From Glandiceps talaboti (taxonomy: Eukaryota; Hemichordata; Enteropneusta; Spengelidae): a stretch of 64,000 nucleotides of DNA. The DNA lies in assembly GCF_964340395.1 (NCBI RefSeq), contig NC_135570.1:17199322-17263321 (forward strand). The letters are read 5' to 3'. Below the pieces are notes generated by a model, which was given only the letters and a program-made list of their open reading frames with translations, was not told the DNA's origin and made no database searches. Shown here one piece after another: positions 1-64,000 of the stretch. The number at the start of each line of letters is the position of its first letter. The stretch's first letter is position 1. The position numbers were made by a program, and so were the translations under genes.

Positions 1-3000
1 CTTCCTTCATGTAATGACAACCCAAATTAGCACTATAGACTTTTACACTTCCTTCATGTAATGACAACCCAATAGCACTATAGACTTTTATACTTCCTTC
101 ATGTAATGACAACCCAAATTAGCACTATAGACTTTTACACTTCCTTCATATAATGACAACCCAATAGCACTATAGACTTTTATACTTCCTTCATGTAATG
201 ACAACCCAATAGCACTATAGACTTTTACACTTCCTTCATGTAATGACAACCCAATAGCACTATAGACTTTTACACTTCCTTCATGTAATGACAACCCAAA
301 TTAGCACTATAGACTTTTATACTTCCTTCATATAATGACAACCCAAATAACCACTATAGACTTTTATACTTCCTTCATGTAATGACAACCCAAATTAGCA
401 CTATAGACTTTTATACTTCCTTCATGTAATGACAACCCAATAGCACTATAGTCTTTTACACTTCCTTCATGTAATGACAACCCAATAGCACTATAGACTT
501 TTACACTTCCTTCATGTAATGACAACCCAAATTAGCACTATAGACTTTTATACTTCCTTCATGTAATGACAACCCAAATTAGCACTATAGACTTTTACAC
601 TTCCTTCATGTAATGACAACCCAATAGCACTATAGACTTTTACACTTCCTTCATATAATGACAACCCAAATTAGCACTATAGACTTTTACACTTCCTTCA
701 TGTAATGACAACCCAAATTAGCACTATAGACTTTTATACTTCCTTCATGTAATGACAACCCAATAGCACTATAGACTTTTATACTTCCTTCATGTAATGA
801 AACCCAAATTAGCACTATAGACTTTTACACTTCCTTCATGTAATGACAACCCAAATTAGCACTATAGTCTTTTACACTTCCTTCATGTAATGACAACCCA
901 ATAGCACTATAGACTTTTACACTTCCTTCATGTAATGACAACCCAAATTAGCACTATAGACTTTTACACTTTCTTAAGGTAATGACAACCCAAATTAGCA
1001 CTATAGACTTTTATACTTCCTTCATGTAATGACAACCCAAATTAGCACTATAGACTTTTATACTTCCTTCATGTAATGACAACCCAAATTAGCACTATAG
1101 ACTTTTACACTTCCTTCATGTAATGACAACCCAAATTAGCACTATAGTCTTTTATACTTCCTTCATGTAATGACAACCCAAATTAGCACTATAGACTTTT
1201 ACACTTCCTTCATGTAATGACAACCCAATAGCACTATAGACTTTTACACTTCCTTCATGTAATGACAACCCAAATTAGCACTATAGTCTTTTACACTTCC
1301 TTCATGTAATGACAACCCAATAGCACTATAGACTTTTACACTTCCTTCATATAATGACAACCCAAATTAGCACTATAGACTTTTACACTTCCTTCATGTA
1401 ATGACAACCCAAATTAGCACTATAGACTTTTATACTTCCTTCATGTAATGACAACCCAAATTAGCACTATAGACTTTTACACTTCCTTCATGTAATGAAA
1501 CCCAAATTAGCACTATAGACTTTTATACTTCCTTCATGTAATGACAACCCAAATTAGCACTATAGACTTTTATACTTCCTTCATGTAATGACAACCCAAT
1601 AGCACTATAGACTTTTACACTTCCTTCATGTAATGACAACCCAAATTAGCACTATAGACTTTTATACTTCCTTCATGTAATGACAACCCAAATTAGCACT
1701 ATAGACTTTTACACTTCCTTCATGTAATGACAACCCAAATTAGCACTATAGACTTTTATACTTCCTTCATGTAATGACAACCCAATAGCACTATAGACTT
1801 TTACACTTCCTTCATGTAATGACAACCCAAATTAGCACTATAGACTTTTACACTTCCTTCATGTAATGACAACCCAAATTAGCACTATAGACTTTTACAC
1901 TTCCTTCATGTAATGACAACCCAATAGCACTATAGACTTTTACACTTCCTTCATGTAATGGCAACCCAAATTAGCACTATAGACTTTTACACTTCCTTCA
2001 TGTAATGACAACCCAAATTAGCACTATAGACTTTTACACTTCCTTCATGTAATGACAACCCAAATTAGCACTATAGACTTTTATACTTCCTTCATGTAAT
2101 GACAACCCAAATTAGCACTATAGACTTTTACACTTCCTTCATGTAATGACAACCCAATAGCACTATAGACTTTTACACTTCCTTCATGTAATGGCAACCC
2201 AAATTAGCACTATAGACTTTTACACTTCCTTCATGTAATGACAACCCAAATTAGCACTATAGACTTTTATACTTCCTTCATGTAATGACAACCCAATAGC
2301 ACTATAGACTTTTACACTTCCTTCATGTAATGACAACCCAATAGCACTATAGACTTTTATACTTCCTTCATGTAATGGCAACCCAAATTAGCACTATAGA
2401 CTTTTACACTTCCTTCATGTAATGACAACCCAAATTAGCACTATAGACTTTTACACTTCCTTCATGTAATGACAACCCAATAGCACTATAGACTTTTACA
2501 CTTCCTTCATGTAATGGCAACCCAAATTAGCACTATAGTCTTTTACACTTCCTTCATGTAATGACAACCCAATAGCACTATAGACTTTTACACTTCCTTC
2601 ATGTAATGGCAACCCAAATTAGCACTATAGTCTTTTACACTTCCTTCATGTAATGACAACCCAAATTAGCACTATAGACTTTTACACTTCCTTCATGTAA
2701 TGACAACCCAATAGCACTATAGACTTTTACACTTCCTTCATGTAATGACAACCCAATAGCACTATAGTCTTTTACACTTCCTTCATGTAATGACAACCCA
2801 ATAGCACTATAGACTTTTACACTTCCTTCATGTAATGAAACCCAAATTAGCACTATAGACTTTTACACTTCCTTCATGTAATGACAACCCAAATTAGCAC
2901 TATAGACTTTTATACTTCCTTCATGTAATGACAACCCAATAGCACTATAGACTTTTACACTTCCTTCATATAATGACAACCCAAATTAGCACTATAGACT

Positions 3001-4292
3001 TTTACACTTCCTTCATGTAATGAAACCCAAATTAGCACTATAGACTTTTACACTTCCTTCATGTAATGACAACCCAAATTAGCACTATAGACTTTTATAC
3101 TTCCTTCATGTAATGACAACCCAATAGCACTATAGACTTTTACACTTCCTTCATGTAATGAAACCCAAATTAGCACTATAGACTTTTACACTTCCTTCAT
3201 GTAATGACAACCCAATAGCACTATAGTCTTTTATACTTCCTTCATGTAATGACAACCCAAATTAGCACTATAGTCTTTTACACTTCCTTCATATAATGAC
3301 AACCCAATAGCACTATAGACTTTTACACTTCCTTCATGTAATGACAACCCAATAGCACTATAGACTTTTACACTTCCTTCATGTAATGACAACCCAATAG
3401 CACTATAGACTTTTACACTTCCTTCATGTAATGACAACCCAATAGCACTATAGTCTTTTACACTTCCTTCATGTAATGACAACCCAAATTAGCACTATAG
3501 ACTTTTACACTTCCTTCATGTAATGACAACCCAATAGCACTATAGTCTTTTACACTTCCTTCATGTAATGACAACCCAAATTAGCACTATAGACTTTTAC
3601 ACTTCCTTCATGTAATGACAACCCAATAGCACTATAGTCTTTTACACTTCCTTCATGTAATGACAACCCAAATTAGCACTATAGACTTTTACACTTCCTT
3701 CATGTAATGACAACCCAATAGCACTATAGTCTTTTACACTTCCTTCATGTAATGACAACCCAAATTAGCACTATAGACTTTTACACTTCCTTCATGTAAT
3801 GACAACCCAATAGCACTATAGTCTTTTACACTTCCTTCATGTAATGACAACCCAAATTAGCACTATAGTCTTTTACACTTCCTTCATGTAATGAAACCCA
3901 AATTAGCACTATAGACTTTTACACTTCCTTCATGTAATGACAACCCAAATTAGCACTATAGACTTTTACACTTCCTTCATGTAATGACAACCCAATAGCA
4001 CTATAGTCTTTTACACTTCCTTCATGTAATGACAACCCAAATTAGCACTATAGACTTTTACACTTCCTTCATGTAATGACAACCCAAATTAGCACTATAG
4101 ACTTTTATACTTCCTTCATGTAATGACAACCCAATAGCACTATAGACTTTTACACTTCCTTCATGTAATGACAACCCAATAGCACTATAGACTTTTACAC
4201 TTCCTTCATGTAATGGCAACCCAATAGCACTATAGTCTTTTACACTTCCTTCATGTAATGACAACCCAAATTAGCACTAAAGTCTTTTACAC
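1..4292. repeat. 45/47-bp minisatellite, about 92 units, truncated by window edge
   Basis: The whole segment is a head-to-tail array. Each unit carries CTTCCTTCATGTAATGACAA, then CCCAATAGCAC or CCCAAATTAGCAC, then TATAGACTTTTA. The short and long forms (45 and 47 bp) differ by a 2-bp indel and are mixed. Further variants are ATAATG/GTAATG, TATAGAC/TATAGTC, TACACTT/TATACTT and a GGCAACCC form. Runs of 45-bp units keep a minus-strand frame open (15 codons per unit, SLHEGSVKVYSAIGL), but each 47-bp unit breaks it, so I do not call a protein. The array runs off the left edge and decays at about 4292. Confidence 0.98.
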
Positions 4293-4642
4293 GATTTGCA
4301 GTAAAGTATCCATGGACCATGACATCGAACACAAAATTTCTTTGGAACAAACAGAACAATGAGTCATTTCTAATATCAAATACTTTGTGACATTTAAAAG
4401 ACGTGATAACTACTGTTGTCAACTTTATATTTGTGACATACTCATCACCCTTAAGATCAACTTGATATAAATGTCCTCAAGGTGTTAATTTTAGTTCTCA
4501 ATTTGAGATCCCATCCCAAACTATAGCCTGAATAAAATATTTTGATATAGAAGGAAATGACGTGTTCTTTCACTACATTTTACAGAAACAAGTCGACTGT
4601 CTCCAAACAATCAAACTCCAAGGAAATAGAAACGTATCACAG
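4293..4642 (+). other. Presumed upstream region / 5' leader of the tetraspanin gene
   Basis: Single-copy AT-rich sequence between the 45/47-bp array and the tetraspanin start codon. The reading frame stays open for about 27 codons upstream of the chosen Met, but no ATG lies in it there, so this is read as 5' UTR or intron. No firm promoter motif was recognised. Confidence 0.4.
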
Positions 4643-6209
<1,567 letters not shown>

Positions 6210-6710
6210 TCATATTAGCATAATATATAGATGACGTCAGGCGAGATGATGTCATCAACGTCACCTTCTATGGCCCATCATAGATTCTGAGCGACAAATT
6301 TTTTGTGCAAAAAATCACAGAAAAAACCCTAGAAATTGATTCTTATTTTGACAATTATTAAAGAATTATTCTCATTTCTGTGAGAGTCAAATAGTACTTT
6401 TTGTCTGATCATATACCCAAATTGTAGTGAATAGTTGGTGGTTGTCCAAGTCATACATTTCTAAGCTATCAGACCCCACCACCCACGACAACCATTTTAC
6501 ACTAAGATCAGAACATATTAATCAAATCATTGCTGGCAGCCATGTAGTGATTCAATAGTTAGTTATTGTATGAAGAGGAGACTGGGTGTCTCAGGGGAAC
6601 ACTGCGGTAAGATATTTGAGATAATGTGTTGGTGCACAGGAACCGTATTACAAACAAACAAACAAATGGGTATGAAATATCATTTAAACTCATGGATAAG
6701 TATCTATAAG
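6210..6710 (+). other. Presumed tetraspanin 3' UTR and flank
   Basis: Single-copy sequence after the stop codon. An ATTAAA at about 6357 is a weak polyadenylation candidate. No other gene seen before the 1.77-kb mobile element starts at 6711. Confidence 0.4.
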
Positions 6711-8480
6711 CATGTGTGTATATATGTATATACTGGCCTGTAAACTATTGAAAAAATACCGCCAATGGCGTTGCAGCACAACCGTACAGTTTTTAAAAAT
6801 GTTTATCCATATGGTAGTCCATGCTAACAATAAGTGTTCATTTGGTGAATGACTATCCAGTTGCCTAGCCAACCATGTTGCTATCTTTATGATATATGCT
6901 ATCATTTGGCTGTTGCTATGGGCGTGGTCATGTTGTTAGATATATTTGCATACATTTTTGTATGTTTTTGTTCACTTGTGTATGAATTCCTGATATTATC
7001 TTTGCAATATACGTGATCATTTGGCTGTTGCTATGGGCGTGGTCATGTTGTTAGATATATTTGCATACATTTTTGTATGTTTTTGTTCACTTGTGTATGA
7101 ATTCCTGATATTATCTTTGCAATATACGTGATCATTTGGCTGTTGCTATGGGCGTGGTCATGTTGTTAGATATATTTGCATACATTTTTGTATGTTTTTG
7201 TTCACTTGTGTATGAATTTCTGATATTATCTTTGCAATATACGTGATCATTTGGCTGTTGCTATGGGCGTGGTCATGTTGTTAGATATATTTGCATACAT
7301 TTTTGTATGTTTTTGTTCACTAGTGTATGAATTCCTGATATTATCTTTGCAATATATGTGATTATTTGGCTGTTGCTATGGGCGTGGTCTTGTTGCTAGG
7401 TATATTTACATACATTTTTTGAAAGTTTATTCAATTGTCTATTAATCCCGTTATCTCTGCAATATACGTGATTATTTGGCTGTTGCTATGGGCGTGGTCT
7501 TGTTGCTAGGCAAATTTACATACATTTTTTGAATGTTTATTCAATTGTCTATTAATCCCTGTTGTTATCTTTGTGAAATATACGACCGTTTGGCTGTTGC
7601 TATGGGCGTGGTCACGGTTGCTAGGGTATTTGCATACATTTTTTGAATGTTTACTCATTTGCCTACCAGATGTTGTTATTTGACCAAAATATACTGCCAT
7701 TTGGTTGTTGCTAAGGGTGTGGTCATGGTCGCTAGGGCCAATTTTGTCAATGTTTTGAAAGAAAATCTGCAGAATAACACTTTCAGAAACATCTCACCAA
7801 GTTTCAGACTCGGTGACCAAGTACTTTTTGGGATATAAGTTTTTGACCAAAAATGAAATTTTTTACACCTAATTTGCATATCACTCATGGAATCATTGTA
7901 TGCTTAATATTTCTTCATCCATACATCCCTAGATGCACTCCCATTAAATTTCAGCCCAATCTGCTCTGTAGTTTTGGAATTATAGATTTTAACCAAAAAG
8001 ACACATTTTTAGCCCTAATTTGCATATCACTGATGGAATCATCATGTCATGAACAAATCTTACTTTACAATGTTAAGAATGTTCCCACCAAATTTCACAC
8101 CAATCTGCCCAGTACTTTCGGAGTTTAAGATTTTTGACCAAAAATCACATTTTTTGTACCAAATCACACACCTGTGATGCGATCATTTTGTTTTGAACAA
8201 TTTCCCAACTAGACACCCAAGGTAATGGACCCACCAAATATCATGGCAATCGGTTCAGTGGTTTTTGACTTTAAGTTGTTTACACATACACACACATCCA
8301 CACACACACAGACAGACAGACAGACAGACAGACGCCGGGCGATCCATATAGCACTACTGAACCTCAGTTCAGTTGTGCTAATAATATACTATATGTTTCT
8401 ATATATACTATCTAAAATTATACACAGAAACATACAAGTATATTATTTCAATAGTATACAGGCCAGTATACACACACATG
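6711..8480 (+). mobile_element. Non-autonomous transposon with inverted ends, internal 115-bp repeats and GACA tract
   Basis: Left end reads CATGTGTG, a short TA run, then TATACTGGCCTGTAAACTAT. The right end (8449-8480) is its inverted complement, with ATAGTATACAGGCCAGTATA next to CACACACATG. Inside are a 115-bp tandem array (6907-7740), two related stretches built on 'TTTTGACCAAAAAT...AATTTGCATATCAC', a CACA/GACAGACA microsatellite (about 8281-8330) and a short palindrome (ACTGAACCTCAGTTCAGT, about 8355-8372). No transposase ORF. Core repeats followed by a tetranucleotide tract and a fixed right end are the layout of pearl/HINE-type elements; long terminal inverted repeats also fit a MITE. 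Class uncertain. Confidence 0.75.
6907..7740 (+). repeat. 115-bp core repeats (8 units) inside the transposon
   Basis: GGCTGTTGCTATGGGCGTGG starts at about 6908, 7023, 7138, 7253, 7368, 7478 and 7592, and a diverged copy at 7703. The first four are nearly identical; later ones shorten to 110-114 bp and drift, so expansion was most recent at the left. Confidence 0.95.
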
Positions 8481-8654
8481 GTTAAATAGAACTTGATCAG
8501 ATTTATAAATGGGGCAGTTACAGCTATCATGGCTCTAAAATAGAACTCTTGTCAGTTTTATAAACAGGGCAAACAGTTACAGCTGTCATGGAGAGAGAGA
8601 GAGAGGGTTCACATGAACTAGTTAGGTGAATAAATATGTATAAACAGAACGGTT

Positions 8655-11600
8655 CACGTATGTGTACGTATGCATTATAAAATGACGTATGTGTACGTAT
8701 GCATTATAAAATGACGTATGTATACGTAGGCATTATAAAATGACGTATGTATACGTAGGCATTATAAAATGACGTATGTGTACGTATGCATTATAAAATG
8801 ACGTATGTGTACATATGCATTATAAAATGACGTGTGTGTACGTATGCATTATAAAATGACGTATGTGTATGTATGCATTATAAAATGACGTATGTATACG
8901 TATGCATTATAAAATGACGTGTGTATACGTAGGCATTATAAAATGACGTATGTGTAAGTATGCATTATAAAATGACGTGTGTGTACGTATGCATTATAAA
9001 ATGACGTATGTGTACGTATGCATTATAAAATGACGTATGTGTACATATGCATTATAAAATGACGTATGTGTACGTATGCATTATAAAATGACGTATGTAT
9101 ACGTAGGCATTATAAAATGACGTATGTGTACGTATGCATTATAAAATGACGTACGTGTACGTATGCATTATAAAATGACGTATGTATACGTAGGCATTAT
9201 AAAATGACGTATGTGTACGTATGCATTATAAAATGACGTATGTATACGTATGCATTATAAAATGACGTATGTGTACGTATGCATTATAAAATGACGTGTA
9301 TGTATGTATGCATTATAAAATGACGTATGTGTACATATGCATTATAAAATGACGTATGTGTACGTATGCATTATAAAATGACGTATGTATACGTATGCAT
9401 TATAAAATGACGTATGTGTACATATGCATTATAAAATGACGTATGTATACGTATGCATTATAAAATGACGTATGTGTACGTATGCATTATAAAATGACGT
9501 GTGTGTACGTATGCATTATAAAATGACGTGTGTGTACGTATGCATTATAAAATGACGTATGTGTACGTATGCATTATAAAATGACGTATGTATACGTATG
9601 CATTATAAAATGACGTGTGTGTACGTATGCATTATGAAATGACGTGTGTGTACGTATGCATTATAAAATGACGTATGTATACGTATGCATTAGAAAATGA
9701 CGTGTGTGTACGTATGCATTATAAAATGACGTGTGTGTACGTATGCATTATAAAATGACGTATGTATACGTATGCATTATAAAATGACGTATGTATACGT
9801 AAGCATTATAAAATGACGTACGTGTACGTATGCATTATAAAATGACGTATGTGTACGTATGCATTATAAAATGACGTATGTGTACGTATGCATTATAAAA
9901 TGACGTGTGTGTACGTATGCATTATAAAATGACGTGTGTGTACGTATGCATTATAAAATGACGTATGTGTACGTGTGCATTATAAAATGACGTATGTGTA
10001 CGTATGCATTATAAAATGACGTGTGTGTACGTATGCATTATAAAATGACGTATGTGTACGTATGCATTATAAAATGACGTATGTGTACGTATGCATTAGA
10101 AAATGACGTATGTGTACGTATGCATTATAAAATGACGTATGAGTACGTATGCATTATAAAATGACGTATGTGTACGTATGCATTATAAAATGACGTATGT
10201 GTACGTATGCATTATAAAATGACGTGTGTGTACGTATGCATTAGAAAATGACGTGTGTGTACGTATGCATTATAAAATGACGTGTGTGTACGTATGCATT
10301 ATAAAATGACGTGTGTGTACGTATGCATTATAAAATGAAGTGTGTGTACGTATGCATTATAAAATGAAGTGTGTGTACGTATGCATTATAAAATGACGTA
10401 TGTGTACGTATGCATTATAAAATGACGTATGTGTACGTATGCATTATAAAATGATGTATGTGTACGTATGCATTATAAAATGACGTATGTGTACGTATGC
10501 ATTATAAAATGACGTATGTGTACGTATGCATTATAAAATGACGTATGTGTACGTATGCATTAGAAAATGACGTGTGTGTACGTATGCATTATAAAATGAC
10601 GTGTGTGTACGTATGCATTATAAAATGACGTGTGTGTACGTATGCATTATAAAATGACGTATGTGTACGTATGCATTATGAAATGACGTATGTATACGTA
10701 TGCATTATAAAATGACGTGTGTACGTATGCATTAGAAAATGACGTGTGTGTACGTATGCATTATAAAATGACGTGTGTGTACGTATGCATTATAAAATGA
10801 CGTGTGTGTACGTATGCATTATAAAATGAAGTGTGTGTACGTATGCATTATAAAATGAAGTGTGTGTACGTATGCATTATAAAATGACGTATGTGTACGT
10901 ATGCATTATAAAATGACGTATGTGTACGTATGCATTAGAAAATGACGTGTGTGTACGTATGCATTATAAAATGACGTGTGTGTACGTATGCATTATAAAA
11001 TGACGTGTGTGTACGTATGCATTATAAAATGACGTGTGTGTACGTATGCATTATAAAATGACGTGTGTGTACGTATGCATTATAAAATGACGTGTGTGTA
11101 CGTATGCATTATAAAATGACGTGTGTGTACGTATGCATTATAAAATGACGTGTGTGTACGTATGCATTATAAAATGACGTGTGTGTACGTATGCATTATA
11201 AAATGACGTGTGTGTACGTATGCATTATAAAATGACGTGTGTGTACGTATGCATTATAAAATGACGTATGTGTACGTATGCATTAGAAAATGACGTATGT
11301 GTACGTATGCATTAGAAAATGACGTATGTGTACGTAGGCATTATAAAATGACGTATGTGTACGTATGCATTATAAAATGACGTATGTGTACGTATGCATT
11401 ATAAAATGACGTATGTGTACGTATGCATTATAAAATGACGTATGTGTACGTATGCATTATAAAATGACGTATGTGTACGTATGCATTATAAAATGACGTA
11501 TGTGTACGTATGCATTATAAAATGACGTATGTGTACGTATGCATTATAAAATGACGTATGTGTACGTATGCATTATAAAATGACGTATGTATACATATGC

Positions 11601-12340
11601 ATTATAAAATGACGTGTGTATACGTATGCATTATAAAATGACATATGTATACGTATGCATTATAAAATGACGTATGTGTACGTATGCATTATAAAATGAC
11701 GTATGTGTACGTATGCATTATAAAATGACGTATGTGTACGTATGCATTATAAAATGACGTATGTGTACGTATGCATTATAAAATGATGTATGTGTACGTA
11801 TGCATTATAAAATGACGTATGTATACATATGCATTATAAAATGACATATGTATACGTATGCATTATAAAATGACGTATGTGTACATATGCATTATAAAAT
11901 GACGTATGTATACGTATGCATTATAAAATGACATGTGTGTACGTATGCATTATAAAATGACATGTGTGTACGTATGCATTATAAAATGACATGTGTGTAC
12001 GTATGCATTATAAAATGACATGTGTGTACGTATGCATTATAAAATGACGTATGTGTACGTATGCATTATAAAATGACGTATGTATACGTATGCATTATAA
12101 AATGACGTATGTGTACGTATGCATTATAAAATGACGTATGTATACGTATGCATTATAAAATGACGTATGTGTACGTATGCATTATAAAATGACGTATGTA
12201 TACGTATGCATTATAAAATGACGTATGTATACGTATGCATTATAAAATGACGTATGTATACGTATGCATTATAAAATGACGTATGTGTACATATGCATTA
12301 TAAAATGACGTATGTGTATGTATGCATTAGAAAATGACAT
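8655..12340 (+). repeat. 29-bp minisatellite, about 127 units, with TGACGT in nearly every unit
   Basis: Unit: TGACGTATGTGTACGTATGC followed by ATTATAAAA. Variants change TGTGTAC to TGTATAC, GTATG to GTGTG or GTAGG, and ATTATAAAA to ATTAGAAAA. The length is almost invariant, with one shortened unit near 10722. It fills most of the gap between the transposon and the 3' end of ATAD1. Confidence 0.99.
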
Positions 12341-13107
12341 AATTGGTGTGTACATATCTTTAACAAAAAATAACATAATTGATACATTTACAGTTTGTAA
12401 CATTTCTTCTGGTTTATTTTGCTTTCATACAAAATTTAAAGACTGTATAACTTGTATTTGTTCACCACACCTTCTGTACACAACTCTACTCATTACTAAA
12501 ACGTTATATTAATTATGTCATTTTTAGAGACACATTGATTCATAAATTATGTTTATAACTTCTGTTGTAACTCTCTGTGTATATCATCTTATAGCCACCA
12601 ATACATAAAAGACAAAAAAAAAAAAAACCTATATCAAATTTATCAGTAAGCCCACACCACCTTTGAGCAACTTACAAGCAAACAAGTCTTAGTGACAACA
12701 TTGTCTGTGAAAAAAAAATCATGTTTTTATCCAAACACTGTAGATATAATAATAGCATGGGTCAGCTAGCAACAAATGTCACTAGTTGTATTTTGTGGTC
12801 TATTTAAGCTACATAAGTTATAATGTGCCAAAACCCCTATTTACCTAAAAACAGTCGATTTTTGCTCTTTATGGCTGCATGACCTTAAAGTTTGGAAGTT
12901 GTTTTTTTAATTGAAGCAAATATAATGTTGTTTGAAAAATGGTAAAAAATAACAACAGGAGAGTTCCATGAATGGGCTACATGGTAAACAATTTGCTCTG
13001 ACTTTTTTTGAAAACAATGAAACAATATCTTATTGCTTGTATTTTTAACAACATGACGAGTGTGTCATAGAGAACCCTCTACAGTTTCACAATGGATGGA
13101 TGGATAT
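12341..13107. other. AT-rich single-copy spacer
   Basis: Between the 29-bp array and the 3' side of ATAD1. Poly-A/T runs and no convincing exon on either strand. It could hold the end of the ATAD1 3' UTR on the minus strand. Confidence 0.5.
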
Positions 13108-13262
13108 CTATCTCTGTTGTACCATTCACTGCAGTCTTTAATGGACGTCTATCTCTGTTGTACCATTCACTGCAGTCTTTAATGGACGTCTATCTCTGTT
13201 GTACCATTCACTGCAGTCTTTAATGGACATCTATCTCTGTTGTACCATTCACTGCAGTCTTC
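13108..13262. repeat. 41-bp tandem repeat, 4 units
   Basis: CTATCTCTGTTGTACCATTC followed by ACTGCAGTCTTTAATGGACGT recurs at 13108, 13149, 13190 and 13231. Confidence 0.93.
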
Positions 13263-13325
13263 AACCATATATTCCCGCTCAATTGCAATCTTCAACACAT
13301 TTTGTACACAATGTTCATGTTGTTT

Positions 13326-13916
13326 AAGTCTTGTCCGATGACATCACAGTAGTCAGTTAGTCTAGTCCAATGACATCACAGTACAGTCAGTTAGTCTAGT
13401 CCAATGACATCACAGTACAGTCAGTTAGTCTAGTCCAATGACATCACAGTACAGTCAGTTAGTCTAGTCCGATGACATCACAGTACAGTCAGTTAGTCTA
13501 GGCCAATGACATCACAGTATAGTCAGTTAGTCTAGTCCGATGACATCACAGTACAGTCAGTTAGTCTAGTCCAATGACATCACAGTACAGTCAGTTAGTC
13601 TAGTCCAATGACATCACAGTACAGTCAGTTAGTCTAGTCCAATGACATCACAGTACAGTCAGTTAGTCTAGTCCGATGACATCACAGTACAGTCAGTTAG
13701 TCTAGTCCGATGACATCACAGTACAGTCAGTTAGTCTAGTCCGATGACATCACAGTACAGTCAGTTAGTCTAGTCCGATGACATCACAGTACAGTCAGTT
13801 AGTCTAGTCCGATGACATCACAGTACAGTCAGTTAGTCTAGTCCTATGACATCACAGTACAGTCAGTTAGTCTAGTCCAATGACATCACAGTACAGTCAG
13901 TTAGTCTAGTCCGATG
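13326..13916 (-). repeat. 34-bp minisatellite, about 17 units, overlapping the ATAD1 stop codon
   Basis: Plus-strand unit: TTAGTCTAGTCCAATGACAT followed by CACAGTACAGTCAG, with CCAATG/CCGATG variants. The outermost unit on the ATAD1 side reads TTAGTCTAGTCCGATG; its complement encodes the last residues and the TAA stop of ATAD1. The rest of the array therefore lies in the presumed 3' UTR. Confidence 0.97.
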
Positions 13917-14027
13917 TTACTTGCTATCTTACCATCCCTTTTCTGTTTTGCATCATCCATTTTCAACTTGGCTCCTTGTAGATCTGACAATGTCAGTGGC
14001 CTTAACATTTCAAGGTCATCATCGTTG
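13901..14027 (-). CDS. ATAD1: ATAD1 exon 8 (C-terminus), stop codon inside a minisatellite unit
   Basis: Acceptor ATTAATTTAG. It completes the Ser codon split from exon 7, then [20 protein letters not shown], matching the RPVQQQDLHRAIEKMKK area of human ATAD1. The frame continues through KIASNIGLD to TAA; human also ends in LD. A GATG|GTAAGA donor at 13932 is an alternative end, but no better last exon was found downstream. Confidence 0.72.
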
Positions 14028-17000
14028 CTAAATTAATGCAAGAAAACACACAAGATAAGATGATATCATTAAGGGCTATTAGGCAAACTAACTGATAAGT
14101 CCATTTAGTTAATTTGGTTTTGATCCCGGTACTCGTGCATATGCAATCAACCATACACCACAGGTCAAAATGGAGATTTTATTGTTCATAGTTCCAAGAA
14201 TCAATAGTACAATTATCAATATAATTACTTTTGAATTATAAATTGGAAATGAATGCCATATTTTGATCCATCGGACCTGTAGTAGACGGACCTGTAGTAG
14301 ATGGACCTGAAGTAGACGGACCTGTAGTAGATGGACCTGAAGTAGACAGACCTGTAGTAGACGGACCTGTAGTAGATGGACCTGAAGTAGACAGACCTGT
14401 AGTAGACGGACCTGTAGTAGACAGACCTGTAGTAGACAGACCTGTAGTAGACGGACCTGAAGTAGTAGACGGACCTGTAGTAGACGGACCTGTAGTAGAC
14501 GGACCTGTAGTAGACGGACCTGTAGTAGACGGACCTGAAGTAGACAGACCTGTAGTAGACGGACCTGTAGTAGAGGGACCTGTAGTAGACGGACCTGTAG
14601 TAGATGGACCTGTAGTAGACGGACCTGTAGTAGACGGACCTGTAGTAGACGGACCTGTAGTAGACGGACCTGTAGTAGACAGACCTGTAGTAGATGGACC
14701 TGAAGTAGACAGACCTGTAGTAGATGGACCTGAAGTAGACAGACCTGTAGTAGACGGACCTGTAGTAGACGGACCTGTAGTAGACAGACCTGTAGTAGAT
14801 GGACCTGTAGTAGACGGACCTGAAGTAGACAGACCTGTAGTAGACGGACCTGTAGTAGAGGGACCTGTAGTAGACGGACCTGTAGTAGATGGACCTGTAG
14901 TAGACAGACCTGAAGTAGACGGACCTGTAGTAGACGGACCTGTAGTAGACGGACCTGTAGTAGACAGACCTGTAGTAGACAGACCTGTAGTAGTAGACGG
15001 ACCTGTAGTAGTAGACGGACCTGTAGTAGACGGACCTGTAGTAGACGGACCTGTAGTAGGCGGACCTGTAGTAGACGGACCTGTAGTAGACGGACCTGTA
15101 GTAGGCGGACCTGTAGTAGGCGGACCTGTAGTAGACGGACCTGTAGTAGTAGACGGACCTGTAGTAGTAGGCGGACCTGTAGTAGACGGACCTGTAGTAG
15201 ACAGACCTGTAGTAGTAGACGGACCTGTAGTAGACGGACCTGTAGTAGACGGACCTGTAGTAGGCGGACCTGTAGTAGGCGGACCTGTAGTAGACAGACC
15301 TGTAGTAGTAGACGGACCTGTAGTAGTAGGCGGACCTGTAGTAGACGGACCTGTAGTAGACGGACCTGTAGTAGACGGACCTGTAGTAGACGGACCTGTA
15401 GTAGGCGGACCTGTAGTAGACGGACCTGTAGTAGGCGGACCTGTAGTAGGCGGACCTGTAGTAGAGGGACTTGTAGTAGACGGACCTGTAGTAGACAGAC
15501 CTGTAGTAGACGGACCTGTAGTAGACGGACCGAAATGTTGAATTCATTTCCAATTTACCTTTCCAAAGTAACTATATTGTACTGTACCTTTTCCAACATT
15601 GATTGGCTTCATTCTAGATCGTTCAGAGTCATCTGGCTGCTTTTATAAAAAGGTATGAACTATACATTAACTATACATCGTCCAGATATGACTCTAGATT
15701 TCGAGACACAAAGGAATCTGAGAGCCATGAAAATTCACTTCATCATGACATGCCTTGTGAATTCTTGAATTGTGTTAGACAAGGATGTAACCATCAATGA
15801 GCTGTATTGAATCAAAGTATAGACCTGTATCAAGCTTACCATGAAGTATGTAAACTTTCCGGTGCATATTAGCAATGTTACAATGGTTTGAGGTTTTTTT
15901 TTTGTGTGTGTGTGTGTTAGAGACGCCATTTCCATTGGAAAATATCGCAGGTGCAGAGTGAGGACATCATGTCACATGCTTGCTACTTAATACAATTTAC
16001 TTGTGTTATGTGGTAATAATCAAGTCACATTACTTGTGTTATGTGGTAATAATCAACAGTCACATTACTTGTGTTGTGTGGTAATAATCAACAGTCACAT
16101 TACTTGTGTTGTGTGGTAATAATCAACAGTCACATTACTTGCATTGTGTGATAATCATCAACAGTCACATTACTTGTGTTGTGTGGTAATAATCAACAGT
16201 CACATTACTTGTGTTGTGTGGTAATAATCAACAGTCACATTACTTGTGTTGTGTGGTAATAATCAACAGTCACATTACTTGTGTTGTGTGGTAATAATCA
16301 ACAGTCACATTACTTGCGTTGTGTGATAATCATCAACAGTCACATTACTTGTGTTGTGTGGTAATAATCAACAGTCACATTACTTGTGTTGTGTGGTAAT
16401 AATCAACAGTCACATTACTTGTGTTGTATGGTAATCATCAACAGTCACATTACTTGTGTTGTATGGTAATAATCAAGTCACATTACTTGTGTTGTGTGGT
16501 AATAATCAACAGTCACATTACTTGTGTTGTGTGGTAATAATCAAGTCACATTACTTGTGTTGTGTGGTAATAATCAACAGTCACATTACTTGTGTTGTGT
16601 GGTAATAATCAACAGTCACATTACTTATGTTGTGTGGTAATAATCAAGTCACATTACTTGTGTTGTGTGATAATCATCAACAGTCACATTACTTGTGTTG
16701 TGTGGTAATAATCAACAGTCACATTACTTGTGTTGTGTGGTAATAATCAACAGTCACATTACTTGCGTTGTGTGATAATCATCAACAGTCACATTACTTG
16801 TGTTGTGTGGTAATAATCAACAGTCACATTACTTGTGTTGTGTGGTAATAATCAACAGTCACATTACTTGCGTTGTGTGATAATCATCAACAGTCACATT
16901 ACTTGTGTTGTGTGGTAATAATCAACAGTCACATTACTTGTGTTGTATGGTAATAATCAAGTCACATTACTTGTGTTGTGTGGTAATAATCAACAGTCAC

Positions 17001-20000
17001 ATTACTTGTGTTGTGTGGTAATAATCAACAGTCACATTACTTGTGTTGTGTGGTAATAATCAACAGTCACATTACTTGTGTTGTATGGTAATAATCAAGT
17101 CACATTACTTGTGTTGTGTGGTAATAATCAACAGTCACATTACTTGTGTTGTGTGGTAATAATCAACAGTCACATTACTTGTGTTGTGTGGTAATAATCA
17201 ACAGTCACATTACTTGTGTTGTGTGGTAATAATCAACAGTCACATTACTTGTGTTGTATGGTAATCATCAACAGTCACATTACTTGTGTTGTGTGGTAAT
17301 AATCAAGTCACATTACTTGTGTTGTGTGGTAATAATCAACAGTCACATTACTTGTGTTGTGTGGTAATAATCAACAGTCACATTACTTGTGTTGTATGGT
17401 AATAATCAACAGTCACATTACTTGTGTTGTATGGTAATAATCAAGTCACATTACTTGTGTTGTGTGGTAATAATCAACAGTCACATTACTTGCGTTGTGT
17501 GATAATCATCAACAGTCACATTACTTGTGTTGTGTGGTAATAATCAACAGTCACATTACTTGTGTTGTGTGGTAATAATCAACAGTCACATTACTTGTGT
17601 TGTGTGGTAATAATCAACAGTCACATTACTTGTGTTGTGTGGTAATAATCAACAGTCACATTACTTGTGTTGTGTGGTAATAATCAACAGTCACATTACT
17701 TGTGTTGTATGGTAATAATCAAGTCACATTACTTGTGTTGTGTGGTAATAATCAACAGTCACATTACTTGTGTTGTGTGGTAATAATCAACAGTCACATT
17801 ACTTGTGTTGTGTGGTAATAATCAACAGTCACATTACTTGTGTTGTGTGGTAATAATCAACAGTCACATTACTTGTGTTGTATGGTAATAATCAACAGTC
17901 ACATTACTTGTGTTGTGTGGTAATAATCAACAGTCACATTACTTGTGTTGTGTGATAATCATCAACAGTCACATTACTTGTGTTGTGTGGTAATAATCAA
18001 CAGTCACATTACTTGTGTTGTGTGGTAATAATCAAGTCACATTACTTGCGTTGTGTGATAATCATCAACAGTCACATTACTTGTGTTGTGTGGTAATAAT
18101 CAAGTCACATTACTTGTGTTGTGTGGTAATAATCAACAGTCACATTACTTGTGTTGTGTGGTAATAATCAACAGTCACATTACTTGTGTTGTGTGGTAAT
18201 AATCAACAGTCACATTACTTGTGTTGTGTGGTAATAATCAACAGTCACATTACTTGTGTTGTATGGTAATAATCAACAGTCACATTACTTGTGTTGTATG
18301 GTTATAATCAACAGTCACATTACTTGTGTTGTGTGGTAATAATCAACAGTCACATTACTTGTGTTGTATGGTTATAATCAAGTCACATTACTTGTGTTGT
18401 ATGGTAATAATCAACAGTCACATTACTTGTGTTGTGTGGTAATAATCAACAGTCACATTACTTGTGTTGTGTGGTAATAATCAACAGTCACATTACTTGT
18501 GTTGTATGGTAATAATCAACAGTCACATTACTTGTGTTGTGTGGTAATAATCAACAGTCACATTACTTGTGTTGTGTGGTAATAATCAACAGTCACATTA
18601 CTTGTGTTGTATGGTAATAATCAACAGTCACATTACTTGTGTTGTATGGTAATAATCAACAGTCACATTACTTGTGTTGTGTGGTAATAATCAACAGTCA
18701 CATTACTTGTGTTGTGTGGTAATAATCAACAGTCACATTACTTGTGTTGTATGGTAATAATCAACAGTCACATTACTTGTGTTGTATGGTAATAATCAAC
18801 AGTCACATTACTTGTGTTGTGTGGTAATAATCAACAGTCACATTACTTGCGTTGTGTGGTAATAATCAACAGTCACATTACTTGTGTTATGTGGTAATAA
18901 TCAACAGTCACATTACTTGTGTTATGTGGTAATAATCAACAGTCACATTACTTGTGTTGTGTGGTAATAATCAACAGTCACATTACTTGTGTTGTGTGGT
19001 AATAATCAACAGTCACATTACTTGCGTTGTGTGATAATCATCAACAGTCACATTACTTGTGTTGTGTGGTAATAATCAACAGTCACATTACTTGTGTTGT
19101 GTGGTAATAATCAACAGTCACATTACTTGTGTTGTGTGGTAATAATCAACAGTCACATTACTTGTGTTGTGTGGTAATAATCAACAGTCACATTACTTGT
19201 GTTGTGTGGTAATAATCAACAGTCACATTACTTGTGTTATGTGGTAATAATCAACAGTCACATTACTTGTGTTATGTGGTAATAATCAACAGTCACATTA
19301 CTTGTGTTGTGTGGTAATCATCAACAGTCACATTACTTGTGTTGTATGGTTATAATCAACAGTCACATTACTTGTGTTGTGTGGTAATAATCAACAGTCA
19401 CATTACTTGTGTTGTGTGGTAATAATCAACAGTCACATTACTTGTGTTGTGTGGTAATAATCAACAGTCACATTACTTGTGTTGTGTGGTAATAATCAAC
19501 AGTCACATTACTTGTGTTGTGTGGTAATAATCAACAGTCACATTACTTGTGTTGTGTGGTAATAATCAACAGTCACATTACTTGTGTTGTGTGGTAATAA
19601 TCAACAGTCACATTACTTGTGTTGTGTGGTAATAATCAACAGTCACATTACTTGTGTTGTGTGGTAATAATCAACAGTCACATTACTTGTGTTGTGTGGT
19701 AATAATCAACAGTCACATTACTTGTGTTATGTGGTAATAATCAACAGTCACATTACTTGTGTTATGTGGTAATAATCAACAGTCACATTACTTGTGTTGT
19801 GTGGTAATGATCAACAGTGCATCACATTTCCTTTTCATACATTTGAAATTTAGTCTTTTTAACTCATAATGAAGACATAGTTTTTTTCTGTTTATTTTCA
19901 GTTTCATTGCAAGACTACAAAGCACTATACTCAACAGCAATTTCTGCACATTCCTTATCACAGACTTTCTTTTTCCAACTGGAAGTTGGGAATTTCTTCA

Positions 20001-23000
20001 AGTTAGATTTTTCTTGAATAAAACCTGTTCTGTGTGGACTTTTATTTGTGAAATTACACAATTATAATATATTCCTTATATTATGGTATAAGCTAACTAG
20101 GTATACTAACTGTATCTAAAATTCTAACCGTTCCAGCTTGAATATATCTCCAACTAGTTTACTAGAGGATGACATCAGCCCTACTTGTGAAGGTATTTTA
20201 TTTTTATCATTCCATAGCATTTTAAACTTTGTGCTCGATATTTCACAATATTATATAACTCTCAACAATATACCTCAACATGCATTACCTCACTTCAGAA
20301 ATGCAATCCTGGTACATGCGATCACTGACATGACCGGAGAGAACCTTTTCGGATTTAAAATGCAGAAAGAGACACAAAACATAATGCAAAGGCTGAAGCC
20401 AAACTATAGTTGTAGTTATTTTTACTAGGCAAATATTTGTATTTTGGAAATGGCAAGACATGTTTACATCATTAAAACTGTCAGCCTGTGAACAAAGTTT
20501 GCTTGATTCACTGAACTGAGTAAGCTTGCTATGAACTGGTCAATGCACTGAACTGAATAAGCTTGCTATGGACTGGTCAATGCACTGAACTGAATAAGCT
20601 TGCTATGGACTGGTCAATTCACTGAACTGATTAAGCTTGCTATGAACTGGTCAATTCACTGAACTGAATAAGCTTGCTATGGACGGGTCAATGCACTGAA
20701 CTGAGTAAGCTTGCTATGGACTGGTCAATGCACTGAACTGAACAAGCTTGCTATGAACTGGTCAATTCACTGAACTGAGTAAGCTTGCTATGGACTGGTC
20801 AATTCACTGAACTAAATAAGCTTGCTATGGACTGGTCAATTCACTGAACTGAATAAGCTTGCTATGGACTGGTCAATTCACTGAACTGAGTAAGCTTGCT
20901 ATGGACTGGTCAATGCACTGAACTGAATAAGCTTGCTATGGACTGGTCAATTCACTGAACTGAATAAGCTTGCTATGGACTGGTCAATTCACTGAACTGA
21001 ATAAGCTTGCTATGGACTGGTCAATTCACTGAACTGAATAAGCTTGCTATGGGACTGGTCAATTCACTGAACTGAGTAAGCTTGCTATGGACTGGTCAAT
21101 GCACTGAACTGAATAAGCTTGCTATGGACTGGTCAATTCACTGAACTGAATAAGCTTGCTATGGACTGGTCAATGCACTGAACTGAATAAGCTTGCTATG
21201 GACTGGTCAATTCACTGAACTGAGTAAGCTTGCTATGGACTGGTCAATGCACTGAACTGAATAAGCTTGCTATGGACTGGTCAATTCACTGAACTGATTA
21301 AGCTTGCTATGGACTGGTCAATTCACTGAACTGAATAAGCTTGCTATGGACTGGTCAATGCACTGAACTGAATAAGCTTGCTATGGACGGGTCAATGCAC
21401 TGAACTGAGTAAGCTTGCTATGGACTGGTCAATGCACTGAACTGAGTAAGCTTGCTATGGACTGGTCAATGCACTGAACTGATTAAGCTTGCTATGGACT
21501 GGTCAATTCACTGAACTGAATAAGCTTGCTATGGACGGGTCAATGCACTGAACTGAGTAAGCTTGCTATGGACTGGTCAATTCACTGAACTGAATAAGCT
21601 TGCTATGGACTGGTCAATGCACTGAACTGAATAAGCTTGCTATGGACTGGTCAATTCACTGAACTGAGTAAGCTTGCTATGGACTGGTCAATGCACTGAA
21701 CTGAATAAGCTTGCTATGGACTGGTCAATTCACTGAACTGAATAAGCTTGCTATGGACTGGTCAATTCACTGAACTGAATAAGCTTGCTATGGACTGGTC
21801 AATTCACTGAACTGAATAAGCTTGCTATGGACTGGTCAATGCACTGAACTGAATAAGCTTGCTATGGACTGGTCAATGCACTGAACTGAATAAGCTTGCT
21901 ATGGACTGGTCAATGCACTGAACTGAATAAGCTTGCTATGGACTGGTCAATTCACTGAACTGAATAAGCTTGCTATGGACTGGTCAATGCACTGAACTGA
22001 ATAAGCTTGCTATGGACTGGTCAATGCACTGAACTGAATAAGCTTGCTATGGACTGGTCAATTCACTGAACTGAGTAAGCTTGCTATGGACTGGTCAATG
22101 CACTGAACTGAGTAAGCTTGCTATGGACTGGTCAATTCACTGAACTGAATAAGCTTGCTATGGACTGGTCAATTCACTGAACTGAGTAAGCTTGCTATGG
22201 ACTGGTCAATGCACTGAACTGAGTAAGCTTGCTATGGACTGGTCAATTCACTGAACTGAATAAGCTTGCTATGGACTGGTCAATTCACTGAACTGAATAA
22301 GCTTGCTATGGACTGGTCAATTCACTGAACTGAGTAAGCTTGCTATGGACTGGTCAATTCACTGAACTGAATAAGCTTGCTATGGACTGGTCAATGCACT
22401 GAACTGAATAAGCTTGCTATGGACTGGTCAATTCACTGAACAGAATAAGCTTGCTATGGACTGGTCAATTCACTGAACTGAATAAGCTTGCTATGGACTG
22501 GTCAAATCACTGAACTGAATAAGCTTGCTATGGACTGGTCAATTCACTGAACTGTAAATAATACTACCTTCAAATTTATTGTCAATTCTTACCTTTCATG
22601 AGGTAATTGCTGTTCTTGTCTCTGTTCTTTGATATAGTCTTTTACTCTAAATACTGACGCATTGCGACACAATTCCCATAAATCACTACCAGAATAACCA
22701 GCAGTTTCATCGGCAACTAAAGACAGATCTACATCTTCTGACATCTGTAAATAACACAAACCATAACAGTATTACATTTACATCATATAATTGGATATTT
22801 ACTGCATAATCTTTTTCTTTTGTTCAGCCAAGGCAAATATGAATAACCTGAGGGGCTTTGTTACTATGAGTTGTAAGTCGATTTGTGACAAAACCCCTTT
22901 GGTCATGAGTATTGTCATACTGAATTAATCTAGCACTGAACAATTATTACAGGGATAAACCAGCAAAGCTTATTTCTGTCTTTAGTATCCTTACATTAAT

Positions 23001-26000
23001 TACTGCTATCAACTTCTTTATGATTTTATAATACCTTGATATTATAATACCTTGGTAACTTATTCAACTTTGAAGTCATGTGAAGAAGTTCTACTGAACT
23101 TAGACTAGTTTCTGGTCAAGTCTTGTCACTAGAAGGTTTGCAAGATTGTGAAAAAATTGGTCAATCAGCTATGTCATATGATGCATCACCTGACACTATT
23201 CACTTGGTCAAATCTGAATCTGATAATTATCTGATTATGCCACCCGGACACCTATGAAAAACCAAAATGTCTAGTGAAATCAGACACTTCCTGTCATATT
23301 TTGTCTGCAATTCATATTCAAATTAGCTATTGTTTGGTTTGTCATATTTTATCTGCGATTCATAATCAAATTAGCTATTGTTTGGTTTGTCATATTTTAT
23401 CTGCAATTCATATTCAAACAAGTCATTGAGAATGACATAGACCCCGCTATGATTGGGTTTTAAGGAACTGGCAGTTTATGTTGTCATTTTCTTGATATCA
23501 CTACTCTGATCACGCAACAACACTTGTGAACCTAAATCAAACAGACTTAGATATGTTGTGTCTGCTCGCTGGACATGGAACATGCCTACTCATGTTGTGT
23601 CTCCTCATTGGACATGGGACATGCCTACTCTTCAAGATGATGTGATGGAATAAACCATTCAACAATAAAGGATGGGGGGGGGGGGACCTGTTCAAGCATG
23701 TCCGAGTTATGGCTTTGGACATGGAAAATTCACAAACAAAATGGCTGCTAGGTGGCCATATTGGATCGTATCATGACAACAATCAATATGCACATGTATG
23801 ACATAGAACACTGTCCTAATACCAACTTTGAATGAGATCTGTTCAAGCATGTCTGAGTTATGGCTTAAGACAGGGAAAATTTGCAAACAAAATGGCTGCT
23901 AGGTGGCCATATTGGATCGTATCATGAAACAAATTGACGTGCATATGTATGCCACTGTATGTTGCCCCTGTACCAAGTTTGAAAAAAATCGGTCTAGGCA
24001 TCTCCAAGAAACGGCTCTGGATGGACGGATGGACGGACGGACGGACAGACGGACGCACAGAACCCAATCCATAAGTCCCCGTCCCGGACTTTGTCCGGCG
24101 GGGACTAATTAGCTATTGTTTGGTTTGTCATATTTTATCTGCAATTCATATTCAAATTAGCTATTATTTGGTTTGTCATATTTTGTCTGCAATTCATACT
24201 CAAATTAGTTATTATTTGGTTTGTCATATTTTATCTGCAATTCATGCTCAAATTAGTTATTATTTGGTTTGTCATATTTTATCTGCAATTCATACTCAAA
24301 TTAGCTATTATTTGGTTTGTCATATTTTATCTGCAATTCATACTCAAATTAGTTATTATTTGGTTTGTCATATTTTATCTGCAATTCATACTCAAATTAG
24401 CTATTATTTGGTTTGTCATATTTTATCTACAATTCATACTCAAATTAGCTATTATTTGGTTTTAAATTGTCATATTTTGTCTGCAATTCATACTCAAATT
24501 AGTTATTATTTGGTTTTAAATTGTCATATTTTGTCTGCAATTCATACTCAAATTAGCTATTATTTGGTTTTAAATTGTCATATTTTGTCTGCAATTCATA
24601 CTCAAATTAGTTATTATTTGGTTTTAAATTGTCATATTTTGTCTGCAATTCATACTCAAATTAGCTATTATTTGGTTTTAAATTGTCATATTTTGTCTGC
24701 AATTCATACTCAAATTAGCTATTATTTGGTTTTAAATTGTCATATTTTGTCTGCAATTCATACTCAAATTAGCTATTATTTGGTTTTAAATTGTCATATT
24801 TTGTCTGCAATTCATACTCAAATTAGCTATTATTTGGTTTTAAATTGTCATATTTTGTCTGCAATTCATACTCAAATTAGCTATTATTTGGTTTTAAATT
24901 GTCATATTTTGTCTGCAATTCATACTCAAATTAGCTATTATTTGGTTTTAAATTGTCATATTTTGTCTGCAATTCATACTCAAATTAGTTATTATTTGGT
25001 TTGTCATATTGTAACTGCAATTCATACTCAAATTAGTTATTATTTGGTTTGTCATATTGTAACTGCAATTCATACTCAAATTAGCTATTATTTGGTTTGT
25101 CATATTTTATCTACAATTCATACTCAAATTAGCTATTATTTGGTTTGTCATATTTTATCTACAATTCATACTCAAATTAGCTATTATTTGGTTTGTCATA
25201 TTTTGTCTGCAATTCATACTCAAATTAGTTATTATTTGGTTTGTCATATTGTAACTGCAATTCATACTCAAATTAGCTATTATTTGGTTTGTCATATTTT
25301 ATCTACAATTCATACTCAAATTAGCTATTATTTGGTTTGTCATATTTTGTCTGCAATTCATACTCAAATTAGTTATTATTTGGTTTGTCATTTTATCTGC
25401 AATGCATATTCAAATTAGTTATTATTTGGTTTGTCATATTTTATCTACAATTCATACTCAAATTAGCTATTATTTGGTTTGTCATATTTTATCTGCAATT
25501 CATACTCAAACTAGCTATTATTATCTCTACTATGTGCAATAGCATATTCATTTCCAAAAGCCATCAGTGCTTTGAATCAGATTAGTGATGACCAGATTTA
25601 AACTGAATGCCTCCCGTAAGGGAATCACTAATTATGCAAATAACTCATTAAACTAAAAAAAAATATGGTAACAGGCTTTGTTTTTTGGACAAGTGTACTT
25701 TCTTAGGTTAATGTATGTAAGAGTGTATGATACTGCTTAATTACTGAATATCGTTCATTATTCAAAAACTTTGTTACGGTTAACGTATGTACTAAATTGT
25801 ATTGAAATTGAAGTATGCAGTCTTAAGATATAGCCTAATTACCGAAAATCATTAATTATGCAAATTATTCATTAACACTGTAAGGTACATCAACTAACTT
25901 TATAGGACATACACAATTTGTCATGGTTAATGTATGTACTGAATTGTATTGAAATTGAAGTATGCAGTCGTAAGATATAGCCCAATTACCAAGAATCATT

Positions 26001-29000
26001 AATTATGCAAATTATTCATTAACACTGAAAGGTACACCAACAAGCTTTACAGGACACATGTGATTGTTATGGTTAACATGTGTACTGAATTATATTGGAA
26101 TTGAAGTATGTATTCTTAAGATATAGCCTAATTACCAAAAATAGTTAATTATGCAAATTATTCATTAAAGCTGTAAGATACATCAACGAATTTTATAGGA
26201 CAAATGTATGTTGTTATGTTTAATGAATATACTAAATTATATTGAAATTGAAGTATGCAGTCTTAAGATATTGCATAATTAGTTGATTTCATTAATATGC
26301 AAATTTCTCTAATTAAACATTAACAGATCTGGCTCAAAACCTAATCAGGTCTTGCTATTACCCTAACGATTATATATCCCAAATTTCATTACAATTGAGC
26401 CAGTCGATTTTTAGAAAATGATGACACAGACACACAGACACACAGACAGACAGACAGACACAGACACACCTTCCCCTTTTAATACCTCCCGTACCCTTAC
26501 GGGAGGTAAAAATAATGACTGATACGAACAAATCAGAAGGCAAGGAAATTATAGCCAATTACAGCCAGGGATAAATTACCTGTTACCAGTCCAAGTTATC
26601 AAAGCTGATATGGAACTAGAAATTTATATTTCAGCCATTATTGTTGCCCTAACTACCAGGATAGAGTATACATTAACCAGGGCCCTAACTACCAGGATAG
26701 AGTATACATGTACATTAACCAGGGCCCTAACTACCAGGATAGAGTATACATGTACATTAACCAGGGCCCTAACTACCAGGATAGAATATACATTAATCAG
26801 GGCCCTAACTACCAGGATAGAATATACATTAATCAGGGCCCTAACTACCAGGATAGAGTATACATTAACCAGGGTCCTAACTACCAGGATAGAGTATACA
26901 TTAACCAGGGCCCTAACTACCAGGATAGAATATACATTAATCAGGGCCGTAACTACCAGGATAGAGTATACATTAACCAGGGCCCTAACTACCAGGATAG
27001 AATATACATTAATCAGGGCCGTAACTACCAGGATAGAATATACATTAACCAGGGTCCTAACTACCAGGATAGAGTATACATTAACCAGGGTCCTAACTAC
27101 CAGGATAGAGTATACATTAACCAGGGCCGTAACTACCAGGATAGAATATACATTAACCAGGGTCCTAACTACCAGGATAGAGTATACACTAATCAGGGCC
27201 CTAACTACCAGGATAGAGTATACACTAATCAGGGCCCTAACTACCAGGATAGAGTATACATTAACCAGGGCCCTAACTACCAGGATAGAGTATACACTAA
27301 CCAAGGCCGTAACTACCAGGATACAGCATAACATAGCATTGTATGGGTTGTAATAAACTGAATGAAAGTGTCAAGGTAGTAGTATCACACAAACCAAAAT
27401 ACATACATATTCATTGTCTAATATAAGCTCCAATATACATTGTCTTTGCTCTTTGTTCTGAAAATGAAAACACAGAAATAACATTTCATAGTTATATGTA
27501 ATATTGATGCAAAGTTGTAGAATTTTCTTGTCCTAAATCTCCATATAAAGACATGTCAAATAATACACTGTATTGCATTGAGAATACACTGTTACACTAC
27601 TTACATTAAAATTAAATATTTTATACTGAAATACTCAAAATGTTAATGACAACAAAGAAATTACTTGTCTCGGCTTTGATTCAGTGTCATTTGGATTATG
27701 TCTGTTCATCATGGTACAGTAGTCTCACAAAGAAGTTGAAGGGTAGACTACAAGTTCTGCAAAATAACATCATGAGATACATACTTAGTGCTGCTACTAG
27801 AACACACACTGGATATAATCAATTTGAACCTATAGGTATGTTTCCAGTAGAATTGAGAGTTGAGCAATTAAAACCTAATCATAAATTATGTTTAACATCA
27901 TAAATGGTTGTTCTCCCAAGTACTTACACTGCGATGTAGAAATGGTCCATAATTGGTATAGTTAGAGAACAAGAGTGAGTGAACTGTCATGTGTAATTCT
28001 AAGAGAAAGTGGTATGGGTAAGAGTTCATTGACATACAAAGGCATTTGTGTTTGGCATAGCAAGGCTGGAGATACAGTACTAAGCTATCCATGATATGGT
28101 ACTCTACATGCTAAAATGATTTCAGTCAGACACAATGACTTACAGGCATTCCTATATGAAACATACTGGGCATTCTTCTCAATATTGCTCCATCTACATC
28201 TTGAGGTCTATTTGTAGCACCCATCACTATCACCTAAATAAAGGAAAAAACAAATTTTGACAATGTAAGCTAGGTTTATCATTGTCCATACAACCTTATA
28301 AGGAAATATATCAGCATTGATGTAACTCTGTAAGGATACACATCATTGTTGTGACAATGAGCGAATATAATCATTACTTTGACCATATATGGAGACACAT
28401 CACCATTGCTATGCCCATATGGGTCTAATAGTTACTTTGACCATATATGGAGACACATCACCATTGCTATGCCCATATGGGTCTAATAGTTACTTTGACC
28501 ATATATGGAAACACATCACCATTGCTATGCCCATATGGGTCTAATAGTTACTTTGACCATATATGGAAACACATCACCATTGCTATGCCCATATGGGTCT
28601 AATAGTTACTTTCACCATATATGGAGACACATCACCATTGCTATGCCCATATGGATCTAATAGTTACTTTGACCATATATGGAGACACATCACCATTGCT
28701 ATGCCCATATGGGTCTAATAGTTACTTTGACCATATATGGAGACACATCACCATTGCTATGCCCATATGGGTCTAATAGTTACTTTGACCATATATGGAA
28801 ACATATTCTCACTTCTGTAACCATGAGGATGCCATGCTATGATCTCTTTTCAATACTGGCAATCTTTTTATCCTTATATGGAAATGCTTTTATCCTTATA
28901 TGGAAATGCTTTTTATCCTTATATGGAAATCTTTTTATCCTATATGGAAATGCTTTTATCCTTATATGGAAATTTTTTTTATCCTTATATGGAAATTTTT

Positions 29001-32000
29001 TTATCTTTACGTGGAAATCTTTTTATCTGTATATCAATCTTTTTATCCTTATATGGAACTTGTATATAACTAGCAAAAGTCTCTGTAAATGAGCTGACAT
29101 AGAGTATTTCAATTTTATCTTACCTGACAAGAATAGTCTGTTATAAGTCCATCCCATAGACTCATAAACTGAGCTTTCATCATAGCTGTTGCTTCATGGT
29201 CGTAGGAAGCTCGAGATCTTAGAAAAGAATCTACCTCATCAATGAATATAATGGTTGGTTGAATCTTGATAGCCTAAATATGATAACAAACAGGAAAGGG
29301 TTTATTACACGGATTCATTATACACGACGTATTCCTAACTTAATCCTGAATAATTAATGACCAAGCTGAGAATCACTATCCTTCTCAATAAATACTGGTA
29401 AGACGGACAAAAGAAATAAAAGAAAGGGTTTTGAATTGGATTACCGAGAGTAACTGTAATGTTTACCATACCCAGTTGAAATATACTGAATGACTTGAAT
29501 ACAGATTTGTATACTGTGTGTTTATATAATTTATAAACTGTAAATGTTACTTGCATGGGACTTGAGTATTCACACAGCTGTGCTGTACTCAGCACTAACT
29601 GTTTGTTTCCACGATCAATAAATTACCGTTCAAAGTTTGACTAAAACTATTCAAAGACATTGTGTCATACATTTGTCAAAAGGCCAATTCCAATCAAATG
29701 ATTATATTGTAAACGCATGCTACTGAGCTACCGGTACGTGTTGAGAACTATTTACTGTGGCCGGTTCTAATCTAGTTCTTTGTCCTATGATATGCATTCC
29801 GATGATGTGTTGGAATATTGTGGTGCAAATATCTAGTGTTAGTTCTAATCATGATCATCACCAACATGCATGATTGTCAAAAAGTACATTTGACAATCGT
29901 GCCCTATTTTAAAGATTAATTTGACTTTTGATGAGTCTTTTTGATGTTTCTGAGCATAACACTATTACAAGAAACTGGGAGAATTTACATTGAACAGTTT
30001 GAATCAAGTGTATAGGGAACGTCAGTGTAACAATGCCAATGTGACTGCAAGTTCATGTGGCATGTGAAATCATGGTCTATTTTCTTTTGTCTGTAAAAGC
30101 ACAACAATTAAAGTGTGACATTCAGCCATTTGATTTGTTTCCTGTTCCTCGATTTCAGCTGTGGTGTAAATAGCCGGAATGATCTTTATTAATTCACAGG
30201 CACTGACAGACATATTTTTACACATATCTTGAGACCACTACACTAACCAAAAGTGACTTGATTGACACATATCACTCTGTCTAGATCACACATAGATGTA
30301 GATAGTATATGTGGGAGTAGTACAATGTTGTAAGTAGCTATGTAAACATGTGTGACAGCATACACAAACTACACATATTGTGACGAACTCGTGGAAAGTA
30401 CATGAGAAACTCTAAAACACTAGAATAGATTGCCTATGAAAGTTAATAAGTGGTAGCGTTAGCAAGCCTTTGATAAATGTGAAACACCTGCTGTCACACC
30501 AAGCTGTTTGATTGACCTTGTGTATGGCAGAACATACACTATAAAATTGAGTACAGACACATTTGCCAATGCCAGCGTCTCTAGACCACGGCACAGCCCA
30601 AGAAACCTGAAATATCATGATCAACTCAACCAACTATTTACTGTTCTCATTTGACAATTAGTACGACTCAAAGACTATCGTTGCACGTTTTGTCTGTGGG
30701 GCCTATCCGACAGAAAGTCTATTAGACCCACAAACATATTGAATTATCAATTTTCAGTGAACAGAGTTTGTCGTATAATCTCTGTGGAATTATCGTGTTA
30801 AAGGCCGAGTTGTAATCTACAAAAATGTAGATTGCATATGTGCATGGTGACTCTAGATGGTGACAGAAGTATATAAGTGAAGGGCTAATGCAACAGCATC
30901 ATCAACAGACTTATTTGCACGATATGCAAATTAAAATTGATCGAGTGATGAGTTAGTAACAGACTTAAGATATTTCAGAATTAACCTTTCAAAGAAAACT
31001 GGTGTAAACGCTACTGAAATCATTAAGACAAGAGATTTTACTTTTCTTTGTTTGGTACTGGTATAATTTTGGATGTTTTAAAACACACAGGTACTTTGCA
31101 TTGGCTAAGAGAGTCATTGAAAATATCGGTAAAAACTGGAGAGCTCGAGGGTGCATAGTGATTCATTATCTGGTCCGGGTGTTTTCTTGTTATTCTGTGC
31201 ACTAAATAATTGTTATGGTTAACATATGCACCAAATTATATTGAATTTGAAGTATGCGTTCCAATAGCCTAATAACTCAAAACCATTAATTATGCAAATA
31301 TTGAAATAACTAATTAATATTCATTGGATGTTTACCAAAATCTAATCAGGTCTTGCCATTAGCATATGGAAGCAAATTTCATTATAATTGAGCCAGCCAT
31401 TTTTAAGAAAATTATGACACAGACAGACAGACAGACAGACAGACACACAAACACATACACACACAGATGGATGGACGGACAGACAGACAGACAGACACAC
31501 AGACAGACATGCACACAGACAGACATCCTCCTTTTAATACCTCCCGTACCCTCATGGGAGGTACCGGGTAATGCTTTATACTGCCCTATAACCCCCTAGA
31601 GGGTGTGCTCTTTGCATCCCTGCAAATTAGTGGTTTGTATCTGGACTACTCATGCCCACTGGTACTTTACAAAATTCACACATTGCAGTAGTTGGCTATT
31701 TAAGCTGCCCAAATTTCTGATCCTAGTGTTCACCTGGTACATGTAGCGGTGTTTATTATTAAACTTTCCCTCCCTCTTTCCCTACTTTTTTCTCTACCAA
31801 TGTTTTTGTGAAGGTTGGTAAGTAGGTAAAATCTACCTAAGTTCCCCAGTTATTTTACCTATGTTCCCTACCAGTTGTCATTTTACCAGGGTTCTCTACC
31901 AGTGTGTTTGTTAAGGGGGTAAGTAGGTAAAATGAACCTGTGTTCCCCTGTCATTTTACCAGGGTTCTCTACAGTGTGTTTGTTAAGGGGGTAAGTAGGT

Positions 32001-35000
32001 AAAATAAAACGCACCTGTGTTCCCCTGTCATTTTACCAGGGTTCTCTACAGTATTTGTTAAGGGGGTAAGTAGATAAACTGAACCTGTGTTCCCCTGTCA
32101 TTTTACCAGGGTTCTCTACAGTGTGTTTGTTAAGGGGGTAAGTAGGTAAAATGCACCTGTGTTCCCCTGTCATTGTACTAGGGTTCTCTACCAGTGTTTT
32201 TGTTAAGGGGGTAAGTAGGTAAAATGCACCTGAACTGACGCACATGCAAACAAATTTCTGCTCAGTGAGACACACAGCCAATCAGGTTGCGTCTTAATTG
32301 TCATGGGCATACATGTACGCATTGAATAGTAGAGGAGGCGATCTGGCTAAAAAATATAAACATGTACCAAGAAGGTCAATTCTGGCAAAATAACGAAGGT
32401 AAAATAGCAATGAACGATTAGCCGACATCTACATCGGATTTTAATCAGATTGTCAAGAATGCATGTTTCAAATTCATTATAACTTGGTACATACATTTGT
32501 GATACCAAAGCGCATCTGTCCTGAAAATATTATCGATGTAGCTTTTAGTTTTAATAAGTTATTGGCATATTTTCGGTAATTAGACGCTATGGCCACACAA
32601 AAGAAAGTTGTTGTTTCTGGTCAAGAAATGTTTCCTAAAGTGGTGTGGCAATGCAAATGTTTTTGTTAATTGTTCATGATTAGTTGTGCAGTTGTCTTCC
32701 CTGAAGTAGCAATTAATGTAGGGAGAGTTATTTTTATGTTTTCCCTTGGATCTGCAGTCTGCATTGACTGGACAACACAAGAAAAAAGAAGATCGAGGCG
32801 GGGGTATTAAAGTGATGCAAACTGACCAGAAAACAATTCTTTTGTTTTCTTGGCCTTAAAAACGCCCACCGTGAGATTTATGCTACAACTTTCTATAAAA
32901 GGTTCCCATTATTACATGTGTGGTTGGCCGTAAGATCGCATCTGCCAGTGAAATCATAAATATCGGCATTCAGCAGTTGACATTCTAAATTTACTGGTAT
33001 ATAAACGGTGAAATTTCACATTTACCGGCACAGATCAGTTGTGCTAAAAAAACAGACATTGAGCTAAATTTCTTGCATAAATCATGGAATTGCAAGGCTA
33101 TACCCTTACGGAAGGCATTCAGTTTAAATCTGGCAATACCTGATATCCTCCTTTCTGTTACCATGGTTTCCTCACCTTACCCAAATAACTGGTCAACTAA
33201 TACTTTGTAAAGTCACTTTGTGGAGAAAAGTGACCAAAAGTATAAAATGGTACAGCTGCTGTTGGTGAAATTTGGTTTGTATGTCCCGAGGGTTATAAGC
33301 TATTACTGAGTACATGTAACTTTTAGACTGGTTAGTAATAGTCTGGATGCCAACGTGGTCTCTAACTAAAACCGTGACAATATCATATAGGAACTAGACT
33401 GATTAGTAATTACCATACCAATCAACTAATTATGATTAACTTACTAGTGAGAAGACTGCTGCAGCTAATTTCTGTGATTCCCCATACCATTTGTCTGTTA
33501 AAGTAGATGCCTGTAAGTTGATAAACCGGAAACCAGCTTCTTTAGCCATTGCCTTAGCAATCATCGTCTTGCCACACCCTGGTGGACCATGAAGAAGTAT
33601 ACCTATAATACATAAACAATATCGTATCATATTCAAGTCACATATTCTATATTTGGGCATACATGTACATGTAATGACATTTCATATTTGGGCATACACA
33701 TCGTGACATATTCTATATTTGGGACTACATGTAGTGACATATTCCATATTTGGGTATACATGTGATATATTCCATATTTGGGAATACATGTGATATATTC
33801 CATATTTGGGAATACATGTGATATATTCCATATTTGGCCAGACTGCTTAAGTCTCCTTTGACATGATATAGAAAATACAATCATTGCATTGCTACACAGC
33901 CATACTGTTCCATTCATAGTTTTAGTTTATATAATATAGTATATAGCAGTGGGTGCTTGATAAAATTAATAAAAACAAGTCATTGAGAATGACATAGGGT
34001 TTAAGGAACTGGGGAACATGCCTACTCATGTTGTGTCTCCTCGTTGGACATGGTACATGCCTACTCTTCAAGATGACATCATGGAATATAACCATTCAAC
34101 AATAAAGGATGGGTTGGGTACGGGGGGGGGGGGGGGGGGGGGACCTGTTCAAGCATGTCTGAGTTATGGCTTTGGACATGGAAGATTCACAAACAAAATG
34201 GCTGCCAGGCAGCCATATTGGATCATATCACAACAACAATGAATATGCACATGTATGTCATAGAACACTGTCCTAATACCGACTTTGAATGAGATCTGTT
34301 CAAGCATGTCTGAGTTATGGCTTTGGACAGGGAAAATTTGCAAACAAAATGGCTGCTAGGTGGCCATATTGGATCGTATCATGAAACAAATTGACGTGCA
34401 TATGTATGCCATAGTATGTTGCCCCTGTACCAAGGTTGAAAAAAAATTGGTCCAGACATCTCCAAGAAACGGCTCCAGATGGATGGAACCCAATCCATAA
34501 GTCCCCATCCCAGACTTTGTTCGATGGGGACTAATTAAAACACTAGAATTAAAAGGTTGCACATCTTTAAAATTACATGTATATCAAACTGGCTATATAT
34601 TGTTAGTAATATTTTCACAATTCATGTCACAGAATGGCTTGTACAATTCATGTCACAGAATGGCTTGTACAATTCATTTCACAGAATGGCTTGTACAATT
34701 CATTTCACAGAATGGCTTGTACAATTCATTTCATGGAATGGCTTGTACAATTCATGTCATAGAATGGCTATAGTACAATGTATAGCTACCATTCTACCAA
34801 ATACTACATAGTATCATATCCCATAGTACATTACATGTATAATAAGCCACAAATTTCATTTTGTCTCACCTTTTGGAGGCTGTAAAAGGCTGGAACCTCT
34901 AAACAAATGTCTCTTCTTCATGGGAAGTATCACTGTTTCTTGTATTTCTTCTATAACATCTTCCAAGCCACCAATATCTCTCCAAGTTACTTGGATACCT

Positions 35001-38000
35001 AATGGGTCGATTAGTAAGGCTGCTATAGACATTTCATACTCTGTCAATTTGACTCCTTTCACACCAATTTTACCCATTAGTCTTTCAGCCTGAAATAAAA
35101 AGATATGACAGTACAGGCTTTATACATGAATGTCTTACTGAGGGGGTGACCTCCTTTCTGAATCCCCCTGCCCTTGGACCATGCAAGTGGCAACATGCTT
35201 AAGTTCCTTTAAAGTGTATGTGCAAAGGTTGATAATTTTTTTCATTATTATGTTTATTTTGCCATAAAAATAAATGAAATTGCATTCATACCTCTAAATG
35301 TTACGCGCACTGGCAAGAAATGTCACAAAAATACTTGCCCCGTTAATCCCCTGTGCTTCGACTAACTTTGGCACCTCAGCCAGCTAACGAAAGATGTCGA
35401 GGTCCCACATATTACAAATGACTTCTAAGCCTTTGTGTTATGTTTACTTATGAATTACTAATTGCGTCACCATATAATAGTATTATCTGTAACTGTACAT
35501 ATTGTTGTGTACCAGATTAGTCTTCCAGCAACAATGGTTCCCTGGCATTTTGTCGGTGGGTGTAGCAGCACCTGCAGTGAAACAATCACCCTACACACAT
35601 TTCTGAAAGATAACTTTGTAGGTAATGGGTGAAGGCAGTTGTGTAAAAATTGTTCAGTGACACCATACAGTGAAAGCCGGTAAATGTTACTGGGGTTCTC
35701 CATGCCACAGGTGTAGCCATGATCAAAGCGAAAAAAAGGAAAACTTATAAAATAATTTGAAATGGTGTTTTTCGAAATTTAAAGAAAGCAAGTTAGCTTC
35801 ATAAAATATTTTCAGTACGATAGCAATTTTTTGGAAACCAATGGGTAGTCCGACTGTTTCGATTTCCATGGTGCTGAGAGTCGATTGTTTTCATTTTGAT
35901 GATAATTATAGATGGTTTATTAAAACAGTTTTGTGACCACATGCTAAAATGGTCAAATTATTTGAGTTTACATATCAGTTAAAATAAGAATAGAAAGAGA
36001 GCTTGCTCAAAAGAAAAAACACTGGTCAAAAAATTCAATTAAAATCATACTAATAAAAATCTGAACATGGAGAACAAGATAAAAGCTTTTTTACACACAC
36101 AAAAACCCTCAAAAATACACAAAGAACAAAAACAAAAACAAACAGGAAAAAAACCAAAACGTATACATTTGTACAATGAAAATCTACAAGCGAGACAGTT
36201 TATTTAGCCAACCTAACACTATAGACAACAGGACTGTTTTCTTTTCGTTTGGTCCTACATTTGAAAGTGACATTTCCATTATTACGTGTATGATACTTGT
36301 GTTGAACTGGGGGCAGCACCAGGTGATGGAGTCTGTGATCATCCTTAAGTATAGAGGATGCAAACGCTTTACAAATATGCTTACGTCTATTCTCAAGGGT
36401 TTTGATGTTAAGTAACTGTAGAGCCTGACTGTAGGATTGAAATGGGTATATTATACGGAGTGCCCTCTTTTGGACACTCTCCAATGCTGCTCTGAGTTTG
36501 TCTGATAGTCCTCCCTGCCATACAACACTGGAGTATTCTAGGCAGGAACGGACTAAAGAAATGCAAATAAGCTTTAGGTCCTCGTTGTTTGCACCATACC
36601 TATTCAGGACTCTCAAGGTGTGTAGACGTTTGGATGCTTTGCTTATGATTTCATTAATATGTACATCCCATTTCAAGTTGTAGGTGACATTTAATCCCAA
36701 ACATTTGTAAACATTAACAATTTCTAAGACATAACAAGAGGAGTGAGATCTACATCAGTCTTTGAAAAAGACAGTCTTATTTCTTTACATTTCTTTGGAT
36801 TTAAACTCATGTTGTTGTTGGAAGACCAGTCAAAAATTCTAGTTAGATCATCTTGTAAGTTAGATTTACTGGTATCATTGCAATGAAAATGTTCTGATAT
36901 TGTGGTATCATGCATGAAAACAAAGTGTGAGTTACAATAGGAACCTGGATATCATTAATCATCAAAAATAAATAAAATTGGACCGAGTTTTGTAAAAAGA
37001 CGCAACGCTATGTAAAATGTTGCTATTTTTGTTTCCATTGTTTTGTCTACCTGAAAAATTAGTGTATCATGCCAAACACATATCCATAGTGGATGGACAC
37101 AGCACAGTACAGTCAACACTTCATGATCTCAGGTCAAATAAATCCACAATGTATGTAAGACATGTCTATCCATCAAAAACTCAAACAAAACAAAAATACG
37201 CAATTACACCATGATACGGTCGGCTTCAGTGAGCACGGGCCGTGCTTTGAAAAATGATACCACTTCATGTCACTGTGTGGATGGTAATGAACTTAGTAAC
37301 CAGATTTAAACTGAATGCCTCCTGTAAGGGAATAACTAATTATGCAAATAGCTCATTAAACTAAAAAAATTATGGTAACAAGCTTTGTTTTTTGGACAAC
37401 ACTAATTACCAAAAATAATTAATTATGCAAATTATTCATTAACGCTGTAAGATACATCAACGAATTTTATAGGACAAATGTATGTTGTTATGTTTAATGA
37501 ATATACTAAATTATATTGAAATTGAAGTATGCAGTCTTAAGATATTGCGTAATTAGTTGATTTCATTAATATGCAAATTTCTCTAATTAAACATTAACAG
37601 ATCTGGCTCAAAACCTAATCAGGTCTAGCTATTACCCTAAAGATTATATATCCCAAATTTCATTACAATTGAGCCAGCCGATTTTTAGAAAATGATGACA
37701 CAGACAGACAGACAGACAGTCAGACAGACAGACAGGCATTCCCCTTTTAATACCTCCCGTACCCTTACGGGAGGTAAAAAAGTGAAATAAAGTGGGTACA
37801 TAGTTTTTCAAAAGGGATAGTTTTCCAACAAAAGTTTCTGCTGTGGTCAATTTAATCTGTGGTTGTACTTTCGCGAACATTTTGAATGGTCATAGAATGT
37901 ACTGTGACGACACATACTACAACAACTTGAGAGAATATTATTGGGAACTAATTGTGTTGTATTGTCTTCTCGTGACGCCATTCTCATCCGACCTCTGTAT

Positions 38001-39190
38001 GTTTGATGGGTATGAAAATATTAGATAATTTTCGTTTCGATTATAATTCAATAATTGGGAATTAGAATATACAATTTCTTATTTCAGTGACATTTTATCG
38101 AGTGTCACCTTAGTAGTGTCAGTTGACAACACACAACGGTATGTGTTTACATGCAAACGATCGTTGATCTTCTAGCTTACATGTACTAATACATCCATAA
38201 CTAGTCAAAGTTATAAACTAGATTCACAAAAAGTGCAATTTTGCACTTCCATTCAGCGAGGAGTATAGCGTATCACATGGAATTCACAAAATTCGACGGA
38301 CAAAAGTAACAAAACGTAATATGTTACATCTAATGTTAATGACAATAACTGTCACCTACAATTTACATTGACAACTGCATACATGCAATAAAAAAAATAC
38401 AAAGTCCTGTTATTCAGTTTTCGTGTTGTGAGATTGTCTGTGGGAGCTGTTTTCTACCCATTGAATAGTCACTGCCAGAGGAACTATCGTTACTGCTAGC
38501 TAAATCACACCATCAGATGTTAATGCTGGAGTGTATTGCTCTACGATTGAGGCATGTGACAAATATTCAACATCGTGTTCTGGCGAAAACCGGTTGAGAA
38601 GTTGACCTTCTGGCTCAGCCCTAATGGCTTTGCATGTAAAGATAAACTGAAGAGGACGATTGTGTTCCCGAAGTGACGTCACGATGTCCTATCCATATGC
38701 AAATGAAAGTACTTCCTGAGGTGCTCTGTGTGGCTGGACCTAGAGTGACTCATTTTTTACGCAATTTCTCACGTCAAAGCTATTCTATAATATCACAAAA
38801 CCCAATGTCCTTTATTTTTATGGCAAAATAAACATAATGACAAAAAAGTATCACCCTTTGCATGTACACTTTAATGTAAAGGTCCAAGTACATATTACAA
38901 TAGTTAGTATTGCAAGAAATGTCCCCATCTGTCAACTTTATAAAGTCCTTACAAATGAATTCTGTCTCTAACAATATTTTATATTTTTGTTGATACCAGT
39001 TCTAAGAAATAACCAATCAAGAAATACACACCTGTTTCTGTGCCTGTGCTTTTTGTTTTCTGGTAGGGTCCATTTGTTCTACAACCCATTTAATACCATA
39101 ATATGAACATACTCCAAATATAGCTAGACGTATCACTATGCCTGTTAGCTCTTGCCTTGATAAGGCCATACTTGCTCCTGCATTTGGCAT
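13901..39190 (-). CDS. ATAD1: ATAD1/Msp1 AAA ATPase, 8 coding exons, about 368 aa
   Basis: Outer-mitochondrial/peroxisomal membrane AAA ATPase that extracts mislocalised tail-anchored proteins (family knowledge). Exons in order of translation: 39190-39032, 35089-34870, 33602-33445, 29273-29124, 28233-28144, 27457-27407, 22744-22593, 14027-13901. All have GT-AG junctions and matching phases. N-terminal helix about 15-37, then DPTRKQK; linker with [12 protein letters not shown]; Walker A GPPGCGKT at 132-139; pore-loop region KWYGES; Walker B IIFIDE at 187-192; sensor-1 ATNR at 235-238; arginine fingers RR at 248-249; GYSGSDL at 292-298. Length is close to the 361 aa of the human protein and the order of motifs is the same. 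The last exon reads through a possible donor into the 34-bp array and stops at TAA 13903-13901. Introns are stuffed with arrays and mobile elements. Head to head with NOLC1. Confidence 0.95.
14272..15536 (-). repeat. 15-bp minisatellite (about 84 units), open on the minus strand for 440 codons
   Basis: Plus-strand unit GACGGACCTGTAGTA, with GACAGA, GATGGA, GGCGGA and CTGAAG variants and occasional 18-bp units carrying one extra TAG. All length changes are multiples of 3, so the minus strand stays open from an ATG at 15547 to a stop at 14225 and spells (Y)YYRSV repeats. The array is bracketed by a perfect 15-bp inverted repeat (14240-14254 and 15542-15556, AAATTGGAAATGAAT). It lies in ATAD1 intron 7. 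I treat it as a repeat, not a gene. Confidence 0.95.
15557..15997. other. Single-copy intronic sequence of ATAD1 intron 7
   Basis: Between the 15-bp and 35-bp arrays. Holds a short T8/GTGTGT run near 15894-15917. A 27-codon minus-strand open stretch at about 15560-15640 was tested as an exon and rejected on phase. Confidence 0.5.
15998..19819 (+). repeat. 35-bp minisatellite, about 108 units
   Basis: Unit: CACATTACTTGTGTTGTGTG followed by GTAATAATCAACAGT. A short 33-bp form lacks CA (ATCAAGTCAC instead of ATCAACAGTCAC). Other variants are TTGCGTTGTGTGATAATCATC, TTATGTGG and GTATGG. The TTGCG/ATAATCATC variant recurs as a linked haplotype. ATAD1 intron 7. Confidence 0.99.
19820..20500. other. 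Single-copy intronic sequence
   Basis: AT-rich stretch in ATAD1 intron 7. A plus-strand open frame of about 96 codons at 20138-20428 has no ATG start, no recognisable motif and ordinary AT-rich composition; not called. Confidence 0.5.
20501..22554 (+). repeat. 37-bp minisatellite, about 55 units, one HindIII site per unit
   Basis: Unit: AATAAGCTTGCTATGGACTG followed by GTCAATTCACTGAACTG, with AATTCAC/AATGCAC and GAATAAG/GAGTAAG/GATTAAG alternatives. The right end stops only 38 bp from the donor edge of ATAD1 exon 7. Confidence 0.99.
22593..22744 (-). CDS. ATAD1: ATAD1 exon 7 (sensor-2 / C-terminal helical domain)
   Basis: 152 bp. Acceptor TGTTATTTACAG, donor GAAAG|GTAAGA. Encodes [20 protein letters not shown] then [10 protein letters not shown], matching human VDLLEVAQETDGFSGSDLKEMCRDAA. 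Ends two bases into a codon that joins exon 8. Confidence 0.95.
22745..23291. other. Single-copy part of ATAD1 intron 6
   Basis: No exon, repeat array or element recognised. It leads directly into the 48-bp array. Confidence 0.5.
23292..25521 (+). repeat. 48/54-bp minisatellite interrupted by a mobile element
   Basis: Unit: TTAGCTATTATTTGGTTTGT, then CATATTTTATCTGCAATTCA, then TACTCAAA (48 bp). A block of 54-bp units (about 24460-24990) has TTTTAAATTGTCAT in place of TTTGTCAT. Both lengths are multiples of 3, so the plus frame is open from about 24120 to 25418 with no ATG start. Units left of 23419 and right of 24108 belong to the same array; a 690-bp element splits one unit. Confidence 0.97.
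23419..24108 (+). mobile_element. Helitron-like non-autonomous element, copy 1 (690 bp)
   Basis: Starts CAAGTCATTGAGAATGACAT, holds a poly-G tract (about 23676-23686), a GGAC/GGACA microsatellite (about 24020-24055) and ends with a GC-rich hairpin (24075-24105) running into CTAA. The interrupted minisatellite unit gives exact borders: host TTCAAA on the left and TTAGCTATT on the right, i.e. insertion between A and T with no duplication. CTRR end, 3' hairpin and A|T target are Helitron traits; the usual 5' TC is absent. A 2-bp AA duplication with a slightly shorter element is the alternative. Confidence 0.8.
25591..26511 (+). mobile_element. Pearl/HINE-like element, copy A
   Basis: Starts ACCAGATTTAAACTGAATGC. 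The middle has about five diverged repeats (about 110-150 bp) each with TTAATTATGCAAATTATTCA. Then ATTGAGCCAGTCGATTTTTA, an ACAGACAGACAC tract, and a 3' hairpin (26484-26507) of ACCTCCCGTA / TACGGGAGGT. Four other copies or fragments in this window share these ends. Left end, core repeats, GACA tract and right end is the layout described for pearl and Helentron-associated elements of bivalves and sea urchin. No coding capacity. Confidence 0.85.
26640..27335. repeat. 36-bp minisatellite, about 19 units, open in three frames
   Basis: Unit: ACCAGGGCCCTAACTACCAG followed by GATAGAGTATACATTA. Variants are GGGCCG/GGGTCC, AGAATA and ACACTAATC; two early units have a 6-bp insert (ATGTAC). ATG-started frames run across the array at 26610-27353 (+), 26708-27331 (+) and 27334-26624 (-). 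ATAD1 intron 6. Treated as a repeat. Confidence 0.97.
27407..27457 (-). CDS. ATAD1: ATAD1 exon 6 (51-bp microexon)
   Basis: Acceptor TGTTTTCATTTTCAG, donor GAATAT|GTATGT. Encodes [17 protein letters not shown], matching human ALKQREAILKLILKNEN. Phase 0 on both sides. Confidence 0.93.
27640..28090 (+). mobile_element. Decayed LINE (CR1/jockey-like) 3' coding fragment
   Basis: The plus frame reads [20 protein letters not shown], then [17 protein letters not shown] and LRVEQLK. This is the thumb/C-terminal pattern of non-LTR reverse transcriptases (L-H-L-Y-x-x-x-x-W, L-Q-x-x-Q-N). After a frameshift at about 27900 it continues [12 protein letters not shown] and [16 protein letters not shown]. 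Broken and non-functional, antisense in ATAD1 intron 5. Confidence 0.8.
28144..28233 (-). CDS. ATAD1: ATAD1 exon 5 (sensor 1, arginine fingers)
   Basis: 90 bp, phase 0/0. Acceptor CTTTATTTAG, donor [32 protein letters not shown] then [10 protein letters not shown]; near identical to human through the RRMP motif. Confidence 0.96.
28370..28808. repeat. 58-bp tandem repeat, about 7 units
   Basis: Unit: CTAATAGTTACTTTGACCAT, then ATATGGAGACACATCACCAT, then TGCTATGCCCATATGGGT. ATAD1 intron 4. Confidence 0.95.
28860..29070. repeat. 21-23-bp degenerate tandem repeat, about 9 units
   Basis: CTTTTTATCCTTATATGGAA with small length changes. It ends about 50 bp from the donor side of ATAD1 exon 4. Confidence 0.9.
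29124..29273 (-). CDS. ATAD1: ATAD1 exon 4 (Walker B)
   Basis: 150 bp, phase 0/0. Acceptor ATCATATTTAG, donor [32 protein letters not shown] carries the Walker B Asp/Glu pair; [19 protein letters not shown] is the conserved Msp1 block. Confidence 0.97.
29274..30879. other. ATAD1 intron 3, single-copy part
   Basis: No exon or array recognised. A short inverted pair (GTCTGTGGGGCC and TTAGACCCACAAAC) at about 30690-30736 could fold, and it lies next to a LINE remnant. Confidence 0.5.
30880..31170 (-). mobile_element. Decayed LINE reverse-transcriptase fragment
   Basis: The minus strand reads [20 protein letters not shown], then after a frameshift [20 protein letters not shown], an in-frame stop, and [18 protein letters not shown]. 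These are the finger/palm motifs of CR1/jockey-type reverse transcriptases (K-x-x-x-I-x-P-V-P-K; Q-F-A-Y-R-x-x-x-S-x-D-D-A). One frameshift and at least one stop: dead. Confidence 0.82.
31205..31562 (+). mobile_element. Pearl/HINE-like element, copy B (5'-truncated)
   Basis: Contains one core repeat, ATTGAGCCAGCCATTTTTAA, GACAGACA tracts and the 3' hairpin CTCCCGTACCCTCATGGGAG. Same family as 25591-26511 but lacks the left end. It directly follows the LINE fragment. Confidence 0.8.
31795..32232. repeat. About 70-bp degenerate tandem repeat, 5-6 units
   Basis: Units share GTTCTCTACCAGTGTGTTTG, TTAAGGGGGTAAGTAGGTAA and ACCTGTGTTCCCCTGTCATT. ATAD1 intron 3. Confidence 0.88.
32233..33444. other. 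ATAD1 intron 3, single-copy part with a small element fragment
   Basis: No exon or array found. A 34-bp scrap of the pearl/HINE-like family in minus orientation (TACCCTTACGGAAGGCATTC and AGTTTAAATCTGG) sits at 33101-33134. Confidence 0.5.
33445..33602 (-). CDS. ATAD1: ATAD1 exon 3 (Walker A, pore loop)
   Basis: 158 bp. Acceptor TATGTATTATAG, donor [32 protein letters not shown] then [20 protein letters not shown] and [13 protein letters not shown], nearly the human sequence. The first Gly codon is split from exon 2. Confidence 0.97.
33640..33840. repeat. 26-28-bp degenerate tandem repeat, about 7 units
   Basis: CATATTTGGGAATACATGTG followed by ATATATTC and variants, ATAD1 intron 2. It begins about 40 bp upstream of exon 3. 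Confidence 0.9.
33976..34534 (+). mobile_element. Helitron-like non-autonomous element, copy 2 (559 bp)
   Basis: Same family as 23419-24108, with the same start (CAAGTCATTGAGAATGACAT), poly-G (about 34119-34141, longer than in copy 1), internal homology and 3' hairpin before CTAA. It again lies between A (left) and T (right). It lacks the GGAC tract and part of the left region. Confidence 0.8.
34620..34775. repeat. 26-bp tandem repeat, about 6 units
   Basis: CACAGAATGGCTTGTACAAT followed by TCATGT or TCATTT, ATAD1 intron 2. Confidence 0.93.
34870..35089 (-). CDS. ATAD1: ATAD1 exon 2 (linker and N-terminal AAA)
   Basis: 220 bp. Acceptor TTTTATTTCAG, donor [31 protein letters not shown], then [20 protein letters not shown] and LLQPPKG; colinear with human ATAD1. 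Confidence 0.97.
35100..35689. other. ATAD1 intron 1, single-copy part
   Basis: No exon or array recognised. Confidence 0.45.
35690..35960 (+). repeat. Dispersed repeat family X, copy 1
   Basis: Shares GCCATGATCAAAG, then GGTAGCTTC/GTTAGCTTC ATAAAATATTTTCAGTACGA and TGAGAGT(C/T)GATTGTTTT with 62940-63210 and, inverted, with 43120-43310. No coding potential; class unknown. Confidence 0.65.
36200..36990 (-). mobile_element. LINE (CR1/jockey-like) reverse-transcriptase 3' half, degenerate
   Basis: Minus-strand open stretch of about 165 codons at 36700-36200: [20 protein letters not shown], then [34 protein letters not shown] and [14 protein letters not shown], the thumb and C-terminus of a non-LTR reverse transcriptase. 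Upstream (36915-36724) is [19 protein letters not shown]. Before that are GPILFIF and [10 protein letters not shown] in different frames, with FMHDTT where an active F-A-D-D-T core is expected. The stop codon at 36200 is likely the native ORF end. Inactive. ATAD1 intron 1, same strand. Confidence 0.88.
37299..37780 (+). mobile_element. Pearl/HINE-like element, copy C (core repeats deleted)
   Basis: Has the left end (ACCAGATTTAAACTGAATGC), about one core repeat, GACAGACA tract and the right hairpin. Its last 390 bp are almost identical to copy A, so it looks like an internally contracted version. Confidence 0.87.
37781..39031. other. ATAD1 intron 1, proximal part, with one exon-like minus-strand ORF
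   Basis: Mostly single-copy. At 38688-38500 (-) an acceptor-like ATGGATAG precedes [17 protein letters not shown] and about 45 more open codons to TAG, in phase 0. It would splice in frame to ATAD1 exon 1, giving a short membrane-anchored isoform, but I do not recognise the peptide. Confidence 0.3.
39032..39190 (-). CDS. ATAD1: ATAD1 exon 1 (coding part; membrane anchor)
   Basis: 159 bp from ATG, donor [32 protein letters not shown], then [17 protein letters not shown] and [13 protein letters not shown]; human has RLTIFGAVTYFTIKWMV and DPTRKQKVEAQKQ. A likely acceptor at CACACACAG|GTGTC (39199) puts a few 5' UTR bases in this exon. Confidence 0.93.
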
Positions 39191-39198
39191 ACTTGACA

Positions 39199-39774
<576 letters not shown>

Positions 39775-39889
39775 GACACTGAACTAGTTAGGTGGTTGAA
39801 TATGTATACACAGAAGAGTTGATTATACATTTGAAACAAGGTATTTCTGTGTTGTATTTCAACGGCTGTCATTTATTAACAGCCAAGAA

Positions 39890-40745
39890 AGCATGATATA
39901 TCAATGAGGTCGAGTAAGGACAAATCTGTTACAGTTCAATGCAGCTATTCTAGCAGAACTTGGAAGATACCCAGTACAGCTTGGTCGACAATTATATGTT
40001 TTTGTCACAGAACATTGAAGTTACCATTTGACAGACTATCTCATAAAGCACTAAACGACATAATAACCCTCCTGGAACATTGTGGAGTAAGCCTTCAGTA
40101 TTTGCATTGGAAAATGTATAAGTGATATATAGGGTATAATCTCTGAAAGGTGAACATTTTTGTGAATGGAAAAAACTTAGGACGTAGAGAAAATTTAACT
40201 CCAATATTTATTTTGAACCATATCTTGTCATTTTGAAAAGTTTTCAACTCCGACATTTTTACACAAAGTTTATATGCTCCTGTCATAAGTTAATGATCGA
40301 AATGGGTAGATATATAAATATACCAGTAGAAGACAGATTATGCTGTGTGTGTGACTCCAATGAAGTGGACTCTGAAGTTTATATTTTGATCAATTGCTCT
40401 GGGTACCATCAACAAAGACAGAGTTTCTCTTGAACAGTATCCACTATTTACTCTGATTTTATGGATAAGGATGACGAGACTAAATTCATCGTAATTATGT
40501 CAAGTATAGATAAAACTATTGTAGTGACGACTGCAAAATTCATAATAGATAATTTCAGGATCAGGGACAGTATTTGATTTCCTTTTTGTTTGCATTGTAG
40601 TCTTTATATATATTTATTTCTCAGCTGTTTTGTGCTTTTTGCTCACGTGACCTCCCTTATTCGTTCTTTATATATATTTTTAACCCTCCTCCGTGTATAA
40701 ACGGAGGTATGTTCCGTTATTGGAATAAAGAAAGACTATACTACT
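39890..40745 (+). mobile_element. LINE 3'-end fragment (CR1/L2-like)
   Basis: Plus-strand pieces in shifting frames: ILAELGRYPVQLGRQLYVF; LRHFYTKFICSCHKLMIEMG then RYINIPVEDRLCCVCDSNEV and VYILINCSGYHQQRQ, a Cys-rich motif common at the ORF end of invertebrate LINEs. The 3' region has a small hairpin (CTCCGTGTATAAACGGAG, about 40688-40705) and ends GGAATAAAGAAAGAC. Decayed. It lies in the putative 5' UTR intron of ATAD1. Confidence 0.75.
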
Positions 40746-40939
40746 ATACTGTTAAGTGTGATGAACTCTGCCTGAAGCCTGGATGCATATGCATACACAT
40801 GGCAACAGGAATATACAAAATGTATCTCGTGCATGACAATGTCAAACCTCAAGGTGAGAAAGAATTTTAATATCGTGAATATACGTAGTCAGTATATGTG
40901 CGATTGGTATTGTATGAAATATTGTATTGGTTTACTTAC

Positions 40940-41200
40940 GGTCTGACAGTGACACAGCTGTTGAAAATGCTTGTCAATATTGAGATACAACTCTGACTTC
41001 ACTTAATGTGCGATGACCCAATCCGGAAAGTTTGGGGGTACGAGGTGCGAAACGTTGGCGCACCACACCGGATGGAGCATGTGGAGTAGAAGATATCGGC
41101 ATGTCATATTCATAGGTACCAGTGATAGCGCCCTCAATACGTTTAAGTTGCACCATGGATCATCGAGATAGATCCATGTTTGCACACAATAAGTGTAATA
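40940..41200 (-). other. ATAD1: Candidate 5' non-coding exon of ATAD1
   Basis: A strong minus-strand donor CAGACC|GTAAGT at 40939 faces the CACACAG acceptor of exon 1. The segment is richer in CpG than its surroundings and holds ETS-like ATCCGGAAAG (41021-41030) and CACCGGATGG. A minus-strand open frame of about 60 codons here has no known match. Inferred only. Confidence 0.35.
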
Positions 41201-41480
41201 CGGTAATTGAAATTTGCGTTGGTAACAGGGAAATTACGTTTATGATGTCTTAAAAAGTGTGACACATATTACTTACAGATATTATATACTATACCTCTGC
41301 CAATATTTGATAGGAAAGCGGTGATTTCCGATAAAGTTACGCTACAGCATTTTGCTCTGAAGTAAATTTTAAGAAAGCTAGGTGGTCAAGGATACATCCG
41401 TCCATGTGCGATCGAACTGATCTAAGGGCGACTGTGTTCCATGCCTGTGAATGAAGAGTAACCTATAACTATCTGTCACA
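41100..41480. promoter_or_regulatory. Probable bidirectional promoter, ATAD1 / NOLC1
   Basis: The start codon of NOLC1 (41481) and the candidate first exon of ATAD1 diverge within about 0.5 kb, and the interval is repeat-free in a window full of repeats. No TATA box or initiator could be assigned with confidence. Confidence 0.45.
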
Positions 41481-41585
41481 ATGGAGTCCGATGGTTCCAG
41501 CTTTTTATATCCGTCTATTTACGGCTATCTACGTGAAAAGAAGTTGGACAAAGCAGCAAAATATTTTCAAAAGGAAACAGGAACG
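41481..41585 (+). CDS. NOLC1: NOLC1 exon 1 (LisH)
   Basis: 105 bp, 35 codons, donor [30 protein letters not shown] then [15 protein letters not shown], colinear with the human LisH start (LYPLVLGFLRDNQLSEVANKF). Confidence 0.9.
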
Positions 41586-44500
41586 GTAAGGATAGATACA
41601 CCATATGATGCGATGATGCGATGGTGATTACACAAGAAACGTCCACGACTAGCAGGGCGCGACGACGTGTCCTTGTGGGCCACGTGGGATGCAGAGAAGT
41701 TTAACCGAGTTCATTATTCCTATAACTTTTGAAACTGTAAATTGTTTCATGATACAAATTTAATAGAAAATGAGTTAATTTACGAGAGCAGCCTGGTTAT
41801 GTAGAGGTTTTCCTATGATCACTCCAGGTTTCCGTCAGTGTGTGAACTTAAGTTAAAATGACTACTGGTCATTAAGGACCGACATGTAGCAAATGCTGCT
41901 GGGGAAAACTGCTGGTCCATACTCAATGCAGTTCATGTTCACGACCTGTATCTACACCCCCCCCCCCCCCCATTTACAGATTAAATGATTTTGAACTTTA
42001 ATATGATACAACATATCTTTTGATATACTAAAGTAAAAGAGAGTACAACGAATTGTTTACTATCCACTATTCATAAAATTTCCACTCACAGAGTCAAAAA
42101 ATAACTTGGAAGTAAATTTTGGATTCACAACCAAGTAATTTTTGACTGTGAGTAGAGATTTTCATTTGTAACTATGAAAACAGAGACTATGAATATTCAT
42201 TCTCGCATATCTGTTCCTATAGACTATAGTGGTCTGATGAGTGGGTCATTGTATCCCTACTTATTTCTGAAATTATGTTACAAGACAAAACAAGAATGAT
42301 TTAGCTAAGAGTACATGTATGTGTAAAAGTGTTTAGTATACAGAATGTATTTAACATTTCAAATGTACAATCTTTGTCATAAAGGCTTAGCATTTGGGTG
42401 TTTAAGACACACACAATCATTGTTTGAAACACACACAATCCTTGTCCACCATAGAAATACATATCCATAGATTGTTGATAATATGGGTGAATGAATCAAT
42501 AAATCTACATTATCTGCAATCTCTAAGAGATCACAGTCCTCTCCTTCCTCTCTGTACGATTCACTAAATTCTGAATCACATAATCCAAAGTCAGATTCAT
42601 CGTCTGTGGCAACAGCTGATGTAGCTTCCAACTCTTAGCGAACGTAGACCTACAAATTCATCATAGCAGAAAGTTTTGTCGCATAACTATCCCTCTTGAA
42701 AACTGTGTATTCCCTTTATTTCAATTTCCATCCACACAGTGACACGGAGCGGTTTCGTCTTCCTTCAGTCTTTACAAATATGTACTGAAGCCCCCCCCCC
42801 CCCCCCCCCCCCATGAAGCCCTACCCGTATACCCTACATGTACAGTGGTGTATTGAGTATCGTCTCTGACCGTTTGTGTAAGAAATCTGACCATGATGAA
42901 GAGAACTATGGCTGAACATGTCTTACAGTGCGAGTTTTTTTGACGTGGGAGCGTGATATGGTAACTGTACTGTAATGTGTCATCCACTATGTACCCCGTG
43001 TTTGGCATGATGCAGTATTTTTCCAGATACAACAATGGCAACAAAAATGCAACATTTCTAAGTTTATACTTTGATTACAACATGACAGGACATACATTAT
43101 CATATGCATCAAATTGAAAGCAATCAGACTACACATTTTTTTTTACTGTTGTTACAAAAAAAAACTATCGTACTGAAGATATTTTACGAAGTGTACCTGC
43201 CTTCTTTATTAGTTAAAACGCCATTTTCAGAGTAGTTTATATGTTTTCCGTCAGTTTGTTTTTATCATGGCCACACACATGGGGAACTCCGGTAAATAGA
43301 CCATTACCCGTCTCGCGGAAGACGCCATTGAGTGCATAGCAACCACATTCGGGTGGTCAAGCTGAAGTGTCAACCGCTTAGCAACACCATTGTTCTCGAC
43401 GATCATGGAAGTATACTTCCATGGTATGATAGATCAAGGGAAGCAAACTTTTAAAGTATGGTTGTAAAAACGATGTGCGTATGTACAATTCATAACTAGC
43501 CGTCAGACGTGACGGTGATTTTTGGCCGTCTGGGCGCAGGTGAAGAGCGGTTGAGATTGACAGTTTCAACATGAACTTGAAAATATTACTAGAGTTGGAT
43601 CCACTCGAGGATCGCAGGCCCTATGGTTGAAAACTTGCATGTCAGGTCGCGAATATTGTATTCCTATTTTTAAACAACGTCTAAAATTTGATACAATGTC
43701 ATAACTTTTCCATAGACTTTTATACGTCGCGTAGCGTCGTCTAAAAACCAACACAACAACAACGTGTACGCGATCACTTTACTGTATAACGTGCTGTTAA
43801 TAGTTGGCAATGATGTAATTCTTAGTCCGTAATTCGTCAGCTAAATTCGTCAGGGTCCGCTAAAAACTTTGAAATCGGTTGAGAATTTTTTTCGCTGTCT
43901 TTGATTTTATCATATACATTTATAAATGAGCTATATATATGCATTTAAAATTAAAATTTAGAGATACTATGTCGTTTTATTTTACGAATTTGGACTATGA
44001 GTTCTACAACATGTTCATCGAACTCAAGTATAAACATGGCTGACACGTACACGTGTTTCACGCATCGCCGGTGATTCCCAATTCTAGTTCCTGACGATCA
44101 TATTCCGATTTTACTCTAAGTTATCTTCATACAGTACTAGTCTAGTTCATGACGACCGTATTCTGATTTTACTCTACGTTATTAAGGTAGGGTAAAATTG
44201 GAATGCGGTCGTTGGGAACTAGACTGGTAGATATTGTATTAAGATAACATGTGGTAAAATCGGAATACGATTGTCAGGAACTGACTATGATTTCCCGATC
44301 TGTGACGATAATTAAGAACTTTTCAATTCTGAACTCTAGGACCGAAACGGGACATTGGCACTCTAAAAATGTGTAAGACTTTTAGCTTTCGTCCGTATTT
44401 GTCAACAGCGTAAATGTCAACGGTTCATAAGGGCTTACGACTGGTGGATGTGTAGTACTACGCCACACTTCATGTGCATTGTATTCTAATATACTTATAT

Positions 44501-47478
44501 TGAATATTGGTGACGGGAAATGTTTCCACCATGTACATGTGTATTAATAATCAAAACTACTCGATTTTGCTTGTCTTTAATTACCATTTCTCAAGATTGA
44601 AATATTATAGCCATCTAGTATGCTGCATAAGTTTGGCACTGACAACGTATTCCCAGAAATGACAGTCAGTTCGGAAATATAATGACAGTGTGACACTGGC
44701 GTATTTTTCTTTTAACTTGATGTTGACACGCTATATTTTCGCAACATGCTCTTTAGTTCGTGTACTTTCAATTTTTCAATGTCTTCCATGATGACTTAGG
44801 ATTGTAGATGGTCACAAACGGTAGTATTTTTTTCAGACTAATGCATTGACTTTCATATGAACAACATGGCCACTCCGCAAAGCTTGACCTCCGTAGCAAC
44901 CGTTGCTAGGTTATTTGCATATCTCGCGAGATCTGCCGCGAGACGGAAAATACTTTATTGATTGGGAAACCCGCTAACATTTGCTAACATTTACCGGCTT
45001 TAATACCAGCCTTTAAAAAACAGTGTCTGTTTCGTCTTCTTCTTCGGAAGTTCATTGCCACCTTCTAAATATCGCCACATACTTTATAAATACAACGTGG
45101 AACTGTCTCAAACACGTTAAAAGTTTCATACACTTCGAACAGTAAACTTCACAACAGTGATTAAATGATTACTATATCATAGCAGAAAAAGACCCGTGCG
45201 CTGAATGCGTGAAATGAGTCTGAATGTCTAAGACATTCTGATTAGTCAAGACACAAATAATTAGAGAAATTCAGCCAATCATGTGTTTGCTAACAAAATT
45301 TCATAAAGTAAATGCTGTATGCTACGTCATATGTAGACATGATATCAACATTGACAACAACACATGGCGAGCTAGCTCTGTGTCGCTTGACTTGAACAAG
45401 ATGTCGAGAGTAAAATAGGTAACACAAGATCAGATTCATGTAGGTGAAATTGGATATATCTTTTTATAAATGTTATTATTTACTCCAAATTTCAATTGGT
45501 CATAAGGACCGATAAGTTATTGTAATTCTGAAAAACTGTCGATCCGAACAGAAATCTGTTGGTCTCTGGCCGAAGGACCGGCGTTAATTTCGCACCCTGG
45601 TTTCTGTCCGGCGTCCTGTATTACTTAGTCTAGTTCCTACATTACTGTACTGCAATCGTAGCTGCAATAATTGTAGTGTTTTGCTGCTAACGGTGCGGGT
45701 TAAACACAAAACTTTAAAAGTCGCCAAAACAGATGAAAAAACCCTCAAAACCGCAGCAAAATGTTACAATTATTGCAGCTACTGTAATCGTTACCAATTT
45801 TGCACTGCCTCCATTCACAGTTCCTACACAGTAACGTACATTATGACGTTGCCATTTACATGTACACCTCCACTCAGTCTAGTTCGTATACAGTATTGTT
45901 ACCATTTATACCTCTACTCAGTCTAGTTCCTATACAGTATCGTTATGATGTATACCTTCACTCAGTCTAGTCCATATCATTACCATTTACACCTTCACTC
46001 AGCCTAGTTCCTATACAGTATCATTACCATTTACATTTCCACTCACAGTCTAGCTCCTATACAGCATTGTTACCATTTACACCTCCACTCACAGTGTAGT
46101 TCCTATACAGTATCATTACCATTTACACCTCCACTCACATACAAATGTAGTCTAGTTCCTATACAGTATCATTACCATTTACACCTCCACTCACAGTCTA
46201 GTTCCTATACAGTATCAATACCATTTACACCTCCACTCACAGTCTAGTTCCTATACAGTACCATTACCATTTACATTTCCACTCAGTCTAGCTCCTACAC
46301 AGCATTGTTAACATTTACACCTCCACTCAGTCTAGTTCCTATACAGTATCGTTACCATTAACACCTCCACTCATAGTCTAGTTCCTATACAGTATCGTTA
46401 CCATTTACACCTCCACTCAGTCTAGTTCCTATACAGTATCGTTACCATTTACACCTCCACTCGCAGTCTAGTTCCTATACAGTACCATTACCATTTACAT
46501 TTCCACTCACAGTCTAGCTCCTACACAGCATTGTTAACATTTACACCTCCACTCATAGTCTAGTTCCTATACAGTATCGTTACCATTAACACCTCCACTC
46601 ATAGTCTAGTTCCTATACAGTATCGTTACCATTTACACCTCCACTCATAGTCTAGTTCCTATACAGTATCGTTACCATTTACACCTCCACTCGCAGTCTA
46701 GTTCCTGACTAGTATTAACAACTTAGGGCCTGAAGCCAATACTCCTAGTGACAACAGAATGACAAGAAGTCCAAGCCATGGATAATTTATCAAGGGCTTA
46801 TGTATTAAATCTGTCATATTTGCATCAAGGCAGGAGTAAATTAGTAATATTGAAGAGTATTTCTTATATTTCCTTATAGCATTTGCCAGATGTTGAACAA
46901 CCAACCATAATGGAATTTTACAACGCTTGGAAAACATCCCCTATCAGTGTAAGGAAACGAAAATGGGTAGAAAGCCCAGAGAAAACCAACAAAAAAGTGA
47001 AAGCATCACAGAAAGATGAGACATCAAGTGACAGCAGTTCATCAGATTCAGATGACACTACTCCTACCAAAACAAAAAAACTTATCAAAAAGAAAGGTGA
47101 TAAGAAGAAACCTGCCAGCAGTAAAGTATACCAGGTGAAAAGTAGCCAAATTAAAACACCTTTGAAGAAAGAAGATAGTTCGAGCAATGATAGCAGCGAC
47201 AGCTCTTCTGAACGCGAGGAAGATAAAAAGACAACTAAAAATAAGAAGATTGTGAAAAGAAAGTCACCCTTCCAAAAGTCTAATAAAGTTAGCTCTAGTT
47301 CAGAAAGTGATGAAGATGCCACGAAAGTGATAACACCCAAGAAACACCCCATGACTAAAGTTACCAAGAAGAAAGCAAGTTCATCATCTAGTGAATCAAG
47401 TTCAGAGGATGAGAAACCTGCAAAAAGTGCAAAACAACCACAAGTCCAAAAGAAAGCTGCAACAACATCATCTTCATC

Positions 47479-47553
<75 letters not shown>

Positions 47554-50500
47554 TTCATCTTCCTCTAGTGATAATGATAGTAGTTCTGATGAGGATAGTC
47601 AACCAAAGAAGGAAGTCAAAAAAATCGTCAACTCTAGAAAGAAGTCTGATGATACTAAGTCACCAGCCAAGACAGAGATTAAATTAGTGAAATCTGTCAA
47701 GACATCAAAGAAAAATGACTTGGGTTCAAGTTCAAGTTCAAGTTCTAGTTCAGAAAGTGAAGGTGAAAGAAGTAAATCAAAGCAAGGAGTTGTAAAACCA
47801 GCCAAACAAAATGTTGCAAAGAAAAATGAAAGCATTTCAAGTGAAGATAGCAGTGAAGATGATAGGCCTATAGTAAAGAAAGAAACATCAAAAGTTGCTG
47901 TAAAAACATCCTTAAAGAAAACCAATGAGTCATCATCAAGTGATGATAGTAGTTCTGACAGTGACAGTGACAGTGATAGTGATAGTGAAGATGACAGCCC
48001 AGTGACAAAAACTCCAACACCAAAAGCTTCAAAGGTAGGTGTAAGAGCATCTCAAAAGAAAAGAAAAAGGGAGTCTAGTTCAAGTGATGGTAGCAGTTCT
48101 TCTGAGGATGAAGAATCTAATCAGAAACCAGCAATGAAAAAAACAAATGTAGTGCCCAAGAAAAAAGCTGTTGCATCTCACAAGAAGGTGAACAAGGATA
48201 CGAGTTCAAGTGATAGTAGCAGTTCTTCTGAGGATGAAGAATCTAATCAGAAACCAGCAATGAAAAAAACAAATGTAGTGCCCAAGAAAAAAGCTGTTGC
48301 ATCTCACAAGAAGGTGAAAAAGGATACGAGTTCAAGTGATAGTAGCAGTTCTTCTGAGAATGAAGAATCTAATCAGAAACCAGCAATGAAAAAAACAAAT
48401 GTAGTGCCCAAGAAAAAAGCTGTTGCATCTCACAAGAAGGTGAAAAAGGATACAAGTTCAAGTGATAGTAGCAGTTCTTCTGAGGATGAAAAAGCTGTTA
48501 AAACAAAAATATCTAATGTAGTTTCACAGAAAAACTCCAAATCAAAACAAGCATCCTCAAGTTCATCTGACACAGACAGTAGTTCAGATTCTGATAGTTC
48601 TGATGATGAACAGAATACAAAGAGAAAGGTTCAGCAAACAAAATCTACCAAACAGACAAAACTGAAGAGTATTGGTAAATGTGACTCAAGCTCTGATAGT
48701 GACTCTGAGGATGAAAAGGAACCAAAAATATCAGTCAAGAACATATTGAAAAAAGACAGTTCTTCATCAAGCTCAGACTCCAGTTCAGACTCGGAAACCG
48801 AGAAGAAGAAGAAAACAAAAGCAGGAGTGGTTAAGAACACACAGAAGCAAAAAGTGGATAGCTCATCTAGTTCATCATCATCATCAGATTCTTCAAGCAG
48901 TGAAGATGACAATGACAAGAAAACACCCACAGTAACCAAGGCAACAAATGTAGTCAATGGTTCTAAGGTAAGCTTTGTCAAAGTTATATCTTGGATGACT
49001 TTGGAATGACATTAAATTTTATATCTTGGATGACTTTGGAATGACATTAAATGTTATATCTTGGATAACTTTGGAATGACATTACATTTTATATCTTGGA
49101 TGACTTTGGAATGACATTAAATGTTATATCTTGGATAACTTTGGAATGACATTAAATGTTATATCTTGGATGACTTTGGAATGACATTAAATGTTATATC
49201 TTGGATAACTTTGGAATGACATTAAATGTTATATCTTGGATGACTTTGGAATGACATTAAATGTTATATCTTGGATGACTTTGGAATGACATTAAATGTT
49301 ATATCTTGGATAACTTTGGAATGACATTAAATTTTATATCTTGGATAACTTTGGAATGACATTAAATGTTATATCTTGGATAACTTTGGAATGACATTAA
49401 ATGTTATATCTTGGATAACTTTGGAATGACATTAAATGTTATATCTTGGATAACTTTGGAATGACATTAAATTTTATATCTTGGATAACTTTGGAATGAC
49501 ATTAAATGTTATATCTTGGATGACTTTGGAATGACATTAAATGTTATATCTTGGATAACTTTGGAATGACATTAAATGTTATATCTTGGATGACTTTGGA
49601 ATGACATTAAATTTTATATCTTGGATAACTTTGGAATGACATTAAATGTTATATCTTGGATGACTTTGGAATGACATTAAATGTTATATCTTGGATGACT
49701 TTGGAATGACATTAAATGTTATATCTTGGATGACTTTGGAATGACATTAAATGTTATATCTTGGATAACTTTGGAATGACATTAAATTTTATATCTTGGA
49801 TAACTTTGGAATGACATTAAATGTTATATCTTGGATAACTTTGGAATGACATTAAATTTTATATCTTGGATAACTTTGGAATGACATTAAATGTTATATC
49901 TTGGATGACTTTGGAATGACATTAAATGTTATATCTTGGATAACTTTGGAATGACATTAAATGTTCGGATGTGAAAAGGTTCACAGAAGTTGTTTCCTCT
50001 TTCTGGTTATTCTAGTGTGTTCATGAGTACCAGTGAGCTGTATAATTTGGTATTAAGTAGAAATACATAGAATAAGTGCAATATCATATTGTCCCTTCCC
50101 TTGAGCTTGTACATTGTCTACAACTTCACACAGACACTTGTACATTGACTATGACTACACACAGACACTTGTACATTGACTATGACTACACACAGACACT
50201 TGTACATTGACTACAACTACACACAGGCACTTGTACATTGACTACGACTTCACACAGACACTTGTACATTGACTGTGACTACAGACAGACACTTGTACAT
50301 TGACTACAACTACACACAGGCACTTGTACATTGACTACGACTTCACACAGACACTTGTACATTGACAACGACTTCACACAGACACTTGTACATTGACTCA
50401 CTTCACACAGACACTTGTACATTGACTGTGACTGCACACAGACACTTGTACATTGACTGTGACTACACACAGACACTTGTACATTGACAATGACTACACA

Positions 50501-53500
50501 CAGACACTTGTACATTGACTATGACTACACAGACACTTGTACATTGACTACAACTACACACAGGCACTTGTACATTGACTATGACTACACACAGACACTT
50601 GTACATTGACTGTGACTACAGACAGACACTTGTACATTGACTACAACTACACACAGGCACTTGTACATTGACTATGACTACACACAGACACTTGTACATT
50701 GACTGTGACTACAGTCAGACACTTGTACATTGACTATGACTACAGACAGACACTTGTACATTGACTACAACTACACACAGACACTTGTACATTGACTACG
50801 ACTACACACAGACACTTGTACATTGACTATGACTACACACAGACACTTGTACATTGACTGTGACTACACACAGACACTTGTACATTGACTGTGACTACAG
50901 ACAGACACTTGTACATTGACTATGACTACACACAGACACTTGTACATTGACTGTGACTACACACAGACACTTGTACATTGACCATGACTACAGACAGACA
51001 CTTGTACATTGACCATGACTACACACAGACACTTGTACATTGACCATGACTACAGACAGACACTTGTACATTGACTGTGACTACAGACAGACACTTGTAC
51101 ATTGACTACAACTACACACAGACACTTGTACATTGACTGTGACTGCACACAGACACTTGTACATTGACCATGACTACAGACAGACACTTGTACATTGACT
51201 GTGACTACACACAGACACTTGTACATTGACTACGACTTCACACAGACACTTGTACATTGACTATGTAACGACTACAGTCAGACACTTGTACATTGACTAT
51301 GACTACAGACAGACACTTGTACATTGACTACAACTACACACAGACACTTGTACATTGACTGTGACTACACACAGACACTTGTACATTGACTGTGACTACA
51401 GACACTTGTACATTGACTGTGACTACACACAGACACTTGTACATTGACTGTGACTACACACAGACACTTGTACATTGACTGTGACTACAGTCAGACACTT
51501 GTACATTGACTATGACTACAGACAGACACTTGTACATTGACTACAACTACACAGACATTTGTACATTGACTGTGACTACAGACAGACACTTGTACATTGA
51601 CTATGACTACAGACAGACACTTGTACATTGACTACAACTACACACAGACACTTGTACATTGACCATGACTACAGACAGACACTTGTACATTGACTACGAC
51701 TTCACACAGACACTTGTACATTGACTATGTAACGACTACAGTCAGACACTTGTACATTGACTATGACTACAGACAGACACTTGTACATTGACTGTGACTG
51801 CACACAGACACTTGTACATTGACTACGACTTCACACAGACACTTGTACATTGACTGTGACTGCACACAGACACTTGTACATTGACTACGACTGCACACAG
51901 ACACTTGTACATTGACTATGACTACAGACAGACACTTGTACATTGACTACGACTACACACAGGCACATTAGCAGGTTGCTACCCTTGAAAGACCCTGACT
52001 ATAAAGGTCATGTAGAACTGAAGGATTAAGTTCCATGTTAATGGTACTTACATTTTGTATGCATCACAAGTCAAGTGCTGATTTACCACCACTTGTTAAT
52101 TAAAAGCACTGCTCCGTAAGGTTTTTCCGTCTGACTGGTTTCCCTCACACATGTACTTTTCATGTATATGAAGTTGAACTTTGGGATGTGGTGGTGTTTG
52201 ACTTTGTGTATGTGTTGATCTTCATTTAACTGGAACCCATTGTCTGATTTGTATCTTTGTAACCATTCTGTGGTACACCATTCTGTGGTCCAGCTACAAA
52301 CACCAGTCAGATGTGAAAATGTTCATCATATCTACATCGGCTATATTTCTGAGGTCTGCCGACCAACTTCCAACTTTTCCGCTGTCGATCAACTCAAACA
52401 TTTCATGTCCGACTTCTATCATTCTTCTCTTCCTTTCCCTCTGAAAATCATATTTTTCCAATGTTTCCAGGTCAAAATTGATGGTATTTTTTGCGAGTTC
52501 AAGTAGATCGGCTTTTCTCATTTTCAATGAGGTAATTTTCCCCTCCTTTAAGAATGCACAGAGTTCTCACATGCACAGCTTAGTCACAGCTTCGTGCATT
52601 GCCATACTATCAGCGGCCATGGCTACGCGTACCTGCTAAAAGACTGGAAGTTCGATAACCGGAATATGCCGTATTAGTTATGACTAAGATTTGAGTTTAC
52701 TTATAGTTTAGCTGCCTATAATACGTTGTATGTCATTTGTTTCATTTTCACTAGACCTCTACTGGAAGTGATGATGAGAGTGACAATGCAATGAAGTTCA
52801 CAACACCTCAAGGCAGAACTGATGTAAAGACTCCGTCAACCTTCCCACAATCTCAAAGACAGATGGTGTGTGTTTTATTTCTGTTGTTACATATATTGAC
52901 TGGCCATGAAGACAAGACAAAACCCCATGTACTTACCAATACTATTAGTGTTTTGGTGAATAAGGCCTGTCATGTTTTGTGAGCCATTCACTTTACTTTT
53001 CTTTTCCATGTATTATGTTCATACCTTTGTACATTTCAATATTACTGTATCTTACACCAGTGTACAATGTAGTCAGTCCTGGAAAACAAGAAGAAAATAG
53101 TGTTATTTTTAACACAACTGAACTAAGGTCCAGTAGTGCTATTGAGATAGTGAAATGTGTATTGAGAAGTTTTCTATACAAAAAGGCAAGTTAGCCTTTG
53201 GCGCTATAGTCTAGATATTGTTACGATTAACACCTCCCCTCACAAATGGTTTAGTTAGAGACATGTTGGCATCGAGACTATTGACGCTATGTTGTCTATG
53301 TTTTCCAAGAAGTAATTGGCACTAAAAATTCTGTTCAATTATAAATTTGATTAACTGGCTGAACTCCTACACACCGACAGTTATGCTTGCATCCTGAAGA
53401 AGGCTTGTTGTGTGGACCTGAAACTTAAATAATAAAGATCTTAACAGTTCAAGTCCTGTCTTGTTTACTTACAAACCCATTTTCATTCCTTGAGATTTGC

Positions 53501-55245
53501 TTATACCCCGGCTTGTACTAAGCACCATTATTTTTTACCTCTCGTAAGGGTACGGGAGGTATTAAAAGGGGGATGTCTGTCTGTGTGTATGTGTGTGTCT
53601 GTCTGTCTGTCTGTGTCACCATTTTCTTAAAAACGGCTAGCTCAATTATAGTGAAATTTAGTACCTATATGTTAGGGGTAATGGCTAGACCTGATTAGTT
53701 TTTGAGCGAGATCTGTTCATGTTAATTAAGGAAATTTGCATATCAATGAAATCAACTAATTAAGCAATATCTTAACTTCAATTTCAATATAATTTAGTAT
53801 ATTCGTTAAACATAACATACATTTGTCCTATAAAATTTGTTGATATACCTTACAGCGTTAATGAATAATTTGCATTATTTAATTATTTTTGGGAATCGGC
53901 TATATCTTAAGAATGCATACTTCAAATTCAATATAATTTAGTACATACGTTAATCATGAGAAAACACATATGTTCTATAAAGTTTGTTGATGTACCTTAC
54001 AGTGTTAATGAATAATTTGCATAATTAATGATTTTCGGTAATTAGGCTGTATCTTAAGAATACATACTTCAATTTCAATATAATTCAGTACATACGTTAA
54101 ACATAACAGAGTTCATATCTCCTATAAAAGTTGTTGATTTTGCTTAAAGATTTAGTGAATAATTTACATAATTATTTTCGGTAATTAAGCTATATCTTAA
54201 GACTTAATATATAGCTTAGTTTTCATGAAATATTTGCATAATTAATGATTTTAGGTACTAGGCTGTACCTTAAAAATGCAAACTTCAAATTTTGTATAAT
54301 ATGGTACATATATCAACCATAATAATACGCACCTGTCCTATGAAGTTTATTGCAACATTTACCTTTAATGAGTATTTTGAATAATGAACGATATTCAATA
54401 ATTAAGCAGTATCATGCACTCTTCAAATTCCATATAATTCGGCACATACATTAACCTAAGAAAGCACGCTTGTTCAAAAAAGCCTGTTGCCATAATTTTT
54501 TTAGTTTAATGAGTTATTTGCATAATGTGATTCCCTTATGGGAGGCATTCAGTTTAAATCTGGTGTAGTTTGGCAGCACCTTGCTTTATAACAAAACAAC
54601 ATTTTCAAGTTTTAGATTGAAACTGGTAAATTGATTCAATATCTATAGTGAACTTTTTACTAGTGTATCATTTGCAAATAAGAATACTTGTGTTTATTTT
54701 CAGAACAAGGCACTTAAGACTCCATATCGTAGAGTCCGTGAAGAAGAAGTGACTGTGGATCCAAGATTACAAGATAATTCTTTTGAAGCTAAGGTAAAAG
54801 ATGATATTTTGAGATTCAATCTAACTAAGATAAAAGATGATACTGTGAGATTCAATCTAAGATAAAAGATGATACTGTGAGATTCAATCTAAGATAAAAG
54901 ATGATACTGTGAGATTCAATCTAAGATAAAAGATGATACTGTGAGATTCAATCTAAGATAAAAGATGATACTGTGAGATTCAATCTAAGATAAAAGATGA
55001 TACTGTGAGATTCAGTTAATTTTATGTGTTAAGTTCATTTCAGATTGATGTCATATTAAAGCTTTATTGTATGTTTAATTCAACAGAGAGGTTCTTTTGG
55101 CTCCTGGGGGGACAAGGCAAATAAAGATTTAAAATTTACCAAAGGAAAATCTTTCCGTCATGAGAAGACTAAGAAGAAACGTGGAAGTTATCGTGGCGGC
55201 GTTATCAGTACAGCTGTCAATTCTTTTAAATTTGACAGTGATTAA
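41481..55245 (+). CDS. NOLC1: NOLC1 / Nopp140 nucleolar phosphoprotein, 5 coding exons, 850 aa
   Basis: Nucleolar and Cajal-body chaperone of H/ACA and C/D snoRNPs, heavily CK2-phosphorylated (family knowledge). Exons: 41481-41585, 46880-48967, 52755-52865, 54704-54793, 55087-55245; all junctions GT-AG and phase 0. Residues 7-35 are a LisH motif ([20 protein letters not shown]). The central exon encodes alternating Lys/Pro/Ala-basic and Ser/Asp/Glu-acidic blocks, including a 34-Ser run and a 42-aa segment repeated three times. The C-terminus (about 755-850) is the SRP40_C domain: [51 protein letters not shown] and NSFKFDSD, nearly the human end. Longer than human (699 aa) because of repeat growth. 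Introns 1, 2 and 4 carry minisatellites. Confidence 0.96.
41586..44083 (+). other. NOLC1 intron 1, left part
   Basis: Mostly single-copy. Contains poly-C tracts (about 41957-41970 and 42791-42812) and family X copy 2 in reverse (43120-43310). An acidic minus-strand open stretch at 42377-42631 ([20 protein letters not shown]) has no ATG and no recognised family. Confidence 0.5.
43120..43310 (-). repeat. Dispersed repeat family X, copy 2 (inverted)
   Basis: Reverse complement carries GGCCATGATAAAA, TTAACTAATAAAGAAGGCAG and AAAATATCTTCAGTACGATA, matching 62940-63210 closely and 35690-35960 less so. Confidence 0.65.
44084..44292. repeat. Foldback palindrome, two arms of about 100 bp
   Basis: Left arm 44084-44186 and right arm 44187-44292 are imperfect reverse complements with almost no loop. 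Each arm itself holds two direct copies of TAGTTCCTGACGATCATATT CCGATTTTACTCT-like sequence. Resembles a foldback or MITE-type element; no ORF. Confidence 0.85.
44293..45811. other. NOLC1 intron 1, middle part
   Basis: No exon or element recognised. Short CpG-containing stretch near 44920-44945 (TCTCGCGAGATC) is palindromic. Confidence 0.45.
45812..46715. repeat. 43-47-bp minisatellite, about 20 units
   Basis: Unit: AGTCTAGTTCCTATACAGTA, then TCGTTACCATTTACACCTCC, then ACTCAC. Junction variants are ACTCAGTC, ACTCACAGTC and ACTCATAGTC; one unit has an insert ACATACAAATGT. NOLC1 intron 1, ending about 165 bp before exon 2. Confidence 0.96.
46880..48967 (+). CDS. NOLC1: NOLC1 exon 2 (central acidic/basic repeats)
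   Basis: 2088 bp, 696 codons, one uninterrupted frame. Acceptor TTTCCTTATAG, donor TCTAAG|GTAAGC. Starts [20 protein letters not shown], the end of the LisH dimer region, then Ser/Asp/Glu clusters in CK2 context ([14 protein letters not shown]) between Lys-rich linkers. Confidence 0.97.
47468..47569 (+). repeat. NOLC1: Coding (TCA)n tract: 34 consecutive Ser codons
   Basis: TCA/TCT/TCC/AGT codons, mostly pure TCA, in frame in NOLC1 exon 2. Likely length-variable. Confidence 0.97.
48104..48481 (+). repeat. NOLC1: Coding 126-bp tandem repeat, 3 units
   Basis: [20 protein letters not shown], then [20 protein letters not shown] and SS: 42 aa repeated three times with only a few base changes, so it was duplicated recently while staying in frame. 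Confidence 0.96.
48981..49963 (+). repeat. 35-bp minisatellite, about 28 units, next to a splice donor
   Basis: Unit: GTTATATCTTGGATAACTTT followed by GGAATGACATTAAAT; GATAAC/GATGAC and AAATG/AAATT variants. It starts 13 bp into NOLC1 intron 2. Confidence 0.98.
50105..51966 (+). repeat. 31-bp minisatellite, about 60 units
   Basis: Unit: CACTTGTACATTGACTATGA followed by CTACACACAGA. Dinucleotide after GACT varies among AT, GT, AC and CA; ACACACAG/ACAGACAG/ACAGTCAG alternate; two units have an inserted GTAAC. NOLC1 intron 2. Confidence 0.98.
51967..52293. other. NOLC1 intron 2, single-copy part
   Basis: Nothing recognised before the SAP-like ORF remnant. Confidence 0.45.
52294..52620 (-). pseudogene. 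Broken SAP-like ORF, antisense in NOLC1 intron 2
   Basis: One minus-strand frame from ATG 52620 to the stop near 52294, broken by a single TGA at 52569-52567. Before the stop: [17 protein letters not shown]. After it: [20 protein letters not shown] then LLELAKN, which resembles a SAP helix-extended-helix motif (E-L-x-x-x-L-K-x-x-G...K-A-D-L-L). Then an E/R-rich segment ([17 protein letters not shown]). Function and origin unknown; a fragment of a mobile or multicopy gene is likely. The SAP call rests on pattern only. Confidence 0.5.
52755..52865 (+). CDS. NOLC1: NOLC1 exon 3
   Basis: 111 bp, phase 0/0. Acceptor CATTTTCACTAG, donor [32 protein letters not shown] then [12 protein letters not shown]; human has LQTPNTFPKRKKG at this place. 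Confidence 0.92.
53380..53462 (+). mobile_element. Possible Penelope-like element end
   Basis: CATCCTGAAGAAGGCTTGTT followed by GTGTGGACCTGAAAC and AATAAAG resembles the CCTGAAGAAG...GAAACG...AATAAAG signature common at ends of Penelope-like and some LINE elements. Short, tentative. Confidence 0.35.
53532..54564 (-). mobile_element. Pearl/HINE-like element, copy D (longest)
   Basis: Reverse orientation: right hairpin (ACCTCTCGTAAGGGTACGGG AGGT), GTCTGTCTGT tract, five or more core repeats with TGAATAATTTGCATAATTAA, and the left end GCATTCAGTTTAAATCTGGT. NOLC1 intron 3. Confidence 0.87.
54704..54793 (+). CDS. NOLC1: NOLC1 exon 4 (SRP40_C start)
   Basis: 90 bp, phase 0/0. Acceptor TTTATTTTCAG, donor [32 protein letters not shown] then [10 protein letters not shown]; human FRRVREEEIEVDSRVADNSFDAK. 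Confidence 0.97.
54794..55016 (+). repeat. 32-bp tandem repeat, about 7 units, seeded at a splice donor
   Basis: Unit: GATAAAAGATGATACTGTGA followed by GATTCAATCTAA. The first unit is the intron start itself, (AAG)GTAAAAGATGATATTTTG; later units have GATAAAAGATGAT, i.e. the donor GT changed to AT. Confidence 0.95.
55087..55245 (+). CDS. NOLC1: NOLC1 exon 5 (SRP40_C end, stop)
   Basis: 159 bp with TAA. Acceptor [53 protein letters not shown] and [12 protein letters not shown]; almost the human C-terminus. Confidence 0.97.
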
Positions 55246-57110
55246 TACACCTTGTGTAGTATTTGTACATTTAGGCAATTCTTACCCTGTTCTCCTTATT
55301 GAATAGAGGTTATTTTAACTTTGATAGTGGTCATGATTAGCTGATACAAAAAACTGTGCTAACACAAGGCCATTACCTGTAGAGATTTTGGTTCTTTTTC
55401 TAGATTTAAATTCTGTAACCTATAGACAATATGAACATAAAACAATGAACAAATATCTGAGTACATGTATGGGCATGTAGTTGTTAATGTACAGATAGAC
55501 TAAATCACACAGATGAAAATAGTATTTGAGAAGTATTGGCCAGTTTTCTGTGAATTTTGGGTTGTCTCTTGACTGCCAAGATAGTTAATTATTATGTGTG
55601 TGTGTTAGCAAGTTGTAGACTTATGTTTATGCATACAAAGACACAGCAATTGTTTAGAAGTAAATGTGAATTGACACAGAGTTGGAGGACTGGTCAGTTA
55701 TGCTCAGTTTTTTTATTTATTTGAATAATATTTCAATAAGTGAGTTTGTAGCTCTGCTGTCAGCGACAGCTGAAAGGATCTTAAGGGTTAAGTTGATTCT
55801 ACCATAAATTGTGACAACCATAGTGAGCAATTTGTAGTACTCACAGAATGAGGAAATTTTCTTTTGAAGCTACTATGCTTATTCTTAAAGCTACTCTAGC
55901 TGCAACTGGGATTTTTTTTTTGATCAAGTAACCAAATATATATTGACTAAAACTTTGTCAATTATGTGTTAAAAGACATTGTATCTGTAAAATAGTGGTC
56001 AATATTATCCATAGGTAGTGTAAAATAAAATCTTGGTTATGAGTGTGTAGCTAAGTTTAAAACTGCACGCTATCTTGTAACTGTAGTATCGTATCTATTC
56101 ACTGTAAAGACATTGATTAAACATTGTGGTCCATTAGTATTGCAATAACAGGTTTCAATTGTGATCACCATTGAGGGCACTGATTTTTGGGTACGGACCC
56201 AAAAATAATTTATCAAGTATGTACATACAAAAAACATGTTCATCCATAGGTGATTCAATACTATACAGGGTGTGCGATATCACATATAAGTCATTGTATC
56301 TAACAAAACATTTTCAAAAAATATGTGAAGTTGCAACTAGTAGTAGTAGAGTTTTAGTTGTGCTGTAGCATAGTTGAACTGGTTCTAGAAAATTCTCAAC
56401 TAATACAACATTTGAGGTTCACCTTGTCTATCTTTTGTAGCATTTATGGACAGAAATAAAAATAGCACAGCTATTTCGACTGCTTCTAGGTTGACTGTTT
56501 ATATGACATAATAGTCTTACAAAGTATTAAAATCCCAAATATATTGAATTATCCATCAGCTTTTAGTGTTGGGACAAACACAGAGTTTAGTTTTCACACA
56601 TCAAGTGAGTATAAGCTGAGTTTATAGGTTTTTTTGGAAGGTAATTTTTGCCGAATGTTATAATGTACTTGTATTATTGTACTTATTGAAGGCATATTTA
56701 TTTGTCCTGTTTTGACCAACTTGAAATATCTAGCAGATAGAATCCCTGCTGACAGAATAACTTGAACTATTTAGCAGACAGAATAACTTGAACTATTTAG
56801 CAGATAGAATCAATGAAATACATTGTCAGTACAGAAAGAAAAGTTCATTCTAATCTTGGAATCCTTGCAGAATATTGAATAGATATGCATGATTAATGCT
56901 TGTTATTCATGGAATCTGTTACTTCATGAACTACCTTATATGTAGCGTGGTTTGAAGACTTTATTTCATTTCCTTGGTCTGTGATATAATTCTGACAACA
57001 CAAACAGAAACTATAAATGCCTTTCCAAAATTGTATCCCTAGAAAATAAATTTGTTCAATCTAACATACAGCTATGGCAATTTTAGCATTACTAGACTGA
57101 GTAGGTATGG
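55246..57110 (+). other. Presumed NOLC1 3' UTR and flank
   Basis: Single-copy AT-rich sequence. AATAAA hexamers occur near 56454 and 57044, and no clear one closer to the stop. Which is used cannot be told. No other gene recognised. Confidence 0.4.
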
Positions 57111-57116
57111 GTATTG

Positions 57117-57245
57117 TAAATATGTGTGTGTATGTGTGTGTGTATGTGTGTGTGTGTGTGTCTGTGTGTGTGTGTGTCTGTGTGTCTGTGTGTCTGTGTC
57201 TGTGTCTGTGTCTGTGTCTGTGTCTGTGTCTGTATCTGTATGTGT
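57117..57245 (+). repeat. (TG)n / (CTGTGT)n compound microsatellite
   Basis: TGTGTG with scattered A, turning into CTGTGT hexamers to the right. Confidence 0.97.
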
Positions 57246-57779
57246 GAAAACCATTATATTCATTGACTTGTTATTTGATGTTATAGGGATGTTATTTAGT
57301 TTGTCTATCGAGGCTGGGTAGTCTAGCTGCTAGACCTTGGGTGTTCTTCCTGTATTATTCGACACAGCTATCAAGGATGCAATATGCAAAAGTCATCTTC
57401 TTTGCAGTTCAGGAATATAAATAACTGCCAATCATAGAACCGCATTGAAGACCAGCACAAACAGAGGACAATAGCTAATTTTTTCATGCATATTCAGCTT
57501 AAGGAGGGGCTTGTAAGAATAACCACCAATGCCTTACTTGAAGTGTGTGAATGACAATGTTTACACACTGATCAAACTCACAATATTGCCATAAACCAAT
57601 TAAGACATACTCTAGTATGTATTTTAGAGGTCATGGGTTATTGAATATATTACTGCAGTCAGTCCAGCAATATTAAAGAGTTTAATAGTCGAACACAGCT
57701 AAGTTATTGTGACATTTTTACTGCCCTCTGATGTTGTAGTGAAAGGACAGTTGGGTATATGTTGTAGTATACACATATA
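57246..57779. other. Single-copy spacer
   Basis: No gene or repeat recognised. Confidence 0.45.
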
Positions 57780-58785
57780 CACCATGTATAGACATGCACC
57801 AAGTCACTTGTGTATAGACATATACCAACAGTCACTTGTGTATAGACACATACCAACAGTCACTTGTGTATAGACGTATACTAACAGTCACTTGTGTATA
57901 GACATATACCAACAGTCACTTGTGTATAGACATATACCAACAGTCACTTGTGTATAGACATATACCAACAGTCACTTGTGTATAGACACATACCAACAGT
58001 CACTTGTGTATAGACGTATACTAACAGTCACTTGTGTATAGACATATACCAACAGTCACTTATGTGTAGACATATACCAACAGTCACTTGTGTATAGACA
58101 TATACCAACAGTCACTTATGTGTAGACATATACCAACAGTCACTTGTGTATAGACACATACCAACAGTCACTTGTGTATAGACATATACCAACAGTCACT
58201 TGTGTATAGACATATACCAAGTCACTTGTGTATAGACATATACCAACAGTAACTTTTTATAGACATATACCAAGTCACTTGTGTATATATATATACCAAG
58301 TCACTTGTGTATAGACATATACTAACAGTAACTTGTATATAGACATATACCAACAGTCACTTGTGTGTAGACATACTAACAGTCACTTGTGTGTAGACAT
58401 ATACTAACAGTCACTTGTGTGTAGACATATACTAACAGTCACTTGTGTATAGACATATACTAACAGTAACTTGTATATAGACATATACCAACAGTCACTT
58501 GTATATAGACATATACCAACAGTCACTTGTGTGTAGACATATACTAACAGTCACTTGTGTGTAGACATACTAACAGTCACTTGTGTATAGACATATACTA
58601 ACAGTAACTTGTATATAGACATATACCAACAGTCACTTGTATATAGACATATACCAACAGTAACTTTTTATAGACGTATACCAAGTCACTTGTGTATAGA
58701 CATTTACCAAGTCACTTGTGTATAGACATATACCAAGTCACATGTGTACAGATATATATATCAACAGCTAGTCACTTGTGTGTTG
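57780..58785 (+). repeat. 28-bp minisatellite, about 36 units
   Basis: Unit: GTCACTTGTGTATAGACATA followed by TACCAACA. Short form lacks CA (TACCAAGTCAC). Other variants: GTGTGTAG, ATACTAACAG and GTAACTTTTTATAG. More degenerate to the right. Confidence 0.97.
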
Positions 58786-59221
58786 ACATATGTAGAAATG
58801 ACCCTATTCAGTGTATACATGAAGCGTAGGTACCATGAAATTGAAGGAAAGGAATTTACTATCACTTCAAAACATATAAATGTCATACAATGGAACAAAA
58901 TCTGTGAATACCACTACTAGCTAATATAACCCACCTTGCTTGGTTGAGAGCCCACACAATTCATTACTTGAGAGTCATTGTAGATTTGGAGGTTCACCAG
59001 AGAAGTGAACTTGAGTGAAGTGTCAATTAAATAATTCACAGTAATTCAATTATGCAAAAGAAGTCTGAATGTTGCCTACATCAGAATTCTATGCAATTCA
59101 ATGAGAAATTCGATGCTAAGAAGTTACACTGACGTGACAATATGCAAAATACCATGATGTGACAGATACCTTACATTACTCAGCAATTCGGCAGCACAAA
59201 CATGAACTTTTATAACTTTAC
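58786..59221. other. Single-copy spacer
   Basis: No gene or repeat recognised. Confidence 0.45.
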
Positions 59222-59531
59222 TATACATACATACATACATACATACATACATACATACATACATACATACATACATACATACATACAAACAAAACTTTTT
59301 ATTTTGAAATTTAATATCCTCATAACATAATGGATGTAGCTTATTTCAAAGGGGAGAGGAATTATTGCTTTGAAAACCCCCAAAATTTCAGTAACGCACT
59401 CTGCCTGGCTTGAAATTTGTTCGTAACCCCCCCCCCCCCCAATGTTTTCGTAACCCCCCACCATTTTACAGTCATAACTGTTAATGGGCCTCTACAAACA
59501 TTACACAAATTGAGGTTGAGTGTTCCAATGA

Positions 59532-59609
<78 letters not shown>

Positions 59610-59760
59610 TACATACACATACGTACATACATACATACGTACGTACGTACGTACGTACGTACGTACGTACGTACAAACAAACAAACAAAATTTTTTATTT
59701 TGAAATTTAATTTCCTCATAACATGATGGATGTAGCTTATTTCAAAGAGAAGAGGAAATA
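59222..59760. repeat. Duplicated block with (ACAT)n, (AC)n and (ACGT)n tracts
   Basis: (ACAT)n at 59222-59286, (AC)n at 59533-59605 and (ACAT/ACGT)n at 59606-59674. After each tetranucleotide tract comes the same sequence: CAAACAAA, TTTTTTATTTTGAAATTTAA, TCCTCATAACAT and GGATGTAGCTTATTTCAAAG (59286-59356 and 59675-59750). So the unit 'tetranucleotide tract plus 70-bp tail' is duplicated. A poly-C with CGTAACCCCC (59424-59458) sits between. Confidence 0.88.
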
Positions 59761-60780
59761 ATGAGTGCAGCTTATTCCCAAAGTAGCTAGTAAAATTGGA
59801 AATTAGGCGGTATAAGTTGAATCAAAGTTTAAGGGAGCCAAGTGCTGGTGGTTAGTGTCCCTGGAGATTTGTTTAATTCAAGATTTAAAAGAATGCTTTC
59901 TGGTACTATTTTAACATGTCAAGGTAGTAATAATATGAAGTAAAATTGAATCAAAATAAAAGGGAGTAGTGTGAGGTAGATACAGGAGGGGGTTCCCCTT
60001 GAGCCCCTAGAAATTTTTGAAATTCAAGGACTAAAACTAAAAAAGTACTATCTGGTATTATTTTAATAGGTCATGTCCTCACCACAATTGAAATTTAATT
60101 CAGTATACTAACACTGAGAAAAAATCTCAAAGTATAGTTGCATGCCATACCATTTAAAATTAGGAAAAATCATAGTGTACTTAATGTATATTCATTTCAT
60201 GAAACAGAACGCCATGTACTAGTATCTGTGCAATGAAAAGTTACCATATTCTTTGTTTTCAACATGTTTTAATATTTATTATCATTATTTACCAGTTATA
60301 AATATCCATGCAATGAAACCTGTCAGAGATTTATTTTCAGCTCACCAAGTCACCATATCATCCCAGTATCTGGTATGCTTTTACTGACTGACATACATGT
60401 ACAATCTACACCGTGATATTCTAGATAAGTTGATCCTATTTGGTCAGACTTTGCCCTCCTTTGTGGCAAGTTCAGCTGTTTATTTCTTTAACCAGGTTAT
60501 TCCTTACTACTTTATCAATTAATGATTTAATTATTTCATGTAACAGAACTCATTGTACTAGTATCGGTTTGATCAATTTGTGTTACAGATTGTTATGGTC
60601 TACTGTACTGGCTTCAGAAACTACATGTATATGTCAAATGTCTATGCATTTCCATAGGGATTATGTATATACAATGTGCACTGAAATATTCTAGCAGAAA
60701 AAACACTGTGTTAAAAAATAACTTACATAATCGTGTATATGGGTGTTTTCTATACTTCAGTTTTAGCAACAATTTTGAGT
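59761..60780. other. Single-copy spacer
   Basis: AT-rich, no gene recognised. A TTTAATTCAAGATTTAAAAG / AATTCAAGGACTAAAAC pair (about 59870 and 60020) suggests an old duplication. Confidence 0.4.
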
Positions 60781-60885
60781 AGCCCCCCCCCCCTTCACTC
60801 CCCAGTTTTTGAGTAACCCCCCTTTCACTACCCAGTTTTTGAGTGACCCCCTCTATATTCCTCCGACCCCCCCCCCCCCCCCAGC
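60781..60885. repeat. Poly-C tandem repeat
   Basis: Three units of CAGTTTTTGAGTAACCCCCC type with C-runs up to about 16. The minus strand is G-rich and could form quadruplexes. Similar GTAACCCCCC lies at 59424-59458. Confidence 0.85.
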
Positions 60886-61225
60886 TCATAAATAATGATG
60901 GCTCCCTATGTACTTTACAGTGGCATGACAAAATTCACTCTTAGCATGGTTCAAGTTACAGTTATTATATTTTAGATATATTTTTGATGTTTGGTGCACG
61001 TGGACGCTAGTAGAGGTACTTGGCACCTATTTGTGCATTCCCTTTACTAGCTGTCTTTTGTTGATTTTTTTTGGGGGTATTTTTATTGTTTGCTTGCCCT
61101 TTAGTGTTTTGGGTATATGTATAGTCTTTCTGTCTTGGTATAGTCTATTGTTAATGTTATTTGTTTTTATTATTGTGTTATTTAGACTTGCCTGTTATAA
61201 AGTGTGATAAATAAAAAAAAATTAA

Positions 61226-61290
61226 AAAAAAAAAATTAAAAAAAAAGATTTGGAAATATTATTTCCAAATCTTTTTTTTTTTTTAATTTT
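61226..61290. repeat. A/T-rich perfect hairpin
   Basis: AAAAAAAAGATTTGGAAAT (ending 61257) and ATTTCCAAATCTTTTTTTT (from 61261) are reverse complements around a 3-base loop. The stem extends through further A/T runs. The poly-A left arm follows AATAAA at about 61209 and may be a retroposon tail. Confidence 0.9.
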
Positions 61291-61439
61291 TTAAAGTACA
61301 AAGGCATTTTTTGAGCTCCTGTGCCTATACTTGAGCGGCCAGACGATCGTTACGATGGGGGTCCTGCCATCGTAAAACAAAAGAAAAATACGTGTATCCT
61401 GATTGAGGGCAAACAACTAATTCGTGTTTCAAGTGTTGG

Positions 61440-61699
61440 TTTATACATATGTCATTCCTCCAATGGAGAAATGCCAGGTCACACGCATGCGCACTTCATA
61501 TGGCGCTGGGAATTGTGGGATCGCCACGTTGATTGGGTACGTTGGGAAAGCCGACGTGGAGATTTTCTGTTTTTGTCATAATTATCGACGGATAAATCAA
61601 ACTGTCGTCAACGATCATTCATTGCCTACCAGGTACCATCGATTGGAACCCAAGATTTTATATTTTAAGTTACATCTCGGTGTACGTCGCGATCTAAGG
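61440..61699 (+). promoter_or_regulatory. Candidate promoter and first exon of an unseen gene
   Basis: CpG-bearing island in AT-rich DNA with an NRF1-like CGCATGCGCA (61484-61493), a ZNF143-like GCTGGGAATTGTGGGA (61505-61520) and CCAAT near 61460. About 180 bp later is a donor, CTAAG|GTAAGA at 61699/61700. No recognisable protein; the gene would extend right. Confidence 0.45.
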
Positions 61700-64000
61700 T
61701 AAGAGTTTTTAAGACGCCGGTATCAGTGTTGATTCAGGAAGTTCAGTGCTCCAATATGGCGTATACGAAGTACATGTAACATATGACACACATTAATCCC
61801 TTTAAAAAGTGTGACATTCGTTGAGACAATCTGGGTCTACCTGAATAATATGTTTTCCTAAGAGTCGAGAAGTCATTGTATGCATTTGGAATGTTGCAAG
61901 ATATTGCTGGCGCACGGTGAATCTAAATGAACCATCTGTAGTGCAATATTATATGTCTCACTCTCACAGTCTCAGTCTGGATCCGTCTTGTCCATGCATC
62001 ATAATCACTGGTTTATACACACTTTGATATTACAGGCATCCATGTATCGGTGTGCATGTTAACCAACACTACACTACATCATCCAGTAACACAACCTGGT
62101 TACAATCAAAACAAGCATACATGTATGCTATAACCCATAATCAACAAGTCAGCATGCATGTACATATATCCCTTTTAGAATCTGTACATATATATACATC
62201 ACCAAGTGAAGTGACACAATTTCAATCAGGTATATGCCTAGGTAGTTTAACCTATCCCTATACTGATCCTAAACTCCATAGTTTGAAATTGTAGTCAGTT
62301 CACTGTTCTCCATTCTTGCCTCAATCTCAAGCAACAGACAGAGATAGAACAGTGGCTTCTATTACATAGTGTATTTTTCATATTTTGAAAATTGAAATAT
62401 GACATTTTATTCTCTGCATGACATATGTGATGTGACAGTAGTAGCAACATTATTGATTTCTACAAGGCAATATACATTGTACTGGTGAAATTAATGTACA
62501 TTGTATCACAGACAAGTAAGCAGATTGGTAATGGCTATTGTTCAAGGTGTTAGTCTGGGGATGCAGCTTGATCCTTGCCTCGGGTACACTACAAGGGTCT
62601 CTAGCACTTTCAACGTTACACCGAAAGCTACCGAAGTCCCTCTTTGGGTACTATCAGTGTTTTGTTGTTTATACAGCACCACGTCATCGGTAAGGGTCAA
62701 AGGTCTGATAGCGTTATTTTCAACCGGAAGCCGACAATTTCTGTGGATACAGCTTGAAAATCAAGCCATATTTAACTGAGTTATTGCCTTGTAAAACTTG
62801 CTTGTTTGGGACGGTCAAAAATATGAACATATAATGAACATACAATGTATTTGATTTTAAAATGTTTACATGAGGGTCTTTGCATTCATCACCCATGTCA
62901 AAATGAACATACATGCTGTTAGTGTTAACAGGTTCCCCGATCAATTTACCGAAGCAGAGTTCCCACCGACCCCACAGCGGTACAAGTGTGGCCATGATCA
63001 AAGTGAAACTGTACAATGGAAACCATACAAAATGCTTTGAAAAATGATGTTTTAACTAATAAAGAAGGCAAGGTAGCTTCACATCATAAAATATCTTCAG
63101 TATGATTGTAATTTTTCTTGGAAAACAATGCGTTGTCTTATTGTATGTTTTGCTTTCCAGCATGGTTACTGAGAGTTGATTGTTTTTATTTTGATTCATA
63201 ACATGCATGTACTCCTGTCGCAATCAATCTAAAAAGCCGCAACACTAACTTTTGTTGCAGTAGTGTTGTGTCTACTGTGACCTAGAAAATTACCAGCATC
63301 ATGCCAGCATTATCAGGGAAAAATGCTCCCCACCCCTGGAAAACCCTAGTTAATGATCGTGATCGATTAATATTGACGATTGACATATCTGTGCTTGAGC
63401 CACCCATTCATATGATTCTCTACACTGAGTCTCGTAAATGTGAAATGGCGAAAATATATTCAAAGTCTTTCGCCACCACACTAATTAAACCCAGACAGTC
63501 AATGGATCGTCTATGTGTAGTTGAATGGGTGCCGCTATGTTTGTTTCTATCTTGTGTATTGCTACTCCGAGACCAGTCTTCATTTCAACGACATAATATT
63601 GTAACATTCACAGGGGTAACAGTAGCAAGATTATCGTAACATTGTAGCAAGTATCAAAGCATCACCAGGCCGATCACCAACCATGAAATTGTCACAAGTT
63701 TGGCGCACAAGTCAGCATTCTCCAAGCTCACGAATGGCAATACACAAATGTACTAGGGCCTAGGGTAGTGCAGTTGAATTTCTAGGTTGTGGAAGTACGG
63801 TTTTGACTTTTATGTGTCGATGAATAAGTTCTAAAAGAATAAAACTACTTTTTAAAAATATTTGTCAGTACAGTGCAGTAACATTCCTAAATGGTCAAGT
63901 TGAGTTGAGAAATCACGATGGTCCGCAACATGTGGTGTCTGTACATAAACATCGAGACGCAAGGGATGGCACATTCAATTATTCATAGCAAAATTTATTT
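61700..64000. other. Right end of window, no gene recognised
   Basis: Open frames at 62052-62294, 62501-62779 and 63301-63639 (+) show no domain, splice context or family pattern. It may be the first intron of the gene proposed at 61.5 kb. Confidence 0.4.
62940..63210 (+). repeat. Dispersed repeat family X, copy 3
   Basis: GTGGCCATGATCAAAGTGAA, GGTAGCTTCACATCATAAAA, TATCTTCAGTATGATTGTAA and GAGAGTTGATTGTTTTTATT match 35690-35960 in order and spacing. Confidence 0.65.

Follow-up and report, generated by a model that had tools for sequence, protein, structure and literature searches.

Minisatellites have been described at gene borders before. In amphioxus Adh, globin and troponin C genes, minisatellite-like arrays known as mirages duplicate exon-intron boundaries, and PGBD5 has been likened to them; passages of the two reports concerned (PMC3087553, PMC3902484) describe amphioxus mirages as occurring without disturbance of regular splicing. 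A second described system lies at the 3' end of a gene: the DAT1/SLC6A3 3'-UTR VNTR, for which a passage of PMC1325255 gives a 40-bp unit and 3-13 copies. As to how such arrays arise, a passage of PMC3389668 cites two models of minisatellite birth, in which slippage occurs either at repeats that are noncontiguous (Taylor and Breden 2000) or at direct repeats that are short and flank the array (Haber and Louis 1998); a last unit that is incomplete, and the flanking repeats themselves, are their marks. Here, we compare with these systems a 34-bp minisatellite whose first unit lies partly within the last coding exon of an ATAD1 gene.

The ATAD1 gene and its coding end

The window analysed—one stretch of 64,000 nt, with a GC content of 36%—carries an intact ATAD1 gene on its minus strand, with eight GT-AG coding exons running from 39190 to 13901. 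Spliced by hand, these exons give a coding sequence of 1107 nt, or 368 amino acids if translation starts at 39190, the first ATG in frame (there is another at 39169). The coding features are:

39032..39190, minus strand: coding exon 1; the presumed start ATG (39190) abuts a 38-bp minisatellite (39191-39592)
34870..35089, minus strand: coding exon 2
33445..33602, minus strand: coding exon 3, with Walker A
29124..29273, minus strand: coding exon 4, with Walker B
28144..28233, minus strand: coding exon 5
27407..27457, minus strand: coding exon 6
22593..22744, minus strand: coding exon 7
13901..14027, minus strand: terminal coding exon, 127 bp including TAA; its acceptor reads ...TTAATTTAG, followed by the first exon base, C
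13927..13932, minus strand: donor-like GTAAGA within the last exon, phase 1, probably unused

Membership of the product in ATAD1/Msp1, the outer mitochondrial membrane AAA ATPases, is evident from three properties: (i) it contains an AAA domain (Pfam AAA, E 1.3e-34) and an AAA lid (AAA_lid_3, E 1.1e-10), (ii) its best match over the whole cytosolic part is ATAD1 (best PDB match human ATAD1 8vxt, E 1.4e-136, query 40-361; phmmer), and (iii) its coding end lies at the homologous position, the final seven residues themselves falling outside the phmmer alignment. A further gene in the window, a Tetraspanin gene (Pfam Tetraspanin) of at least two exons, lies on the plus strand at 4532-6209 and is convergent with ATAD1.

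The terminal exon is in frame with exon 7 (the junction codon, split AG/C, encodes Ser) and ends AGT AAC ATC GGA CTA GAC TAA. In the phmmer alignment, residues 40-361 of the 368 pair with residues 1-314 of the 321 in the human 8vxt chain, leaving seven residues over in each. The two proteins end ...IASNIGLD (window) and ...VLTHVCLD (human ATAD1; PDB 8vxt, 7upr), so that, LD excepted, the final residues are poorly conserved. The shared LD ending, together with the lengths of 368 and 361 amino acids, had been taken in an earlier, sequence-only reading of this DNA to favour real usage of the coding end. The LD ending is indeed common to both proteins, and the seven residues left on each side of the alignment support real usage by placing the end at a homologous position; the length argument is weak, the difference arising elsewhere (322 query versus 314 human residues aligned). 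When the 42-residue last exon alone was compared with the PDB (phmmer, E up to 10) no match was obtained, so that the whole-protein alignment is what carries the homology of the tail. The case for coincident ends is then one of position and LD, and convergence could account for the LD ending. Since both proteins end at the same aligned position, and both in LD, IGLD-stop is very probably the real stop of ATAD1, and the coding end old.

The GTAAGA at 13932 raises another possibility: if this donor (13932-13927, minus strand, where the sequence-only reading had placed it) were used, the array would be intronic or intergenic and a different last exon would provide the true C-terminus. As a donor hexamer GTAAGA is good, and exons 4 and 7 of ATAD1 have the same one. 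Against its use, the unspliced frame already terminates at the homologous place, and a crude search for acceptors in 6300-13931, requiring 12 or more pyrimidines in 16 and a distance from the donor of 60 nt or more, revealed no plausible downstream terminal exon: it returned two acceptors, whose tails of 20 and 18 amino acids are unrelated to the human one. We consider splicing to another last exon very unlikely.

A 34-bp array that begins in the last exon

The array and its surroundings comprise the following features:

13341..13916, minus strand: 34-bp minisatellite of 17 units; unit 1 overlaps the coding sequence, and the following 16 belong to the presumed 3' UTR
13901..13916, minus strand: the 16 bases common to exon and array, that is, the last base of the Asn codon plus ATC GGA CTA GAC TAA, which form the start of unit 1
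13325..13340, minus strand: CATCGGACAAGACTTA, the distal part-copy, a decayed form of the 16-base coding piece
13100..13261, minus strand: 41-bp minisatellite downstream of ATAD1, 4.0 copies (TRF)

In gene sense, the repeat unit reads CATCGGACTAGACTAACTGACTGTACTGTGATGT. Sixteen units of 34 bp (13916-13373) are followed by one of 32 bp (13372-13341), arranged head to tail and highly alike, as expected of a minisatellite (units of ~10-100 bp); TRF reports 13327-13916 with a period of 34, 17.4 copies and 97% matches. The proposal from which we started, that the stop codon and last residues of ATAD1 are themselves a minisatellite unit, is confirmed by the 16 exact bases that exon and array have in common (13916-13901), and its figure of about 16 further copies agrees with the 16 units that follow the coding one in gene sense.

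Both borders of the array are sharp. At the far end, the distal part-copy is recognisably related to the unit (local score 23 over 14 aligned bases, against a shuffle mean of 10.7; P 0.0015), while comparison with shuffles detects no likeness to the unit beyond the array, at 13321-13290 (P 0.55), or in the exon sequence before unit 1, at 13950-13917 (P 0.88). The array thus has the form (AB)17-A', in which A stands for the coding piece, B for the 18 bases that follow the stop directly, and A' for the decayed near-copy.

The unit is confined to this place in the window. Its 20-base core, searched with up to three mismatches, occurs 17 times, always inside the array (0.03 occurrences expected from dinucleotide shuffles); elsewhere in the window the unit has no close relative, the best outside match being 13 bases long (E 0.045). 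Among 8 exons and 16 arrays, only the last exon and the 34-bp array share more than 11 exact bases (16); the other seven exons have at most 11 exact bases in common with any of the 16 arrays compared.

Two functional readings of the array itself were considered and rejected. Firstly, it is not a coding array: its period is not a multiple of three, and the tandem unit contains stops in all six frames, so that it yields no extended repeat peptide. Secondly, the predicted fold of the 606-nt RNA from 13322-13927 gives a z of -3.6 (20 shuffles); however, with shuffled units, each repeated four times, as the control, the array showed no excess of structure and, if anything, a deficit (z +1.3, 200 shuffles). 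The apparent RNA structure is therefore an effect of repetition.

The units beyond the stop probably stay in the mRNA as 3' UTR, a placement suggested by their position after the stop and by three ATTAAA motifs at 13224, 13183 and 13142. These are the nearest ATTAAA motifs after the 34-bp array, all lie within the 41-bp array, and could be candidate poly(A) signals, possibly several in a row. The only AATAAA in the scanned region (14027-12300) is at 12418. Use of the ATTAAA motifs would give a 3' UTR of ~0.7 kb, consisting largely of two minisatellites.

Origin of the array

The window is rich in arrays: 36 TRF arrays of period at least 14, counted after exclusion of those with a period of 12 or less, cover 28,035 of the 64,000 bases, or 44%. 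Random placement of the 20 arrays within 12-40 kb (692 accepted of 600,000 tries) leads one to expect 0.64 of the eight ATAD1 exons to overlap an array or lie within 5 bp of one, whereas two do so (P 0.12). The second exon in array contact is on the start side, where the last base of the 38-bp array at 39191-39592 immediately precedes the presumed ATG. An array overlapping an exon end is, in this setting, unsurprising; the unusual point is the particular border involved.

These counts favour, as far as they go, the idea that gene end and array are neighbours by chance in a repeat-choked genome, with no particular gene-end origin and a copy number that is perhaps partly an assembly effect. Chance, however, accounts for meeting an overlap and not for the structure found here, in which the unit really holds coding sequence and the gene end is involved at any odds. 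As a full explanation we find it scarcely credible; as a circumstance, it is compatible with birth in place.

Several other repeats lie in or near the gene. An array lies no more than 80 bp from six of the eight ATAD1 exons, where the same random placements give 2.3 (P 0.006, for a threshold chosen post hoc and a single gene); the arrays at 20506-22554, 26646-27330, 28857-29058 and 33666-33837 are 38-76 bp from ATAD1 exons. The last ATAD1 intron (14028-22592) is 83% minisatellite, made up of three arrays with units of 15, 35 and 37 bp. The 15-bp array (14272-15531, 82 copies) is open almost throughout in four frames, three on the minus strand and one on the plus strand, for example as (GPSTT)n. 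At the start of the gene, the unit of the 38-bp array (39191-39592; 10.3 copies by TRF) carries an acceptor-like ...TATCACACACAG followed by GTGTC; repeat sequence may make up the ATAD1 5' UTR or the splice acceptor of that UTR. Elsewhere, 48047-48490 is a 126-bp tandem repeat (42 codons, 3.5 copies) that looks, by eye, Ser/Lys/Glu-rich and coding-like, and two tandem pairs of 151-bp period (23688-23983 and 34145-34440) have TRF consensus sequences that look almost identical; they are perhaps a dispersed element.

The sequence-only reading had offered two origins for the junction: outgrowth of the array from the coding end, or capture of an existing array as the C-terminus. Under capture, the 34-bp repeat would have come first, whether at this place or another, and replaced an earlier coding end, IGLD-stop then being repeat sequence. 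Meetings between arrays and genes should be frequent with 44% of the window in arrays, and the last residues, apart from LD, are poorly conserved with respect to human; both points fit capture. The stop nevertheless lies at the homologous position, with the last two residues as in human, and the unit is absent from the rest of the window; as an exact 32-mer it also has no occurrence in the viral contigs scanned, a weak control. Capture thus seems unlikely to us. Of the two origins, it is outgrowth that the homologous coding end favours, because such an end would predate the array.

The best explanation, and one that we hold to be likely, is that the array was born in place from the ATAD1 coding end, was amplified to 17 units, and persists as it does little harm. 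The founder would have been a 34-bp stretch starting one base before the last four codons and running to 18 bases past the stop. This stretch would have been duplicated in tandem, by slippage or by unequal exchange between the near-copies A and A', and the tandem duplicate then amplified to 17 units, outward into the 3' UTR. Unit 1 would have stayed the functional coding end and stop, with the remaining units in the 3' UTR. We infer this order of events from the comparison with human only: the coding end is probably older than the array, and, given that it appears older, growth outward from the gene is the simpler history. Persistence would be expected if harm were slight: no more than four residues are encoded by the amplified coding piece, they belong to a tail that in human ATAD1 has no rigid structure and can be dispensed with in a cell assay, and the protein would stay the same when whole units are gained or lost.

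The array also ends as the birth models lead one to expect. Unit 17 is incomplete (32 bp) and is followed by the part-copy at 13340-13325; the (AB)n-A' form, the shortened last unit and the part-copy at the end all resemble the models of Taylor and Breden and of Haber and Louis, as these are described in the passage of PMC3389668. The ATAD1 array differs from them in having no known founder allele.

Consequences for the protein and comparison with known systems

All 17 units read IGLD-stop; in the distal part-copy, by its sequence, Leu and stop are both lost. When each of the sixteen 34-bp units was placed at the coding edge in silico, the C-terminal ending was kept in every case (the first unit being the intact case). 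If the stop were read through, the misread codon would be followed by LTVL and then another stop, and frame shifts beginning in the IGLD codons would end after 2 or 13 residues. These protein-preserving properties follow from the repeat itself, and selection is not needed for them.

Across the 15 coding-like bases, the units show three distinct changes relative to the coding unit—C to T and C to A in the Ile codon, and A to C in the Gly codon—all of which are synonymous. With 27-39% of changes expected to be synonymous, the chance of this is P 0.019 to 0.057, depending on the mutation model. The C-to-T change in the Ile codon is present in 8 of the 17 units, falls in a CpG, and could reflect more than one mutation. 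Taken together, the changes hint weakly that selection may keep IGLD-stop in the units, three events being too few to build on. A stronger form of this idea is a renewable gene end, in which unit turnover would replace the coding unit while selection on the edge unit kept IGLD-stop, the array serving as a bank of spare stops; we think this improbable.

What is known of the human tail can be set beside these results. By position, the four unit-encoded residues would correspond to human ATAD1 358-361. A passage of PMC9273213 reports that residues 352-361 are without clear density, and that a 1-351 truncation still clears a mislocalised protein in cells. The same paper cites a family with encephalopathy in which a frame shift at residue 357 lengthens the protein by 10 residues; this variant was wild-type-like in the cell assay. 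In view of that family, changes to the tail may matter in ways that the cell assay misses, a point that counts against harmlessness. Most likely, the effect of the array is nothing of note, and the array is probably a neutral variant of known gene-boundary minisatellites; an influence of copy number on mRNA level, implied by the sequence-only reading, finds no support in this analysis.

Comparison with the described systems shows where the ATAD1 array agrees with them and where it departs. Like mirages, as far as the published passages describe them, it lies at a functional border of a gene, and its tandem units combine sequence of the adjoining exon (16 exon bases) with the noncoding DNA next to it. 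In mirages, the unit spans an exon-intron boundary or splice signal, whereas the ATAD1 unit, in the gene model, spans coding sequence and 3' UTR: the border is a stop codon inside the terminal exon, involves no splice site, and the units probably stay in the mRNA. Because it lacks the exon-intron boundary, the ATAD1 array is mirage-like, and no mirage by the published definition. It resembles the VNTR of DAT1/SLC6A3 in the length of its unit and in its presumed place, the 3' UTR of a last exon; the DAT1/SLC6A3 minisatellite, according to the same passage of PMC1325255, leaves the protein unaltered. A search of the open-licence literature, in narrow terms that make absence a weak result, found no description of a minisatellite unit that holds a stop codon or coding end.

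An array with such units is a variant of the known gene-border minisatellites, and two features give it its value. Firstly, the place and the sequence of its founder can be named, because that sequence is coding and comparison with other species can give its age. Secondly, if alleles differ in copy number, ATAD1 would offer an instance of repeat turnover renewing the stop codon of a protein, and its 3' UTR would vary in length by way of a minisatellite that starts at the stop itself. The ATAD1 array also extends the idea of the amphioxus mirage from splice borders to the stop-codon border.
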